Positions 1 through 64,000 of a stretch of 64,000 nucleotides of DNA are shown in pieces. The position numbers and the translations under genes are program-made. Below the pieces are notes generated by a model that saw nothing but the letters and a program-made list of their open reading frames with translations, was not told where the DNA came from and made no database searches. Every line of letters starts with the position of its first letter. Position 1 is the stretch's first letter. Source of the DNA: Brevundimonas naejangsanensis (GTDB lineage: Bacteria > Pseudomonadota > Alphaproteobacteria > Caulobacterales > Caulobacteraceae); assembly GCF_003627995.1 (NCBI RefSeq), contig NZ_CP032707.1:2284501-2348500 (forward strand). The letters run 5' to 3'.

Positions 1-143
1 CCATGCCGGTCATCGTGACGGATCCGGAAGAGATGGATGTATGGATGACGGCCCCCTGGCGACAGGCTGCCCGGTTGCAGCGGCCCCTGGCTGACGGAAT
101 GCTGCGCATCGTGGGGCGGGGAGGGAAGGAGGATGACGCCTGA
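1..143 (+). CDS. SOS response-associated peptidase (SRAP/YedK-HMCES family), C-terminal fragment
   Basis: The frame starting at base 3 is open to a TGA at 141-143 and runs off the left edge, so only about the last 46 residues are visible. The segment reads MPVIVTDPEEMDVWMTAPW, followed by a stretch ending LRIVGRGGKEDDA. That is the usual end of SRAP proteins (proline-rich Met-Pro-(V/I)-(I/L)-(V/L) followed by D/E-x-W-(L/M)-x-x-P/A-W and LQRPLPD). Family members bind abasic sites in single-stranded DNA through an N-terminal Cys that lies outside this window. SRAP genes are common on conjugative elements, which fits the neighbours. Identification rests on the C-terminal motif only. Confidence 0.78.
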   Translation, partial: MPVIVTDPEEMDVWMTAPWRQAARLQRPLADGMLRIVGRGGKEDDA

Positions 144-300
144 GCAGGAACGACAGCTTGCGCTGAAGCTGTCCCGCGAGGCCCTTTATCTGCATGAGCG
201 TTCACGCACGGCTTCATCGCTGGGCGCCTCCGTCTGGCTGAGGTTCCGGGCGCTGTTCTGCGAGGAGGTCGCCGCGCGTCTGCGTCGTCGCGCCGGCTGA
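133..300 (+). CDS. small hypothetical protein (55 aa)
   Basis: An ATG at 133 overlaps the end of the SRAP gene by 11 bases and opens a 55-codon frame to a TGA at 298-300. A purine-rich GGGAGGGAAGGAGG run lies directly in front of the ATG; the nearest AGGAGG is very close, so the ribosome would have to use its upstream part. The product is basic (Arg-rich) and predicted helical, with no recognisable motif. The overlap with the upstream gene suggests translational coupling. It could be chance in such GC-rich DNA, so confidence is modest. Confidence 0.4.
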   Translation: MTPEQERQLALKLSREALYLHERSRTASSLGASVWLRFRALFCEEVAARLRRRAG

Positions 301-874
301 CTGATCAATCTGACGGTCTCCCCCGGGGATGTGCCGGAGCCGCTGACCTTGTGCGATTTCATCAGCCGGCCGGGCGTCCCTGCCTTTCAGGGTGCATGGA
401 AGACGGGCAACGGCTGTGAACGCTTTCACGAAAGGCTCCCGGGCCTGGCCCGTCGCCCTCCACGGCGATTCGTCCGCCATGACCGGCGCTTCTGCATCTT
501 CCCGGGCACCCTGGAGGCGCCTTCTGTTTCTCCGGCCGGCCTTGCGTTGAGGGAGGCGGGGGTTTCTGCGCCTCTATTCGCGTACGATGTACGCTGGAAT
601 GACCATGCCGGCTTCGTCCCTTCCTCACCCGGGCCAGCCTCGCGCGGCTTCGAGGGGCTGATCTGACCGGAGGCCTGGCGGCTTCCGCAACCGGTCGTTT
701 GACTTTCTTCCCCGGCCTTCCGGCCTTCCTCGCGAGGCAAGAAAGCCTCTCTCCCCGTCCTCCGCTGCGCTGCGGGAGCTCGTCCTGCTCGCCCTGCGGG
801 CCGCCCGGTCTCCGGTCCGTCGATCGCCATCGCGGCCGCGGCAGGCGTGGCCCGACAGCAAAGGAGAGACTTCA
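301..874. other. 574-nt stretch without a convincing gene
   Basis: Several long open frames exist on both strands here, as expected at this GC content, but none has a family motif, a good ribosome binding site or codon use that stands out. The only structure I see is a small perfect inverted repeat at 580-594 (GCGTAC, 3-nt spacer, GTACGC). The stretch ends with the promoter/leader of the DUF736 gene. Confidence 0.4.
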
Positions 875-1171
875 ATGGCCACCATCGGTTCCTTCATCCT
901 GCAATCGGACGGCAGCTACAGCGGTTCGATCAAGACGCTCACCCTCAATGTCCGGGCGGCTGTCCTGCGGCCCAACGAGAAGAGTGACGACAGGGCTCCC
1001 GACTATCGCATCCTCGCCGGCCAGACGGAGTTCGGCGCGGCCTGGAAAAGGACGAGCCAGCAGAACCGCGACTACCTCTCGGTCAAGCTGGACGATCCCA
1101 GCTTCCCGGCGCCCATCTACGCCTCCCTGGTCGAGGCCGAGGACGGGCACAGCCTGATCTGGTCCCGCTGA
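875..1171 (+). CDS. DUF736 family protein
   Basis: The 98-residue product matches the DUF736 family over its whole length. It has MATIGSF at the N-terminus, the TLTLNVRA segment, [35 protein letters not shown] and a C-terminal LIWSR. Family length is about 100 residues, so the gene is complete. A strong AAGGAGAG ribosome binding site precedes the ATG. The function is unknown; the family is found almost exclusively on plasmids and integrative conjugative elements of alphaproteobacteria. It therefore supports the reading of this end of the window as a conjugative element. A long perfect palindrome follows its stop codon. Confidence 0.93.
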
Positions 1172-1178
1172 CGGGACC

Positions 1179-1204
1179 GCGGCGGCGCCCCGGGGCGCCG
1201 CCGC
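1179..1204. terminator. 26-nt perfect palindrome after DUF736 (possible terminator)
   Basis: Thirteen bases GCGGCGGCGCCCC are followed at once by their exact reverse complement, 8 bases after the DUF736 stop. No T-run follows, so if it ends transcription it does so as a simple hairpin. A protein-binding palindrome is the alternative. Confidence 0.45.
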
Positions 1205-1280
1205 TCATCCCATGTCCGGTTTGGCGCCGAAGCGATTCCGCATAGTGTCGGTACCGGATCGCGATTCCGCCGGGGGCTCC

Positions 1281-1757
1281 ATGAAACGAAACTATACACG
1301 GGACGAGTTGTGGGAGCGGGCGAGCCTGAGGGCGGCCATGCATATCCGCGGGCTCTGGGAGGAGAAGGGCAACTCGGACACGCGGCTCCTGGATGCGCTC
1401 ATCCTGCCGGATGTCTTCACCCTCGTCGGGCGCTCGAGGGCCTGGAGCCCTCCCGGGCGCAGGGAGCATGTCATTCCGCGGGTGGTCGTGGTCAACGAAT
1501 GTCATCGCATGCTGGAGCGTGGCGAGGCGGACGACGTGATCGCCGCCTTTATCCGGAAGCATGTGCGGATCGTGCTGATCTCCACGGAAGAGTGCGAGCG
1601 GCTCGATAGCCGTGATCAGCTCGGGCTGCGGCAGACCATGCCCGCCGGCTGGTCCTTTGGCGATGACGTGTTCGCACGCCTGATGACCGCCGGCATTGAG
1701 TGGGATCCCATTGTCCCGGAAGCTTCCCGTGACGCCTTGGTCCTGCAAGCCGGATGA
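1281..1757 (+). CDS. hypothetical protein (158 aa) upstream of the mobilization genes
   Basis: The likely start is the ATG at 1281 (MKRNYTRDELW); a longer frame goes back to 1212 but lacks a ribosome binding site. The product is a soluble mixed alpha/beta protein with segments such as PRVVVVNECHRMLERG and HVRIVLISTEECERLD and no signal peptide or membrane helix. I do not recognise a family. Its place between DUF736 and mobC/relaxase, on the same strand, suggests an accessory gene of the conjugative element. Confidence 0.6.
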   Translation: MKRNYTRDELWERASLRAAMHIRGLWEEKGNSDTRLLDALILPDVFTLVGRSRAWSPPGRREHVIPRVVVVNECHRMLERGEADDVIAAFIRKHVRIVLISTEECERLDSRDQLGLRQTMPAGWSFGDDVFARLMTAGIEWDPIVPEASRDALVLQAG

Positions 1758-1945
1758 ACGCGCAGGGATGACCGGTCGCGGCGGCGAAGTCGAGGGCCGC
1801 GGATCGTCGGTCCTGCAGGCCTGCGCGGCCGGGCGAGGCTGAAGCGTCATAGCGGGCGCCGCACCGGAACCTTACGGGGGGAGACGGGCAGGGGGCCAGG
1901 GCAGGATAGGCTTTGCGCCGGCATTGTCTGACAGGGCCATCCTCC
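1758..1945 (+). other. non-coding stretch before mobC, candidate oriT region
   Basis: This 188-nt gap lies directly upstream of the MobC-like and relaxase genes, where oriT is often found in elements of this kind. It contains several G-rich and palindromic patches (for example GGTCCTGCAGGCC near 1810). I cannot point to a recognised nic sequence, so this is a location-based suggestion only. Confidence 0.22.
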
Positions 1946-2479
1946 ATGGACCGCTTCACCATTCGTCTCTCCCCCGACCTGGCCCGCCGTTTTGACGCGG
2001 CGGCGAGCGCCCGGGGCGGGCGATCGAGCTTTCTGAGGCGGCTGATCGAGAGCGCGGCGGCGGAGGCGTCGCCCTGTCAGAAGGCGCCGGCTGCGGCGGG
2101 GACGACGGAGCGCCCGACGGGCAAATTGTGCCTGCGCCTCGCCGTCGAGGACCTCGCGGCCCTGGAAGCGGAGGCGGCGAGGAGCGGCCTGTCGCGCACC
2201 CGGTGGGTGGTCGCGCTCGTCCGCAGGCGGCTTCACGGAAGCCCCCAGCTTTCCCCGCCCGAGGCCGCGGCCTTCATCGAGGTCCAGCGCGACCTGCGTC
2301 GCATCGGCGTGAACCTGAACCAGATCGCGCGGACGCTTCATTCGGCCGGTCGGGAGGCAGGCGTGGCTGACCGGGAACTGGCCCGGGTGGTCGCCTTCGC
2401 CGCGGATATCAGGGTGGCCCTGCGAGAGCTGAGGCGGGCGTTCGAGGGCAACCTCGACTACTGGTCTGCCGGATCATGA
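1946..2479 (+). CDS. MobC-like relaxosome accessory protein
   Basis: The 177-residue protein starts at ATG 1946 (a TTG at 1913 is possible but weaker). The N-terminal part (FTIRLSPDLARRFDAAAS) looks like a ribbon-helix-helix DNA-binding segment. The second half contains LRRIGVNLNQIARTLHSAGR, which matches the (L/I)xxxGxNLNQIA signature of plasmid mobilization MobC proteins. MobC proteins bind near oriT and help the relaxase open the strand. The stop overlaps the relaxase start by 4 bases (ATGA), the normal arrangement for a relaxosome pair. Confidence 0.78.
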   Translation: MDRFTIRLSPDLARRFDAAASARGGRSSFLRRLIESAAAEASPCQKAPAAAGTTERPTGKLCLRLAVEDLAALEAEAARSGLSRTRWVVALVRRRLHGSPQLSPPEAAAFIEVQRDLRRIGVNLNQIARTLHSAGREAGVADRELARVVAFAADIRVALRELRRAFEGNLDYWSAGS

Positions 2480-3504
2480 CCGACTTCCTGCCGCCTTCGG
2501 GTTTCGAGGAGGCGCTCCGGCCGCCGGTGCGACCGTCCCGGGCGCGGATCACCCCGCCTGTGCTCGGCCGGACCGGAGGCCGGCGCCAGGCGGGTGCGCG
2601 GGCGACGCTGGCGCGGGTGGTCCGGCGCGCGCCCGAGGCCATGGTCAAGATCACTGGAAAGACGCGGGACGCCGGACACCTCGCGCGCCACCTTGACTAC
2701 ATTTCCAGAAACGGCCGGCTGGCCCTGGAAGGGCCCGACGGCGAACGCCTGGCCGGCCGCGCCGAGGTCCGGGAGCTTGCCGGGGACTGGGGCGCGGAGC
2801 TGTCGGCCGAGCCGGTGCGACGGCGGGGCGCCGTGTCCATGTCGATCGTGCTGAGCATGCCTGAGGGCACCGAGGCCTTCCGGGTGGAGGACGCGTCGCG
2901 GGCGTTCGCCCGCAGGGTGTTCGGCGATCGCTTCGACTGGGTCATGGCCCTGCACGAGGAGGACCGGCATCCGCATGTCCATCTGACCGTCAGGATGTCG
3001 GGACGCGGCGGCGTCCGGCTGAATCCGAGAAAGGCGGACCTCCAGGAATGGAGGGAGGCATTCGCGGAAGCCTTGCGCGAGAGAGGCGTGGAGGCGGAGG
3101 CGACGCCCCGGCGGGCGCGGGGCGTCGTGCGCAAGTCCGAGCGAACTCCGGTTCGCAAGGCGAGAGAGCGTTTCGAGGCGGGCGGGGGGCCCATGCCTGT
3201 CGTGCTCGCGGCTGCCCTGCGCGAGGCTGTGCGGGAAGAAGACGGTGTGGCCGTGTGGGAACGCAGGGCGCTCGAGCGTCAGCGGCTCGTCCGCAGGGCC
3301 TATGTCGCCGAGGCCCTGGCCTTGGCCCGGTCCCATGACCCGGCAGAACGGGAGCTCGGCCGGGCGGTCGAGGATTTCGTGCGCAGCCTGCCGAGGCCCG
3401 AGACCCGGCGGATGCGGTTGCACAGGGAGATGGCAGAGCTTCGGGATCGCCGTGGGGAAGCGACCCGGTCGCCCGATCGGGAGCTGCGGGGACGCTCCAG
3501 ATAG
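2476..3504 (+). CDS. relaxase / mobilization nuclease (VirD2-TraI type)
   Basis: The 342-residue protein carries the MOB-P type relaxase core. A candidate catalytic tyrosine lies near residue 75 (HLARHLDYISRNG), and the metal-binding histidine motif HPHVHLTV lies at about residues 165-172, preceded by WVMALHEEDR. The protein would nick oriT and stay bound to the 5' end for transfer through the VirB/VirD4 channel. The C-terminal third is Arg/Glu-rich and helical. It is short for a relaxase with accessory domains. The LPD7-type domain often fused to such relaxases is instead encoded separately and convergently at 3608-4273. Translation is coupled to mobC. Confidence 0.9.
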   Translation: MTDFLPPSGFEEALRPPVRPSRARITPPVLGRTGGRRQAGARATLARVVRRAPEAMVKITGKTRDAGHLARHLDYISRNGRLALEGPDGERLAGRAEVRELAGDWGAELSAEPVRRRGAVSMSIVLSMPEGTEAFRVEDASRAFARRVFGDRFDWVMALHEEDRHPHVHLTVRMSGRGGVRLNPRKADLQEWREAFAEALRERGVEAEATPRRARGVVRKSERTPVRKARERFEAGGGPMPVVLAAALREAVREEDGVAVWERRALERQRLVRRAYVAEALALARSHDPAERELGRAVEDFVRSLPRPETRRMRLHREMAELRDRRGEATRSPDRELRGRSR

Positions 3505-3607
3505 GGCCGCCATCTGATCTGGGCGGAGACCGCCGCGTCCGTTCGGCCGATCGGAAGCAGATAGGGTCGTTCCGGGGTCCGTCAGGGCGCGGCCCTGAAA
3601 TGCGGCC

Positions 3608-4273
3608 TCAGCGTTCGCGGTCCTGTCTGCGCGAACGGGTCTCCGCGATGTCGCGGTCGAAACGCCGTCCGGCGTCAAGATGGCGGATCACGCGGGCGAC
3701 GGCGCGCCGCATCAGGCGGGCCTGGATCGCGGGGTCCTCGACGAGGTTGCGCACGACGATGGCGATCTGGTTCATGCGGGTCGGGGCGTGGGCCTCCGCG
3801 CGGATCCGGTCGGCCTCCGTCTTTTTTCGGGAGGAGGCCCGTGGCGGGATCTGGCGTTCCGCGGCCTGGCGGTCGATTTCCCGCGGGCTATAACCCCGGA
3901 CCCTGAGGTCCAGGGTCCGGGCCTGGACCCAGACCTCGCGCCGGAAAGCCGTATCCCCGCTGACCACGATCTCCCGCCAGCCTCGATGGGCGGCGATCCG
4001 CAGCATGTCCCGGATCGCGTCGGGATAGGCTTCGCTTGCCGTGAGACGACCGCCGTGGTCGCGGAAAAGCGCCTCCCGGCTCCGGTTGTCGCGATGGAAG
4101 CGCTCCGCCCGTCCTTTCCGGTCGTGCTCGACGAGGTATCTGGCCTCCAGCCCCTCGGGAAGGTCGCCCTTGCGACGGGAGACCGGCGCCCTGGCCGGCG
4201 CCCGGCCTGGCGTGGGGCGGATCCCGTTTCCTGACATCGGGTCGGCCGGGGCGGTGTTTCCGTCACTTGCCAT
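3608..4273 (-). CDS. LPD7-domain protein (split relaxase-associated domain)
   Basis: The 221-residue product contains YLVEHDRKGRAERFHRDN, DHGGRLTASEAYPDAIRDML, and RGWREIVVSGDTAFRREVW followed by a LRVRGYSPREID region. This is the pattern of the large polyvalent-protein-associated domain LPD7, usually found C-terminal in TraI-like relaxases (a domain that senses changed residues as K/R-x-x-F.., A-x-D and W-x-x-I-x-V-x-G). Here it is a free-standing gene at the end of the virB operon. Its start codon overlaps the virD4 stop by one base pair triplet (TGATG). A basic, disordered N-terminus (1-40) precedes the domain. The role is probably in DNA processing for transfer; the assignment is by motif memory. 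Confidence 0.68.
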   Translation of the reverse strand: MASDGNTAPADPMSGNGIRPTPGRAPARAPVSRRKGDLPEGLEARYLVEHDRKGRAERFHRDNRSREALFRDHGGRLTASEAYPDAIRDMLRIAAHRGWREIVVSGDTAFRREVWVQARTLDLRVRGYSPREIDRQAAERQIPPRASSRKKTEADRIRAEAHAPTRMNQIAIVVRNLVEDPAIQARLMRRAVARVIRHLDAGRRFDRDIAETRSRRQDRER

Positions 4274-6135
4274 CAGTCCCTCCCTTCCGGACGGGCGGGG
4301 CAGGCGGCGTGGTCAATGGCGGCGTCGACCCAGCCCGCGAACAGGGCTTCGCCCGCGCCCCGGGGCGGCGGAACGGGAGCGCCTTCCTTCTCCAGCGAAC
4401 GGACGATGCCCTCCAGGCTCCATTCGTCGACTGCCGGGGTCGGTGCCGGCGGGGCCGCTACGGGCGGCGGCGCGACCGGTCCGGGAATGGAGGGAACGTC
4501 CGGGGGCGGGAGAAGGCGTCGCTTCAGGACAGGGTGGCTGAAGAAGCGCAGCTTGCGGCCGAGGATCGGGGGCATGCCCGCCTTCATGACGATCAGGGCG
4601 TCGGCGTTCATCTGCATGAGCTCCTGGGGCAGCATGAGGGGGCGTTTCTGGTCGGACAGGGTGATCGAGCGTCGTCCGGAGGCCGGCAGGGCGGGGCGGC
4701 TGCGGGACAGGGCGGCGTAGGTATAGGCGCCGAGCCTTTCGCTGAGATCGCGGGCCGTCTTCAGCTCCTTGGGAGCGAAGGCGACCTCCACGGCGCAGTT
4801 CGACATGATCTCCTCGGCGACGTCCGGACCGTAGATGGCCCGGAGCTGGGCAGGGCTCTGCAGGACCGGGAGGAGACGCAGGCCGTAGCCGGCCACATAG
4901 GCGAAGGCGCGGGCGAGCACGCCGGCGTGGCCGAGGCGGGCGAATTCGTCGAGCAGGATGAGCACGTCGAGGGGCTCGGCGCTCCGGTCGGGCAGGCGGC
5001 GCGTGTTGAGGTCCACCATCTGCTGGAAGAAGAGGCTGTAGAGCGGGGCGCAGCGCGCCACATTGTCCGGCGAGACGCCGAGATAGATGGAGGACGGCTG
5101 CCTTCTCAGCGTCCGCAGGTCGAAGTCGGAGGCGGCCGTGGCCGCGTCCACGCGAGGATTGAGCCAGAGGCCCATGCGGGCGGTTATGGTCTGTTTGATC
5201 GAGGCGAAGGTGTTCTCCCCCGCCGTGGCGAAATCGAGGAGGGCGGCGGCGCACCAGGCGGACAGCGGGCGCCCGGCGGCGGCGCGGGCCTCGACCAGGG
5301 CCGGAAGGCGGCGTCGGGGATCGCCGCCGGTGAGCTGGCGGAATATCTCGCCGAGGGTGAAGGGCAGTTCCGGGGTTTCCGCCACATAGGCGCCCACGCC
5401 GATGAAACCCGTCCGCGCGGCCTCGTTCCAGAAGGGATCGGCATGTTCCGGCGCCGGGAACAGCATGACGGCGATCTTCTGCAATTCGTCGAGCGTCTCG
5501 ACGGGATTGCGCCGGTCGATGTGGCCGAGGGGATTGTAGCGCGCTGTCCGCCCTCGGGGATCGAGCGGATCAAAACGCCAGACCGTCTGGCCGGAGCGGG
5601 CGCGGTAGCCGGCCGTCGCCGTCCAGTTCTCCTGCTTGACGTCTAGGACCACCACCGAGCCCGGCCAGGTCAGGAGGTTTGGAATGACCACGCCCACGCC
5701 CTTGCCCGTGCGTGTAGGGGCGTGAAGGAGCACATGTTCGGGGCCGTCGAAGACAAGCGGCCGGCCCCTGGCCTGCCCGATCACTATGCCTGAAGCGGCG
5801 CGGAGGCGGGCCCTGGCGATCTCGGCGCCGTTCGCCCAGCGCGCGGCGCCGTGCAGGGGGCGGCGGCGGTTCAGGGCGACGGCCGCGGCCATGACGGCCA
5901 GCAGGAGGGCGCTTGCGCCGGCGCCCGCGCCGAGCCAGCGGACCAGCTCCGGATCGTGACGGGATCTCCAGATCCAGGCGGGAATACGGAGCCAGTCGAG
6001 ATCCGGCGCCAGATGTCCGGTTCCCGCAAGGGCGATGACCAGAGCCAGGGCGGCGCCGACGCCGGCGAGCGCTAGGCCGGTGACGGTCCAGGCCGCGGCC
6101 CTAGCGGCCGGCGAGGCGTTTGCGAGCGGGGTCAT
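4273..6135 (-). CDS. virD4: type IV coupling protein VirD4/TraG
   Basis: The 620-residue inner-membrane ATPase links the relaxosome to the secretion channel. Two N-terminal membrane segments are visible (about 13-40 and 68-90). A Walker A motif PTRTGKG lies at about 140-146 followed by VVIPNLLTWPGSVVVLDVK, which is diagnostic for the family, and a Walker B LILLDEFARLG lies in the second half. A proline-rich C-terminus follows. Its start overlaps the end of virB11 by 35 bases, so it is in the same operon as the channel genes. Length and motifs are normal for VirD4. Confidence 0.95.
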   Translation of the reverse strand: MTPLANASPAARAAAWTVTGLALAGVGAALALVIALAGTGHLAPDLDWLRIPAWIWRSRHDPELVRWLGAGAGASALLLAVMAAAVALNRRRPLHGAARWANGAEIARARLRAASGIVIGQARGRPLVFDGPEHVLLHAPTRTGKGVGVVIPNLLTWPGSVVVLDVKQENWTATAGYRARSGQTVWRFDPLDPRGRTARYNPLGHIDRRNPVETLDELQKIAVMLFPAPEHADPFWNEAARTGFIGVGAYVAETPELPFTLGEIFRQLTGGDPRRRLPALVEARAAAGRPLSAWCAAALLDFATAGENTFASIKQTITARMGLWLNPRVDAATAASDFDLRTLRRQPSSIYLGVSPDNVARCAPLYSLFFQQMVDLNTRRLPDRSAEPLDVLILLDEFARLGHAGVLARAFAYVAGYGLRLLPVLQSPAQLRAIYGPDVAEEIMSNCAVEVAFAPKELKTARDLSERLGAYTYAALSRSRPALPASGRRSITLSDQKRPLMLPQELMQMNADALIVMKAGMPPILGRKLRFFSHPVLKRRLLPPPDVPSIPGPVAPPPVAAPPAPTPAVDEWSLEGIVRSLEKEGAPVPPPRGAGEALFAGWVDAAIDHAACPARPEGRD

Positions 6136-7108
6136 GCCAGACCTCCGTCATCCGGAAGCGGCCGCCGACCTTCTTCATCTGCACCACCACATCCACCATC
6201 AGATGCAGCAGGCTCCGGATGTCCTCGCGCGGCAGGTCACGGCCGCCCTCGGATTCACGCACCAGCAGGGTGAGCTGTTCGAAAGCCATGGTCGCCGAGT
6301 CCGCATGGACGGTGGTGATGGAGCCGGGATGGCCGGAGTTGACCGCGCGCAGGAAGAAGAAGGCCGTGCCGTCGCGCAGTTCCTGCAGCAGTATGCGGTC
6401 CGGCCTCATGCGCAGGGCGCTTTCCAGCAGGTCCCTGGGACCCGTCCGGGCCAGGCCCTGACCGTCCCTCGCATAGAGCAGGTGGACGGCGTTGCGGTGG
6501 GGGACGACGAGCTCGCGGGTGTCCTCGATCGTGATCAGCCGCTCATGCATCGGGATGAGCTCCACCAGCCCCCTGGCGAAGGTGGTCTTGCCCGAGCCCG
6601 TGGCCCCGGAGATGAGGATGTTCCGGCGGCTTTCGACCGCGAGCCGGAAGAAGGCGGGCCAGTCTCCGGCTTCACGCAAGGCCGTCAGTTGCGCGTCCAC
6701 CTCATTGATTTCATTGCTGTGAACGGCAAGCGTTTCGGCGAAGAGACCGGCGGGCTCAAAATCCTCGAGCCCCATCCGGCGACGGGAGGGCTTGCGGATC
6801 GTCAGGGAGATATTCCCGTCAGGAACCGCAGGAGGGAGTACGATCTGGCATCGTTCGTCGCCGGGCAGGAGGGTGGCGCAGACCGGGTGTCCTGCGTCCA
6901 CGTCCTGACGGGTGTAGGCCGCAGCCGCGACCGCCAGGGTGTGCAGCCAGGGCCCGGTCAGTTCCGGGATCTCGCTCCAGCGCCACTCGCCGCCTGCCTC
7001 AACCCCGACCTCGCCCGGACGGTTGACCACCACCTCCGTGACCGCGTCCGGCGCAAGCAGGGGCCGGAGCGGCGCCAGGTAGTGGTCGAGGACGGCGGTG
7101 TCCGTCAT
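6101..7108 (-). CDS. virB11: type IV secretion ATPase VirB11
   Basis: The 335-residue product is a hexameric traffic ATPase at the cytoplasmic face of the channel. Walker A GATGSGKTT is at about 168-176. The Asp box ITIEDTRELVVPHRN follows, then Walker B-like RILLQELRDGTAFFFLRA and the His box GHPGSITTVHADS. The N-terminal domain (about 1-150) contains the expected TEVVVNRPGEV strand. The length is typical. It lies between virB10 and virD4 with start/stop contacts on both sides. Confidence 0.96.
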   Translation of the reverse strand: MTDTAVLDHYLAPLRPLLAPDAVTEVVVNRPGEVGVEAGGEWRWSEIPELTGPWLHTLAVAAAAYTRQDVDAGHPVCATLLPGDERCQIVLPPAVPDGNISLTIRKPSRRRMGLEDFEPAGLFAETLAVHSNEINEVDAQLTALREAGDWPAFFRLAVESRRNILISGATGSGKTTFARGLVELIPMHERLITIEDTRELVVPHRNAVHLLYARDGQGLARTGPRDLLESALRMRPDRILLQELRDGTAFFFLRAVNSGHPGSITTVHADSATMAFEQLTLLVRESEGGRDLPREDIRSLLHLMVDVVVQMKKVGGRFRMTEVWHDPARKRLAGR

Positions 7109-8241
7109 CAGCGGCGCCTGAGGCGATACACGTCCGCGAAATTCAGGTCGCGGGCGACGAAGACGGAGACCTCGGACCCCTGGGCCTTGCGAAGGGTCGG
7201 GGGGATGCCGATGGAGTTCTGCAGGGCGACGGTCGCGGCGTCGGAGGGGACCCGCGCCGTGGAACGGAGTTCCTGTCCGCTGCCGGCCGCCGCATGGACG
7301 CCGTCGTCGACAATCGACAGCAGCAGCGCGCCGCCGAAGCGTTCGAGGAAATGGGTGTCGATCGCGCCGTCGAAACCCGACCGGCCCAGGGCGTCGGCGG
7401 CGGGGGAGGCGAGCGCCACCGCCACGCCTTCGGGCGTGACAGCCCGCGTCCAGAGGACGAAGAGGCGTCGGCGGCCGGTTTCGAGGGCGCTGCGGTGCTC
7501 GCCCATGATCCGCGTTCCGCGCGGCATGAGCACCACGGCGCCATTGTCCGACCAGACGTCACGACCGACGAGGCAGGACACGTAGCCCGGCGTGGAACTG
7601 TCCATCGCCGTCTGCAGGACGCAGGGAATGCTGGTTCCGGCGGTGATCAGCAGGTTGCGATCGGGAAGCCGGCCCGCCCGGGCCTCCTCTATGGGGCCCG
7701 GGCGGAGGAGCTGGTCGAGCCGGGTTTCCGCCGGCGGATCGGACAGGGCGACCGGCAGGGAGCGGTGGTCGGGAGCGGAGCCCGGGGAGCCCCTTCCGGA
7801 CCTGCTGTAGGCGAGCAGGGGAGCGCGCCGGGCGCTTTCGGCCAGGGCGCGCCCCGCCCCGGAAGACCGGGGCGGGGCGTCATCCGCCATCCTCGACCCG
7901 TCGATCGCCGGCACGACGGCCATGTCTGCGCCCGGGGGCGGGGTGGAAGGAGCGCCGTCCTGCCGCGGCGGGGGTTCCGCACGACGGGCCGGCTCGAACG
8001 GGGCGCCCTCGCGGGGAGGCGCATCCGGGGGCGGGTTCTTCCGCGTCGGGGCGTCGTCCCGTTCCCAGGTGGCGAACAGGAAGGCGCCGCAGCCGACAGC
8101 CAGGGCGGCGAGGGTGACCATCCGCCCCTGGCGTCCCCCTAACCGGCCGGCGATGGGGGAGACGCCCCGGTCATGGTCCTTCGCAGGGATGTCGCGGCGG
8201 TCGCCGTCCTCCGGCGCGGGGAGAGGGTCCTGTCCGGTCAT
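7108..8241 (-). CDS. virB10: type IV secretion protein VirB10
   Basis: From the ATG at 8241 (overlapping the virB9 stop by ATGA) the product has 377 residues. It has a short cytoplasmic N-terminus, one membrane helix (about 42-60, VTLAALAVGCGAFLFAT) and a long proline-rich periplasmic linker. The C-terminal VirB10/TrbI domain includes GTSIPCVLQTAMDSSTPGYV, VVLMPRGTRIMGEH and the FLERFGGALLLSIVDDG segment that forms the outer-membrane pore helices. VirB10 spans both membranes and transmits ATP energy to the pore. A longer frame upstream is only overlap with virB9. Confidence 0.94.
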   Translation of the reverse strand: MTGQDPLPAPEDGDRRDIPAKDHDRGVSPIAGRLGGRQGRMVTLAALAVGCGAFLFATWERDDAPTRKNPPPDAPPREGAPFEPARRAEPPPRQDGAPSTPPPGADMAVVPAIDGSRMADDAPPRSSGAGRALAESARRAPLLAYSRSGRGSPGSAPDHRSLPVALSDPPAETRLDQLLRPGPIEEARAGRLPDRNLLITAGTSIPCVLQTAMDSSTPGYVSCLVGRDVWSDNGAVVLMPRGTRIMGEHRSALETGRRRLFVLWTRAVTPEGVAVALASPAADALGRSGFDGAIDTHFLERFGGALLLSIVDDGVHAAAGSGQELRSTARVPSDAATVALQNSIGIPPTLRKAQGSEVSVFVARDLNFADVYRLRRR

Positions 8242-9074
8242 GGCTGCCTCCCTGCCAGGACACGCTCCACCACGGGCGAGGCGGTCCCTGCGGTCGTTGC
8301 GACGCCGCGGAGGTCCGGGGCGTCGTTGTAGATGCACAGCACCGAGGAGCCTTGCCGAAGGCGCAGGCCCCGCAGGACGCCGTGCACGACCACGAACTCG
8401 CCGCGGACGTCATAGGGTATGAGCCGTTCCGACCCGTCGGCGCCGACCTCGAAGACAGCCGGAATGGATTGAGCGCCGGGGAAGCGCAGGAGGGTGAAGC
8501 GGCCGTTGTCGCTCACTTCGCCCGGCTGGAGGCGGACATCGCCCTGGACGGAATAGGCGAGATTGCGAGGCCCCTCGAGGGCGCCCTGCTGCAGCTCGAG
8601 GCCGATGAGACGGTCCTCCGCCCGGCCGGCCGCCCGTTCGAGTTCGGCGGCGGCCCGCGCCCGGTCGTCGTGGGGATAAAGGAAGCGGATCTGATAGGTG
8701 GCTGGAGCCCGCCCGCCCGGATCGCGGGCGAGCAGTTCGAAAGCATAGTGGCGGACCTCGGCTCCGCGCTCTGTGACGACGAGAAGATTGGTGGGCTGGT
8801 GACGCTCGCGGGGCTTGAGGAAGAGGACCGATCCCTCGGCGGCCACCTCCCAGGCCACGCTGTCGCCTATGGCGGCGTGGCGGATGCTTTCCTCCGGGGA
8901 GAAGAGAATCTGGGTGGCGGTGCGGAAGGCGCCGGCCACGCGATAGACCTCGCCCGGCGCATAGACGATCTCGCGCATGCGCGGGTCGGTCGTCTCCCGG
9001 GCGGGGGCCGCGGCGAGGGCCGGAAGTCCGGACGCCATGGCGAGCAGACCGGCGGAGACGGCGAGAGCTTTCAT
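8238..9074 (-). CDS. virB9: type IV secretion outer-membrane core protein VirB9
   Basis: The 278-residue protein has a clear signal peptide (MKALAVSAGLLAMASGLPALAAA). The VirB9/TrbG pattern follows: DPRMREIVYAPGEVYRV, TQILFSPEESI, GDSVAWEVA, LFLKPRERHQPTNLLVVTERG and the C-terminal half (YSVQGDVRLQPGEVSDNGRFTLLRFPG is a variant of the YxxxG...P..VFDDG.FT.f.F motif). It forms the outer ring of the channel with VirB7 and VirB10. It overlaps virB8 and virB10 by 4 bases at both ends. Confidence 0.94.
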   Translation of the reverse strand: MKALAVSAGLLAMASGLPALAAAPARETTDPRMREIVYAPGEVYRVAGAFRTATQILFSPEESIRHAAIGDSVAWEVAAEGSVLFLKPRERHQPTNLLVVTERGAEVRHYAFELLARDPGGRAPATYQIRFLYPHDDRARAAAELERAAGRAEDRLIGLELQQGALEGPRNLAYSVQGDVRLQPGEVSDNGRFTLLRFPGAQSIPAVFEVGADGSERLIPYDVRGEFVVVHGVLRGLRLRQGSSVLCIYNDAPDLRGVATTAGTASPVVERVLAGRQP

Positions 9075-9754
9075 CGGATGACCTCCGGATCAGCGCGGTA
9101 GGAGAGGACCTGGAAGCCCAGGGGATTGCGCAGCCGGTCCGCCTCGGTCATCGGCGCGCGGGTCCAGGTAAAGGCTATGGTGGCGATCCAGTCGCTCTCG
9201 ACGGCCTGACGGGCGTGGCGGACCGTGCGACGGAAGCGGACATGGGCCACCTCCTCATTGATGAAGCTGATCGCGCGGATGGCGATCGTCGCCTCGCCGT
9301 CCGGCCCGTAGAGGTTCTGGGGGCTCCGGGGATTGGAGCCGCGATAGAAGTCAGCCCAGCGCGTCTGTTCGGCCGGCGCCGACAGGATGGACACGGTCCG
9401 GAAGGCGTCCTCGGCCGCCGGGTCGAGATAACCCTCCCGGGCGCGCACATAACGGGCGAGGAAATATTTGCTGACGGCCTCCTCATAGCGGACCGGCCCC
9501 CTGTCCGCGGACAGGCCCCGGACCACGTCCACGACCCCGGTGGACTGGTCCACCCGGATCACAAAGGGCTCGCTGGTCTTGAGGGGCGTCAGGGCGACCA
9601 CGGCAAGGCATGACGCTGTCGCCAGAAGGGCGGCGACGCCGGCCGCCGTCCAGGCGAGCCGTCGCGATCCCAGGGCGGACGCCAGCCGGTCCTGATCCCA
9701 GCGCCGTGCCTCCGCGAAGTAGCGCTTCAGATCCCCGGACGGTACGCCGGTCAT
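9071..9754 (-). CDS. virB8: type IV secretion inner-membrane protein VirB8
   Basis: The product has 227 residues with one membrane helix near residues 32-54 (TAAGVAALLATASCLAVVALTPL) and a periplasmic domain. Family features are KTSEPFVIRVDQSTGVVDVV, a conserved Y-FLARYVRAREGY, YGPDGEATIAIRAISFINEEVAHVRF and a terminal strand. VirB8 is the assembly factor that contacts VirB10 and VirB4. The N-terminal FAEARRWDQDRLAS is the typical cytoplasmic lead-in. The length is normal for the family. Confidence 0.94.
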   Translation of the reverse strand: MTGVPSGDLKRYFAEARRWDQDRLASALGSRRLAWTAAGVAALLATASCLAVVALTPLKTSEPFVIRVDQSTGVVDVVRGLSADRGPVRYEEAVSKYFLARYVRAREGYLDPAAEDAFRTVSILSAPAEQTRWADFYRGSNPRSPQNLYGPDGEATIAIRAISFINEEVAHVRFRRTVRHARQAVESDWIATIAFTWTRAPMTEADRLRNPLGFQVLSYRADPEVIR

Positions 9755-9954
9755 GCGCAGCCTCCCGTCGCCGTGTTGTCCGCAGGCGCGGAAGGCGTGA
9801 TCCGGGACGGCATGGTCGTGGCGGGCGACAGGATCGAGCCATGGGGATTGGCGGGCCGGCGGGCGCGGCCGTCGCAGACCGGCATGTCAGGAACGGAGAC
9901 GGAGGCGCAGCCCCCGAGGACGCAGGCGGCGATGATCACCAGGCGAAGGGACAT
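9751..9954 (-). CDS. VirB7-like lipoprotein (67 aa)
   Basis: The ATG at 9954 gives MSLRLVIIAACVLGGCASV, a lipoprotein signal with lipobox LGGC, then a short proline/threonine-rich tail with the segment DMPVCDGRARRPANPHGSIL. Its place between virB6 and virB8 and its size are those of VirB7, the lipoprotein that stabilises VirB9 in the outer membrane. The sequence of VirB7 is poorly conserved, so the call rests on lipobox, length and position. Confidence 0.78.
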   Translation of the reverse strand: MSLRLVIIAACVLGGCASVSVPDMPVCDGRARRPANPHGSILSPATTMPSRITPSAPADNTATGGCA

Positions 9955-9955
9955 G

Positions 9956-10882
9956 TCAGGCTCCTTTGGGTCGTATGGTTCCGCCGCCCCGGGGCGGCTG
10001 GCGGCCGGCCTCCTGCGGCCCGCGGGCCCGGCCCGGGCTTCCGGATCCCAGGGCCGCGGCATTGGCGAAGTCGGCCAGGCCGGCGCTTGCGCCGCCCGCG
10101 ACCCCCGCAGCGATGGCCGGGGCCTGCAGGAAGAAGATCGCGCCGAGGAGACACAGGGCGATGAAGATGAGGCCGCCGATCATCGGGTCGGCGCCCTGGA
10201 TCGAGCCCCACTGATCGCGCACCAGGGAAAGAACCAGCTGGAAGATGACGATCATCAGGGCGAAGAGGACCAGATAGTTCACCGCCTGGCTCAGCCAGCC
10301 GAAAAAGAAGCGGCGGGTGGCGTCGAACAGGGCGCAGGCGATGAAGAAGGGGCCGAGGGCCACAAGCAGGGCCAGGGCCAGCTTGGCGACAAGAACCACA
10401 CCGAAGCCCAGGGCCGCGGCCAGGGCCCCGATCACGAAGACGGCCGCGGAGATCACATAGGGCGCGGGATTGAAGGCGGAGGCGTCCCGGGCGATCTCCT
10501 CGCCCAGCCATGCCGCATAGGCGAAGAAGTGGTCGAAGGCGGCGCCGACGCCCGTCGCCTCGGCGCCGCTGACCGCCCGCGTCAGGACATCGGGCAGGCC
10601 GGTGAACAGGGGGGCGGTGACGAAGCCGGAATAGGCGGTCGTGGTCGCGAGCGCGTAGATCAGGGCGAGCTTGATGGAGCGGACCGCGAAATCCATCACG
10701 GGCTCGGCGATGGCGCCGCGCAGGATGGCGAAGCCGTAGAGGACCACATAGAGGACAAGGGCGATCCTCAGCGGCCCCTCGACCTCGGCGATCACGGCCG
10801 ACAGCCGGCTGCCGAGAAATTCGTCGAGGCGGCCGTCGATGAACTCATAGCTCGGTTCGAAGACCCGGAACGCCATCGTCAC
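9956..10882 (-). CDS. virB6: type IV secretion polytopic membrane protein VirB6/TrbL
   Basis: The product has 308 residues with at least five hydrophobic helices (for example LRIALVLYVVLYGFAIL, ISAAVFVIGALAAALGFGVVLVAK and LGPFFIACALF). The family segment LALLVALGPFFIACALFDATRRFFFGWL is clear. It forms the inner-membrane part of the channel. A glycine/alanine-rich, disordered C-terminus with basic PQEAGRQPP-like sequence follows. Its start overlaps the virB5 stop by 4 bases. Confidence 0.93.
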   Translation of the reverse strand: MTMAFRVFEPSYEFIDGRLDEFLGSRLSAVIAEVEGPLRIALVLYVVLYGFAILRGAIAEPVMDFAVRSIKLALIYALATTTAYSGFVTAPLFTGLPDVLTRAVSGAEATGVGAAFDHFFAYAAWLGEEIARDASAFNPAPYVISAAVFVIGALAAALGFGVVLVAKLALALLVALGPFFIACALFDATRRFFFGWLSQAVNYLVLFALMIVIFQLVLSLVRDQWGSIQGADPMIGGLIFIALCLLGAIFFLQAPAIAAGVAGGASAGLADFANAAALGSGSPGRARGPQEAGRQPPRGGGTIRPKGA

Positions 10883-11622
10883 GGTTCCCCCATGGTCCGG
10901 GCGTAGAGGGCCTGACGCGTCTTCCGGGCGGCCTCCGCCTGTTCGCGGGCGCGCTGGTCCTCGAGCCGGCTTTCCGCGGCCTGGGTCAGGGCGAGCCCCT
11001 GGAGACGTAGTTGCTCGTTCTGGACCAGGGCCGTTTCCGCCGCGAGCCGGGCCTCCAGATCCAGGACGGCGCGAGCGTGCGGGGCGGCGTCCAGGGCGCG
11101 GCGCAGGGACTCCAGGCCCTCCAGCCTCCGGTCGGACGCCCGCCCCACGGCCTCGCCGACGGCCAGATCCCGGGCTGCCCGGGCGCCGGCGCGCTCGAGG
11201 CTGTCGAGATAGAAGGCCTCGGCTGCGGGAAGGTCGCCCGACGGCGGCGTATAGAGACGGGTTTCGCCGCGGATGGCGGCGGCGCGATCCGCCAGATCGC
11301 CGAGCGCCGCCAGGTCTCCTTCGGCGGCCGCTCGCAGGGCGTGCAGCCCGGGGAGGGGATTGCGGACCTCCGGAAGGCCGAGGGCGGTCGCCAGGGCATT
11401 GACGCCGGAGACGGAGTTCAGGCTGTCGAGCAGGGCCTTGCCCTGTTCCACCTGGTCCTGGAGGGCGCGAAGCTGCGCCAGCGCCGTGCGGGCGTCCTCG
11501 ACGAGCCGGGCGTAGGCGGCCGGGTCATGGACGATGTGCTGGGCCCGCGCGGCGGGGGCGGCGCAGAGAAGCAGGAAGGCGGCGACTGCGGCGACAGGGG
11601 CCGCGAGCGGACGGGAGGTCAT
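10879..11622 (-). CDS. virB5: type IV secretion pilus-tip protein VirB5
   Basis: Starting at ATG 11622, which overlaps the virB4 stop (ATGA), the product has 247 residues. It begins with a signal peptide ending in AAPAARA and then QHIVHDPAAYARLVEDARTALAQLRALQDQVEQGKALLDSL, the usual start of mature VirB5/TrbJ proteins. The rest is long alpha-helical, Ala/Leu/Arg-rich, consistent with the three-helix bundle of the minor pilin. A much longer upstream frame is a shadow of virB4. Confidence 0.9.
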   Translation of the reverse strand: MTSRPLAAPVAAVAAFLLLCAAPAARAQHIVHDPAAYARLVEDARTALAQLRALQDQVEQGKALLDSLNSVSGVNALATALGLPEVRNPLPGLHALRAAAEGDLAALGDLADRAAAIRGETRLYTPPSGDLPAAEAFYLDSLERAGARAARDLAVGEAVGRASDRRLEGLESLRRALDAAPHARAVLDLEARLAAETALVQNEQLRLQGLALTQAAESRLEDQRAREQAEAARKTRQALYARTMGEP

Positions 11623-13994
11623 GAGGCTCTCCTTCGGGCATGGAAATGATCGCGCCACTGCGCATAGCCGTCGCCGGTCTCCCCCCGGATCCGGTCGAGG
11701 AGGGCCACGGTCGCGGCCCGGCCGGAGAGGACGGCGAGGACATCGTCCATTCCCGTCAGATCCAGCTCGACCACCACGCTGTCGTGGCCCTGTTTGACCA
11801 GGAAACGACGGGACTCCGGCGTCAGGACATCGCGGACAAGGTGGAACTCCGTTCCGGTCAGTCCGAAGCCGTCCACATAGTCGCGGGCCTGGCCATGGGG
11901 GTTGGGCAGGAAGATCTTGGTCGCGCACTGCTCCAGGATGGCGTGGGCGATCGGCGAACGGAGAGCGTCGGCGGGCGACTGGGTGCCGAACACCATCATG
12001 GCGTTCTGCTTGCGCCAGGTCTTCAGTCCGTCCCGCGCCAGATCGGTGAAGGCCGGGTCGTCCAGCACCTTCCAGAACTCGTCTATGTCCAGCACCAGTC
12101 GGCGGCCGTCCACACGCTCGGTGATGCGGTGGAAGAGATAGAGCATGGCCGGGGTCCGGACCTCGTCGTGGTCGAGAATCCGGGTGATGTCGAAGCCGGA
12201 GAGGGGGGCGTCCAGGCTCAGCACGTCCTCGTCATTGTCGAGGACCCAGCCGAGGGGGCCGCCGGCCTGCCAGCGTTCCAGCCTTGCGCCTATCCCACCG
12301 GCGTCGCCCTGGCCGAGCAGGCTCCTCAGCGCGCCGATGGACCTTCGTTCGCGCGGCAGGGCCTCCAGCGCCGCGACCCCGTGATCGATGGCCCGCGCCT
12401 GGGCGACCGTCAGGGTTTCGTCCGGCCGGCTCACGAGGGCCCGGACCAGCCTGACGAGGAAGGCGCGGCTGGAGGGCGTGGGAGGCAGGGCCCTGAATGG
12501 CGCGAAGCCGGTCGGCTCTCCATTGTCCAGCGTCAGATAGGTTCCGCCGCAGGCCCGCACGAAGATCTCCGCGCCGCGGTCCTTGTCGATGAAGATCCGT
12601 TCGGCGCCGAACCGCTCGAGCCGGGCGAGCATGAAGTTCTGGACGACCGTCTTGCCTGAGCCCGACGGGCCGCAGATGAAGGTGTGGCCGAGATCACCGA
12701 CATGGAAGCTGAAGTGGAAGGGAGAGCCCGCCGTGGTCCGCAGGACAGCCAGGGCGGGGCCCCAGTGGTTGCCTGTCGCCCTGCCGGCCGGACAGGCGTG
12801 GAAGGGCGCCAGGGCGGCGAAGTTGCGCGATGTGATTGCCGCCGGTCGGGTCCGCCGGGCGAAGGCCCCGGGAAACTGCGCCCAGAAGGCGGCCTCGAGC
12901 CCCAGATCCTCGCGCGCGACCACCATGCCGGAATCCGCGAGGATGGCGCGGGCTCTCGACAGGTGATCGGCCAGGTCTGCCGGAGTGTCGCCATGAACGA
13001 GGACGGAAGCCTGGTGTTCGCCCATGACGAAACGGTTGCTCACCAGCTCGTCCAGCGCCTCCGACAGTCCGGCGATCTGGGAAGAGGCCCGGTCCCGCGC
13101 CGAGACCATCTGGTTCTGCTTGCGCTCCATCACTTTCCGGGCCGAGGCTCCGGACAGGAAGGCGAAGGAATGGGTCGCCACGAAGCCGAAGGGGGCGGAA
13201 AGCAGCCCGTTCCAGAGTCCCGGCCGCGTCGTGGCCGGATAGTCCTTGATGGCCAGAACCCCTGCATAGCGGGTCTCGGCGGCGTCCCTGATCTCGAGGG
13301 TTTCCCGGCCGAAGATCACCCGCGCCCTGTATGCCGAGGAACCCAGATGGCCGTGCACCAGGGGGGAGGGCGTGCTCCGGCCGTTCAGGATGAGCCCGAT
13401 CATCTCCATGGGCTCCGAGAACCAGATCCCGTCACGCTCATGCAGGCCGAGACGGCGCGGCGTGTAGCGGTCCAGGTAGCGGGCGAGGTCGCGCCCTGCT
13501 TCCTCGAGACGACGGAGCGGGCGGGCCCCGGCCTCGGGGTCCCGGCGGCGCCCTTGGCGCAGCCGCCGCATCAGCGCGGCCGGGCGGTCGGAAGGGGCGC
13601 GGCCGGGATGCAGGACAAGGGTGACGAACAGCTCGTTGAGCCAGAGCGGTCGCGAGGCGGTCAGGGCGTCATGGCCGGCGCCGAGCTCGGCGGCGAAGGC
13701 GGATCTGAAGCCGGTGGAGGGCGGGGCCTCGACCTGTCGCCGGACGACATGATGCCAGATCGCGAGCTGTTCGTCGGCCAGGTTGCGCCAGGCCTGGTTA
13801 AGCTTGAGGTGCCAGTCGTTGAGATCGCGGACGTCAGCCGTCTCGTAGCTGGCGCCCTGGATCTGGAACGCCAGCATGAGGGCGCCGCTGTCCAGGGCGA
13901 TGACATGGTCGTTGACATGCCGCGCATAGGGCAGGTGCGGCCGGACTTCGGTTTCCCGCCCGAGCCGGCCCTGGCTGATCCGCGCCTCAGCCAC
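11619..13994 (-). CDS. virB4: type IV secretion ATPase VirB4/TrbE
   Basis: The 791-residue product has the N-terminal VirB4 domain (LPYARHVNDHVIALDSGALMLAFQIQG, a strong family hallmark) and a C-terminal ATPase. Walker A GPSGSGKTV is at about 441-449 and a Walker B-like LVLDIDEFWKVLDD comes later. The AMMVFGTQSPADAL motif III and a final HFHARRRAS are also present. VirB4 energises pilus assembly and substrate transfer. The start lies 8 bases before the virB3 end. Length and motifs are complete. Confidence 0.95.
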   Translation of the reverse strand: MAEARISQGRLGRETEVRPHLPYARHVNDHVIALDSGALMLAFQIQGASYETADVRDLNDWHLKLNQAWRNLADEQLAIWHHVVRRQVEAPPSTGFRSAFAAELGAGHDALTASRPLWLNELFVTLVLHPGRAPSDRPAALMRRLRQGRRRDPEAGARPLRRLEEAGRDLARYLDRYTPRRLGLHERDGIWFSEPMEMIGLILNGRSTPSPLVHGHLGSSAYRARVIFGRETLEIRDAAETRYAGVLAIKDYPATTRPGLWNGLLSAPFGFVATHSFAFLSGASARKVMERKQNQMVSARDRASSQIAGLSEALDELVSNRFVMGEHQASVLVHGDTPADLADHLSRARAILADSGMVVAREDLGLEAAFWAQFPGAFARRTRPAAITSRNFAALAPFHACPAGRATGNHWGPALAVLRTTAGSPFHFSFHVGDLGHTFICGPSGSGKTVVQNFMLARLERFGAERIFIDKDRGAEIFVRACGGTYLTLDNGEPTGFAPFRALPPTPSSRAFLVRLVRALVSRPDETLTVAQARAIDHGVAALEALPRERRSIGALRSLLGQGDAGGIGARLERWQAGGPLGWVLDNDEDVLSLDAPLSGFDITRILDHDEVRTPAMLYLFHRITERVDGRRLVLDIDEFWKVLDDPAFTDLARDGLKTWRKQNAMMVFGTQSPADALRSPIAHAILEQCATKIFLPNPHGQARDYVDGFGLTGTEFHLVRDVLTPESRRFLVKQGHDSVVVELDLTGMDDVLAVLSGRAATVALLDRIRGETGDGYAQWRDHFHARRRAS

Positions 13995-14322
13995 GGGTCA
14001 ACTCCGCGGCGCGGTAACGATGGACGAGGGGCAGGGGCGAGGGCGAACTTCCGCCCCAGAGCGCCGTGTTGCGCGCCCGGCCCCGGGTGTCGAGGTGAAG
14101 AAACAGGATGCGGAAGGCGTTGTGATCGGCGCGGCAGATGGCGCGGAACACCATGTGCAGGGCCGGGGCAGCCAGCAGATAGGCCAGGCTGCCGCCGATC
14201 AGGAAGACCAGCCCCGAAAGGATGACATTGACCCCCATGGCTTCCATGGGCACGCCCATCACCATGGCGGGCCGGGTGCACGCCAGGAAGAGCGGATCCT
14301 CCACGATACGTTCCTCAGCCAT
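13987..14322 (-). CDS. virB3: type IV secretion protein VirB3
   Basis: The 111-residue inner-membrane protein contains DPLFLACTRPAMVMGVPMEAMGVNVILSG, the family signature (xPLfxgxTRPaxxxGVP), one long membrane region (about 29-55) and HMVFRAICRADHNAFRILFLHLDTR. It lies directly in front of virB4 with an 8-base overlap. It is needed for pilus assembly with VirB4. Confidence 0.93.
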   Translation of the reverse strand: MAEERIVEDPLFLACTRPAMVMGVPMEAMGVNVILSGLVFLIGGSLAYLLAAPALHMVFRAICRADHNAFRILFLHLDTRGRARNTALWGGSSPSPLPLVHRYRAAELTRG

Positions 14323-14497
14323 GCCCGCCCCCGGAAAGAAGCCGGGCCGCGGTCATGACCAACAGAAGGCCGCACCCCAGGCCCCCGACGATCTGGACGA
14401 AACGCACGGGCGAGATCAGCCGCCGCCCCAGCGCCAGCCCGAGGGCGAAGGCTGTCGCCGGCGCCGCCAGGGCGAGGATGCACGCGCCCGGGCTCAC
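14315..14497 (-). CDS. small two-helix membrane protein between virB2 and virB3 (60 aa)
   Basis: A GTG at 14497 overlaps the virB2 stop (GTGA), and the frame ends 8 bases inside virB3. It encodes 60 residues with two hydrophobic segments (ACILALAAPATAFALGLALG and VQIVGGLGCGLLLVMTAARLL) separated by a basic loop. Tight overlap on both sides shows it is part of the operon. I know no named VirB subunit at this place; it may be a second small pilin-like or assembly factor, or an element-specific extra. Confidence 0.65.
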   Translation of the reverse strand: MSPGACILALAAPATAFALGLALGRRLISPVRFVQIVGGLGCGLLLVMTAARLLSGGGHG

Positions 14498-14799
14498 CGC
14501 GCGCCGCCGGTGATCAGGTTGACGATCTCGGCGGCGCCGAAGACCACGATGATGCCCAGAACGACTATGGCGGCGCGTCGCAGGTCGAACAGGCCGAACA
14601 TCCAGAGGATGCCGACGACGACCACGGCCAGCACCGCGAGCAGGCGCGCTGTGTTGCCCGTGAGCATGTCGACGACGTTCTGGAGCAGGCCCTCGACATT
14701 GGCCGAGGCGAAGGCGGGCTCGACCAGCAGGAGGCTGGCGGCGCCGGCGATCAGGACGGCGGCGCAGAGCAGCCGCGGGCTTGAGGCATGACCGGTCAT
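14494..14799 (-). CDS. virB2: major pilin VirB2/TrbC
   Basis: The ATG at 14799 lies in the virB1 stop overlap (ATGA) and gives 101 residues. There is a long signal peptide ending VEPAFAS, followed by two hydrophobic helices separated by a short basic loop (ARLLAVLAVVVVGILWMFG, then LRRAAIVVLGIIVVFGAAEIV). This is the normal VirB2 prepilin architecture. VirB2 polymerises into the conjugative pilus. Confidence 0.9.
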   Translation of the reverse strand: MTGHASSPRLLCAAVLIAGAASLLLVEPAFASANVEGLLQNVVDMLTGNTARLLAVLAVVVVGILWMFGLFDLRRAAIVVLGIIVVFGAAEIVNLITGGAR

Positions 14800-15410
14800 C
14801 TCTGACCTCCCCGTGCACTGTGGGTGGATGTGAAGACGAGGGACGGGGAGGCTGGCGCCCGTCCGAAGACGTCCCAGGCGGCGACCGGACCGGAAGGTTC
14901 GACGGTCGCCGGCGGATCCTGCCGGTCCGCGTCTCCAGCCGGAGCGAGCCCAAGGGCGGCGGCGGCGGCCTCCACCCTCGCCACATAGCCATTGCGAAAG
15001 CCCCGCTCCGGATGGCCCGTATTGTAGCGGGACAGGGCTATCCGCAGGGTCTGCTGCGGGGTCCGGTCCGGCCCTGGCCTGTAACCGGCGCGCAGGATCC
15101 TGTCCGCGGCCGCGAGGTTGCTGCAGGGATCGAAGGCCGCTTCCGGGCTCAGGCCGAGGCGGTCCAGGTTGTCGCTGTTGATCTGGGCCACGCCGAGGTC
15201 GAGGTTGGCGCCGCGCGCCAGCAGGTCGCGAGCGATCCGGGCGGCGTCGGCCGCGTCGCGCGGAGGTCGCGCCGGGCGCGGTCCGCGGTTGACCCCGATG
15301 GCGAGCGGATCGAAGCGGCTCTCTGCCCAGGCGACGGCGGCCAGGGTCGCGGGCGCTGTCTGCGGGGCGCAGGTCTGGGCCAGGATCAGTATGGCGGCGA
15401 GGTCCAGCAA
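14796..15410 (-). CDS. virB1: lytic transglycosylase VirB1
   Basis: The 204-residue product has a short hydrophobic N-terminus (MLDLAAILILAQTCAP). The SLT-type catalytic core follows: AAVAWAESRFDPLAIGVN contains the catalytic Glu of the A-x-E-S motif, then LDLGVAQINSDNL (GxxQIN) and DPCSNLAAADRILRAGY. It opens the peptidoglycan for channel assembly. The C-terminal 50 residues are proline-rich and disordered. It is the first structural gene of the virB operon. Confidence 0.93.
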   Translation of the reverse strand: MLDLAAILILAQTCAPQTAPATLAAVAWAESRFDPLAIGVNRGPRPARPPRDAADAARIARDLLARGANLDLGVAQINSDNLDRLGLSPEAAFDPCSNLAAADRILRAGYRPGPDRTPQQTLRIALSRYNTGHPERGFRNGYVARVEAAAAALGLAPAGDADRQDPPATVEPSGPVAAWDVFGRAPASPSLVFTSTHSARGGQR

Positions 15411-15488
15411 GGCGGGGCTCCAGGTCGTGGAGCCTCATTCAGCCTTTCCGGAAGGCGGACTTCGACCCGACGCCTCCCCGTTGCAGAT

Positions 15489-15731
15489 CTACGGTGGGGG
15501 AGAGGGAAAGACCGGCGAGGACGCGGCGAACCGGGCCACGGCCTGGATGCGGGTTCTCACCCCCAGCAGACGGCATGCGTCAGCCAGGTGCTCGTCGACA
15601 GTGCGCGGGGAGAGGCCGAGACGGGCCGCGATGCGGGCCGAGGTCAGGCCCCGTGAGGCAAGCGTCAGGCACTGGCGCTGCCGGCCGGTCAGGGCGTCGA
15701 CCGAAGAGGGAGGGGGCGGGGGCTGGCGCAT
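15489..15731 (-). CDS. stand-alone LuxR-type DNA-binding protein (80 aa)
   Basis: The product is essentially one LuxR/GerE helix-turn-helix: LTGRQRQCLTLASRGLTSARI, then ARLGLSPRTVDEHLADACRLLGVRTRIQAVA. No receiver or ligand domain precedes it. It sits upstream of virB1 on the same strand, so it probably regulates the transfer operon or its own region. The ATG at 15731 has no good ribosome binding site, so the start is uncertain. A homologue of the same size is at 29221-29463, on the other side of the lasso region. Confidence 0.75.
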   Translation of the reverse strand: MRQPPPPPSSVDALTGRQRQCLTLASRGLTSARIAARLGLSPRTVDEHLADACRLLGVRTRIQAVARFAASSPVFPSPPP

Positions 15732-15790
15732 GGATACAGCACAGCCGGGCCGCCAGACTGCGGCCAGTCCGCAACTTCGCGGCGCCCGGT

Positions 15791-16297
15791 TTACGGAGCC
15801 TGATCGGGCGGCCGGTCGTCCTCTCCGTCCAGGTCGGGCGGAACCAGCCTTTCGAGCCTCTGCCTGAGCCAGGCCCTGGCGGCGTCGTCGCGGCGGACCG
15901 CCTGGAGCGCCAGCTCCCTGAACGCCCGCGTCACCGTGTTGATGATGGTGCGGCTGTCCAGTTCGGCGATCCCGTCGCCCATTTCCTCGTCCAGGGCGTG
16001 CAGGGCGACGACGAGAATCTCTCCCAGCTTGTTGTCCGCGGCCCGCAGGGCGAACTCCGGCGAGCCCAGGGCCAGGGCGGTGAGGATGGCGTACGGGTCG
16101 GAATCCGTCACCCGGGCGAAGCGATGGATGCGTTCGTGATGGATCTTGCCCTTGCCGGCCTCGAACAGCTCATAGGTTCTCAGCCGCATCCCCATGGCGT
16201 CCGCGACCTCGATGGTGCGCATCCGGCGATGGGCGCGGATCAGGCGAAGCGACGCTGAAAGCGTCGCGCTCTGGGATTGGCGTTTCTCCGGGCCCAT
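15791..16297 (-). CDS. XRE-family transcriptional regulator
   Basis: I choose the ATG at 16297 because GGGAGAGA precedes it; the frame is open further to 16378. The 168-residue protein has an N-terminal helix-turn-helix (SASLRLIRAHRRMRTIEVADAMGMRLRTYELFEAGKG). A C-terminal helical part contains LGEILVVALHALDEEMGDGIAEL. It is divergent from the GntR-type gene and shares a 190-nt AT-richer intergenic region with it. Genes of this shape often control conjugative or accessory modules, but the target here is not known. Confidence 0.78.
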   Translation of the reverse strand: MGPEKRQSQSATLSASLRLIRAHRRMRTIEVADAMGMRLRTYELFEAGKGKIHHERIHRFARVTDSDPYAILTALALGSPEFALRAADNKLGEILVVALHALDEEMGDGIAELDSRTIINTVTRAFRELALQAVRRDDAARAWLRQRLERLVPPDLDGEDDRPPDQAP

Positions 16298-16422
16298 GGA
16301 CCGTCTCTCTCCCGCTGGCGAGGCAGGCGGATCGAGCCGCCCGCGCGCCTGCCAGTTGAAAAATGGAACAATGCTCATTCAAATGAAAGTCAGGAAAAAA
16401 ACGGGCTCCATAAACTTGCGGG

Positions 16423-16455
16423 GCGACGAAAATAACGTGCGGTTATTGATGTCGC
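16423..16455. promoter_or_regulatory. imperfect palindrome between XRE and GntR genes, candidate operator
   Basis: A 33-nt element reads GCGAC-GAA-AATAAC, a 5-nt centre GTGCG, then GTTATT-GAT-GTCGC. Eleven of fourteen arm positions pair, with the inner six perfect. It lies 36 bases upstream of the GntR-type start. Autoregulation by that protein or by the divergent XRE protein is inferred. Confidence 0.5.
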
Positions 16456-16490
16456 CGTTGCCTATGTATTCATCAGGACGGGAGAAGGCG

Positions 16491-17102
16491 ATGAAGTCGC
16501 GCGATCCCTATCATCAGGCGCTCACGGCCCTGGCGGGGTTTGCAGGCGAGGGGCGGTTCGGTCCGGGCATGCCCCTGGTCATCACGAGCCTTGCCGGGGA
16601 GCTGGGATTGAGCCCCACGCCTGTCCGGGAAGCCCTCGCGAGGCTTGCCGGAGAGGGGGTGATAGAGCACTGGCCCGGGCGCGGCTATTTCGCTCCGGGT
16701 CTGGCGGCGAGCGACATCGTCGAGCTCTATGACTATCACCAGCGCCTTGTTTTATGGGCGGTCGACCTGCCTGTCATCGCCTCGAACGCGCTGCCCCTGC
16801 CTCTGGCGGACACCTGGTCGCGGCGCCTGGAACAGGTTTTCGCCCGCGCGGTTTCAGGCGCCGGAAACAGGGTTCTGGCCGGGGCCTTCCGTCTGGCGGC
16901 GGCCCGGCTGCGTCCCGTCCGAGCGGTGGAGGCGACGATCGCTCCTGTACCGCCCTCCCAGGTCGAGCGTCTCGAGGGGCTCCTCGGGGAGGTTGCCGGA
17001 GACGGCTTCCGGGAGGCTGTCAGCCATTATCACCAGGGCAGGATTGAGGCGGCGGAAAGCATAGCTGCCGCCATGAGGCGTGGTGTTGAAAGTATAGATT
17101 GA
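16491..17102 (+). CDS. GntR-family transcriptional regulator
   Basis: The ATG at 16491, preceded by GGGAGAAGG, gives 203 residues. The N-terminal winged helix is clear: MPLVITSLAGELGLSPTPVREALARLAGEGVIEHWPGRGYF, the standard GntR/FadR motif (S-x-x-P-V-R-E-A-L-x-x-L). The C-terminal part is helical and could be a reduced FCD-type effector domain. The gene ends 79 bases before the lasso precursor on the same strand and is the nearest regulator, so control of the lasso operon is a reasonable inference. Its stop codon lies inside an inverted repeat. Confidence 0.82.
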   Translation: MKSRDPYHQALTALAGFAGEGRFGPGMPLVITSLAGELGLSPTPVREALARLAGEGVIEHWPGRGYFAPGLAASDIVELYDYHQRLVLWAVDLPVIASNALPLPLADTWSRRLEQVFARAVSGAGNRVLAGAFRLAAARLRPVRAVEATIAPVPPSQVERLEGLLGEVAGDGFREAVSHYHQGRIEAAESIAAAMRRGVESID

Positions 17103-17115
17103 ATATAGCTTTCAA
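17086..17115 (+). promoter_or_regulatory. AT-rich inverted repeat upstream of the lasso precursor
   Basis: TTGAAAG at 17086-17092 is repeated inverted as CTTTCAA at 17109-17115, with a 16-nt AT-rich centre containing TATAGAT (17093-17099), a possible -10 element. It overlaps the stop codon of the GntR-type gene and is the only AT-rich patch upstream of the lasso genes. It is likely promoter and/or operator for the lasso operon. Confidence 0.5.
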
Positions 17116-17145
17116 ATAGGCCGGAGAAGCCGCTTCCTTGCGGGG

Positions 17146-17164
17146 CCGGCGCATTTCGCGCCGG
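17146..17164 (+). promoter_or_regulatory. hairpin in the lasso leader mRNA
   Basis: CCGGCGC, a 5-nt loop, then GCGCCGG, ending 5 bases before the AGGAGG ribosome binding site (17169-17174) of the precursor gene. It could stabilise the transcript or modulate translation. Confidence 0.4.
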
Positions 17165-17181
17165 AACCAGGAGGTAATGTC

Positions 17182-17418
17182 ATGTTGAAGACCCTCTCCG
17201 GCCTGATCCGTCTCGGATCGGCCGCCGTCGAGACCCGCGCCGAGGATGAATTCGGCAAGTCCGAGCTCAATCCCGTCTATCGCTATGACGACCTCGGCGT
17301 CCGCGCCGATGTCGTCCCTCTCGGCGCCGCCGGGAAACAGACGCGGGCTGACTCCATCGAAGGCCACCTCGAGCTCATCCCGGTCCAGCGCTGGGAAATG
17401 ACCGGCGCGAGCCGCTGA
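17182..17418 (+). CDS. lasso peptide precursor with two apparent leader-core cassettes
   Basis: The 78-residue product follows a perfect AGGAGG. Residues 8-19 (LIRLGSAAVETR) match the leader end of astexin-type precursors, which as I recall have a LGxASxETR ending with Thr at -2. A first core would start at Ala20 with Glu28 at ring position 9 and end near Asp43 (DDLGVRAD, like the tails of astexins). Residues 47-55 (LGAAGKQTR) then repeat the leader end, and a second core would run from Ala56 to Arg78, again with Glu at position 9 (Glu64). The two units align without gaps as LG-A---TRA----G--EL-PV-R. The B and C genes follow. That both cores are matured is inference. Confidence 0.85.
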   Translation: MLKTLSGLIRLGSAAVETRAEDEFGKSELNPVYRYDDLGVRADVVPLGAAGKQTRADSIEGHLELIPVQRWEMTGASR

Positions 17419-17474
17419 AACGAGGGAGGACGTCGCCCTGTCGGCGGCGTCCTCACGTCCGTGGGGAGGTCGGG

Positions 17475-18113
17475 ATGACCCCTGTGTTGAAGGCGGGTGT
17501 TCACGCCGCCGCGGTGGGCGACGCCCTGATCCTGCTGGACCTGGTCGGGGACGGCTATCTCTGCCTGCCAGGCGCGGGCGCCGCGACAACAGTGACGGAG
17601 GATGGCGCTGTCGAGGTGACGGACGCCGCGACCGCGGAGGTTCTTCGGCAGGCCGGCCTTCTGGGGGCGAGGCCAGTTTCGCCGCCTGCGCCCTTGCCGG
17701 GCAGGCCTTCTGCGACGGTCATCCATGATCCGCCAGGACGCCGGCCCGATCCGGCGATGTGGCTCCAGGGACTTGAAGCAGCGCTGGCTGTGCGGAGGGG
17801 CCGCAAGCGGGGCGGGGTGAGCGATTATCTGGCTCTGGCGGGCCCCCGGGGCGGCGACCGGAGCCCGGGCCGCGTCGTCGAGGCGGCGCGCGCCTTCTGG
17901 CGCATGGCGCCCTGGTTGCCGATCGAGGGCGAATGCCTGGTCAGATCGGCCCTTCTGATGCGTTTCCTCTCACGCCGTGGTCTGGAGGCTGACTGGGTCT
18001 TCGGCGTCCGGCTATGGCCCTTCATGGCGCACTGCTGGGTGCAGCTCGACGAGCTCTGTCTCAATGACGATGTCGAACGCCTTGCCGCCTATACCCCGAT
18101 CTACTGCCGATGA
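17475..18113 (+). CDS. lasso peptide leader peptidase (B protein: RRE plus transglutaminase-like protease)
   Basis: The 212-residue protein has an N-terminal PqqD-like recognition element (about 1-70, VGDALILLDLVGDGYLCLPG). A C-terminal transglutaminase-like cysteine protease domain follows: Cys in EGECLVRSALLMRFL (about 155), His in PFMAHCWVQLDE, and the Asp in LNDDVERL near the end. It binds the leader, removes it after the Thr(-2) site and hands the core to the cyclase. The two functions are fused, as in most proteobacterial clusters. Its stop overlaps the cyclase start (ATGA). Two leader-like sites in the precursor would require two cleavages. Confidence 0.93.
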   Translation: MTPVLKAGVHAAAVGDALILLDLVGDGYLCLPGAGAATTVTEDGAVEVTDAATAEVLRQAGLLGARPVSPPAPLPGRPSATVIHDPPGRRPDPAMWLQGLEAALAVRRGRKRGGVSDYLALAGPRGGDRSPGRVVEAARAFWRMAPWLPIEGECLVRSALLMRFLSRRGLEADWVFGVRLWPFMAHCWVQLDELCLNDDVERLAAYTPIYCR

Positions 18114-19858
18114 AACCGTCAGATCACGGCTATATGGTCATCCACTCCGGCGGGTCGGGCCCGGCGGATCGGGCTGTTCTCGCAGCCGGACGAAGGGGCC
18201 TTGAAAGGGCAGGCTGGCGCTCCGCCCTGGCAATTGACGACATTGAGGTTTTCGTCGGGCCGCTTCGGGCGCCCAGGGTTCGCCAGGTCCATCTTCGCTG
18301 CATTCTGATCGGCGACTATCGGCCTCACCGCCAGGCCTTGTCCGCCCTGATCGGCGGCAGTCGCAGCGCTCGCCAGCTTGCCCGGGCGGCTGTCGGCGGA
18401 GGATGGGGGCGCTACGTTCTGATCTGGCGTACCGACGCGGGCGAGCTCGCCGTGCTTCGCGATCCGGGAGGGGCGGTCGACTGTCTCGTCTGGAGCCGTG
18501 GCGGATTAAGACTGGCTGCGGACCAGCCGCCGCCCGAGGCGGACGTCCTTCTTCCCGATGACCTGGCCATCGACTGGGAGCGCCTCGGCGAGATAGCCGG
18601 CCAGCCGGGGCTGGCGAGCGACCAGCCGCCGCTGCTCGGCCTGACCGCGGTCGCGCCGGGAGAGTATGCGCTGTTGAAAGGCGGTCCTGTTCGTGAGGCG
18701 GTGTGGACCCCGGCCGATATCTGGAGGACGCGCCGCTCCGATCCCTCGCCGGAGGCCCTCCGGTCTGTGGTGGATGCGGCGGTGGCGGCCGAGACCGAAG
18801 GCTATGAACGCCTGGTCGGGGAGATGTCCGGCGGCCTGGACTCCGCTGTCGTCTCCAGCAGCCTCGCCGCGAGCGGCGAAGCAGGGAGAGTCAGTTTCGT
18901 CAACTACTACGGGGATTGGGCCGAGGGAGATGAACGCGCCTATGCCGAGGCGAACGCCCGCTTGAGCGGACTGTCGCTCGAGGTCGTGAGAAAGCCTGTC
19001 GCCCCCATCACGCCCGCGCTCCTGGAGCCTCTCGGGCAGGGCCTGCGCCCGGCGCTGCACGGGGTTGACGCTGCCTATGATCGTGACATGGCGGACCGGC
19101 TGACGGCGGCCGGAGCCACGGGACTTCTGACCGGCCAGGGCGGGGATGCGGTCTTCTTCCAGGCGCCCGACCCCCGCGTGGCTGTCGATCGCCGCCGGCG
19201 ACGGGGCTGGAAAGGATTTGAACCGGCCTACTGGGCCGAGGTCGGTCGATGGACGCGGCATTCAGCATGGACAGTCGCCGGGCTGGCGCTGGCGCCCCGG
19301 CGCGCCGTTTCGGGGAAGGGCCGACGTCACCCCTGGCTGGAGGATTGCGACGATCTTCCGCCGGGCAAGCGCGGCCAGATCCTTCGTCTGGCGAATTGTC
19401 AGCTGTTCCGCGGGGACTGTCTGCGGGCGAGAGCGGCTGATCTCATACATCCGCTGCTCAGCCAGCCCGTCATGGAGCATGTTCTGGCCGTGCCGTCGGA
19501 TCTGCTGCTGGCCGGGGTCCGGGATCGCGGGCTTGCGCGTCTGGCCTTCGCTGATCGCCTTCCTGAGATGATCACCGGGCGACGGGACAAGGGCGATCTC
19601 AGCGCCTTCTATGGCCATGTAGTTCTGTCGAGCCTGCCGGAGCTGCGTCCCTTCCTTCAGGAGGGCAGGCTGGCGGAGCGCGGCATTCTGGATCGGGACA
19701 GTCTCGGTCGCGACCTCGAACCTGACAGGCTCATGTGGGCCGCTGACGGCAATCGGCCCCTCTTGCTGGCGGTGCTGGAGACCTGGGCACGCCAATGGGA
19801 AGATCGGATAGGCCGGCGGAGGATGGAGGCGGAACCAGATACGCTCCATGGAGCGTAG
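18110..19858 (+). CDS. lasso peptide macrolactam synthetase (C protein, asparagine-synthase-like)
   Basis: The 582-residue protein resembles asparagine synthetase B. It has an N-terminal glutaminase-like fold without the catalytic N-terminal Cys, and the ATP-pyrophosphatase loop SGGLDS is at about residues 240-245 (VGEMSGGLDSAVVSSSLA). LTGQGGDAVFF follows at about 343. It adenylates the ring carboxylate (position 9 Glu here) and closes the isopeptide bond with the N-terminal amine. Gene order precursor-B-C is standard. No ABC exporter gene follows; the next gene is convergent. Confidence 0.94.
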   Translation: MKPSDHGYMVIHSGGSGPADRAVLAAGRRGLERAGWRSALAIDDIEVFVGPLRAPRVRQVHLRCILIGDYRPHRQALSALIGGSRSARQLARAAVGGGWGRYVLIWRTDAGELAVLRDPGGAVDCLVWSRGGLRLAADQPPPEADVLLPDDLAIDWERLGEIAGQPGLASDQPPLLGLTAVAPGEYALLKGGPVREAVWTPADIWRTRRSDPSPEALRSVVDAAVAAETEGYERLVGEMSGGLDSAVVSSSLAASGEAGRVSFVNYYGDWAEGDERAYAEANARLSGLSLEVVRKPVAPITPALLEPLGQGLRPALHGVDAAYDRDMADRLTAAGATGLLTGQGGDAVFFQAPDPRVAVDRRRRRGWKGFEPAYWAEVGRWTRHSAWTVAGLALAPRRAVSGKGRRHPWLEDCDDLPPGKRGQILRLANCQLFRGDCLRARAADLIHPLLSQPVMEHVLAVPSDLLLAGVRDRGLARLAFADRLPEMITGRRDKGDLSAFYGHVVLSSLPELRPFLQEGRLAERGILDRDSLGRDLEPDRLMWAADGNRPLLLAVLETWARQWEDRIGRRRMEAEPDTLHGA

Positions 19859-19883
19859 AGCCGGTGCGCGAGCCGCATGCCGG

Positions 19884-20801
19884 TCAGTTTTCGGAATAGA
19901 GGGCGGCGAGGAGCTTCCGAAGCTCGGCTTCACGTCGCTCCGGGTCGAGCGCGGCGAGCTTCTGCATGCGGAACTGCACGGCCGGCAGGTCGGCCACATG
20001 CGTCGGGCCGAGCAGGGACCAGTCAGGCTCTCCGCGCTTGAACGAGATGAGGAACCGGCGATGTTCCTCGGGCATGTCGCCGACCATGATCGCAATGAGC
20101 TTCTCGCGGACATCGAGCAGCGTCCGGAGGGGCGTGTCGTCGGCAGTCATCCCGACGAATTCCTGATCGTATTTCTGGACCAGATCGCGCCGGCGAGGGG
20201 CGAGGATCGTGTTCAGCGCCCTGGCGCTGCTGAGCAGGTAGGCGATGAAGGCCTGGCGGAGATCATCACTGACTCCTTCGTTCTCGAGCAGCAGCTTGAC
20301 GTCATAGAGATCGCGGGGGTGCTGGCGATCGAGCGCGGCCACGATCTTGCCGGCGTAGAGATCCGGCTGTGAAACCACCCAGGTTTCAGCGAAGCCGTAT
20401 TTCTCCTCCACCGCGTCCGTGACGCGCATGAGCGCGGGTTCGTAGACCACGCCGCGCATCACGGGGGTGACCTCGATCTTGATCGCGGCGCCGGCCTGGA
20501 CGTTGAGGCGTTCGATATAACCTTCGGCAGAGCGTTGCGCCGCAACCTGGGCGCCCCGGATGCTCGTCATGATATTGCCGGTGATCCGGGTGAGACCTGC
20601 TTCAATTCCCCGGATGGCCTCTTCCCAGGGTTGGATGGGCAGGTAGGTGAGGTCGAGATCGACCGACAGGCGTGGGAAATCCCTTACGAACAGATTGATC
20701 GCCGTGCCTCCCTTGAGGGCGAAATCCCTTTCCTCGGCCAGAACCGGCAGGATGCGCACCAGGAGGGCGACCTGCCGTTCATAGGTCTCACGCGGGGCCA
20801 T
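19884..20801 (-). CDS. AbiEii/AbiGii-family nucleotidyltransferase toxin
   Basis: The 305-residue protein has the nucleotidyltransferase signature FALKGGTAINLFVRDFPRLSVDLDLTYLP near residues 27-55 (GG-x-A and the D-x-D pair). The AbiEii pattern follows, including DLYAGKIVAALDRQHPRDLYDVKLLLE. AbiE toxins are GTP-dependent nucleotidyltransferases of type IV toxin-antitoxin systems and abort phage infection. It overlaps the cognate antitoxin gene by 14 bases. It is convergent with the lasso cyclase, 25 bases away, and separates the lasso genes from the isopeptidase operon. Confidence 0.92.
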   Translation of the reverse strand: MAPRETYERQVALLVRILPVLAEERDFALKGGTAINLFVRDFPRLSVDLDLTYLPIQPWEEAIRGIEAGLTRITGNIMTSIRGAQVAAQRSAEGYIERLNVQAGAAIKIEVTPVMRGVVYEPALMRVTDAVEEKYGFAETWVVSQPDLYAGKIVAALDRQHPRDLYDVKLLLENEGVSDDLRQAFIAYLLSSARALNTILAPRRRDLVQKYDQEFVGMTADDTPLRTLLDVREKLIAIMVGDMPEEHRRFLISFKRGEPDWSLLGPTHVADLPAVQFRMQKLAALDPERREAELRKLLAALYSEN

Positions 20802-21645
20802 CGAGATCCTCCGGCACCGTGATCATGAACTGCGGATCGAGTTTTCCGCCCTCGACCAGCACACGCTTGCCCGAGCCGAGATCGAAGGTCTGCGGATCGA
20901 GGTGCTTCAGCCAGCGATGATTGTGCCGGAAGGCGAAGAAGAAGAAGAGGCGCTTCACCTTGATGCTCCTGCAGTCATGCAGAAGCCTGGTCAGCCGGCG
21001 CGGGCTGAGCGTCGCCAGTCCCTCCATCATCTTGTCCACCTGGTGGAAGCTCTCCTTCTTCGGAAGCTGGTCCAGCATTTCCAGAATGGCGCGCTCGGGC
21101 GTCGAGACCGTCAGCGGCCATTCAAAATGGCCCCAGGGGATCTGTTTCGTGCTTCCGTGGATCGGGTCATTGCTGCCGCCCCTGTTGTCCATGACGTGCC
21201 AGGCGAGGCTCGTCAGTCCAGTCGTGGCAGGCTCGTTGCGAAACAGCCTCTGGCTGTTGTGGTAGGAAAAGCGAACGCCGAGGTTCAGCTTCCCTACCCA
21301 CCTTGGCAAGGGTTCGGGGCCATACAGATGCACCTCCCGAACGTCAGCAGAGAGGTAGTGGCTGAATCCCTGGAGCTCCAGGGCGGTTCTTCCTCCCACC
21401 AGGAAGGCCTGGTTGAGGATGGTCTGCAGGGAAATCACCACCTGTTCCCAGCCCAGGACGCCGCGTGGCCGCCGGTAGACGCTGCGCGCCGGCTGTTCCA
21501 GCCAGCCTGCGGAGACGTACTGGCTCCGCAGCGCCGAGGAATAGCCATGCTCGTTCATCCACGTCGAGTCGACCAGCAACCCTTCCGGGAGGCGGGATAT
21601 GAGCTGGTTCAGCTTTCCTTCAACTTGCATAGTCATGCTTAGCAT
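20788..21645 (-). CDS. AbiEi-family antitoxin
   Basis: The 285-residue protein has a winged-helix N-terminus (INQLISRLPEGLLVDSTWMNEHGYSSALRSQYVSAGWLEQPARSVYRRP region). The AbiEi C-terminal pattern follows, with GGRTALELQGFSHYL, VSTPERAILEMLDQLP and a basic KVKRLFFFFAFRHNHRW segment. The antitoxin represses its own promoter in this family; the sequence upstream of 21645 is AT-rich. Three Met codons within the first six residues leave the exact start open. It is followed directly by the toxin gene. Confidence 0.88.
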   Translation of the reverse strand: MLSMTMQVEGKLNQLISRLPEGLLVDSTWMNEHGYSSALRSQYVSAGWLEQPARSVYRRPRGVLGWEQVVISLQTILNQAFLVGGRTALELQGFSHYLSADVREVHLYGPEPLPRWVGKLNLGVRFSYHNSQRLFRNEPATTGLTSLAWHVMDNRGGSNDPIHGSTKQIPWGHFEWPLTVSTPERAILEMLDQLPKKESFHQVDKMMEGLATLSPRRLTRLLHDCRSIKVKRLFFFFAFRHNHRWLKHLDPQTFDLGSGKRVLVEGGKLDPQFMITVPEDLDGPA

Positions 21646-21800
21646 ATTGGCACATTTCCAAACCGACAGAAAGTTTGAATTCCATTCCTTTTGCTAAGTC
21701 AGACTTTCCGGTTTTGGCCATGGTCAAACCATCCGCTCTTTCCCATTCCGCGCGACGGCATATCGAGGGACCCGTCTGTTCAAGCCGGACAGGCGGTGCA

Positions 21801-24218
21801 TTAGCGGACCGGGGCGAGCTCGCGGTCATCCGGATGGGGGGCGAGATATCGGTCAAGCCATTCGAGGATCCTGGCGTGCAGGTCCCTTAGATTGCCCGGG
21901 CTGAAGTAGGTGTGGCCTTCGCCGTAATAGGTCACGAGACCCGCTTCCCGGTTCTGACGATAGAGAGAGCTGAACAGGGCGCCCATGCGTGGCGTGTCGA
22001 GGTCGGATTCGATCAGCAGGGCTGGAGTGCGGATCCTCTCGACCTGGTAGAGGGGGCTGGCCTCGACATAGGCCCGGGGCATCGCCGCGAAATCGCCGAT
22101 CGACGCCTGACCTGTCTCTCCCCAGCCGATCATCTGCCCGACAGGAACGCCTTCCTCGGGCGCGACACGAAAGAACGGCGGAAGCTGCATTGACAGGCTG
22201 AGATCCGGATAGCCGTTCGAGGCTATGACCGCGCTGAAGCGGTCGCTCTGGGCGACGGCGCTGAGAACCCCGTAGCCGCCGAAGCTGTGACCGATGAGGG
22301 CGATGCGCTGCGGGTCGACGAACCCCAGCTCGCCGGCGGCGTCGACAGCGGCCAGGATCCGGTCCGCGATCCCGGCGGCGGGACGGCTTTCACCGGGAGC
22401 CATGGGAAGGCTGACGACGAGGACGGCATAGCCCGCGGCGGCGATCACTGCGGGATTGTTCTGCAGACGGGCCCCGCCGGGCATAAGGGCGGCGGGCGCG
22501 GTGCGCGGCGCGGATCCCGGGTAGACCTCGACGACCACAGGGGGAGGGACTTCCGGCTCGGGACCCGGAGGCAGAAGAAGCCAGCTCGTGAGGTGCTGGC
22601 CGTCCGGACCCCGGTGCGGCACGGCGACGATGCGTCCCCAGTCTATATCGCGCCATCCGGCGTTGACCTCGGCCAGGAGCGTGACGCCTTCCATCGTTCT
22701 CAGGAGGACCCCGCCCGTTCCCTGGTCCAGGCGACGCCTGGTCACGAGGAAGTCGGCGTTCGGGCTGACGGCGAGGATGGTTTCGTCCCCTGCAAAAGGG
22801 GGCAGGCAGGCGGGTTCAGGCTTTCGAAGGTACGACAGGCAGGTCTGGTCGACCAGGGTGCGGGCGCCCAGGACGAGAGGAGAAGGATTCCATCGTGCAG
22901 GATTGCCCAGGTCGACGCTTTCGCCCTGGTCGCGAAGCTGGCCACGCGCCAGCAGCGGTCCTCCGGGTGCGAGGCTGTAGACGCCGTCGGCGCGCTGGAC
23001 GGCCGCCCGCCCGTTGAGTTGTACGATGCGCTCGTTCGGCTCCTTCACCGGTACGGGGCGTCGGCCGGATGCGTCGGGTGTCGCCCAGACGCGGTCCCCT
23101 TCGGCGGTCCTTGCCTGGACAAGCGGCCGGGCGCCGTCCCAGCTCGCCAGGGCAACGGCGACGCCATCCCAGGTGCGCTGGATCCATGGCTTCATCCGGC
23201 CGAGATCCAGCGCCCGGGAACGTCCCCCGGGCGACACCGTCCAGAAGCGGCCGTCATCGTCGAAGTCGCCGCCCGGAGGGCGACCGAAGACGATCAGTTC
23301 GCTGGAATCTGGCGACCATGTCATCAGATACATGGCCAGATCCTGGTCGGGCAGGGGACTGAGCACGGCGCCTGTGTCGAGGGCGACGAGGCGGAGACGC
23401 CGCCGCCGGTAAGGATCGCCGACCCGGACCAGGCGATCCGGCCGGGGCTGCAGATCCTCGGCGTCTTCCAGCAGGGCGGCGTGACGGCCGTCTGGCGAGA
23501 GCCGAAGATCGAACCACTCCCCACGGGCCAGAAGCCGCGGCGTTCCGGTGAGAACGTCGAGGGCGACGAGGGTCGAGGGTTCGACGGTGGTCCGGGACTG
23601 GCGGCTCTGACCGCTGGGGATGTAGACGGCGCTGGAGCCGTGGCCGCTTGCGGCCGTACGCCACAACCTCTCCACCCTCTGCTGAACCTTGAACCCGACC
23701 CGCATTGAAACGGGCGGATCGTGGCGTGGCCGGGCGATGAAGATGAGTTCCGTCGCCGAGCGCCAGGCGACCGTCTGGCCGAACTGGATCATCTCCGGAG
23801 TGAACGGCGTCCAGATCGTCTCCCCGGTCGCAAGCGTGAGGACGCCGAGCTGCAGGTCGTCGGCCGTCACGCGAAAGACGGCCATGCGGGCGCCGTCCGG
23901 TGAAAAGGGACCGCTGATATAGCCGGCCTCCTGGCTGACGGCGGCCAGCCGGATCGGCGCCCCGGTCCGGTCTACGCGGTGAAGCTCGAGATCGCTCAGG
24001 AGGGCGCCGGTCATGGTGGCCAGGGCGTAGGTTCCCGCCTGGTCGTACGGGCGCTGGCGCTCGATCGCGACCCACTTTCCGTCCGGACTGATCCGGGTCG
24101 TTCCCACATCCTCGTGGCGAAGCAGGTCGTTGATCGTGAAGGGACGCGGCGTCTGGGCGCCGGCCGGCCATGCGGCCGTTGTCGCCAGCAGAAGGGCAAG
24201 TATCGCGCGCCGCATCAC
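21801..24218 (-). CDS. lasso peptide isopeptidase (AtxE2-like serine hydrolase)
   Basis: The 805-residue secreted protein begins with a signal peptide (MMRRAILALLLATTAAWPAGAQ). It then has a beta-propeller-like region (repeated SPDGxxxA/I motifs) and a C-terminal prolyl-oligopeptidase-type hydrolase. The triad candidates are Ser645 in GHSFGGYG, Asp739 or Asp741 in ESDLDTPRMG, and His769 in GEGHTYF. AtxE-type isopeptidases cut the macrolactam bond of their own lasso peptide in the periplasm. Its linkage with a TonB receptor and FecI/FecR is known for such clusters. Start and stop overlap the receptor gene by 4 bases. It should act on one or both cores of the nearby precursor. Confidence 0.9.
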   Translation of the reverse strand: MMRRAILALLLATTAAWPAGAQTPRPFTINDLLRHEDVGTTRISPDGKWVAIERQRPYDQAGTYALATMTGALLSDLELHRVDRTGAPIRLAAVSQEAGYISGPFSPDGARMAVFRVTADDLQLGVLTLATGETIWTPFTPEMIQFGQTVAWRSATELIFIARPRHDPPVSMRVGFKVQQRVERLWRTAASGHGSSAVYIPSGQSRQSRTTVEPSTLVALDVLTGTPRLLARGEWFDLRLSPDGRHAALLEDAEDLQPRPDRLVRVGDPYRRRRLRLVALDTGAVLSPLPDQDLAMYLMTWSPDSSELIVFGRPPGGDFDDDGRFWTVSPGGRSRALDLGRMKPWIQRTWDGVAVALASWDGARPLVQARTAEGDRVWATPDASGRRPVPVKEPNERIVQLNGRAAVQRADGVYSLAPGGPLLARGQLRDQGESVDLGNPARWNPSPLVLGARTLVDQTCLSYLRKPEPACLPPFAGDETILAVSPNADFLVTRRRLDQGTGGVLLRTMEGVTLLAEVNAGWRDIDWGRIVAVPHRGPDGQHLTSWLLLPPGPEPEVPPPVVVEVYPGSAPRTAPAALMPGGARLQNNPAVIAAAGYAVLVVSLPMAPGESRPAAGIADRILAAVDAAGELGFVDPQRIALIGHSFGGYGVLSAVAQSDRFSAVIASNGYPDLSLSMQLPPFFRVAPEEGVPVGQMIGWGETGQASIGDFAAMPRAYVEASPLYQVERIRTPALLIESDLDTPRMGALFSSLYRQNREAGLVTYYGEGHTYFSPGNLRDLHARILEWLDRYLAPHPDDRELAPVR

Positions 24219-27172
24219 CAGGCCCTGGTCAGTTGCAGGGAGACGAAGCGCCCGAGCACATTGGCGTTGGCGGGATCATAGGCCACGCCCTCGGGCGCAT
24301 CGTAGAAGGGCGGGTCGCGATCGAACAGGTTCTGCACCGTGACGGTGAGGCCGGTTCCCGCCAGAAGGCCGTGGTCGGGCGTGTACCGGACCGCGAGGTC
24401 GGCCGTCGTCCAGGAGCCGATGCGTTTGCCCGTCAGATCGCGGTAGGCGTCGACGTAGTTGACCGAGGGCGATACCGACCAGGGACCGCGCGCCCATGAG
24501 CCCGAAGCCCGGCCACGCAGGCCGACCGGAAAGTTGGGCCGGTCAAGCTGGGAGACCGTCGGCGAGGTCGGCGTCGGCCGGGCGTCGAACCGCTCGAGCC
24601 AGGTCAGGTTGACACCGAAATCAAGGGCGTCCTGCCCACGGGCGAAGCCATAGTCGACATTGAGATCCGCGCCCTGGACCTGCACGCTCGCCGTATTGAC
24701 GTAGCGGGCGTCGACGATGGCTCCGTAGGAGGAGGCGGGAAACTGGTCGCGCAGGGCGGTCGTCGGCAGGTCGAGGATGGCCTGGATCGCCGCGAGATCC
24801 TTGCTGTCGGCGGGGTTCAACATCCTGACGAAGGGCGCAAGGGAAGGATCGCCCAGCGCGGTCAGGATGCTCTCCAGGGCTGGCTGGCCGATCCGGTTCT
24901 CGAAATCGGTCCGGAAGCCGTTCACCCCGATGCGCAGGCCGGGAAGAGCGGCTGGACGAACCTCGAGGCCGAGCGTCCAGGTGTCGGCTTCCTCCGGCTG
25001 CAGGTCCGGGTTGCCGCCATAGAGGATCATGGAGAGGATCTGCTGCGAGCCGCGCGGGAGAATGGACGGGCTGGCGCTAGGGGTTTCGTTGACCTCCCGC
25101 AGGGCCGGGGCCCGGAAGGACCGGCCGTAGTTCGCCTTGAGGCGCAGCGTCCCGACGGGATCCCAGACGACCCCGACCTTGGGGCTGGTGGTCTGGCCGA
25201 CATCGCCATAGTCCTCGAACCGCGCCGCGAGCGAGAGCTCGAGACGCTCGAGGCCCGGACGGCGGTTGGTTGCGCCGAAGACAGGAACGCGGACTTCCCC
25301 GAAGGCTGCGGCCACATGCCGGTCGGTCTCTGCCGGCGCGCCGACGGTCGGGGCGACGCCGCTGGTGAAGCCCGTAAACTGCCGCTCGAAGGTCTCGTTA
25401 CGGAAGGAGAGCCCCGCCGCGAGGCGGAGCGGGCCGCCCGGGGCTTCCATCAGTGTCCCGGAAACCTGGAGGTTGGCCGAGGCGACGCCCGTCCGGTTAT
25501 GGGTCCGGGAGTAGCCCGAGCTGATGAAGTCGAGCACGGCGCGCGTGTTCACCGCCCCGTCGCCAAAGGGATTGAGGTAGCCGTCGCGGGAGGGACTGTA
25601 GGGGGTGGCGGGATTGTCGGCGATCGCTCCCAGCGCCTCGCGAAGATAGGTGGACTGGAGCGTTCCGGAGGAACCGGTCCTGCTTTCCTCGGACGCCCAG
25701 GCGACATAGGCGTCGATCCGCCAGTCGGAGGAAAGGTCGAACGCGCCGCCCAGGCTGGCGCCGATGCTCTCGACCTCGCCGGTGATGCGCGGCGGCGCGA
25801 TTTCATTCTGGAAGGAGTAGGCGATCGTGTGGGAGCGGGCTCCGGTCGGGGAGACGAACCAGGGGTTGGCGCTGGTCACCGTCAACAGGGTGTTGAGTGG
25901 GAAGGAGACGGTCTCGTAGTTCCGTTTTCCGTACCGGGCGTCGGCCGTGACCTCGAGACGATCGCCGAAGGCCTGGCGCCAGAGGGCGTAGGCGCCGTGA
26001 CGGGTCTGCCGCGGAAGGACATTGATGTGGGCGCGCTGGTTCTCGAGGTTGACCTTTCCGGGCAGAAAATCGCCGGGCTGCAGGCCCGCGCCCGATTGAC
26101 CGGTCGGAATGGCCCAGGCCGGAAGATAGCCGCCGGACGCAGGATCGAAGACGACGATGTTGCCCGGATTGCTGTAGAATTGGCGTCGGTCGCTGCCCCC
26201 GCGCCATCTGAGGTCGGAATCGCTGGCCAGACGCCGGTGCGTCCCGGACAGGGCCTCCCGATCGTAATATTCATAGGAGACCAGGGCGTTCCCGCTGCTC
26301 CAGCGGCGGCCCAGGGTCTGGCCGAACTGATATTCCCCGCTCGCCCCGTCGCTGGTGTTTCCGACCCGGATGCGGCTTTCCGCGCCCTCGTAGTCGTCTC
26401 TCAGGATGATGTTGACGACGCCGCCCACGGCGTCGGCGCCATAGAGGGCGGAGGCGCCGTCGAGGAGAACATCGACCCGCCTGATCGCGGCTGCCGGTAT
26501 GGTCGAGACATCTGCGAAATCGCCCTTTGCGCCCGTGCCCGCCATGCGACGGCCATTGACCAGGACGAGGGTGGCGTCGCTGCCCAGTCCCCGCAGGTTC
26601 ACGCCGTTGGCGAAGGTGGTGTTGGTTCCTGACCGGTCCCCGCCATTGTTCACCGCGCCCTCATTGGCGCTCCCGCCGAAATTCTGCGGCAGGGCGGCCA
26701 GGAGCTGGGCCACGGTGGCGCGCCCCTCGCGGTCCATCCTGTCCCGGTCGATGCTGATGACGGGCGAGGGGCCGTCGCCCACGCCGCGGATCAGGCTGCC
26801 CGTGACGATGACGTCGTCCACGACGGTGAATTCGTCATCGATCAGGCCGGCGCGCGCCCCCGGGTCGAAGAGGACGTAGACGTTCTGGCGGGATTTGCGG
26901 AACGCCAGACCGGTGTCGCGCAGCAGCTCGGCCAGGCCCGCTTCCGCGCTGTAATCGCCCTGCAGTCCGGGGGATGTCCGGCCTTCCACCAGCGCTGCTG
27001 GATAGAGGATCTGGAGGCGGCTCTGTTCGATGAAGACGTCCAGCGTCCGCGCGAGCGGGCCGGCGGGCGCATCATAACGCCTTACGGCGTCCGCGCCCTG
27101 CGCCCAGGCCGGCGCGGCGCAGGCGAGAAGTACGGTTGAAAGTGCTGTCGTCGTCCCAAGGTCGATGCGCAT
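24215..27172 (-). CDS. TonB-dependent receptor with N-terminal signalling (STN) domain
   Basis: The 985-residue outer-membrane receptor has a signal peptide ending APAWA. A secretin/TonB short N-terminal signalling domain (about 30-105, including LARTLDVFIEQSRLQILYPAALVEG and LLRDTGLAFRKSRQNVYVL) comes next. The plug starts with DDVIVTGSLIRG, and the barrel ends in a terminal aromatic-rich strand (GRFVSLQLTRAW). The STN domain means it signals to the FecR protein encoded upstream. In lasso clusters such receptors import the peptide or its products. The Trp at the very C-terminus is the usual outer-membrane sorting end. Confidence 0.93.
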   Translation of the reverse strand: MRIDLGTTTALSTVLLACAAPAWAQGADAVRRYDAPAGPLARTLDVFIEQSRLQILYPAALVEGRTSPGLQGDYSAEAGLAELLRDTGLAFRKSRQNVYVLFDPGARAGLIDDEFTVVDDVIVTGSLIRGVGDGPSPVISIDRDRMDREGRATVAQLLAALPQNFGGSANEGAVNNGGDRSGTNTTFANGVNLRGLGSDATLVLVNGRRMAGTGAKGDFADVSTIPAAAIRRVDVLLDGASALYGADAVGGVVNIILRDDYEGAESRIRVGNTSDGASGEYQFGQTLGRRWSSGNALVSYEYYDREALSGTHRRLASDSDLRWRGGSDRRQFYSNPGNIVVFDPASGGYLPAWAIPTGQSGAGLQPGDFLPGKVNLENQRAHINVLPRQTRHGAYALWRQAFGDRLEVTADARYGKRNYETVSFPLNTLLTVTSANPWFVSPTGARSHTIAYSFQNEIAPPRITGEVESIGASLGGAFDLSSDWRIDAYVAWASEESRTGSSGTLQSTYLREALGAIADNPATPYSPSRDGYLNPFGDGAVNTRAVLDFISSGYSRTHNRTGVASANLQVSGTLMEAPGGPLRLAAGLSFRNETFERQFTGFTSGVAPTVGAPAETDRHVAAAFGEVRVPVFGATNRRPGLERLELSLAARFEDYGDVGQTTSPKVGVVWDPVGTLRLKANYGRSFRAPALREVNETPSASPSILPRGSQQILSMILYGGNPDLQPEEADTWTLGLEVRPAALPGLRIGVNGFRTDFENRIGQPALESILTALGDPSLAPFVRMLNPADSKDLAAIQAILDLPTTALRDQFPASSYGAIVDARYVNTASVQVQGADLNVDYGFARGQDALDFGVNLTWLERFDARPTPTSPTVSQLDRPNFPVGLRGRASGSWARGPWSVSPSVNYVDAYRDLTGKRIGSWTTADLAVRYTPDHGLLAGTGLTVTVQNLFDRDPPFYDAPEGVAYDPANANVLGRFVSLQLTRAW

Positions 27173-27261
27173 GGTCTTCCCCGATTGCTCCCCCGCACGG
27201 CGCGGGACGGACAGAGACGCCGGGAAGGCGCGGGCCCCCTAACTCCGCCTGCAGATTATTT

Positions 27262-28245
27262 TCATCGGGTCTCCGGCGCCCTGAGAATAATGGCGCCGTC
27301 GGGGCTCCTGGAAGCCGTCACGCCGTAGAGGTCGGACAGGGCCGCGATGAAGGCTTCGGTGTCGCCCGTGTCGAAGGCGCCGCTGACCGGGATCTGCGCG
27401 ATGCCCCCGTCCTTAAGCTCGATCCTCCTGTCGCTGTAGCGGCTGACCTCGGCGACGGCCTCCCGGATCGGGGTGGCGGCGAAGACCAGGCGTCCCGTCG
27501 TCCAGCTTGTTTCGCGGGCAGCGTCGACCGTCCGGACCTCGGGGGCTCCCTGTGTGGTGACGACCTGCTGGCCCGGCGCGAGGGACCAGACCGGCCTGGC
27601 CGTGCCGGGTGATCCCACGTCCACGCGGCCTTCGACGAGCGTGACCCGGGCGCCCTGGCCCAGCCTGCGGACGTCGAACCGGGTGCCGACGGCGGTGACC
27701 GTGGTGTCGCCGGCCGTGACCACGAAGGGCCGGGCCGGATCACCCTCCACGTCGAAAAAGGCCTGGCCGGACACGAGCGTCACCGATCTCCGGTCCGGGC
27801 GGAGGCGGACGCTCACGCGGCTGCCCGTGTCCAGGATGACTCTCGAGCCGTCGGCCAGGCGCAGGGTCCTCTGCTCGCCGGTCGCGGTGGCGTAGTCGAG
27901 AGGCCGGTCCATGGCCCATGACGCGAAAAGGGCGAGGGCGACGAGCGCCGTCGCTCCGGCTGCTATCGGTTTCCAGAGGCGCGACACCATGTAGCGCGCC
28001 CGCACAGGGGGCGGCGCCTTGCCGAGAGCCTCCGCCGTGAGGGCGGAGATGTCAGGATCATCGGCCAGGGCCCCGCTCGTGGCCCAGGCCTTCTCGACGC
28101 GCTCATAGGCGCGCGCATTGGCGGGGTTCTTCCGCCACTCGAAGAAGTCGTGGATGTCCGTTGTCGACACGCGCCTCTGGCCCAGGCGGGCGAACCATGA
28201 CGCGGCTTCCTGCCGCCGGACATCCCCTTCCTTGTCGACCGCCAT
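27262..28245 (-). CDS. FecR-family anti-sigma/transmembrane regulator
   Basis: I choose the ATG at 28245 (327 residues), 5 bases after the sigma gene stop. The N-terminal cytoplasmic DUF4880-type segment (RQEAASWFARLG, DFFEWRKNPANARAYERVEKAW) is followed by one membrane helix (about 90-110). The periplasmic FecR domain contains TATGEQRTLRLADGSRVILDTGSRVSV and the C-terminal STN-contacting part (VSGAFDTGDTEAFIAAL). It relays the receptor signal across the inner membrane to the sigma factor. Confidence 0.94.
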   Translation of the reverse strand: MAVDKEGDVRRQEAASWFARLGQRRVSTTDIHDFFEWRKNPANARAYERVEKAWATSGALADDPDISALTAEALGKAPPPVRARYMVSRLWKPIAAGATALVALALFASWAMDRPLDYATATGEQRTLRLADGSRVILDTGSRVSVRLRPDRRSVTLVSGQAFFDVEGDPARPFVVTAGDTTVTAVGTRFDVRRLGQGARVTLVEGRVDVGSPGTARPVWSLAPGQQVVTTQGAPEVRTVDAARETSWTTGRLVFAATPIREAVAEVSRYSDRRIELKDGGIAQIPVSGAFDTGDTEAFIAALSDLYGVTASRSPDGAIILRAPETR

Positions 28246-28250
28246 CCTGT

Positions 28251-28742
28251 CTATCCGCCCAGTTGCTCGACGCAGTGCTGCAGCGCCTTCGACATGCGCC
28301 ACTCCACCGCCTTGACGCTCAGCCCGCGCGCCGCGGCGATTTCAGGATAACTCATACCGGCAAAACGGCTCAGGACGAAAACTTCACGGTAGAGGGCAGG
28401 CATGGTCAGCACCGCCTTCTTCATCATCAGGGCCTCGACCTGGCCTGCGGCCTCGCCCGGATCGGCGAGTTCGGTGAACGGCTCGGAGGAGCCCCGCCGC
28501 TTGCGGCAGCGGCTTTCGTCCCGGACCACGTTCATGGCGATCCGGAGCAGGAAAGCCCTGGGATGCCGGATGCCTCCGGCGGAGTAGGGGGCCGCGCGGA
28601 GGTAGGTTTCCTGGACGACATCCGCCGCCTGGTCGGGGTCGACATGCGCCCGCAGCCTGCCTGCAAGCCAGCGCGCGTATTGACGATAAAGGGCGTTCAG
28701 CCCCTCCAGCCCGTCCGGTTCAAGTTCATTGACGTCGCTCAC
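28251..28742 (-). CDS. FecI-type ECF sigma factor
   Basis: The GTG at 28742 is preceded by GGAGG. The 163-residue product has sigma region 2 (LYRQYARWLAGRLR, DPDQAADVVQETYLRA) and region 4 (LPALYREVF-like MPALYREVFVLSRFAGMSYPEIAAARGLSVKAVEWRMSKAL). It is the first gene of the operon sigma-FecR-receptor-isopeptidase. It is expected to drive that operon when the receptor binds its ligand, so lasso peptide uptake and hydrolysis would be induced by the peptide. Confidence 0.94.
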   Translation of the reverse strand: MSDVNELEPDGLEGLNALYRQYARWLAGRLRAHVDPDQAADVVQETYLRAAPYSAGGIRHPRAFLLRIAMNVVRDESRCRKRRGSSEPFTELADPGEAAGQVEALMMKKAVLTMPALYREVFVLSRFAGMSYPEIAAARGLSVKAVEWRMSKALQHCVEQLGG

Positions 28743-29220
28743 GTCGACCTCCCGCCTCCAGAGCGGGCCGGGAATCCCGACAGTCCTGGTCAGCCGTGAT
28801 CATCCGGGCGCAAGGCCTTCGCCCTGCGCCGCGTACGACGACAGCCCGCGTGATGTCCGCGCTGTGCAGATCCGGGTCCGTAAAGGGGATTCCAAGCCCC
28901 TGCCGGCGCAAAACCGGCGACCGAGCATGAATCAAACCGAATCCGGACGCAAGGCGAGGGGTCGGGCGTTGGAATCCTCGCGGAACGAGGCCCGCTATTT
29001 GCCGATGGAGCGCTGCCTTGCCCCGGAGGGCCCCCGGCTCAAGCTCCGCGCCTGTTTCGCGGCGCCCGACCCATCATTTCTAGGCTGGCCGGAACGATGG
29101 TTCAACCGAGGGGCGGCAGCCGGCTCCGCAAGGAAGTTGCGGTCCGGCCGCAACTCTTCGGCGTAGAGAATCGCCGTTACCGGAAGGTAGGAACAAGGGC
29201 GGCAGCTTTTGGAGGGAGGA
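28743..29220. other. 478-nt divergent intergenic region between FecI and the second LuxR-type gene
   Basis: No gene here has convincing support. It holds the promoter side of the FecI operon (leftward) and of the LuxR-type gene (rightward). Two small hairpins lie near 28884-28920 (GGGG-8 nt-CCCC, then GCCGG-7 nt-CCGGC). I see no tRNA or recognised RNA in it. Confidence 0.4.
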
Positions 29221-29463
29221 ATGGACGCAAGCCTGAACAGCCCGGTCAGATGGCCGGCCACCCCCGGACTGAGCCCGCGGGAGCTCGAATGTCTTGCATG
29301 GGTCAGCCAGGGCAAGAGCTCGACCGACATCGGAGCCATACTCGGCCTGTCGGCCCGTACAGTCGACAGCTACCTCGAGAAGGCGGCTTCCAAGCTGGGC
29401 GTCCGCACCCGGATCGAGGCTGTGGCCGTTGGCGTGAGGCGAGGGCTCATACCGGTCGATTGA
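29221..29463 (+). CDS. stand-alone LuxR-type DNA-binding protein (80 aa), second copy
   Basis: The ATG at 29221 has a GGAGGGAGG ribosome binding site. The product is a single LuxR/GerE domain: GLSPRELECLAWVSQGKSST, then GAILGLSARTVDSYLEKAASKLGVRTRIEAVAVG. It has no receiver or ligand domain. It resembles the 80-residue protein at 15489-15731 (about 24 of 40 positions identical over the helix-turn-helix by my eye). The two genes bracket the lasso region and point away from each other. It is likely a regulator; the target is unknown. Confidence 0.8.
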   Translation: MDASLNSPVRWPATPGLSPRELECLAWVSQGKSSTDIGAILGLSARTVDSYLEKAASKLGVRTRIEAVAVGVRRGLIPVD

Positions 29464-29711
29464 GGAAAAGGGGGCGGGTCAGGAACTTCTTTACGGAAGC
29501 CCGGGGTTTCAGTCAGGACCGCCGCCGACGCAGGGCGTCCCCTGGCTCAAGGTCATGACCTGTCCCTTCCGGAACCCGCCATCGACACCATAGCCCTGGC
29601 CCACTGTCACGAGCGAGTCTGAAGTCTTCTCGAAGGCGGGGCGCTTCAATGACGCCCGGATCTGTCGTGTTCAGTCCGTAGCCTGCCCGCGGGTCATCAG
29701 GGAGAGAAGCC

Positions 29712-30020
29712 ATGAGCCATGGCGTGATTATCAAGGGCGGAAACGCGCGACGTATCGATTTGAGAACCGGAGGCGATCGCGGATCCGTGGGAGCGAGCGG
29801 AGCGATTGACGCCGCCAGCGACGGCGAGTGGATCGTCGTCGTCTATCGCGACGGACGGGCGCGTCGCTATCACGCGAAGACGGGTTCGGATCGTGGATCG
29901 GTCGGAAGCTCCGGCGTGATCGGTTGCGCCATATCCGGGGGCGTAATCCTGCTGACCTATGGCGGGCAGAAGGCACGACGTTATGACGCCCGGACCGGTG
30001 GCGATCGAGGCAGCGCCTGA
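29712..30020 (+). CDS. short-repeat protein (three ~37-residue repeats), function unknown
   Basis: The 102-residue product, with AGGGAGAG in front of its ATG, consists of repeats that each carry RR-(I/Y)-x-x-(R/K)-T-G-x-D-R-G-S: GNARRIDLRTGGDRGSVG, GRARRYHAKTGSDRGSVG and QKARRYDARTGGDRGSA. Between them lie short beta-strands such as WIVVVYRD and VILLTYGG. The pattern suggests beta-propeller-like blades that would need to oligomerise. No signal peptide. It starts a three-gene overlapping operon with two other unknown genes. Its function is not known to me. Confidence 0.7.
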   Translation: MSHGVIIKGGNARRIDLRTGGDRGSVGASGAIDAASDGEWIVVVYRDGRARRYHAKTGSDRGSVGSSGVIGCAISGGVILLTYGGQKARRYDARTGGDRGSA

Positions 30021-30262
30021 TGGCGCCCGGAGCGGGCGAGGGCTTGAGGCGGATCGAGCGCCTTGAGGTGCGCTTGGGCGTGCTGGGCGAGGTGCTGGCG
30101 CAGTTTGAACGTTCATCTGCGCGCTTGCCGCAACGGGGAACACCACAGGAAATGGCTATGGCGCTGGTTTCGGAATGGCGAGGCCTGTTGCGCTATCTCG
30201 GGAACGAGGGGGCGCGTGTGAGACGTGAGTTGCAGCGCATCGAGAGGGATCGACAAAGATGA
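30020..30262 (+). CDS. small coiled-coil-like protein (80 aa)
   Basis: The start ATG overlaps the stop of the repeat-protein gene (TGATG), and the stop overlaps the next gene (ATGA). The product is helical and Arg/Glu/Leu-rich (RRIERLEVRLGVLGEVLAQFERSS and a C-terminal RRELQRIERDRQR), consistent with a coiled coil. No family is recognised. Overlap on both sides makes it a real operon member. Confidence 0.65.
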   Translation: MAPGAGEGLRRIERLEVRLGVLGEVLAQFERSSARLPQRGTPQEMAMALVSEWRGLLRYLGNEGARVRRELQRIERDRQR

Positions 30263-30735
30263 CGGAAGGGCCGAGCGAGCGGCAGATCGCCGAGAGTTTG
30301 TGTTTGATCTTCTCCGCCCTGGAGCAGCTGCATGGCGCGGGACTACGAGATGGGCGGGCGTCCCGGGTAAGGCGCGAAGCGGTCCATTTTTTATGGGAGC
30401 TGCGCGAGGGGGCGAAGCTCTCCGAAGACAGACCTCATTCGGTCGCGGCATGGGCCTGCCGGATGGATGGAGCGAAGGCGTTGCTGCGTTACGAGCATTC
30501 AGTCCCTGTCGCGGTCTTCATGCCGGTTCTTCGCGCGGCGGCAGGTAATCCGGACGCGATGCTTGAGGCCCTGAAGCGCTACGTCAGACCCGTGATTGTG
30601 ACCGAGGATGAAGCGCATCGCCTGGCGAGGGAGGGGCTGAACCACAGCTTGCCGCCCGGGATTGAAGCCGATGACTGGGCGGCGAGGTATCGTGCGATCG
30701 GCGTCAGCCTGAGAGATGGGGGCAAGCGGGCTTGA
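30259..30735 (+). CDS. hypothetical protein (158 aa), third gene of the repeat-protein operon
   Basis: The product is soluble, helical, with no signal peptide or obvious catalytic motif. Features seen are LCLIFSALEQLHGAGLRDG, AWACRMDGAKALLRYEHSVPVAVFMPVLRAA and a C-terminal GIEADDWAARYRAIGVSLRDGG. It ends about 125 bases before the next unknown gene. It may form a complex with the two small proteins before it. Confidence 0.65.
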   Translation: MTEGPSERQIAESLCLIFSALEQLHGAGLRDGRASRVRREAVHFLWELREGAKLSEDRPHSVAAWACRMDGAKALLRYEHSVPVAVFMPVLRAAAGNPDAMLEALKRYVRPVIVTEDEAHRLAREGLNHSLPPGIEADDWAARYRAIGVSLRDGGKRA

Positions 30736-30861
30736 GGCGCATGTCTACATACTCCGCCGAAAGCCATTGGGCGCTGTTCTGTCAATCTTGACGCTTGATC
30801 CCCGTCAGTAGATTGAAAGTCGATGAGGCAGCTTCATAAGAAGCGGAGGAACGAGGTCCTT

Positions 30862-31761
30862 ATGTCCTTTTTGCCAGAAATAGCGCCAGACGAAGACGGC
30901 CTTGACGGATGGGAAGCCGAGACGGACTTCAACGGCGTGGCGACGTCGCAAAGTCTCACTGCTGCGGTTCGCGAAGTCCAGAAAGTCCTCAGTGCCCATG
31001 TTCCCGTGGTCGAGGATGAGGACTGGACTGATGTCGAAATCGAACTTCCTATCGGGCGCAGGCAATCGCGACGTAGCAAGGTCCGATTCCGGCGGTTCAG
31101 AAGCGGTTTCTCCGCAGCGACCCGGAATGTAGCGGACCCTGCCATTGCGGATGCTGTAACGGCGCTGGACCTCTCCCGAAGCGCGGACTCGCTGCTGGGC
31201 ACAATCCGGCTGCGTGAAATAATAAGAAGCGCTGACACGGACGCAGAATTGCGTAGATGGGCGTCCAGGTCGTCACTCTTCGACGTGTCTGCCCTGGATT
31301 TTCTTGCGGACAGTGAGGCTGAAGAACGCTTCGTAGGAGATTCAGCAGAACTGCAATCTGCTTTTTTTGAACTCGGTGATGTCGTCAATGCTTTCACCAT
31401 CCTCGTTCACAGGCATGCTCAGGCGGAAGCTGACACAGGATCAGACAGCACCGTCGAGCCGGATCCATTGAACCGCCGTTTGGCGCCGGATCCCGGGGCA
31501 GTTTTTCGGTCAACCACAATCGCGCTGGTTGTTCTGAATGGTCAGGCTTCGCCAGCTCTCAGAAAGGTCCTTTCCCGTTCGGATCATTTCAGAATGTCTG
31601 TTCAGGACTTCCTTGAGGAAAACGATGCCGAAATTCTGTTTCGAGATGTTCCGGGTATGAATCTGCAAATCTTCTGCGAGATGGGAGAGCTGATAACCGA
31701 ATTCATCTCCGGCGTTCACTCTCGCCAGAGTGGCATCCAGGCGGTCGGCGTGCGCTTGTGA
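30862..31761 (+). CDS. hypothetical protein (299 aa)
   Basis: I prefer the ATG at 30862 (MSFLPEIAPDEDG) because GAGG lies 5 bases upstream; the frame is also open from 30823. The protein is soluble and acidic. Two segments resemble each other: ALDLSRSADSLLGTIRLREII with DFLADSEAEERFVGD, and ALVVLNGQASPALRKVLSRSD with DFLEENDAEILFRDV, so it may contain an internal duplication of about 110 residues. No family is recognised. It is on the same strand as, and just after, the three-gene unknown operon. Confidence 0.65.
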   Translation: MSFLPEIAPDEDGLDGWEAETDFNGVATSQSLTAAVREVQKVLSAHVPVVEDEDWTDVEIELPIGRRQSRRSKVRFRRFRSGFSAATRNVADPAIADAVTALDLSRSADSLLGTIRLREIIRSADTDAELRRWASRSSLFDVSALDFLADSEAEERFVGDSAELQSAFFELGDVVNAFTILVHRHAQAEADTGSDSTVEPDPLNRRLAPDPGAVFRSTTIALVVLNGQASPALRKVLSRSDHFRMSVQDFLEENDAEILFRDVPGMNLQIFCEMGELITEFISGVHSRQSGIQAVGVRL

Positions 31762-31865
31762 TCTATTAAATTACCCGTGAAGAGCTTGATGGGCAGGCGC
31801 TGACGACCGGGGCGGTGGGATTTCACTGACCAGGGATCAGGTCCAGGTGTGGCAAAGGGCGGGGA

Positions 31866-32630
31866 TCAAGGCGGGCTACCGATAGCCGCGTTGGCCGCCG
31901 CGATAGCTCGCTTCTTGTCGTAATGGATTGCGGGTCGATGCGCGCCGCGTCGCGGGGCGGGCCCGATTGTCCCTGGGGGAGGGGCTATTGCCTCGCGGAG
32001 GAAAGGCAGGACCCGCCGATGAAGGCTTGATCGGTCGATCACGCGCCTTGAGGCGATCTCGTAAGCCACGTGAAATTCCGGGTACGTGAATCGTGCCGGC
32101 ATGAGTTCAAGAAAGAGCGCCGTCTCGAGACGACGCGAGGTAATGGCGTGGAGAGCGGCGGCGATGAGGTCGTTATGGTCGAAGGCGAGATCGGGAAGGT
32201 TCTCGATGTCCTGCCAGCTAACGGCCCTTGCGTCGGATCCCGCCCTGGGTTGATGCTGGCTTGGGTGCACGAAGCCCCAATAGGCGACTGTCACATATCG
32301 TCCCCTGGGATCGCGGTCGGCGTCGCCAAAAGCCCCGATCTGCTGGAGGGCGCCCGCCTCGATCCCCGCCTCCTCCCGAAGCTCCCGGCGAGCACAGTCT
32401 TCCAGAGTGAAGTCGAAATGGTTCGCCGGCGGTCGCGCCCCGCCTGCAACGGCGCGCTCGGTTTGCGCATCGCCCACCTGCAAGAAACCGCCCGGCAGCG
32501 CCCACCCTTCCGGAGCCTCGCCTCGCTGGATCAGCAATATCTGCAGCCTGCCGCCTTCAGTCGTAAAAACCGCGACATCGGTGGTAATCGAGGGGCGCGG
32601 GTATTCGTAGCAGTGTTTCTCGCCGCTCAT
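31866..32630 (-). CDS. NrtR-like Nudix regulator (Nudix hydrolase domain plus winged helix)
   Basis: Starting at ATG 32630 gives 254 residues. The N-terminal Nudix domain has LLIQRGEAPEGWALPGGFLQVGD, and the Nudix box helix ARRELREEAGIEAG is at about 80-93. About 20 extra residues (around 55-75) sit between GGF and the helix, an unusual insertion. The C-terminal part (MPARFTYPEFHVAYEIASRRVIDRSSLHRRV) matches the winged helix of NrtR repressors, which sense ADP-ribose or related NAD products. It is divergent from an ADP-ribosylglycohydrolase fusion, and a 12-bp palindrome lies between them, which fits a regulator of that operon. Confidence 0.82.
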   Translation of the reverse strand: MSGEKHCYEYPRPSITTDVAVFTTEGGRLQILLIQRGEAPEGWALPGGFLQVGDAQTERAVAGGARPPANHFDFTLEDCARRELREEAGIEAGALQQIGAFGDADRDPRGRYVTVAYWGFVHPSQHQPRAGSDARAVSWQDIENLPDLAFDHNDLIAAALHAITSRRLETALFLELMPARFTYPEFHVAYEIASRRVIDRSSLHRRVLPFLREAIAPPPGTIGPAPRRGAHRPAIHYDKKRAIAAANAAIGSPP

Positions 32631-32646
32631 TTTCCTTGACCTTGGA

Positions 32647-32679
32647 GTTAGTTTGTGGTGCATGAGGCCATAAACTAAC
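32647..32679. promoter_or_regulatory. palindromic operator between the NrtR-like gene and the phosphatase/ADP-ribosylglycohydrolase gene
   Basis: GTTAGTTTGTGG, 9-nt spacer, CCATAAACTAAC: two 12-bp arms with one mismatch in the divergent promoter gap. It is the expected type of site for a dimeric NrtR regulator and lies 20 bases upstream of the plus-strand start. Confidence 0.7.
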
Positions 32680-32698
32680 AGGCAGCGGGGGAAATGCA

Positions 32699-34270
32699 AT
32701 GGCTCGAACCAGTCAGAGCGATCCGATCGTCTTCAACGAGGTTCGATGCGGGGCGGGCGTGCTGGGTCTGACCTTCTGCCCTGGCAAGTCCGGCCCCAGC
32801 GTGTTTGGCGCGGATTGGTCGCGGGATCTGGATGTCGATCTGGATGCGGCTGTGGCCTGGGGGGCGTCGACGGTTCTTACGCTCGTCAAGCCTCATGAGC
32901 TCGAAATGCTGCAGGCGCCGGGGCTGGGAGCGGCGGTGGAAGCGCGCGGCATGATGTGGCTGCACGCTCCGATCGAGGACCTCGGAGTGCCGGATCAGAA
33001 GTTCGAGCAACGTTGGTGCGTGATCGGGCATCGTGTTCGCATGGCGCTTGATAGCGGCGAAAAGGTCGTCGTGCACTGTCGCGGAGGTCGCGGTCGGGCG
33101 GGGATGATTGCGGCGCGGCTGCTTGTTGAGATGGGAGAGGCGCCTGATGACGCGATAGCGCGCGTGCGCGCAGCGCGAGAGGGGGCCATCGAGACGGCTG
33201 AACAGGAGCGGCATGTTCGTGAGTGCTGGGCGACGACGTGCAATCGCGAGCACGTTGATCGTGTGCTGGGGTGTTTGTTCGGAGGAGCGGTCGGCGACGG
33301 CTTTGGCTATGCGATCGAGTTCGACCGCCTGCCGGCGATCCGGAAGCGGTATGGTGAGAAGGGGCTCACGGAACCCGTTCTGACGAATGAACGGCTGGTT
33401 GTCAGCGACGACACGCAGATGACCGTGTTTACGGCAAGCGCGGTTGCCCGGGTTGGTGAGTTTGAAGCGGCGGAGGCCGTGGCGGCAATACGGGCTGCCT
33501 ATCTTGACTGGTATCGTACCCAGACCCGGTCGGGGCCGTCGAAGGTCGATGCGGGCGTGTTGCGACATCGGGAGCTCTGGGCGCGGCGGGCGCCAGGCAA
33601 TACCTGCATCTCCGCCCTGGCGGCGGGCGGATCGGGGGAGCCGAGCCGGCCTGTAAACGACTCCAAGGGGTGCGGGGGCGTCATGCGAGTGGCCCCGATT
33701 GGGCTGAGGCGGGATTGGACGGAAGGACAGGTGTTTGAGCTTGCGGCGCGCGCTGCAGCGATCACGCATGGTCACCCTACCGGTTATCTGAGCGCCGCGG
33801 CCGCAGCCGTGATGGTCAGGGTTATGGTCGATGGCCGTGGTCTCAGAGAAGCGTTGGGGGTGGTCGCCCGATATCTGGCGGCGAACGAGGACGCTCAGGA
33901 GACGATGAAGGCGGTCATCGGCGTCTTTGAGGAACCTGCGCGAGACATGCTCATGGTCGATGTCGAGGAAGGGCGTCTTGGAGAGGGGTGGGTCGGCGAG
34001 GAGGCGCTGGCGATCGCTCTTTACAGCGTCGCCGCGAGCGACGATTTCAGAGCGGTGATGCGGATCGCGGCCAATCACGACGGCGACAGTGATTCAACGG
34101 CTTCTATCGCGGGTCAGTTGTTCGGGGCGCGACACGGGTTGTCGCGGATTCCATGGTCATGGGTGTCCCGGCTCGACGTCTTTGATGCGCTCTGTGAGGT
34201 GGCGGGCGACGTGTTGGCTGCAGATAGATCGGATTTGCTGCAGCGCCCGGTGGCGTCGGCGATTAATTGA
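32699..34270 (+). CDS. protein phosphatase-like domain fused to ADP-ribosylglycohydrolase
   Basis: The 523-residue protein has two domains. The first (about 1-175) is a tyrosine/dual-specificity-type phosphatase with the catalytic P-loop VVHCRGGRGRAG (Cys127, C-x5-R). The second (about 180-500) is ADP-ribosylglycohydrolase: VLGCLFGGAVGDGFG, the metal motif VSDDTQMT at about 235-242, ITHGHPTGY, and the second metal motif NHDGDSDSTASIAGQLFGA near 460. A GGGGGA ribosome binding site precedes the ATG. The pair of domains suggests removal of phosphate and ADP-ribose groups from a nucleotide or macromolecule. The next gene follows by coupling. Confidence 0.88.
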   Translation: MARTSQSDPIVFNEVRCGAGVLGLTFCPGKSGPSVFGADWSRDLDVDLDAAVAWGASTVLTLVKPHELEMLQAPGLGAAVEARGMMWLHAPIEDLGVPDQKFEQRWCVIGHRVRMALDSGEKVVVHCRGGRGRAGMIAARLLVEMGEAPDDAIARVRAAREGAIETAEQERHVRECWATTCNREHVDRVLGCLFGGAVGDGFGYAIEFDRLPAIRKRYGEKGLTEPVLTNERLVVSDDTQMTVFTASAVARVGEFEAAEAVAAIRAAYLDWYRTQTRSGPSKVDAGVLRHRELWARRAPGNTCISALAAGGSGEPSRPVNDSKGCGGVMRVAPIGLRRDWTEGQVFELAARAAAITHGHPTGYLSAAAAAVMVRVMVDGRGLREALGVVARYLAANEDAQETMKAVIGVFEEPARDMLMVDVEEGRLGEGWVGEEALAIALYSVAASDDFRAVMRIAANHDGDSDSTASIAGQLFGARHGLSRIPWSWVSRLDVFDALCEVAGDVLAADRSDLLQRPVASAIN

Positions 34271-34302
34271 TGGGAAGCCGGAACAGTCAGAGGGTGTATG
34301 AA

Positions 34303-35076
34303 ATGCTGGACGACTACAAGGCCCTGGTTGAGGCGCGCAACGCCTACGCTTATGCGCCCTTCTGTTTGCGACGTGCGGATTCAGGGGCGCGTGTCGACGC
34401 TGTCCTTTGGGGCATACCGGTCGTCATCAGCGGGCCGGAGCCCGCTGATGCTCCCCGATTCGAGCACTTTTCGTCGGCGGCCCTGGACCGGTACCACGGC
34501 CAGCTGCTTCACTCTGATCATGACAGCGACGTCCTGCTGGGGGTGGCTTCGGTCACCTTCTGGGGCTTCGCGCAGGGACGGGGCGGGCGTTTCACCACGG
34601 CGCGTGCGCTAGCCCGTGCAAAGCATATCGCAGGCCTGGGGAAACGAAGCGCCGACGATGGTGCGGTGATCGTCGAAGCGGTCAGAAGCATTGCTGTCGA
34701 TCTGGCTCAGGCGAGGCGCGCCGATGCGATCGCCAGAGCGATGCGTCTCAAACATCACGGCCTCGCCTTTGCCTCCAAGCTGCTTGCATTCATCGCTCCT
34801 GCCACCGAGTGCGTCTATGACGAGGTGATTTCCCTACGGCTGAAAGCGTCGACGGATCAGCGGTTGATCGCGCTTCATGTCCCGACTGTCGGCCAACACC
34901 GCATGACGGAAAAGGCGCAGGCCTATGTCGGTTGGGCGGAGCTATGCTCATCGACGGCGCAGGGCCTGGATGCCGCCGGTCGGCCCTGGACGGACTGGAA
35001 TGGAGAGCAGCAGGCCTGGCGCGCGGTGGATGTGGAGCGGGCCTTCTTCGGTCTTGGGCGTCCGTCTGCCGACTGA
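34303..35076 (+). CDS. OGG-like (DNA-glycosylase-fold) protein, operon with the ADP-ribosylglycohydrolase
   Basis: The ATG at 34303 has GAGGG in front; an ATG at 34270 that overlaps the upstream stop is also possible. The region AFASKLLAFIAPATECVYDEV, with its basic Lys and acidic Asp, resembles the OGG-like helix-hairpin-helix families of NAD-linked and defence loci. Other parts (RFEHFSSAALDRYHGQLLHS, VTFWGFAQGRGGRFTTARALARA) are not recognised. The fold call is from motif memory and only moderately sure. Context: third partner of the NrtR-regulated ADP-ribose operon. Confidence 0.6.
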   Translation: MLDDYKALVEARNAYAYAPFCLRRADSGARVDAVLWGIPVVISGPEPADAPRFEHFSSAALDRYHGQLLHSDHDSDVLLGVASVTFWGFAQGRGGRFTTARALARAKHIAGLGKRSADDGAVIVEAVRSIAVDLAQARRADAIARAMRLKHHGLAFASKLLAFIAPATECVYDEVISLRLKASTDQRLIALHVPTVGQHRMTEKAQAYVGWAELCSSTAQGLDAAGRPWTDWNGEQQAWRAVDVERAFFGLGRPSAD

Positions 35077-35172
35077 TGGCAAGCGGCGAGTTGTGGGGTA
35101 GTCGGTGGTCGGAAGACCGAAGTAATCCGATTATCAACGCGCCAAATGGAAATCTGGAAGTATGAGGTCTGA

Positions 35173-36072
35173 ATGTCGATCGGCAAAAAGGGACGTTCGC
35201 TCGAATTATTCTTCGTTGACGGTAGACCGGAAGGTATCGTAACCGCTGGTGTGTTCAACTGGGCTGGGCATGTGCTTGTCACGCCGCGGGCGCGTTTGAA
35301 AGAAGCGCTCGAGCGACCGTCGTCAAGACTCACGGGCGTTTACATTCTTGTCGGCGAGAAGAATGGAAAGCTTTTCGCGTATATTGGCGAAGCCGAGAAC
35401 GTCGCCAATCGTATCAAGATACACGGCGCCAAAAAAGATTGGTGGACAAGCGCATTTCTTGTGACGTCTAGCGATAACAGTCTCAACAAAGCGCACGCTA
35501 AATACCTCGAAGCGCGGCTAGTGGAAGAAGCCCTGAAGGTCGGGGCAATGTCGCTCGAGAATGGCAATGCGCCGCCCAAGCCTGGACTGTCTGAGTCAGG
35601 GGCCGCCAACATGGAAGCCTTCCTGGAGTTCGTGTTTCTGGTTCTGCCTGCCGTCAGGCTTGACATGTTCGTCCAGCATGCAAGGCCCACGATCCAGAAG
35701 AATGGTAATAATCTGGATAAGGTGCTGCCAAGCGACCCTCAAAAGTTTCTAATCAACACGCAAAAGCACAATCTAAAGGCTGAAGCTTTCCTGATCGACG
35801 GGGAGTTCGTGGTTCAGGCCGGATCTCAAGCTCGACTCGTTTGGATGGGGAAAGAAAGGTCAACTAGTGGATATGCAAAACTGCATGAGCAGTTAATTCA
35901 ATCCCGTATCCTCCAACCTTCAGGAAAGCACTGTATATTCACTGAAAGTTGCGCTTTTAACTCGGCAAGCGCCGCTGCCGCTATTGTTTATGGGCGACAG
36001 ACGCAGGGGCCCGCCGCGTGGAAGACACCTGAAGGCAAGACGTACAAGCAATGGGAAGCTGAGCAACTGTAG
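35173..36072 (+). CDS. GIY-YIG nuclease-like protein with C-terminal DUF4357
   Basis: The 299-residue protein has a GIY-YIG-type segment at about 54-84 (LTGVYILVGEKNGKLFAYIGEAENVANRI). DUF4357 follows at the C-terminus (ASAAAAIVYGRQTQGPAAWK and the ending TYKQWE). This combination is a common family of unknown function in mobile and defence islands; some may act as nucleases. A weak GAGG ribosome binding site precedes the ATG. Codon use is more AT-rich than in the transfer genes. Confidence 0.82.
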   Translation: MSIGKKGRSLELFFVDGRPEGIVTAGVFNWAGHVLVTPRARLKEALERPSSRLTGVYILVGEKNGKLFAYIGEAENVANRIKIHGAKKDWWTSAFLVTSSDNSLNKAHAKYLEARLVEEALKVGAMSLENGNAPPKPGLSESGAANMEAFLEFVFLVLPAVRLDMFVQHARPTIQKNGNNLDKVLPSDPQKFLINTQKHNLKAEAFLIDGEFVVQAGSQARLVWMGKERSTSGYAKLHEQLIQSRILQPSGKHCIFTESCAFNSASAAAAIVYGRQTQGPAAWKTPEGKTYKQWEAEQL

Positions 36073-36919
36073 GAGCTTCAAAGGAGTGATGTGCCAACGA
36101 CGGCGACGAGAGGTCGTGCCCGGTGGCAGGATAAAATCTGAGGTGATCTCAACAACGATGCCCATCAGGCTCTGCGCTGGCCAGCCCGGCTTCGCGCCAC
36201 CGTATCCGCCACGGCGCGCATCTCGATGGCGAGCAGTTGTGAACGGCTGGTTAGAACAGATTCATTGTTTTTATTACATTTTTTCCTAGCGGCGCCATAC
36301 TCTGCAGGTTCCTCTACAAGTTGCGTTGTTGAAGCTAGAGCTGACTGCTTTTAGACCTCTGGCCTCGGTTTGAATTAGATGCCGGTCGCGACTCTCTGAG
36401 GTAGTTCGTACGGTTCGGCTGAAACTCCTGAACTCGCGCTGGCACCAAGCAGCGCTTCACCTTCGGGAGCTTGACTGGTGCCCAAACTCTCAATGCTTCC
36501 CCCTCTCAACAGCCTTGAACTCGTGAAACGCGCCAGGAACTGTTCCGGAAGGTACTGTGAGCTCGCCGCACGGAGATACTGGGAGGGCGATTGCACGCTT
36601 ATCGTACTTGCCTCAGGCGGAGGGAGTTCGTAGATTATGGGCACGCAGACGTTATGGAGAGCCTGCCACGATTTTTTCGGCGTCGTTATCAGTTTCACTG
36701 ATTGTCGATGCACTCACACGTAGGGCGGACTGGATTTATCCGGAAAGCCATTCGAAGTCGGGATTGGATCCTTGCGTTCAAACCCGGCGCGTTCGTAGCG
36801 CCTAGATTGTGAACTCCGCTGGCCAAGCGCCTTCACAATGGTCGTTACGATCCCAAGGCTACGAGGGAAGAGCCGCCGAGATGGCCGGCATCCCGTTGAT
36901 GAGGAAGGCAAGGAGATAG
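36073..36919. other. 850-nt stretch without a supported gene
   Basis: Base composition is clearly lower in GC than the flanks, and no frame has a recognisable protein. The longest open frame on the minus strand (36375-36713) has no ribosome binding site or known motif. T-rich patches lie near 36270 and 36670. The stretch ends in a strong hairpin plus T-run that would stop rightward transcription, so a non-coding transcript from this strand is possible but not shown. Confidence 0.4.
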
Positions 36920-36958
36920 ACGCCGGCGACATCAGGATGTCGCCGGCGTATCTTTTTT
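36920..36958 (+). terminator. Rho-independent terminator (rightward), probably bidirectional
   Basis: A 13-bp perfect stem (36920-36932 with 36937-36949) and 4-nt loop are followed by T6 at 36953-36958. Its left arm overlaps the last codons of the minus-strand gene ending at 36932, and an A-run precedes the stem on that strand, so it may serve both directions. Confidence 0.8.
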
Positions 36959-37834
36959 CGGACTACCGATGATCCCGTCGCCGGGCGCAATATTCACATA
37001 GCCTTCCTTTGGCGGATGTTCATCGCCATGGCAGTCGTTGTAGCGCCGATCGAGTTTTTTCACCGGCGCACAGTCGAAGTGAAAGTCATGAACTAGGGCA
37101 CCACCGAGCCGGGCTCGCGCGTTGAGCAGGCAGGTCAGGCCATGATCGCTGTCTTTGACATTCTGATAGTAGCCGTGGCGATGCCGCCCGGGGCTGTTGA
37201 AATAGTGCCGACGATCGCTGAGGCAGCGACGCGATGAACCTGGTGGGGTGATCCAGGGCTCGTGACGGAGAAACTCAAGCTCCGCCTGGGCCAGGAGCGC
37301 TTCCGGATCCCGCGCAGTGGGAAGGCGGTCGAACACGGTTTCTAGCAGGGTCGCTAAATGCCGGCTCTGGAAATTTCGCAGGGGCAGCACGAGAGGCCCT
37401 GGGTTCGCTCGATACACTGACTTTTTAACGAGATCGGCACGCTTGCGGGCCTCCAGAACCGTCGTTCGCAAGGTGCCGACCAGCGCGTTGCGAAGACGGT
37501 TGCGAGCGTTGACCGAGCGGGCGTTTGACAGGTCTGGAGCATTGATACGCTGATAGTAGGCGAACGGGAAGAAGGCGCGCCGAAACTCCGCGTCGTCTGT
37601 GTTCGCCTCGGACACCGCGAGGACAATGATGTTGACCGGCTGCGTTTCCCTGAGCGCCTTGAGCTCGGCGCGAGCCGCAGTAAGCAGAGCCTCGGCGTGC
37701 TCCCGGCTGAGCCCGTTATGGGTCGGCTTTATGATGCGGGCACCGTTGGGCGCGAACCGGTCCGCCGAGGTCGCGCTCAAGGCATTGAACAGATCTTGGT
37801 CTGCGCCCGCGATAATGACCAGTGGGAAACTCAC
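36932..37834 (-). CDS. hypothetical protein (300 aa), second gene of an unknown pair
   Basis: The GTG at 37834 overlaps the stop of the upstream gene (GTGA). The N-terminus reads PLVIIAGADQDLFNALSATS, like the first strand of a Rossmann-type fold, and the middle is Arg/Leu-rich and helical. The C-terminus is rich in His and Cys (HRHGYYQNVKDSDHGLTCLL, VHDFHFDCAPVKKLDRRYNDCHGDEHP), which could bind metal. No family is recognised. Its position in the defence island and coupling with 37831-38517 suggest a two-gene system. Confidence 0.62.
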   Translation of the reverse strand: MSFPLVIIAGADQDLFNALSATSADRFAPNGARIIKPTHNGLSREHAEALLTAARAELKALRETQPVNIIVLAVSEANTDDAEFRRAFFPFAYYQRINAPDLSNARSVNARNRLRNALVGTLRTTVLEARKRADLVKKSVYRANPGPLVLPLRNFQSRHLATLLETVFDRLPTARDPEALLAQAELEFLRHEPWITPPGSSRRCLSDRRHYFNSPGRHRHGYYQNVKDSDHGLTCLLNARARLGGALVHDFHFDCAPVKKLDRRYNDCHGDEHPPKEGYVNIAPGDGIIGSPKKDTPATS

Positions 37835-38517
37835 GCGTGGCGTTTGGAGAGCTCAGCGACGACATCGAGCGGAAGCGTCACGCCTTGCATTTGTTTAACG
37901 GTCAAACTGCTGATCAACAGGTCCAGCACTGTCCGTCCGGACTTCGCAGTCGTTACGGGAGCAGCTAGATCGAGGAAGCTAGACGATTCCAACCCCGTGA
38001 GGCGGAACCATTCCTCAATGCGTCGGTGAATCTCCGGTACCGTAAGCGGCTCATCTCCCGAGCGAATTAAGTACGCCGGAATCTCCACCCAAGTTGGCTG
38101 GGGCGTGTCCTCAAGGTGAATCTGCCGCTGCTCGGGATCGAAGTAGCGCGGGCGACCGTCGGACGATTCCGCGAATGCGGCCCAGAGCCAGTGAAGATAT
38201 CGGGGCGCTCTCGACCGACGAGGGGTTTGACCGAAGGCCGTCGGAACGGGCTCATATTCACGGCCTTTGGGCCAGAGCCCCGGCGTATTCTCCTTCACCA
38301 AAACGATGTCGTAGCGATTCGCCAAAGCAGGGCGTGACTTAATGTAGGCTTGGAAGGACTGCCCCGTCTGCAGCTTCATCTTGCCGAGATCCGGTCCCAG
38401 CCGAACGCCAAGAGCATTGATGAGTGCGGGAGCACCCTCTGCGATCCGGGCATCTGCGAGTGCAATGACCTGCTGGTCGAAGGCATCCAGGTCGAGCGCG
38501 TTATTGGTTGAAGTCAT
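37831..38517 (-). CDS. hypothetical protein (228 aa), first gene of an unknown pair
   Basis: The ATG at 38517 has a perfect AGGAGG (GTCAGGAGGCGAC-ATG). Residues 28-60 (ALINALGVRLGPDLGKMKL, then SFQAYIKSRPALANRYDI) look like a small winged-helix or LOTUS-type domain with the DLGKxKL..G.SFxxYIKS pattern. The middle has basic RRSRAPRYLHWLWAAF, and the C-terminus is helical. Longer frames upstream have no ribosome binding site. I cannot assign a function; LOTUS-like is a guess from the motif. Confidence 0.62.
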   Translation of the reverse strand: MTSTNNALDLDAFDQQVIALADARIAEGAPALINALGVRLGPDLGKMKLQTGQSFQAYIKSRPALANRYDIVLVKENTPGLWPKGREYEPVPTAFGQTPRRSRAPRYLHWLWAAFAESSDGRPRYFDPEQRQIHLEDTPQPTWVEIPAYLIRSGDEPLTVPEIHRRIEEWFRLTGLESSSFLDLAAPVTTAKSGRTVLDLLISSLTVKQMQGVTLPLDVVAELSKRHA

Positions 38518-38993
38518 GTCGCCTCCTGACGCCCTCCATAAACGGATGCCGATTTTGCACAAGCGGCAGAGCGTTCCAGAGTGTAGACGGGGCCTTCCGA
38601 TCAGCGAATAGGCAGCCGTCGCCACGCCAGATGTTGTCTCGGGTGCGGCAAGGTCCAGCTTGAGACCCTTCCGGGCCGCTCGAGTCGCGGCCGCCGTCAT
38701 CCAGCGCGTGTCCCGTCAGACCCATATCGAGATCGAGGTGATCACCGATGAGGGTCTGTTCGAGGGTCTCGCCCTAGAATTTGACTGAGGCTCTCGCTTG
38801 GACCGACCAAACGGGGAGCCCGGAGGCTGCCGAGGTCCTCGCGTCTCTTACTCGAGTCTTCGGCGAACGACGCGATCTCGTTCACCTGGAGCCGCTCGCG
38901 GAGACCTTTGCGGGAGCGAGGCTGGCTGTCGACGACGCGTTCTTCACTGTCAAGCGGCGTAGCCTCCGCTGAAACGGCGAGCCGACAGTTTCG
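38518..38993 (+). other. remnant-like open frames before the left direct repeat
   Basis: Two short plus-strand frames end at 38788 (QTHIEIEVITDEGLFEGLALEFD) and 38972 (SPEAAEVLASLTRVFGERRDL with an end VDDAFFTVKRRSLR). They look like C-terminal pieces of real proteins but have no proper start. They may be the broken end of a gene cut when the repeat-bounded cassette arrived. I do not recognise the parent protein. Confidence 0.35.
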
Positions 38994-39094
38994 CGTGAGC
39001 ATTTAGGGGCTGAGGCCTGCGCAATAGTCTCTCCACCGGTCGCCTGCAAGGCGATGTTTCCAGTGGAGTTTTTGTGGGCGGTTCGAAGCTTGTA
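38994..39094 (+). repeat. left 101-bp direct repeat flanking the Hachiman genes
   Basis: This aligns without gaps to 43139-43239 at 89 of 101 positions by my count, with a 29-base identical run. After the repeat the reading frame that becomes the recombinase on the right side is closed by a TAG after 16 codons. See the finding on the cassette. Confidence 0.85.
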
Positions 39095-39263
39095 GTCCGT
39101 TTCTACAAGTTGCGAGCGGGGTAGGGCGGGCTCGGTAGCAGTCTGCGGCTTTTGGCTCAAAGCAGACTTCGGCAAGGTCTGCGTTTAAGCGCCCGGTCAT
39201 GGATTGATTGGTCGCTAGCCGCTGGCTGACGACCTGAGACTTAGGGTGGGCGACGCAGCGCTT

Positions 39264-41948
39264 TTATTCGTCGATCTCGGTCCAGGACAGAGGGGCTGGA
39301 AGATCGTCATCCGAGAGGCCGTCATGGGCCGCGCCTGCCAAGGTCAGCGGCGAGGCGAGACCCAGCCGTATCAACTCGGCCAGCACGATCGGCCCTAGGC
39401 GGAACTCCGTCATGTCTTCGGTCTGAAGCCAATGGCGCGCCTTGGCGGCGGTCATGTCTGAGTCGGGGAAGTGGGGTTCCAGAGCCGTTGCCGCGATCCT
39501 CGATAGTCCCAACTCCATGAACGACCAGCCCGAACGAGTGGAGACGCCCAGCTCAAGGGCCAGGGCGAAATTGAAAATCTCGGGGATGCGATGATCCAGT
39601 TCGCTCTTCCGCAGCGCCAGGACCAGAACGTCGTAATAGGCTTTGCCGAGCTGGACGTAGCGAAAGCGGATGACATCTTCGATTAGGTCGAACGTGTCAT
39701 GGATGACGTTGTTGACGTTGATCGGGCGAGGCGGCTGTTTGCGTGTGAGCGGCTCGGCCTTCTTCAGCTCTTCATAGGCCCTCATCTCCTTGGCGTACCG
39801 CCGCTTGGCGCTCACCACCTCGCTGGACAGAATGACGGGATAGGGCTTGCCCTCCATCCACCTCACAGCTGGCAACGCGGCCTTCTTATGCAGCTTACCA
39901 AAGGCGCCGAGATTGACCCGCGTTTCGATGCGTCCGAACAGATTCTCGTAGCGCTCACGCGCTTTCAGGGGATCGATGAGAGGGTTCTGTGGAATCATCG
40001 CATCGGCGTTGCCGTCGGCGATCTGGTCGACGAGATACTTGAACAGCCGTTGAAGGCCGAACGGATCGACGGTCCAGTTTGTCGCCAGAAGCGACGCAGG
40101 CAGGTCGATGTCCGCGTGTGCCTTTTCCGCGAATTTCGCGAGAGCCTCACGTTCTGCCAAGGGGCTGGAAGGCAGAGTCCGCTCCAGGAAACTTCTGACG
40201 TCGCCGCGGGCTGCGCGCGAAACGAGCAGGCCAGCGGCTGCACGAACTTTGGTGGGGGTCTCGTCGCGCTTGGACACCGGCGGCATGTCGCCGGCCAAGG
40301 CCTCGAGGATGGCGGGTCTCTGGGTTTCTACCGTTTTGCGGAACGCGGGCTCGATTTTGTATCCGACGAACTTATCCATCGGTTGCTCAGGCCAATTCTC
40401 GTAGTCGACGAGAAAGACATTGCCGACGACATCGGAGTTCATGCGGCCCGCTCGCCCAGCGAAGTTCCACAGCTCCGCGGGATTGAGCTCAGTGCCTCTG
40501 CCGCGCGTAGACGTATGAATGAACACGTTGCGGGCAGGCAGGTTGACGCCTTGGAACAAAGTCGTCGTGCAGGCGAGGAACTGAAGGTCGCCGGTTTTGA
40601 AGGCCCCCTCGATGGCCTCGCGAAGCAGGGTGGGCATCTTGCCGTAGTGGAAGGCGACGCCCCTTCGAACCAGCGTGGCTAGAGCATACTCAGGATGGAT
40701 GTGCTTGATGATAAACTTCGACAGCGCCTCGAGCGGCGCTTCGGCCTTGTCCGAACAGCCTATATAGAGAAGACGAGCGACGTTTGCGGCGTCTTTGGGC
40801 CCTGTCGCATAGACCAACGACCCTCCGTGTCGACCCAGTTCGAGTGCGACAGCCGCTAGGCGGCTGTCTGGGTGCTGGAACCCACGATCCGCCGTCAGCG
40901 TACCCAGCTTGACCGATCCAGTCTCGGTCATCAGGCGTAACGTCAACGTCTTGGGGACGCGCCCCGGGCTGACCAAAATCCTGTTTTGAATGACCGAGGG
41001 CAGCCGGGAAAGGGCTGGCTCCAGGTCCGGCGCGCCGAACGACCGGCCAAGCTCGAGAAAGCCCGCAGCCCCGGGCGCCAACATGATCAGCCGGGCTTTG
41101 GGATTGCGCACTAGTATCTGGTCCAGACACTCCTGCAGGATCATCCCACGCGCGCCGTCCGAGATGTTCTGCGCCTCGTCGACAACGATAAGGTCGAAGT
41201 CAGGGTCTGCGACCGCGAGAAGCACCTGAAGCCTCTCTTGGGTTAGCACGAAGATCTGGCGCGGCGAGCGATCCTCGCCGGGCGATGGAACCGTCGAGAC
41301 CCAAACATCGCGGCCCTGCAGGCGCTTTTGCACCTTGGCGTAGACCTCAGAAAGCAGTGCCCGTGTGGGGGCGACGTAGACGGCTGTGAATGCGGTCGCC
41401 TGCTCCGCTAGGCGGCACAGATGCTCGATCACCAGAAAGGACTTGCCGGCGGAAGTCGGCGCCGAGATTGCCAGAGCACGCGCGATCTGCAGCCGGTCCC
41501 ATGCCCGCTTCTGAAAGTCGGTCAGAGCCAGTCGCTCATCGCCGACGTCGAACGCATTCAGGTCTCGCGAAAGCGCAGCGCGCAGACTTTGGCCCAGTCC
41601 AACGCCGTCCTCATCATGGCGCATCTCGGCGTAGGCCAAGGCCGGGAAATTGCCCAAGTCAGTGAGAAGGCGCAGCGCGTTTTCAGCCGCCACGTCTTCG
41701 CGGTTGGTCAACAAGCTTCCCAGCGCGATCGACTGGGCGAGGGCGCGCAACGGTTCGCTCTCAGTCTGGAGGAAGACGCTGGCGCAGTAGAGGAGCCTGT
41801 GGACTGCGTCTGTGTCGAGCGGCTTCGCCTCCAGAGACAGATTCTCCGGTAGCGTCGATCGCGCCGCCTCGGCTTGCAGGGCATCGTAGTCGCGGCCGAA
41901 CTGTTTGTTGGACAGCAGTCGTTCGGCAAGGTCCTCGGTGAAACTCAT
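39264..41948 (-). CDS. hamB: Hachiman anti-phage system helicase HamB
   Basis: The 894-residue superfamily 2 helicase has Walker A SAPTSAGKS at about 162-170 and the YVAPTRALLSEV motif Ia. DEAQ is at about 257-260, TLFQGVNLPARNVFIH lies in the second RecA domain, and motif VI WNFAGRAGR is near 486. Its start overlaps the end of the DUF1837/HamA gene (ATGA). HamB is thought to hold HamA inactive until it meets damaged or foreign DNA. The C-terminal third is helical and unassigned. GC content is lower than in the flanking genes. Confidence 0.88.
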   Translation of the reverse strand: MSFTEDLAERLLSNKQFGRDYDALQAEAARSTLPENLSLEAKPLDTDAVHRLLYCASVFLQTESEPLRALAQSIALGSLLTNREDVAAENALRLLTDLGNFPALAYAEMRHDEDGVGLGQSLRAALSRDLNAFDVGDERLALTDFQKRAWDRLQIARALAISAPTSAGKSFLVIEHLCRLAEQATAFTAVYVAPTRALLSEVYAKVQKRLQGRDVWVSTVPSPGEDRSPRQIFVLTQERLQVLLAVADPDFDLIVVDEAQNISDGARGMILQECLDQILVRNPKARLIMLAPGAAGFLELGRSFGAPDLEPALSRLPSVIQNRILVSPGRVPKTLTLRLMTETGSVKLGTLTADRGFQHPDSRLAAVALELGRHGGSLVYATGPKDAANVARLLYIGCSDKAEAPLEALSKFIIKHIHPEYALATLVRRGVAFHYGKMPTLLREAIEGAFKTGDLQFLACTTTLFQGVNLPARNVFIHTSTRGRGTELNPAELWNFAGRAGRMNSDVVGNVFLVDYENWPEQPMDKFVGYKIEPAFRKTVETQRPAILEALAGDMPPVSKRDETPTKVRAAAGLLVSRAARGDVRSFLERTLPSSPLAEREALAKFAEKAHADIDLPASLLATNWTVDPFGLQRLFKYLVDQIADGNADAMIPQNPLIDPLKARERYENLFGRIETRVNLGAFGKLHKKAALPAVRWMEGKPYPVILSSEVVSAKRRYAKEMRAYEELKKAEPLTRKQPPRPINVNNVIHDTFDLIEDVIRFRYVQLGKAYYDVLVLALRKSELDHRIPEIFNFALALELGVSTRSGWSFMELGLSRIAATALEPHFPDSDMTAAKARHWLQTEDMTEFRLGPIVLAELIRLGLASPLTLAGAAHDGLSDDDLPAPLSWTEIDE

Positions 41949-43021
41949 GACGCCCCGTCCTGCATATCATCAGGGCTTGGAGTATCAGCGACGTCGTCCC
42001 CGACGTCATCGTCGTCTAGGTCATCCTCGTCGTCCCATGGGCCGGGTGGGATCGGGAGACCGATGGCGTTGTAAAACGCCTTCCTCAACTCATCGATGTC
42101 CGGCACAGCCACGAAATAGAGAATGGATTTGGCTGGGTTGCCGCCAGCTTTCGTGATGACCTTGTTTGCATAGGTGCGATGGCCATCGAGGTCGGCGGCG
42201 TAGAGCTTATTGAAGTGGTGCTCGTGAATGTCGATCGCTTCGTCGTCGATCGTCAGCTGATCAGCGAAGTGCTTTGGTTCGGAGTGACAAATCACGCCGA
42301 CGTAACGCTCGCGCAGAGGCAGCGCGGTCGGGTTGTTCCAAATATCAAAATAATCGAGGGCAGCTTGCCGGGCGGGACCCTCGAGAGAGTCGAAATGCCC
42401 GAGATCGCCGACCAATTGATATTCGCGATTATACTGCTTCTTGTTCGCTGAAAACTCGGCAGCTGATTTGGCGTAGCGCAGCGCCCCGATACGGGCACTT
42501 GACGCCAGCTTCGCTTCCAAGAAATAGACCGTAAGTACGTTATTTTCGAACTTGGCATGGACGCCGTCCAAACCATGAACCGGCATATTGGTCGAAGTTT
42601 TGAGCGCCATTTTCGACGCCATCTGAGCCGCCGACAGGCGGGTCTGAGCGATGCAGTAAGCCAGCACCTCTCCGACTTCGCTTGCCCGGGACGGATGCTT
42701 GGCATTGAAGTCGACAAAGACGTCGCGCACGATCGCCATGGTGCGCGCAATCTTGGAAATGTCCGCCTTGATCTGCTCGTGAAGCTCTAGGCGCTTGCGA
42801 CGCGGTAGGGCGTAAAAAACGCACTGATCCGCAAGAATGCGCGCCAGATCGTCGATGAGCGGGACATCCTCGCGAAAGCGAGGGTGAAGCAACCCCGTGC
42901 GCGGCGTCAACGAACTGTCGTCGGTGTGGGACGCCGCGCACGCTAGTATGGCGTCCAGATCGCAGGGGTTCTTCAACGCTTCGATGGCGGCCGCAATATC
43001 TGCCGACGACGTTTCAGCCAC
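41945..43021 (-). CDS. hamA: Hachiman nuclease HamA (DUF1837)
   Basis: I place the start at GTG 43021, with AAAGGGA upstream; the frame stays open beyond but that part overlaps the right repeat. The 358-residue protein has the DUF1837 pattern EVGEVLAYCIAQTRL, then HGLDGVHAKFENNVLTVYFLEAKL (D-x-n-E-x-K nuclease-like motif) and NKKQYNREYQLVG. The C-terminus is highly acidic (DDEDDLDDDDVGDDVAD). HamA is the DNA-cutting effector of Hachiman, released by HamB. The pair is complete and in the standard order. Confidence 0.86.
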   Translation of the reverse strand: MAETSSADIAAAIEALKNPCDLDAILACAASHTDDSSLTPRTGLLHPRFREDVPLIDDLARILADQCVFYALPRRKRLELHEQIKADISKIARTMAIVRDVFVDFNAKHPSRASEVGEVLAYCIAQTRLSAAQMASKMALKTSTNMPVHGLDGVHAKFENNVLTVYFLEAKLASSARIGALRYAKSAAEFSANKKQYNREYQLVGDLGHFDSLEGPARQAALDYFDIWNNPTALPLRERYVGVICHSEPKHFADQLTIDDEAIDIHEHHFNKLYAADLDGHRTYANKVITKAGGNPAKSILYFVAVPDIDELRKAFYNAIGLPIPPGPWDDEDDLDDDDVGDDVADTPSPDDMQDGAS

Positions 43022-43138
43022 GGGGCCCGTCCCTTTAGGTTTCTCCGAATAGTATTCAGCGATCGTGATTCGGTGAAAATTGTTCTGCTTGCGCGTAGCC
43101 CTTGCTGCTGAAGTGAGGCGATAGATCCGCAAAATTCT

Positions 43139-43239
43139 GCGCGAGCATTTAGGGTCTGGGGGCTCTGCATTCGTCTCTCCACCCGTCGCCTGTAAGGCGA
43201 TGTTTCCAGTGGAGTTTTTGTGCGCAGTTCGAAGCTTGT
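43139..43239 (+). repeat. right 101-bp direct repeat, overlapping the recombinase start
   Basis: This is the second copy of the 38994-39094 repeat. Its last 20 bases are the first codons of the recombinase gene, and it contains the GTGGAG ribosome binding site of that gene. It therefore looks like a promoter/attachment segment belonging to the recombinase. Confidence 0.85.
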
Positions 43240-45112
43240 CGTTTCCCCGCCGGTTGGCGAACCCATTCAGAGAAGGAGAGGTCGCCCGCCGCTGCCTGTC
43301 GTCATCCATCCCGCTGCCTTGTGGGAGGTTCATGATGACCCCCGGGACTTCCACGCCGCGCTGGATCTCCAGATCCGCCGGCATGGGGAGAACTCTCATC
43401 GCCTGCACCGAGCCATCGTGTCGGCCGGCGGGCTGACGGACCGGACGACCCTCGCGGCCTGGCGGCGGGGGCTGAAGGTCCCGCAGACGCCCGCCAGCCT
43501 GAAGGTCCTCGATATTATCGAGCATCGCTATCGCCTTGAGCCCGGCTATCTTCGGTCGCGGTTGCAGCGACGACGCGCTCTCTCAGGACTTGTTCCCCCA
43601 GAGATTCAGTACGCTGAATCCCGACGTCTCGCCTGGCACCTGCCGGATGACTTCGATGAGCGATCAGCCGAAGAGCAGGAGGAAATCCTGACCTGGGTGC
43701 GCTCGACCATTCTGTCCGGCGGCACGGCCTATCATCGCTATCATTCGACCGTGTCGAAGCATCGGTTCGCGCTCCGCTTTGACGGAACCGGACCCGCCGA
43801 ACTGGCGGCCCCGGCGCACCTTCGGGCCGAGATGGACGCGCTCCTGCGGTTCAAGTCGGCGACTCTGACGGATATCGGCTATCAGCGCTCCGGCGTATGG
43901 GGAGCGGAAACAGCGGCACAGCGCGAGGAGCATCTGGCTCTGCTGTTCGGCGCCCTGGCCGCCCCGCCTGACGACGAAGTGAGCGGGTTGGGCGTGCCCC
44001 GACAGGACCTGACCTTTGCGCTGCTCGTTCTGCCTTCAGTCTGGGATTGGTACGTCCAGTGGCGCGAACGACGCCGGGGCTTCTTCACCGGCTGGGAGAG
44101 CGAGATGCTGCTGCTCGGCGCAGCCTTCTCGCGCAGCCAGACAGGGTGGCTCCGGCAGAGCCCGTGGCTGGCGGAGCGGATCCGACCCATTCCCGGCGTT
44201 GTCGGGCAGGCGGACATCGACCGGATCTGTGGGGATTGGTCCGGCGCCTGCGAGCGGGTGCATCGCCATGCCCTGGCCAGATCCAAGGAGATCGAGCGGG
44301 TCGCACGGGTTCACCGGGACCCCTTCGAGCCCATCCTGCCCATTCTCGAAGCCGCGAGCCCAGTCGGCGAATATCGCAAGATCACGGAGGAGATTCTGCG
44401 CCGCATGCCCGAAGAGAGGCGCTATCCACGGGCCGCCGCGGAGGCGGTCAGGTCCTTCCTGATGTTGCGGTTGGGTCTGCACCTCGGCGTCCGGCAGAAG
44501 AACCTGCGACAACTGCTGCTGCGTCCCCGGGGCAGTCCGCCGACGCCGGAGAGGGAACTGGAGGTCCGGCGGTGCGGCGAGCTGCGCTGGAGCGAGAGGG
44601 AAGGCGGCTGGGAGGTTTTCATTCCCTGCGTAGCCTTCAAGAACTCCGGCTCAGCCTACTTCTCCAAACGCCCGTTCCGGCTTCTGTTGCCAGACCTCGG
44701 CGGATTGTATCGGTGGATCGACGCCTATGTGGGGCGCCATCGACCGGCCTTGCTGAACGGCTCGCGCGATCCAGGCACCTTCTTCGTCAAGACTGTGAAG
44801 ACCTCGAGCCGCGACGCCGCCTACAATCAGCAAACCTTCTACAGCGCCTGGCGCCAGGTGATCCAGCGCTATGGGATCTACAACCCTTACACGGGGAGGG
44901 GGGCGATCCGGGGTCTGCTTCCCCACGGGCCGCACAATGTGAGGGATGTCCTGGCGACCCACGTGCTGAAGCTGACTGGTTCGTATGAGCAGGCCAGCTA
45001 CGCTATCCAGGACACGCCGGCCACGGTCGCCGACCACTACGGTCGCTTTCTCCCGCAGGACAAGGCGGCGCTGGCGGCCCAGGTCCTGAACCGGGTCTGG
45101 GAGGCGGCCTAG
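43220..45112 (+). CDS. large tyrosine-recombinase-like integrase (630 aa)
   Basis: The GTG at 43220 follows GTGGAGTTTTT. The C-terminal third has the tyrosine recombinase layout: Arg in LRLGLHLGVRQKNLRQLLLR, basic/Lys segment FKNSGSAYFSKRPF, H-x-x-R in HGPHNVRDVLATHVLKLTG and a candidate nucleophile Tyr in TVADHYGRFLPQDKAAL. The N-terminal 400 residues are unusual and include a recognisable DRTTLAAWRRGLKVPQTPASLKVLDIIEHRYRL helix-turn-helix-like part. Members of this size are typical of accessory islands. It probably moves the adjacent cassette or the whole element; the repeat overlap supports that. Confidence 0.75.
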   Translation: MRSSKLVVSPPVGEPIQRRRGRPPLPVVIHPAALWEVHDDPRDFHAALDLQIRRHGENSHRLHRAIVSAGGLTDRTTLAAWRRGLKVPQTPASLKVLDIIEHRYRLEPGYLRSRLQRRRALSGLVPPEIQYAESRRLAWHLPDDFDERSAEEQEEILTWVRSTILSGGTAYHRYHSTVSKHRFALRFDGTGPAELAAPAHLRAEMDALLRFKSATLTDIGYQRSGVWGAETAAQREEHLALLFGALAAPPDDEVSGLGVPRQDLTFALLVLPSVWDWYVQWRERRRGFFTGWESEMLLLGAAFSRSQTGWLRQSPWLAERIRPIPGVVGQADIDRICGDWSGACERVHRHALARSKEIERVARVHRDPFEPILPILEAASPVGEYRKITEEILRRMPEERRYPRAAAEAVRSFLMLRLGLHLGVRQKNLRQLLLRPRGSPPTPERELEVRRCGELRWSEREGGWEVFIPCVAFKNSGSAYFSKRPFRLLLPDLGGLYRWIDAYVGRHRPALLNGSRDPGTFFVKTVKTSSRDAAYNQQTFYSAWRQVIQRYGIYNPYTGRGAIRGLLPHGPHNVRDVLATHVLKLTGSYEQASYAIQDTPATVADHYGRFLPQDKAALAAQVLNRVWEAA

Positions 45113-45334
45113 ATGAGCGGAGGAAGCCGGACGCGGGCGACGTTTTCAAGGGCCAGCCTAAAAAGGGGAATGCTCGCCGTGGAGGAGGCCGGCCACACGG
45201 TTCATGCGGTTGAGTTTCCACCCGGTGGTGGCTTCACGTTGATACTTTCAGCCGGAACTGAACGGGCTGAGGTCAACGAATGGGATGTCGCTTTGGGGAT
45301 TACTGACACGAAAGGACGGCCTTTGCCTGGGTGA
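45113..45334 (+). CDS. small hypothetical protein (73 aa) after the recombinase
   Basis: The ATG follows the recombinase stop directly (TAGATG), so it is translationally coupled. The product has a mixed beta/alpha pattern with VHAVEFPPGGGFTLILSAGTE and VNEWDVALGI. It could be a recombination accessory factor or unrelated. No family is recognised. Confidence 0.55.
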   Translation: MSGGSRTRATFSRASLKRGMLAVEEAGHTVHAVEFPPGGGFTLILSAGTERAEVNEWDVALGITDTKGRPLPG

Positions 45335-45721
45335 GGCAAGGCCAGAGGTTCGCCTTCTGCCTTTCCCAGGCGCATAGGAAGGCCATGCCTGGCGCTGAGC
45401 TCGCGCCAGGCATGGTCTCAACTCTGGGCAGCATCAACAGGAAGGGGAGAGTGTTCCTCAGAGAGCCAATCTCGAGGTTCCCCGATGTTCCAGTTCGGCG
45501 AGGCGGGCGGCCCGAGTCAGAGCGCTCGCTTCGCGATGGCGTAGCTTGCGTTCGTGACCGCGGACCGCTTCGTTGGCGGCGGCCTGCGCAAGCGCCATTG
45601 GCGAGAACCTTCCTCGCCTACGAGAATGCGTTCATGGAGTTCAGAGCGGCGCTTTCTGTTCCCTTAAGGGCCGGCGCTCTCTCGGTTATGAAAAGGGCTG
45701 CGGCAAAGAACGAGAGCGGGT
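45335..45721. other. 387-nt gap without a supported gene
   Basis: The plus-strand frame across 45331-45771 starts at a GTG overlapping the previous stop but crosses a strong hairpin and has no known motif, so I do not call it. The gap contains the 45383-45415 hairpin and a shorter one at about 45319-45344. Confidence 0.4.
45383..45415. terminator. strong hairpin after the recombinase operon
   Basis: Arms of 13 bp (CCATGCCTGGCGC and its exact complement) flank a 7-nt loop. No T-run follows on the plus strand. It is probably a transcription end for the recombinase/73-residue protein pair. Confidence 0.55.
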
Positions 45722-45907
45722 TCAGCCGGTCGCCCAGCGCCAAAGACCGACAGAGATCAGCGCCAGGCTGACGATCGTCAGTCCGGCCGTGACCGGGATC
45801 AGGCCTGGGGCCCAGGGTGGGCGGGTGCGCAGCTTGGCCCAGGTGTCGAGGCACCAGCTGAGGCCGGCGGCGCCCAGCATGGCCTGAACCCACCAGGGCC
45901 AGATCAC
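45722..45907 (-). CDS. small membrane protein (61 aa), holin-like
   Basis: A GTG at 45907 overlaps the upstream stop (GTGA). The product has two membrane-compatible segments (WWVQAMLGAAGLSWCLDTW and IPVTAGLTIVSLALISVGLW). It is paired with the 43-residue membrane protein at 45904-46035. Size, two helices and the neighbouring endolysin remnant suggest a lysis (holin-type) pair, but this is inference. Confidence 0.45.
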   Translation of the reverse strand: MIWPWWVQAMLGAAGLSWCLDTWAKLRTRPPWAPGLIPVTAGLTIVSLALISVGLWRWATG

Positions 45908-46035
45908 GGAGCGCCGACCTCTACCATGACGGCCAGCAGCGCGAGGATCGCGGTCGCCAGCCCGATCAGCGCGTTTTCCAGCGTCAGCAGTCGTCGCCAC
46001 CATGCGCCTCGCCTGCGCCCCCACTTCTTCGACAT
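45904..46035 (-). CDS. small single-helix membrane protein (43 aa)
   Basis: The ATG at 46035 gives a basic N-terminus (MSKKWGRRRGAWWRRL) and one hydrophobic helix (ALIGLATAILALLAVMVEVGA). The next gene starts in its stop codon. Together they look like a small holin/spanin-like unit. Low complexity of such proteins limits confidence. Confidence 0.42.
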   Translation of the reverse strand: MSKKWGRRRGAWWRRLLTLENALIGLATAILALLAVMVEVGAP

Positions 46036-46164
46036 GAGCCCTCGCTTGGCTTGCCGCCCGGCAGGTGCGCCGGAGGAAGGGCGCAGCGGCAGGGCTTTCA
46101 AGAGTCGTTGTTATCCCAGCTCGCTAGAGAGGGCGAGTCCCCACAACCTGAACTGGAGATCGCG

Positions 46165-46320
46165 ATGAGCATCCGCATCGTCCATGAAAAGCTGACCGCC
46201 GCAGGATACGACCCGGGCGAGCCTGATGGCCGCTGGGGGCGCGGATACCGAGGCGGCGTCGGACAAGGCGCTGGTGCCGCGACGCCGGTGTACAGCTGTA
46301 GGGGCCTTGTTTTTAAGTAA
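46165..46320 (+). pseudogene. endolysin-like peptidoglycan-binding fragment, frameshifted
   Basis: The ATG at 46165 opens MSIRIVHEKLTAAGYDPGEPDGRWG, the start of a peptidoglycan-binding domain as found in phage-type muramidases (LxxxGYDPGxxDGxWG). The frame is then lost; the continuation ADTEAASDKAL is visible in another frame from about 46240. The catalytic part is missing. It is a decayed remnant beside the two small membrane proteins. Confidence 0.65.
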
Positions 46321-46890
46321 AGCGTCGCGTGGTATTATGTATCTCTTGACGCGCCTTGCAAAAGTCGATGGCAAACGGTGAGTTTGTCGTTGTCAATACG
46401 TCTCGAAAGATGTCTCGATAACGCGTTTTTTACATCAGCCCTTTTTCTAAGTGTTTTCAATATGCTCAAATTTTGTCGGTTTCCGGATCGGCAATGGCGG
46501 GCCAACAATGAAAAAACTACGCTAAAACAAATCAGTAAATTGGTTTTGTGTAATCGAGTGGGAGTGATCCTGGCCTTTCGGGAGATTTCGATATCGCTTG
46601 AGAAAGCGCCGATAAGTCACTGACGTAAAAGTGAATTCTGACGAGACCCTTCGAAGCCTTTCGGAGGGTCTCGCTTTTGTGATGCCGTCATTTCTGACGG
46701 CATCGCGGCGGTTGCCTTCGCGGACTCTGCTCCATGCCGTCGCGCCAGTGGCGAGGCGGATGGCAGCATTAATCAAGCTGCTGATTTTAAAGAGAAAAAC
46801 TCACTAAAATTCGCCCATTTCCGCCTGACGGCATTTATGGACAGGGACGGCCTCCGCTGATGACCGGGCAGGGCTGCCTGACGCCTCCGT
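46321..46890. other. AT-rich 570-nt gap without a supported gene
   Basis: GC content drops clearly against both flanks. No frame has a recognised protein, although short frames of about 80 codons exist on both strands. It contains the first copy of a dispersed repeat (46606-46712). It may mark the right boundary of the accessory region, because the genes to its right look chromosomal. Confidence 0.45.
46606..46712. repeat. dispersed intergenic repeat, copy 1, with hairpin
   Basis: About 107 bases align with 54184-54290. Two blocks are identical: a 22-base block starting GACCCTTCGAAGCC and a 16-base block TGTGATGCCGTCATTT. The first block sits in a hairpin GAGACCC...GGGTCTC. The rest is about 70% similar by eye with one indel. 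Confidence 0.7.
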
Positions 46891-47901
46891 TCAGGGTTCC
46901 AGCAAGGCCAGAAGGGCGAAGCTGGCCAGCCAATGCTCGCCCATATAGTCGCCCGTGACGTGGGTGAGGGCGGCGTCCAGGTGGGCCGCCGCCGCCCGGG
47001 CGCCGATCGCGCGGCGCGCGTCGCCGACGGGAAACGCCGCGATGATTTCGCGCCAGCACCAGCCTCGGCTCAGGTTCAAACCGTCGAGATGCGCGATCTT
47101 GCCGTCGGCGCGGTCGCTGACGCGGGCGGGCGTCAGCAGACTTGCGGGCCGTCCTTCGGACAGGGCGGGCAGGAAGGCGTCGAACCAGGCGGCGAAATCG
47201 TCGGGTGACAGCACGCGCCGCATCAGCACAGCCTCCATCAGAGCCGGCGACAGGAACTCGTCCTGCGATGGCTCCCACGCCTGACAATCGCGGTCCTCAG
47301 CGTGCCAGCGTCGGGCGGCGTCGCGGCACAGAGCGGCCAGGTCCGGGTCATGGACGTCGGCGTAGTCCAGCGTCAGCCGCAGGGCGAAGGCGGTGTTGTA
47401 GTGGGTCCCCGTCCGCACGGGATAGTCGGCCAGCGGCAGGAAGGCCTTGAACCTGTCGGCGAAGATCCCGGCCAACGGGCGAAGGATCTCAGCCCAGCGA
47501 CGGCCTTCGTCGGTGTCATGCCGCTCCACCTCCGCCGCCAGCATCAAGAGCCAGGCCCAGCCGTAAGGGCGCTCGAAGCCGCGCGCCTCGGGTCGCGCCA
47601 GATAGGCGGCCTCGCCCATGACCTTTTCGGCCGTGAACAGGTCGTCGGCCAGGACGCGGATCGCAGGCGCCTCAGCCATGCCGGGATGCAGGCGATAGAG
47701 GGTGAACAGGGTCCACCAACCGTGGACGCAGGAATGCCAGTCGAAACTGCCGAAGAAGATCGGGTGCATGTCGCGCGGCGTGCGCGCGTCCTGCGGCCCG
47801 GTCAGCACATGCATGATGTGGTTGGGATATTCCCGCGTCACATGGCCCAGCGCCGTGGCGGCGAAGCGGGAGGCGAGGGCGGCGTCGAGGGTCTGGGTCA
47901 T
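46891..47901 (-). CDS. DUF2891 family protein
   Basis: The 336-residue soluble protein has the DUF2891 pattern: REYPNHIMHVL, HPIFFGSFDWHSCVHGWWTLFTL, ERPYGWAWLLMLAAEV and YPVRTGTHYNTAFALRL, then AEDRDCQAWEPSQDEFLSP. It looks like an alpha/alpha-toroid of unknown activity. It is the last gene of the operon with DUF979, DUF969 and 5-oxoprolinase. The ATG start is supported by overlap distance (1 base after the DUF979 stop). Confidence 0.9.
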   Translation of the reverse strand: MTQTLDAALASRFAATALGHVTREYPNHIMHVLTGPQDARTPRDMHPIFFGSFDWHSCVHGWWTLFTLYRLHPGMAEAPAIRVLADDLFTAEKVMGEAAYLARPEARGFERPYGWAWLLMLAAEVERHDTDEGRRWAEILRPLAGIFADRFKAFLPLADYPVRTGTHYNTAFALRLTLDYADVHDPDLAALCRDAARRWHAEDRDCQAWEPSQDEFLSPALMEAVLMRRVLSPDDFAAWFDAFLPALSEGRPASLLTPARVSDRADGKIAHLDGLNLSRGWCWREIIAAFPVGDARRAIGARAAAAHLDAALTHVTGDYMGEHWLASFALLALLEP

Positions 47902-47902
47902 G

Positions 47903-48868
47903 TCAGAACCGGAAGGCGAGGAAGTACATCAGCAGCATATTGGCCAGGAGCATGATCGCCGCCGTCGGAATCTGGGCGCGGATGACCCCGTTCAAAGGCG
48001 AGTTGCGATCGGGCAGTTCCAGCAGGTTCGCCGGGACCACGTTGAAGTTGGCCGCCATGGGCGTCATCAGCGTCCCGCAGAAGCCGGCCAACATGCCGAT
48101 GGCGCAGACGATGGCCGGGTCGCCGCCGAACTGATGAACCACGATGGGCAGGCCGATGGCGGCGGTCATGACGGGGAAGGCGGCGAAGGCGTTGCCCATG
48201 ATGACGGTGAACAGCGCCATGCCCGCGCAATAGGCGAAAACCGCCATGAAGGCCGAGGTCATGGGGATGACCCGCGCGATCAGGTCGCCCACCACCTCGC
48301 CCACGTCGGCGGCCAGGAAGACCGCGCCCAGCGAGGCCAGCATCTGCGGCAGAAGCGCCGCCCAGCCGATGGAGTCCATCAGCCGTCGCCCTTCCTGGAC
48401 CGGCGCCATGACCGGCGGACGGAACCAGGCCATGGCGGCGACCAGGGCGATGACGCAGCCCAGCCCCAGGGAGATCAGGGTCGTCTGCACCGGTGAGATC
48501 AGCCAGGCGCCGGCGAGCGTATGCTTGGCCAGCAGGGTCCCGCCGACCGCGACCAGCGGAACCAGAAGCGCCGGCACGAACAGGGCGTTACGCCAGCGGG
48601 CGGCGCTCGCCTGGCGTTGGTCGGACGTGGTGGTGGCGGGCTTGCCGACGCCGAGCTTGCCCGTCGCGCCGATGACGACCAGGGCGATGACCAGTAGCCC
48701 GTTGCCGAAGCCGCCGAGCCAACTGCCGAACAGCATCGACAGGGCTATCAGCCCCCAGAACAGGGCGCTGCGGAACCGCGTCGGGTTTAGCGGATCGCGC
48801 AGGCTGAGGATGGAGAAGGCCGCGAACATCAACCCGGTCGCGACATAGGCGTGCTCGAGCGTGATCAT
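47903..48868 (-). CDS. DUF979 family membrane protein (transporter subunit)
   Basis: The 321-residue protein has about 9-10 hydrophobic helices. Family features are LEHAYVATGLMFAAFSILSLRD, FLAADVGEVVGDL and VPMTSAFMAVFAYCAGMALFTVIMGNAFAAFPVMTAAIGLP with GTLMTPMAANFN. DUF979 and DUF969 are always paired and are thought to form a two-subunit permease linked to pyroglutamate metabolism. It overlaps the DUF969 stop by 4 bases. The substrate (5-oxoproline) is an inference from the neighbours. Confidence 0.9.
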   Translation of the reverse strand: MITLEHAYVATGLMFAAFSILSLRDPLNPTRFRSALFWGLIALSMLFGSWLGGFGNGLLVIALVVIGATGKLGVGKPATTTSDQRQASAARWRNALFVPALLVPLVAVGGTLLAKHTLAGAWLISPVQTTLISLGLGCVIALVAAMAWFRPPVMAPVQEGRRLMDSIGWAALLPQMLASLGAVFLAADVGEVVGDLIARVIPMTSAFMAVFAYCAGMALFTVIMGNAFAAFPVMTAAIGLPIVVHQFGGDPAIVCAIGMLAGFCGTLMTPMAANFNVVPANLLELPDRNSPLNGVIRAQIPTAAIMLLANMLLMYFLAFRF

Positions 48869-49611
48869 CGGCCCATGCCCGCCTTCGGCTCAGTTTCGTC
48901 CGCGGCGTCAGGGACGGCCATGTCCTTTTTCACCTGCCGGTCGAACATCAACAGGCGCGCGCCGTGAACCAGGAAGGCGACCATGGCCGTGGGGATGGCC
49001 CACAGGGAGACGTGCAGCGCCTCGACGCGGATGCCCGCCTGCTCCAGAAAGCCGACGATCAGGACGATGGAGCCGATGGCTATGAAGATGTCCTCGCCGA
49101 AGAACAGGCCGACGTTGTCCGTGCCGGCCGCCATGCCGCGGATGCGGAAGCGGGCCTTGTCGGTCAGAGGGCCGAACTCGCTCTCGGCCGCGCCTTCGGC
49201 CATGGGGGCGATGAGGGGGCGCACCATCTGCGGATGGCCGCCAAGCGAGGTCAGACCCAGGGCCGAGGTCGACTGCCGCACCAGCAGGTAGATCAGCATC
49301 AGCCGCCCGGCCGTCGCCGCCTTGACCCTGGTCACCAGGTCGCGCGCCCGTTCCTGCAGGCCCGCCCTTTCCAGCAGGCCGATCACCGGCAGGACCAGCC
49401 AGGTGATGTGGAAGTAGCGGTTGTCGTTGAAGGCCTGGCCGAAGCGCGAAATCGTGTCGATCCCCGCCGTCATCAGGCCCCTGGCGTCGACGCCCGGCCC
49501 AACCGCCGCCAGCACCCCGGTGGCGATCGCCGCGACCAGGATGACGACCAGCGGATTGATCCGGGCGACGAAGCCCGCGACCACGATCAATATCCCCAGC
49601 AGCACCAGCAT
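48865..49611 (-). CDS. DUF969 family membrane protein (transporter subunit)
   Basis: The 248-residue protein has 5-6 membrane helices. Diagnostic parts are GVDARGLMTAGIDTISRFGQAFNDNRYFHITWLVLPVIGLLERAG, SALGLTSLGGHPQMVRPLIAPMAEGAAE and GTDNVGLFFGEDIFIAIGSI. It is the partner of DUF979 and lies 43 bases after the 5-oxoprolinase gene on the same strand, so one operon is likely. It likely carries 5-oxoproline or a related acid. Confidence 0.9.
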   Translation of the reverse strand: MLVLLGILIVVAGFVARINPLVVILVAAIATGVLAAVGPGVDARGLMTAGIDTISRFGQAFNDNRYFHITWLVLPVIGLLERAGLQERARDLVTRVKAATAGRLMLIYLLVRQSTSALGLTSLGGHPQMVRPLIAPMAEGAAESEFGPLTDKARFRIRGMAAGTDNVGLFFGEDIFIAIGSIVLIVGFLEQAGIRVEALHVSLWAIPTAMVAFLVHGARLLMFDRQVKKDMAVPDAADETEPKAGMGR

Positions 49612-49654
49612 GGTTCGTCCCTCCCTGGACGAATGTTTGCGCGGAATGGCCGTC

Positions 49655-53278
<3,624 letters not shown>

Positions 53279-53852
53279 CTTGCCCATCAATCTGTTCCGA
53301 AGCGAACGCGCCTGGGCGGCAGGCTCATCCATCGCCGGAGGGAGGATCGCGCAGATGTCCGCCGTTTTGGAGTCACGATTGTGCTCGCTGCGAGAATGCG
53401 GATTCGGACCGTCCAGGCCCTCGTGGCGATCTCCAGTTAAAACGATTTCAGGGCTGTTCACGACGTTGCAGATTCACGTGCACCCGAGGTCGAGGCGCGA
53501 CTAAGTCGCTGATTTTACGGCGCCTGGCGCTCTAGAGGGGACCGCAACCCCTCTCGGCGACGACGGTCGGTACGGCCGCGGTCGTTGTGGCAGCGCGGTT
53601 CAGAGCTGACCTGAGCCTCTATCTGCCAAATGTCGGGAGTGCGGCAGCCTGCACATGTCTGCTTCTGGGGCACAGTCGCCACATCGGCGATGAGCATAGC
53701 AAGCGTCGGGCTGCCGACCGCTTTCGTGCAGTCGGTCAGCAGCATCAGTTTGGGCTGTGAGGCCCCCTGATAGGCATTGATGCTGTCGGGGGACATATGG
53801 CCTAGCGTCAGGCTCTTAGCGGAGCGCTGTCACCCCCGCTCGCAAGCGTTGG
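53279..53852. other. 574-nt gap upstream of the 5-oxoprolinase gene
   Basis: This holds the promoter side of the 5-oxoprolinase operon. The open frames seen on both strands have no family motifs and I do not call them. The right part leads into transporter remnants. Confidence 0.4.
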
Positions 53853-54145
53853 GTTTTGATCGCCACGGTCCTGGGCTCCAGCCTGACCTTCATCGACGGA
53901 TCAGCGCAGGGCGTGGCCCTGCCGGCCATCCAGAGCGATCTCGGGGCCGGTCCGGCTGCGCCCGGACCCTGACGGCGACCTTCGAGGCCCAAGTGGGGCA
54001 GGTCCATGCCACCGGACGTCGCCCGATCGACGAGGTGACGGCGGATGTGCGCAGCCGGATCATTCTGGCCTTGTCGCCGCTGGCGTTCGGGCTGGGCGAG
54101 GGATCGGCCATGCAGAAGCCCCTGGCCATCGGGCGGGGTGATTGA
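53853..54145 (+). pseudogene. transporter remnants (MFS drug-transporter start joined to an efflux-pump-like tail)
   Basis: In one frame 53853-53951 reads VLIATVLGSSLTFIDGSAQ then GVALPAIQSDLGAG, the first helix and loop of EmrB/QacA-type MFS transporters. After a frame change, 53965-54145 reads ILALSPLAFGLGEGSAMQKPLAIGRG, similar to the LPLALGLGEGSEMQxPLAIA region of RND efflux pumps. Neither is intact. The two pieces together look like deletion scars of resistance genes. Assignment is by short motifs. Confidence 0.5.
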
Positions 54146-54183
54146 TCCTGACCTTTCAGTGTCTTGCGGCGTCACTGCCGAAG

Positions 54184-54290
54184 GCGTCGATAAGCGCCGG
54201 ATATGAAATGAATTGTGACGGGACCCTTCGAAGCCTTTCGGAGAGTCTCTTCATTTGTGATGCCGTCATTTCGGATGGTGTCGCGACGGA
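54184..54290. repeat. dispersed intergenic repeat, copy 2, with hairpin
   Basis: Second copy of the 46606-46712 repeat. It overlaps the last codons of the response regulator gene and lies just after the transporter remnants. The hairpin arms differ slightly (GGGACCC...AGAGTCTC). Confidence 0.7.
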
Positions 54291-54958
54291 TCAACGCCGT
54301 CGCTTCCGGCCGCCGCCGCAAACCCGCGCAGCGCCGTCGCCGCCGCCATGCGGCTGCGCACGCCAAGAAGCCGGAACGCCGCCGCGAGGTGAACCTTGAC
54401 GGTGCTTTCCGAAATCATGAGGGCGCGGGCGATCTCCTTGTTGGACCGTCCGGTCGTCAGCAGCGTCAGCACTTCGCGCTGACGGCGCGTCAGCAACTGG
54501 GGCTGGCCGTCGCGTCGGCTGGAGTCGCATGGCGGCGACGGCTCGTCGCATACGCTGGCCGGCACGTAGATGTTGCCCTTGAGCACGGCCTGGAAACCGG
54601 CGGCCATTTGGGACGGGGAATGCTGCTTGGGCACATAGCCGTGCGCCCCGGCGGCTAGGGCGTCGAAAACCGCCCGCTGCGCTTCCGGCCAGTCGACGAC
54701 GACCACCTTCACGGCCGGGTGGCGGCTGCGCAGGCGGCGAACGCCCGACAAGGCCCCCATGCCGGGTAGTTCGAGGTCGATGGAGACGAGGCGCGTGTCC
54801 GGCGCCGCGGCTAGGGAGGCCAGCACGCCGGGGAAATCCGCTTCTTCGCGAATGACCTTCGCCACGCGGTAGTTGTGCAGCGTCGCCACTAGACCGGCGC
54901 GATAAAGCGGCTGGCCGTCGGCCACCACGATTGTGTTCATCGACAAATGTGCTGACAT
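54266..54958 (-). CDS. LuxR/NarL-family response regulator
   Basis: The 230-residue protein has an N-terminal receiver-like domain (NTIVVADGQPLYRAGLVATL, phospho-acceptor candidate in LVSIDLELPGMGAL, then AGAHGYVPKQHSPSQM) and a C-terminal LuxR helix-turn-helix (LTRRQREVLTLLTTGRSNKEIARALMISESTVKVHL). The acidic pocket near residue 13 has only one Asp (ADGQ), so phosphorylation is uncertain. It lies next to the type I secretion operon on the same strand but 190 bases downstream of it. It may control that operon. The start may be the ATG at 54958 or 54940. Confidence 0.88.
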   Translation of the reverse strand: MSAHLSMNTIVVADGQPLYRAGLVATLHNYRVAKVIREEADFPGVLASLAAAPDTRLVSIDLELPGMGALSGVRRLRSRHPAVKVVVVDWPEAQRAVFDALAAGAHGYVPKQHSPSQMAAGFQAVLKGNIYVPASVCDEPSPPCDSSRRDGQPQLLTRRQREVLTLLTTGRSNKEIARALMISESTVKVHLAAAFRLLGVRSRMAAATALRGFAAAAGSDGVDPSRHHPK

Positions 54959-55000
54959 GGAATGGCCATCTCCGCGATGGAGAGGTCACAATTATGCTTT

Positions 55001-55023
55001 AATATTGTAACTTCTACAATATT
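55001..55023. promoter_or_regulatory. perfect 9-bp inverted repeat upstream of the response regulator
   Basis: AATATTGTA, 5-nt spacer, TACAATATT, centred about 55 bases upstream of the regulator start in an AT-rich patch. It is a likely binding site of a dimeric regulator, possibly the LuxR protein itself. As the gap also ends the secretion operon, a terminator role is less likely because no G/C stem exists. Confidence 0.55.
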
Positions 55024-55147
55024 TCTTGGAAGCTCTACTTTTATATGGCGTGGGTATTGGCCTTGGTTATAGTCATTTGATGAATATATCCACGGAATGT
55101 CGTCATGATCATAGCCTTGTGATGACTTCGTGCCCCATCGTTCCCTT

Positions 55148-56506
55148 TCAGTGTTGTCGGCCCGAGCGCCACAAGGTCTGGGTGAGGGGCTCCAGCAGGT
55201 AGTTCAGGGCGCTGCGGCGGCGCAAGGGCACCAGGACTTCGGCGGGCAGGCCCGCTCTCAGCCCGGTCTCGCCGCGCAGGCGGCGGATCTTGTCGAGCTC
55301 TTCGGGCGGCACCGTCACTTCGATCTCGAAGTAGCGGACGCCGGTCCGCTCATCCTCGAAGCTGTCGGCGGAGACCCGACTGACCGCGCCCTTGAGGATC
55401 GGCAGATTGCGTTCCTGGATGGCCGGGAAGCGGACCTGGGTGCCCATGCCGATCTTGAGGTCGTCGGCGTCGGTCGGCGCTGCGCGGGCTTTGACGACCA
55501 GGGCGCGGTCCTGGGGAACGATCTCCATGATGGTGGAGCCGGCGGCCACCACCCCGCCCACGGTAAAGGCTTTCAGGCCGACCACCTTGCCGCCGGCGGG
55601 CGCGCGGATGATCGACCGGGCCAGTTGTTCGCGCGAGGCGGCGAGCTTGGGCTGGATCTCGTCAAGACGCTGCTGCAACTCGCCCAATTCCGTGGCCACC
55701 TCCTCGAGCCGGGCTCGGTCCAGGGACATCATCTGCATCCGCGTCTCGCCGACGGCTTCCGAGGTTCGGGCCGAGTCCGCGCTCAGGGCTCCGTAGGCGC
55801 CGTCCAGTTCGGCAGCGGCGCGTTCCATGGCGCGGATGCGGTTCACCGCGACGAAGCCGTCAGGCAGCAGCCGTCGCATCCCGACCAGTTCCTCGTTCAA
55901 CAGCCGCTGCTGCTCGCGATTGGACGCCATCTGGTGAGACAGGCCGCCGATCTGCTCCGACTGCTGACGGATGCGTTGCGACAGCACGGCGTGCTCGGTC
56001 TGGATCGAGGACCGCCGCGCCGCGAGCAACTGGCGTTGTCCGGCCAACGCTTCGGCGGCCAGGGCGCGATCAGCCTCGGTCAGGGCGGCGAAGGCGGCGG
56101 GTTCCTCCAGGGCGGCGCGCCCGTCGCGCTCCGCGGTCAGGCGAGCCCTACGGGCCAGGAGGGTGATGAGTTCGCTGGTCATGGCCCGCTCGGACGCCGC
56201 CAGTTCGGGCGTCGCCACGCGCAGCAGGGGCTGGTCCGCGCTCACCGTCTGCCCCTCGGAAACATAGAGATCGGTCACGATGCCGCCGTCGCGATGCTGG
56301 ACGGCCTGCCGGTTGCCCGAGACGGCGACCACGCCGTCGGCCATGGCGCCGGCGTCCAGCGGGATCACGGCGGCCCAGCCCAGCAGGCCGAGAAAGAAGG
56401 CCGCGGCGATCAGAAAGCCGACCCGTGCTTCGCGGTGAGGCCGCTCCAGATGGTCGTTGGCCGCATCGAGAACGCCGGACTTCGTTTGGAACAGGGGGGC
56501 GGCCAT
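55148..56506 (-). CDS. type I secretion membrane fusion protein (HlyD family)
   Basis: The 452-residue product has a short cytoplasmic part, one membrane helix (about 30-50, VGFLIAAAFFLGLLGWAAV) and a lipoyl/barrel-sandwich half-motif (GVVAVSGNRQAVQHRDGGIVTDLYVSEGQTVSADQPLLRV). A long coiled-coil hairpin follows, with the second barrel half RSIIRAPAGGKVVGLKAFTVGGVVAAGSTIMEIVPQD. This is the HlyD/PrtE adaptor that links the inner-membrane ABC transporter to TolC. It follows the transporter gene by 4 bases, so they are one operon. Confidence 0.94.
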   Translation of the reverse strand: MAAPLFQTKSGVLDAANDHLERPHREARVGFLIAAAFFLGLLGWAAVIPLDAGAMADGVVAVSGNRQAVQHRDGGIVTDLYVSEGQTVSADQPLLRVATPELAASERAMTSELITLLARRARLTAERDGRAALEEPAAFAALTEADRALAAEALAGQRQLLAARRSSIQTEHAVLSQRIRQQSEQIGGLSHQMASNREQQRLLNEELVGMRRLLPDGFVAVNRIRAMERAAAELDGAYGALSADSARTSEAVGETRMQMMSLDRARLEEVATELGELQQRLDEIQPKLAASREQLARSIIRAPAGGKVVGLKAFTVGGVVAAGSTIMEIVPQDRALVVKARAAPTDADDLKIGMGTQVRFPAIQERNLPILKGAVSRVSADSFEDERTGVRYFEIEVTVPPEELDKIRRLRGETGLRAGLPAEVLVPLRRRSALNYLLEPLTQTLWRSGRQH

Positions 56507-56510
56507 CGGG

Positions 56511-58259
56511 CTACCTCGGCTTCATGTTGACGACGTTGCTCTTGGCGGCGTTGGCGGCGAGGGTGTCGCGCACCTCGGCCTGGGGCCCCTGGGTTTCGAT
56601 CATCCCGTTGCTCAGCACGGCCAGGCGGTCGACGTTGCGCAGCACGGCGCTCCGATGCGCCACGATCAGGATCGCCGTCCCGCGCGCCCTGGCCGCGTCC
56701 ATGGCGCTGCGCAGCGCCAGTTCCCCCTCGGCGTCCAGGGAAGCGCTGGGTTCATCGAGGACCAGGACCTTGGGGTCGCCATAGAGGGCGCGCGCCAGGG
56801 CGATGCGCTGGGCCTGACCGCCTGAAAGGCCCTGGCCGTTGGCGCCCAGTTGGGCGTTGTAGCCGCCGGGAAGGCGCAGGATCATCTCATGCGCGCCCGC
56901 GCGCATCGCTGCCTCGACCACCCTGCGGTCGATTTCCTCGCGCAAGGCCGAGCCGGCGTCGCTGAAGCGGGCGATGTTGTCGCTGATGGAGCCTGGCAAC
57001 AGGCCGCAGTCCTGCGGCAGATAGCCGATGTGGCGGGCCAGGCTCTCGGGGTCCCAGTCGGCGTAGCTGGCGCCGTCGATGCGGATTTCGCCGCCGTCGG
57101 GCTCCAGGGCGCCGGCCGCCACGCGCGACAGGGTCGACTTGCCCGCGCCGGACGGACCGATAAGGCCCACGATCTCGCCGGGGACGAGGGCGATGGACAC
57201 CGAACGCAGCAGGTAGGCGGTGCCTTCGGGATTGCGCACGCTGATGTTGAGCAATTCGACGTGGCCGAGCGGCGGCGGCAGGGTCAGGACCGGCTGGGCC
57301 GCGACCTCCGCGTCCGCCAGCAGGGTCCGTAGCGTGCCGAGGGCCTGTCGGGCCTGGGCGATCGACGGCCAGGCCCCGACCGTCTGTTCGATCGGCTGCA
57401 AGGCTCGGCTCAGCAGGACCGAGCCCGCGATGATGGCGCCCACGGAGATCTGCCCCTTGACCGCCAGCCAGGCGGCCAGGCCGAGCGCCATGGACTGCAG
57501 CGCCATGCGCGTGAACTTCACCAGGGCGGTATAGCGGCTGCCCTGCATCTGGGCGTCGAGGCCGCCGGCCAAGGCGTGCGAGCGCGCCTCCAACTGCCGC
57601 GACACCACGGCGCGGCGCATTCCCAGCGCGCGGATGACCTCCGACATGGACACCGCCGTGTCGTGAGCGGCGTGGGACAGGGCGGAGGCCTGGCGGCTGT
57701 CGGCCGAGCCCTGGCGGGTGCTGCGCTCATTGGCCAGGGCCAGGATCGTCAACACGCAGCCCCCGACGATGATCAGGCCGCCGAGGAACGGATGGATCAT
57801 GAAGGCGACGATCAGGTAGATCGGCGTCCACGGGATATCCATCAGGGCGATGGCGGCGGGCCCGGTCAGGGTGGTGCGCAAGGCGTCGAAGTCGCGCATG
57901 GCCTGGGCCGTCGACGGCTCGCCCGGCGCGAGCCGCCGCCGCATCATCAGATGGTCCAGAATGGAGCCTGCCAGGATGCGGTTCAGGCGCAGCGACGCCC
58001 GGCTCATCACTCGGTTCCGCGTGGCGTCCAGGGCCGCCAGGGTGGCCAGGGCGAAGCAGACGACGACGGTCAGCCACGCCAGGGTCAGCACGCTGCCGCT
58101 GGGCACCACCCGGTCATAGACCTGCATCATGTAGATGGTCGGGGCCAGGTAGAGCAGGTTGACCAGGGCGCTGAAGAAGGCGGCCAGCCAGAAATAGCCG
58201 CGGCAGGCCTTCAATGCGGCCTCGAAAGGCTTTGGCATGCCGCCCAGTACGATCTTCAC
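56511..58259 (-). CDS. type I secretion system ABC transporter/permease (PrtD-like)
   Basis: The 582-residue transporter has an N-terminal membrane domain with several helices (YFWLAAFFSALVNLLYLAPTIYMMQVYDRVVPSGSVLTL). The ABC domain carries Walker A GPSGAGKSTLSRV, the signature LSGGQAQRIALARALYGDP and Walker B KVLVLDEPSASLD. There is no C39 peptidase domain, so it belongs to the PrtD class that exports proteins with a C-terminal signal. The downstream adaptor and the upstream RTX peroxidase are the expected partners. The ATG at 58238 is an alternative start. Confidence 0.95.
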   Translation of the reverse strand: MKIVLGGMPKPFEAALKACRGYFWLAAFFSALVNLLYLAPTIYMMQVYDRVVPSGSVLTLAWLTVVVCFALATLAALDATRNRVMSRASLRLNRILAGSILDHLMMRRRLAPGEPSTAQAMRDFDALRTTLTGPAAIALMDIPWTPIYLIVAFMIHPFLGGLIIVGGCVLTILALANERSTRQGSADSRQASALSHAAHDTAVSMSEVIRALGMRRAVVSRQLEARSHALAGGLDAQMQGSRYTALVKFTRMALQSMALGLAAWLAVKGQISVGAIIAGSVLLSRALQPIEQTVGAWPSIAQARQALGTLRTLLADAEVAAQPVLTLPPPLGHVELLNISVRNPEGTAYLLRSVSIALVPGEIVGLIGPSGAGKSTLSRVAAGALEPDGGEIRIDGASYADWDPESLARHIGYLPQDCGLLPGSISDNIARFSDAGSALREEIDRRVVEAAMRAGAHEMILRLPGGYNAQLGANGQGLSGGQAQRIALARALYGDPKVLVLDEPSASLDAEGELALRSAMDAARARGTAILIVAHRSAVLRNVDRLAVLSNGMIETQGPQAEVRDTLAANAAKSNVVNMKPR

Positions 58260-58346
58260 CGGAATGTCTCCTCGACAGAGACGACGCCTTCACGGGATGG
58301 CGCCCCCCTCGGAGGAGAGGAGGCGCGCCGCCCGTGGGGGATGCCG

Positions 58347-61300
58347 TCAACCATAGACGTAGCCGTCGTCGTCCGAGGCCGGATCATGTTCCGGGCAAGG
58401 TTCCGGCGCCACGGACGGCAGTTGCAGAGCGAACGCGGCAGCGGTCCAGCGGCCGGAAACGACCTGATCGTCGTCGTGCTCGCATCCCCGGATGCTTCGC
58501 GCGGTCGGCTGGATGGGCCCCAGGACAAAGGAATCCGACTCATCGAGCAGGGTCGGATCGACGACGTGCGCTGGGGTTTCCCCGCCCGGCACAAAGGCCA
58601 GCGTCTCCGAGCCGTCGCCGGCCAGGATGAAGGCCGAAGCGTTCAGAGTCGCGCCGCCGAGCCCGTCCAGCAGCATGGTCTTGCCGCCGATGGTGACAGC
58701 CGTCGCCGATCCGGCCGCGCTGACCGCGACGATGGAGGCGAAGGTCGGCGCGGTGACGCCCAAGGCGCTGATGTCGATGCGGTCCTGGCCGATGGCGAAG
58801 TCGGTCACCCGATCGCAGTCGCCGAAGACGAAGACGTCGTCGCCCGACCCGCCGGTCATGACATCGTCGCCTGAGCCGCCATCCAGCCGGTCGTCGCCTG
58901 AGCCGCCTCTCAGCACGTCGTCGCCCGACCCGCCGTAGAGGAAGTCATCGCCCGACCCGCCGTCCAGCAGGTCGTCGCCCGACCCGCCCCAGAGCCGGTC
59001 GTCGCCAGAGCCGCCTTCCAGCCGGTCATCGCCGGAACCGCCCTCCAGCAGGTCGTCGCCCGACCCGCCGACGATGAGATCGTCGCCGGAGCCGCCGGTC
59101 AGACGTTCATCGGCCGACGTTCCCGTCAGGGTCTGGCCGGTCGGAGCCGAAGGCGCGACGGGGCCGTCGTCCTCGTCCTCGTCCTCGTCGTCCTCGTCTT
59201 CCTCGCCGTCGTCGCCAGGGGGAGAGGCCGTATCGTCATCATCGTCCTCGTCATCCTCGTCGTCGCCTCCAGGAACGGGGTCGTCGTCATTGTCGCCGTC
59301 TTCCTCATCGTCGTCCTCGACCGGAGGCGGCGGGTTGGGCTGGAAGATGAACTCGGGCAGGTTGGTCAGCCCGGTGTTGCGCATGATGATCTCGGCGAAG
59401 GTCAAGGCGTTGTCCTTGAAGAGCGAGTCATCGAAGATTTCGAGATAGTAGAGCCGGTCGCCGTGCTGCAGCCGGTTCAGCTGATCCAGGAAGATGTAGC
59501 CGAAGGTCGAGCCCAGTTGGCCGTGCATGGCCCGCTCGGACAGGCCGCCGATCCACAGGTCCATGCTCTCGAAGCCGTCGGGATAGGCCGCCTTCAACTG
59601 ATCGACCACGGCGGCCGTTAGGCGGTTGCGCGCCTGGAAGTCTTCCCAGCCGGCATAGGGCCTGAGACTGGCCAGGCCGGTCTTGGCGTAGAGCTCGGCC
59701 CGCACGGTGTTGAAGGGGGCGATGCCCACGTCGCGGCCGCGGAAGATGTTGAGCGCGGTCAGGTCGAGGGGCTGGCCGACCAACTGGTTGCGCAGGGCGT
59801 TGACCACGTCCACGTCGATGGCCTGGTGGGAAACCGAGGCCGCCCCGGCCAGGAGCGCCTCGATGCCCAATCCGGCCACCACCTCGGGCTTCAGGAAGGC
59901 GTCGACCAGGGACATGGATTTCAGCGAACCGTCAGCGGCGCGATAGGCCACCGTCTCGTTCATCATCGAATGGCCGTAGCGATAGATCGCCTGGGCGAAC
60001 TCGAGCGAGATGGAAGCGTCGACCGTGGGATCATAGCCCTCGAACCCATGCTCGTCGTCGTTATCGTCGCCGCCGATGCCGGGCAAGCCGCCCGCCATGG
60101 CGCGGGTGAACTCGGTGAAGACCACGCGCTGGTATTCCGCCACGTTCATGATGCGCGCGGCCTCGAAATACTCGTCCTCGGTCCAGGTCCCGCCCGTCGC
60201 CTCCTTGATGCGGTCGACCCAGTGGTTGTGGTTGCGCGCCCAGACCGTGTGGATCGAGGTGAGCATCACGTTCTCGTTCGCACGCCCGTCGCCGGCGACG
60301 AAGTAGTGGCCGATGGCGTCCAGATCGAGGACCCGGGCGCCGGTCGCCGGATCGGTCCTGTAGACGGGAACGAAGTCGATCAGCAGGGGCTCGCCGGTGC
60401 CGTCGTAGTTGGCGATGTCCTCGGCCGTCAGGTCCTGGCCGCCGGTCATGATCCGGTAGTTGGCGCGAATATCGTTCAGGGTCGGCAGGTTGGCGTGACC
60501 CGAGGCGTCCGCCGCGCCCTTCAGCAGATAGGCGCTCTGGACGGGCTGGCCCCCGGCGCCGGTCGTCCACGCCCGCAGCAGATCGGTGATCGCGTCATGC
60601 GAGCCATAGGCCTGGTTCTGGTCGACGAAGGGGGAGGTGTCGTTGATGTAGCGCGCCGGAATCTCGTCGCCGTTGCCGGGAACGCCGTCCGGATCGACCC
60701 CCGTGCCGGGCATGATGTTGGCGCGCGGCGCCGAGATGGGGAAACCGTCGGAGCCGATCTCAACCGAGCCGGGCGCGCCCTTGCGGATGAAGTCCAGGCC
60801 GTGGTCGAAATACTGGCCGAAGGCGGCCAGCAGGGCCGTGCCGCCGAAGGCGTTGGGCATGTCGTCCTCGATCCCGTCGCCGTCGTTGTCCTGGTTGGTC
60901 ACCAGGTCGGAGATCTGCCGCGGGGTGAGGGTGGTCTGCCGCGGGGCGGCCGCGCCGTCCGCATAATGGGCGCTCGTCAGGCGGATGAAGGGCTGGCCGG
61001 CGTTGGCCAGGGTCGGGGCGCCGATGTTGTTGCCCAGGCCTGAAGCGTCGCGCACCAGGCCGTCGCGGACCATGTCGAGCAGGTCGCGGAAGTCCTCCTG
61101 GTCCATCGGCAGGTCGAAGGCGCTGTTGGAGGTCGGCAGGACGACGCCGTCGGCGGCCACACTGGGCCTGCCGAAATAGGTCACCGTGTGCGTGTCGCTG
61201 GCCAGCCGCACGCTGCCGTTCGGATTGAACGTCTTCACGTAATCCTGGAGCGTCTTTCCTTGGGCCAGTTCGATCACGTCCTGGGGCCGCAGGTTGCCGA

Positions 61301-64000
61301 CAATGGTGTCGTTGCCGCTGTTGGAGCGGAGGACGACGCGGTGCGCGGACTCCATGCCCGTGATGTCGACGGTGTCGTTGCCGCCGCCGTCATTGATCGT
61401 GATGGTCGAGAAGCTGAGGCTGGTGGGGTCGAAGTTGCCGCGCGTGGTGACGGTGTCGTTGCCCGGGCCGGTGTTGATGAAGATCTCTTCGATATTGTCG
61501 AGCTCGGCGATAACCACGCCATTGCGGGTCACGACGATTTCGGTCTCGGGACGGAGGCCGAGGATGCCGTCGGCCAGCGCCGCGACGCGGGAGTAGACGA
61601 CGAAGGCCTCGGCCGTGTTGTTGCCGTTGACGGTGAAGGTGTCCGTGCCTGCGCCGCCGTCGACGAAGTCACGACCGCCGCCCACATTCCAGAGGATTAT
61701 GTCGTTGCCGCCGCTGGCGAGGATCACGTCGTCGCCTCCCGCCCCGTCGAACGTGCTGTTGGCGTTGTCGCCGATCAGGATTTCGGCCCCGTTCGCGCCA
61801 TTGATGGTTCCAGTCACGTCTCGGTTGACCGCCACCGTCGCCGTGTCCGTGGCGTTTGCGGCGCCCGAGCCGTCGTTGCCCGTGTAGACGAAGGAGCCGC
61901 CGGGCCCGCCCGTGTCGGTCACGGTCACAACGCCGTTGGATCGGGTCGCCGTGAGGCCGTTGGCGCCGCTGAGCCCGGTGATGCTGATGGTGTTCCCGTC
62001 GACGTCGTCGTCGTTGCGCAGAAGCACCCATTCGGGGATCGTGAAGGATCCGGTCGTGACGTTCGTGATCACCGTGTCATTGTTGACCGCCGGCCGATCA
62101 TTGACCGCGACGACGTTGACGATGGTGCGGGCGACCTGGCTGGAAAGAAGGCCGTCATTGACGGTCACCTCGATGATACGATCCACCGTGCTGGGGTTCT
62201 GTGACGTGCTGCGGAACTCGACCGCCTGAAGCGCCGCCTGCCAGTTGGCGATGCTGGGCTCGTTGCCGGTCAGGGTCACGATGATCTGACCCGGAACGGA
62301 GGTGTCGATCGTGCGGGTGATGTTCCCCGGCAGGTTGTTCGGCACGTCGAACGCATCGCCCGCCTGGGCATTGGTCAGGACCACGCGCGCCGAGACGATC
62401 CGTTGATCCTCGACGATCAGCGGGTTGGACGCGATGCTTTGATCGGCGCCGTCCTCGGTGAAGGTGGTCTCATAGTCTCTGCTCGCCGACTCCGTGAAGG
62501 TGACGGTCAGATTGTCGATGTTGACCGTCTCATTGGTCGCCGAAATGCCTGACGCGACAAAGCGGATGAAGGCGTTCTGGGTGAAGGGGCCGGCGAGCGC
62601 GATGGTCCTGTTCGCATTGTTGGTCGCGCCGGTGATCAGGTCGATCTGGACCATCGCCGCTTCACTGCCGTCCCGCGAGAAGAAGACCGTCACGGTTTCT
62701 CCGGCGTCGAGGCCGGTTTCCGCCACCGAATAGGCCAGCGACGCCGACAGCTTGCCGGCCAGATTAACGGTCCGCTGAATCTGCGCGCCATCGCCTTGCG
62801 TGAACTGCAGGACGTTGTTGTTGCCGGCGTCGATCCGGATCTGGCCGGTCGTCACGCCGCCGCTGTCGTTGGATTCGACCCAGGACGACGCCCAAGGCGC
62901 ATTGCCCGTCGTGTTCGCGAAGCTCGCGGTATTGAAGTTGTCGGCGTACTGGCGAAGGACCTGCTGCAGGAAGAGCTGCGGCGGCGAGAGGCTGACGTCG
63001 CCGTCGGCGAAGCGCAGCACTTCGATGTTGCGGATGGTGTCGGTCCCGTCGGACACGCGGTTCTGGCCCGTGGCGGGATCGATCGCCCCCACGGTCTGCG
63101 CGCGGTGGAAGACGGTGATGCTTCCATCAGGATTTGAGGTGATGTCGTAGTTGGCGCGGACGTCCCAATAGACGGCGATGTCGGTGCCGCTGTCGTCGTG
63201 CTTGATCTCGCGCACGATGTGGAGCTGGCTCGGGGTGATGGCGCGATCGAGCATCCAGACCGAAAGCGGTTTGGTCACGCCCCCGAGCGTCACATTGTCC
63301 TTGAGGCTGTCGACCGTGGCGATTTCGGCGCCCGCCGCGTTGCGGATCGAGATCCGCACGTTGAGCCAGGCGTCGCCGTCGATCACGTCGTCGCCGCCGC
63401 GACCTTCGATGACGTCGCTGCCGCCGCCGCCCAGCAGGATGTTCCCGCCGACGAAGACCGACTTCACGGTCCCCGTGCCGTCCGCCCAATAGGGACGCGT
63501 CGTCATCAGATTGGGGGTGATGATCTGGTTGAGGCCGGCGATGCGGTCGATGCCGGCCTGGTCCAGTTCGTGACCGATCATGGTGCCCTCGGCTCCAGCA
63601 AGGACGTTGCCGCTATCGGTGGGCGCCGCGCGATTGTCGCCCCAGAGCCGGTCATTCTTGTTCCAGCCGGACAGCGCCTCCACGGCGTCGAAGCGGTTAC
63701 GCAGGATGTCGGCCTGGTCGGTGGTGAAGATCGGGGTCGTCAGATCGGAATCGGCCGCCAGAGCGCTGCCTTTGTGGATCGCCCAGTCAAACCCCAGCAT
63801 GCCCTCGTTGCGCATGACGCTTTCGCCCTGGACCATGATGTCGTCGCCGGACTCGGCGTCGAAGTCCTGTTCGTCGGAACCGGCGAACATCACGTCGTGC
63901 CCGATGATGGTCGAGTTGAAGAACAGCTCCGAGTTGTCGCCGGCGATGACGTCGAAGCCTGCGCCGCCCTCGATCCAGTCGTCGCCCTCGTTGCCCATCA
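58347..64000 (-). CDS. giant secreted haem peroxidase with RTX repeats, N-terminus outside window
   Basis: About 1884 residues are visible and the frame runs off the right edge, so the protein is larger. In order it has RTX-type motifs (GNEGDDWIEGGAGFDVIAGD), then Ig/cadherin-like modules (about 61.8-62.9 kb). An animal-type haem peroxidase domain (about 61.1-59.3 kb) has AAFGQYFDHGLDFIR and, for the proximal His, FAQAIYRYGHSMM; VMLTSIHTVWARNHN lies between them. A very acidic linker, ten strict GGSGDDxxx calcium repeats and a C-terminal 140-residue tail follow. It lies directly upstream of the type I secretion genes and is surely their substrate. Comparable secreted peroxidases in alphaproteobacteria are around 3000 residues. 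Confidence 0.92.
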   Translation of the reverse strand, partial: MGNEGDDWIEGGAGFDVIAGDNSELFFNSTIIGHDVMFAGSDEQDFDAESGDDIMVQGESVMRNEGMLGFDWAIHKGSALAADSDLTTPIFTTDQADILRNRFDAVEALSGWNKNDRLWGDNRAAPTDSGNVLAGAEGTMIGHELDQAGIDRIAGLNQIITPNLMTTRPYWADGTGTVKSVFVGGNILLGGGGSDVIEGRGGDDVIDGDAWLNVRISIRNAAGAEIATVDSLKDNVTLGGVTKPLSVWMLDRAITPSQLHIVREIKHDDSGTDIAVYWDVRANYDITSNPDGSITVFHRAQTVGAIDPATGQNRVSDGTDTIRNIEVLRFADGDVSLSPPQLFLQQVLRQYADNFNTASFANTTGNAPWASSWVESNDSGGVTTGQIRIDAGNNNVLQFTQGDGAQIQRTVNLAGKLSASLAYSVAETGLDAGETVTVFFSRDGSEAAMVQIDLITGATNNANRTIALAGPFTQNAFIRFVASGISATNETVNIDNLTVTFTESASRDYETTFTEDGADQSIASNPLIVEDQRIVSARVVLTNAQAGDAFDVPNNLPGNITRTIDTSVPGQIIVTLTGNEPSIANWQAALQAVEFRSTSQNPSTVDRIIEVTVNDGLLSSQVARTIVNVVAVNDRPAVNNDTVITNVTTGSFTIPEWVLLRNDDDVDGNTISITGLSGANGLTATRSNGVVTVTDTGGPGGSFVYTGNDGSGAANATDTATVAVNRDVTGTINGANGAEILIGDNANSTFDGAGGDDVILASGGNDIILWNVGGGRDFVDGGAGTDTFTVNGNNTAEAFVVYSRVAALADGILGLRPETEIVVTRNGVVIAELDNIEEIFINTGPGNDTVTTRGNFDPTSLSFSTITINDGGGNDTVDITGMESAHRVVLRSNSGNDTIVGNLRPQDVIELAQGKTLQDYVKTFNPNGSVRLASDTHTVTYFGRPSVAADGVVLPTSNSAFDLPMDQEDFRDLLDMVRDGLVRDASGLGNNIGAPTLANAGQPFIRLTSAHYADGAAAPRQTTLTPRQISDLVTNQDNDGDGIEDDMPNAFGGTALLAAFGQYFDHGLDFIRKGAPGSVEIGSDGFPISAPRANIMPGTGVDPDGVPGNGDEIPARYINDTSPFVDQNQAYGSHDAITDLLRAWTTGAGGQPVQSAYLLKGAADASGHANLPTLNDIRANYRIMTGGQDLTAEDIANYDGTGEPLLIDFVPVYRTDPATGARVLDLDAIGHYFVAGDGRANENVMLTSIHTVWARNHNHWVDRIKEATGGTWTEDEYFEAARIMNVAEYQRVVFTEFTRAMAGGLPGIGGDDNDDEHGFEGYDPTVDASISLEFAQAIYRYGHSMMNETVAYRAADGSLKSMSLVDAFLKPEVVAGLGIEALLAGAASVSHQAIDVDVVNALRNQLVGQPLDLTALNIFRGRDVGIAPFNTVRAELYAKTGLASLRPYAGWEDFQARNRLTAAVVDQLKAAYPDGFESMDLWIGGLSERAMHGQLGSTFGYIFLDQLNRLQHGDRLYYLEIFDDSLFKDNALTFAEIIMRNTGLTNLPEFIFQPNPPPPVEDDDEEDGDNDDDPVPGGDDEDDEDDDDDTASPPGDDGEEDEDDEDEDEDDGPVAPSAPTGQTLTGTSADERLTGGSGDDLIVGGSGDDLLEGGSGDDRLEGGSGDDRLWGGSGDDLLDGGSGDDFLYGGSGDDVLRGGSGDDRLDGGSGDDVMTGGSGDDVFVFGDCDRVTDFAIGQDRIDISALGVTAPTFASIVAVSAAGSATAVTIGGKTMLLDGLGGATLNASAFILAGDGSETLAFVPGGETPAHVVDPTLLDESDSFVLGPIQPTARSIRGCEHDDDQVVSGRWTAAAFALQLPSVAPEPCPEHDPASDDDGYVYG
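58838..59104 (-). repeat. ten tandem 27-bp repeats encoding GGSGDDxxx
   Basis: The coding sequence of the calcium-binding region is a near-perfect 27-base tandem repeat, ten units, varying only in the three non-consensus codons of each unit. It encodes GGSGDDLIV, GGSGDDLLE and so on to GGSGDDVFV. The DNA-level regularity suggests recent expansion or homogenisation. Confidence 0.9.

What the first reader, a model, noticed from the sequence alone, without database searches (positions are those of the whole stretch)
17182..17418. Lasso precursor with two leader-core cassettes in one polypeptide
The precursor contains two gap-free copies of a unit LG-(S/A)-A-x-x-x-T-R-A-x8-E-L-x-P-V-x-R-(Y/W)-(D/E): residues 11-37 and 47-73. 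In both, Thr is at -2, Ala would be residue 1 and Glu residue 9, the classic ring geometry. The first copy has an astexin-like leader end and a tail end like DxLGxxAD. Known lasso precursors nearly always carry one core, so a tandem-core, possibly two-product precursor processed by one B/C pair would be unusual. It may also be one core with a very long tail.
Basis: partly seen in the sequence, partly recalled or inferred. Interest (0 to 1): 0.88.

Follow-up and report, generated by a model that had tools for sequence, protein, structure and literature searches.

The report
Tandem-core lasso peptide precursor family
This Brevundimonas gene encodes one small protein carrying two complete units for making knot-shaped lasso peptides; relatives carry two or three, and the arrangement looks like a fusion of two neighbouring single-peptide genes, so one chain probably yields several different lasso peptides.

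Summary
In detail: the 78-residue ORF (17182-17418) carries two leader-core cassettes in register, each with Thr-2, Ala1 and Glu9 (self-similarity reached in 0 of 5,000 shuffles). I found tandem precursors in 21 of 131 Brevundimonas genomes and one genome of another genus, and in many database proteins; seven of these 22 loci encode three cassettes. In 51 distinct precursors (105 cassettes) Glu9 is kept in 104 and an aromatic residue 16 in 105. All 22 genomic loci have lasso B and C genes alongside. Their B proteins form one clade (97/97, with two precursor-less B genes); its nearest relatives encode two separate single-core genes, the first with Tyr/Phe16 and the second with Trp16. The tandem protein keeps that order, so it is best read as a fused gene pair related to caulonodins VI/VII. 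Most likely one B/C pair cuts and cyclises each cassette, giving two or three lassos per chain; trimming of core 1's tail is inferred. No product was measured. I found no report of a natural tandem-core lasso precursor, but most subscription papers could not be searched.

The parts
17182..17418 (+). Tandem-core lasso precursor A, 78 aa, two leader-core cassettes
17182..17238 (+). Leader 1 (residues 1-19, ends ...LGSAAVETR)
   Evidence: aligned on Thr-2 with other leaders
17239..17292 (+). Core 1 (residues 20-37, AEDEFGKSELNPVYRYDD; ring A20-E28, aromatic Y35 at core position 16). The C-terminal end is inferred
17293..17346 (+). Linker plus internal leader 2 (residues 38-55, ...VPLGAAGKQTR)
   Evidence: register of internal leaders; constrained as peptide
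17347..17415 (+). Core 2 (residues 56-78, ADSIEGHLELIPVQRWEMTGASR; ring A56-E64, aromatic W71 at core position 16)
17475..18113 (+). Lasso B: N-terminal domain resembling a leader-recognition element (RRE) plus transglutaminase-like Cys protease
18110..19858 (+). Lasso C: asparagine-synthetase-like macrolactam cyclase
   Evidence: PF00733 72.3 bits, cut-off 21; SGGLDS loop read in the sequence
16491..17102 (+). GntR-family regulator (start codon chosen by eye; conserved neighbour)
   Evidence: PF00392 43.9 bits (on the longer ORF 16194-17102)
15791..16378 (-). Conserved small protein, regulator-like by eye (conserved neighbour; no Pfam match over its cut-off)
21801..24218 (-). S9 peptidase, likely lasso isopeptidase
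   Evidence: PF00326; NF033523 lasso_peptidase 93.6 bits, below its cut-off of 400
24215..27172 (-). TonB-dependent receptor, likely lasso uptake
   Evidence: PF00593, PF07715, PF07660

Best explanation
The gene is a tandem-core lasso precursor that arose by fusion of two adjacent single-core precursor genes related to the caulonodin VI (Tyr16) and VII (Trp16) pair. One B/C pair matures both cassettes. The N-terminal domain of B engages each leader (position -12 to Thr-2), B cuts after Arg19 and after Arg55, and C joins Ala1 to Glu9 in each core, giving two lasso peptides per chain (three in some relatives). The residual linker on lasso 1 is probably trimmed back to near the aromatic lock by general carboxypeptidases. 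Shown here: architecture, conservation, gene context and phylogeny. Inferred: both cleavages, both ring closures, threading and trimming.
For: 51 distinct full-length precursors all carry at least two cassettes (48 with two, 3 with three); residue 9 is Glu in 104 of 105 cassettes and residue 16 is Tyr or Trp in 105 of 105, neither of which was used to pick the cassettes. Internal leaders keep Val/Ile/Leu/Met at -12 in 51 of 54 (Ala in 3), Leu-9 in 52 of 54 (Ile in 2) and Ala-6 in 54 of 54. Thr-to-Thr spacing is 36, 35, 34 or 32; the missing residues lie upstream of position -12 in the one aligned row with a gap there and, by eye, in P0025, P0026 and P0029. pN/pS: core 1 0.30, linker/leader 2 0.29, core 2 0.39. 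The B proteins of all 22 tandem loci form one clade (24 rows with two B genes lacking a found precursor, 97/97); next come L049/L050 (94/82) and then 19 loci (94/93), all with separate genes. Order of residue 16: first gene Y (19) or F (2), second gene W in 21 of 21 parsed gene-pair loci; intact tandem loci first Y in 21 of 21, last W in 18 of 21. L206 encodes a core identical to caulonodin VI and one nearly identical to caulonodin VII (Table 1 of PMC12427821, passage). The JACS 2026 review says C-terminal fusions to astexin-1 and pandonodin are tolerated and that endogenous carboxypeptidases truncate tails (PMC13352647, passage).
Against: No mass or enzyme data. The profile search behind most of the 51 sequences favours two-cassette proteins and scored only the 8,000 candidates sharing most words, so they are not an unbiased sample. 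One database precursor (P0009) has Lys at position 9 of cassette 2, and in three tandem loci (L052-L054) the last core has Tyr16, not Trp16. Leader 1 is the least constrained segment (pN/pS 0.67). The branches that place the gene-pair loci next to the tandem clade are good but not top-supported (94/82 and 94/93; 88 and 88 in the larger quick tree). The RRE call rests on sub-threshold sequence matches (E 0.16 and 0.23), no Foldseek match at 0.001 or better and middling Z (5.3). The review also says tail extensions typically lower product formation (PMC13352647).
Confidence: 0.82

Rival explanations
1. Two cuts by B but no full trimming: lasso 1 is released as A20-R55 and keeps the internal leader as its threaded tail, while lasso 2 is A56-R78. 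(This is a variant of the best explanation, not exclusive of two products; its odds overlap with those above.)
For: B is the only leader peptidase seen in the cluster. The linker is under purifying selection (pN/pS 0.29) and ends at the B cut site.
Against: Tails are known to be shortened by endogenous carboxypeptidases (PMC13352647 passage). The constraint on the linker is already explained by its leader role.
Confidence: 0.25
2. One lasso with a very long tail: only the first cassette is cut and cyclised, and the second cassette is an unprocessed tail or folding aid.
For: C-terminal fusions are compatible with lasso formation in astexin-1 and pandonodin (PMC13352647 passage). One relative has lost Glu9 in cassette 2 (P0009).
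Against: Cassette 2 keeps Glu9 and aromatic 16 in nearly all relatives, its counterpart is a separate precursor gene in sister loci, and three-cassette forms occur.
Confidence: 0.07
3. Only the second cassette is productive; the first is a decayed or regulatory leader-like segment.
For: Core 2 ends at the natural stop, as in ordinary precursors.
Against: Core 1 is under purifying selection at least as strong as core 2 (pN/pS 0.30 against 0.39) and keeps Glu9 in 51 of 51 first cassettes; the only non-Glu9 is a second cassette.
Confidence: 0.05
4. The second cassette is made from an internal translation start, so the ORF is really two overlapping precursors.
For: 17 of 21 tandem loci have some in-frame ATG or GTG between the first core's start and a later Thr-2; two (L041, L042) have a GGAG upstream of one.
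Against: In the window and in L033, L037 and L038 there is no in-frame ATG, GTG or TTG there. By contrast, in the true gene pair of L019 an AGGAG lies just before the second ATG.
Confidence: 0.03

Closest known systems
Caulonodins VI and VII (Caulobacter sp. K31)
   Same: Two lasso peptides from one cluster; Ala/Ser1 with Glu9; Arg15 with Tyr16 in the first and Trp16 in the second (positions counted from the sequences in PMC12427821 Table 1, passage). The first core of L206 is identical to caulonodin VI and the second nearly identical to VII. Heterologous yields are given in PMC7549694 (passage).
   Different: Encoded by separate precursors; in L206 two single-core genes. Here the two cassettes are fused in one ORF with an internal leader.
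Astexin-1 and Atx-type clusters with isopeptidase and TonB receptor
   Same: L103 has the leader end LGKASAETR in the same register. That L103 is astexin-1, and that such clusters carry isopeptidase and TonB receptor genes, is recalled.
   Different: Single core starting with Gly.
Caulosegnins I-III
   Same: Several lasso products from one set of enzymes (PMC13352647 passage).
   Different: Three precursor peptides, one product each.
Brevunsin (Brevundimonas diminuta)
   Same: Lasso peptide of the same genus (PMC7549694 passage; sequence in PMC12427821 Table 1, passage).
   Different: Different core family; the look-alikes seen here are single-core genes (by eye, for example L137).
Multi-core RiPP precursors such as the graspetides plesiocin and chryseoviridin, and engineered lasso-graspetide chimeras with two leaders
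   Same: Several cores, or two leaders, in one chain (PMC13003496 passages).
   Different: Other chemistry or man-made; here each core has its own leader and all cores are of the lasso kind.

Membership tests
Lasso peptide biosynthetic cluster | Precursor with Thr at leader position -2 and Asp/Glu at core position 7-9 | tested here: met
   T18/E28 and T54/E64 in the window; Glu9 in 104 of 105 cassettes
Lasso peptide biosynthetic cluster | B2-type leader peptidase | tested here: met
   NF033537 79.1 bits against cut-off 33; Cys154 and His186 invariant, Asp198 at least 90% in 20 aligned B proteins
Lasso peptide biosynthetic cluster | RRE (B1) domain that binds the leader | tested here: inconclusive
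Lasso peptide biosynthetic cluster | Asparagine-synthetase-like cyclase C | tested here: met
   PF00733 72.3 bits, cut-off 21; the lasso-related NCBIfam cyclase models stay below their cut-offs (28.3 of 525; 49 of 300)
Lasso peptide biosynthetic cluster | Threaded lariat product | not testable with these tools
   Needs mass spectrometry and NMR or carboxypeptidase assays
Lasso peptide biosynthetic cluster | One core per precursor (usual, not strictly defining) | tested here: not met
   Two cassettes in the window, three in L035, L036 and L044-L048
Isopeptidase-type (Atx) lasso cluster | Lasso isopeptidase gene nearby | tested here: inconclusive
   S9 peptidase 93.6 bits to NF033523, cut-off 400; a homologue on the opposite strand was found in 21 of 22 loci L033-L054, in L033 about 8.5 kb from B
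Caulonodin VI/VII type precursor | Cores with Ala/Ser1, Glu9 and Tyr16 (first) or Trp16 (second) | tested here: met
   In the window A1, E9, Y16 and A1, E9, W16; over 21 intact tandem loci Tyr16 21 of 21 first, Trp16 18 of 21 last
Caulonodin VI/VII type precursor | Separate precursor genes | tested here: not met
   Single continuous ORF in the window and in the 20 other intact tandem loci

The most novel reading that the evidence does not exclude
A natural class of multi-core lasso precursors: a single B/C pair works repeatedly along one chain, recognising internal leaders that have no free N-terminus, and releases two or three different lasso peptides in fixed ratio. The class arose once by fusion of a Tyr16/Trp16 gene pair, and cassette number later rose from two to three, apparently twice. 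It travels as near-constant cargo of a conjugative element.
Probability: 0.72. Interest if true: 0.77.

Novelty: new variant of a known kind. Interest (0 to 1): 0.71.

Why it matters
Lasso precursors are generally described as one leader plus one core (PMC13352647 and PMC12427821, passages). A natural family with two or three leader-core cassettes, and sister loci that preserve the unfused gene pair, makes it directly testable whether the leader-recognition domain and protease can work on internal leaders, in what order the cassettes mature, and why two lock types (Tyr16 and Trp16) are kept together. It also offers a template for encoding several lasso peptides in one gene. Genome mining that assumes one core could miss or misassign such precursors: neither Pfam nor NCBIfam recognised the window's precursor, and the readable source names of its homologues are 'hypothetical protein'.

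Tried and rejected
Chance similarity: rejected (0 of 5,000 shuffles). Sequencing or assembly artefact: rejected, since 22 genomes and many database proteins show it. Spread beyond the family: of 385 genomes drawn evenly across the class only the window's own matched at E 0.001; no match in 72,556 plasmid records by tblastn.

Survey of B loci. 133 loci were examined; 7 duplicates and 16 with B under 100 bits were left out, leaving 110. The strict pattern called 81 with single-core genes, 15 tandem and 14 without a recognised precursor. Reading by eye moved L037 and L044-L048 from 'none' and the frameshifted L051 from 'single' to tandem, giving 22 tandem, 80 single-core and 8 without a recognised precursor. 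The sample is enriched for tandem loci because 22 of its loci were fetched through the precursor search, and the pattern may miss unusual precursors. In the first B tree two B genes without a found precursor (L156, L160) had been labelled single by default; they are relabelled. L160 lies at a contig end; L156 has no recognisable precursor upstream. In the family search with the profile, 47 of 390 genomes matched; I fetched and read all the full-length matches and 20 of the partial ones, not every partial match.

Full report
OBSERVATION. The ORF at 17182-17418 encodes 78 residues with two copies of a leader-core unit. The best gap-free self-match pairs residues 8-39 with 44-75, 13 of 32 identical, and none of 5,000 shuffles reached its score. 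Core 1 begins at Ala20 with Glu28 as residue 9 and Tyr35 as residue 16; core 2 begins at Ala56 with Glu64 as residue 9 and Trp71 as residue 16.

IT IS A FAMILY. A search of about 5.8 billion proteins with the window's precursor gave nine hits at E 1 or better, all 78 aa and with both cassettes. A profile of ten two-cassette precursors gave 45 proteins, with only the 8,000 best word-sharing candidates scored. In genomes I found tandem precursors in 21 of 131 of the window's genus (23 matched, two of them gene pairs) and in one genome of another genus of the family (G235), 22 of 390 in all. That the genus is Brevundimonas rests on named relatives (P0007; L032). One of the 21, G003, carries a frameshift in leader 1. 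Of 385 genomes drawn across the class only the window's own matched. Seven of the 22 loci encode three cassettes (L035, L036, L044-L048). All 22 have B and C (for 20 of them and the window as query; L111) alongside; the database proteins were not checked for neighbours.

CONSERVATION. I pooled 51 distinct full-length precursors after dropping eight incomplete ones (P0035, P0037, P0040, P0042-P0046). They hold 105 cassettes. The pattern required Gly-8, Thr-2, Arg-1 and Ala/Gly/Ser at residue 1, so those are not evidence. Not required, and therefore informative: Glu9 in 104 of 105, Tyr or Trp at residue 16 in 105 of 105, Ala-6 in 54 of 54 internal leaders, Leu-9 in 52 of 54 (Ile in 2), and Val/Ile/Leu/Met at -12 in 51 of 54 (Ala in 3). 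The one exception at residue 9 is Lys in the second cassette of P0009. The spacing from one Thr-2 to the next is 36 (42 cases), 34 (5), 32 (5) or 35 (2); where residues are missing they lie upstream of position -12 in the one aligned row with a gap there and, by eye, in P0025, P0026 and P0029. Codon comparisons within three groups give pooled pN/pS of 0.30 (core 1), 0.29 (linker with leader 2), 0.39 (core 2) and 0.67 (leader 1); the pairs are not independent.

ORIGIN. Sister loci carry the same kind of cassettes as two separate genes. In L049/L050 the two genes are a few bases apart; in the one read base by base (L019, the same locus as L049) an AGGAG precedes the second ATG. In L187-L205 a Tyr16 gene is followed by a Trp16 gene. 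In 21 gene-pair loci where both genes were parsed (of 22; L189 was not), the first gene has Tyr16 (19) or Phe16 (2) and the second Trp16 (21). In 21 intact tandem loci the first cassette has Tyr16 in 21, the middle ones Tyr16 in 7 of 7, and the last Trp16 in 18 and Tyr16 in 3. In the careful B tree of 61 chosen rows the 22 tandem loci plus two B genes without a found precursor form one clade (97/97), with L049/L050 next (94/82) and the 19 gene-pair loci after that (94/93); the quick tree of 130 rows gives the same order with 97, 88 and 88. The simplest history is one fusion of a Tyr16-Trp16 gene pair, then gain of a second Tyr16 cassette in two separate places on the tree. L206, a gene-pair locus, encodes AGTGVLLPETNQIKRYDPA, identical to caulonodin VI, and SGIGVLFPEPNMVRRWD, close to caulonodin VII, as listed in Table 1 of PMC12427821 (passage). 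Caulonodins VI and VII are known products (PMC7549694 passage). So each half of the tandem protein resembles a kind of core known to mature when encoded alone.

MECHANISM. The best reading is that B recognises each leader, cuts after both TR sites, and C closes Ala1 to Glu9 in each core. That C-terminal fusions can be tolerated during lasso formation, and that tails are trimmed by carboxypeptidases, is stated for other lassos in PMC13352647 (passage; the same passage says extensions typically lower product formation). Internal translation starts do not explain the second cassette in the window, which has no ATG, GTG or TTG between the first core's start and the second Thr-2; 17 of 21 tandem loci do have some such codon, two with a GGAG upstream. 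What remains unknown is which cut comes first, how far the tail of lasso 1 is trimmed, and what the peptides do.

CONTEXT. The cluster lies next to a conjugative system (relaxase, coupling protein, VirB4, VirB8 and others at 1913-15410). Of 43 VirB4 copies found at E = 0 (72% identity or more) in 131 genomes of the genus, 41 lie on the same contig about 3.2-3.5 kb from a precursor of this lineage, tandem or gene pair (coordinates compared by hand); the exceptions are G110:C149, a contig end, and G001:C43. The sister loci L049/L050 have none within the stretch fetched. No integrase lies in the window, so the element's borders are not defined.

NOVELTY. I found no description of a natural tandem-core lasso precursor in ten literature searches (listings) and the passages read from five papers; most subscription papers are not held. 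The enzymes and product class are known; the repeated leader-core architecture and its fusion origin appear new. I rate it a new variant of a known kind.

Noticed in passing
window 1913-15410: A conjugative type IV secretion set with relaxase adjoins the lasso cluster. In 131 genomes of the genus, 41 of 43 close VirB4 copies (E = 0) lie about 3.2-3.5 kb from a lasso precursor of this lineage (compared by hand), so the lasso cluster looks like near-constant cargo of a conjugative element.
   Followed up: partly
window 19884-21645: An AbiE-type toxin-antitoxin pair (PF08843; PF11459, PF17194) sits between C and the isopeptidase gene in the window but was found in 0 of 22 related loci; it looks like a recent insertion.
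   Followed up: partly
L021 / L051 (genome G003): This tandem precursor has a frameshift in leader 1 while cassette 2 reads intact, and its VirB4 homologue is split into several pieces; the element may be decaying or mis-sequenced there. Intact relatives of the precursor exist (P0038, P0039, P0041).
   Followed up: no
L156 (genome G043): A lasso B gene of the tandem clade with no recognisable precursor upstream, followed by a C gene (G043:C3), in a genome that also has a complete tandem locus (L040).
   Followed up: no
L194, L195, L199: Gene-pair loci with a third small precursor-like gene with Gly at residue 1, just upstream of or overlapping the B reading frame; L197 has a similar frame.
   Followed up: no
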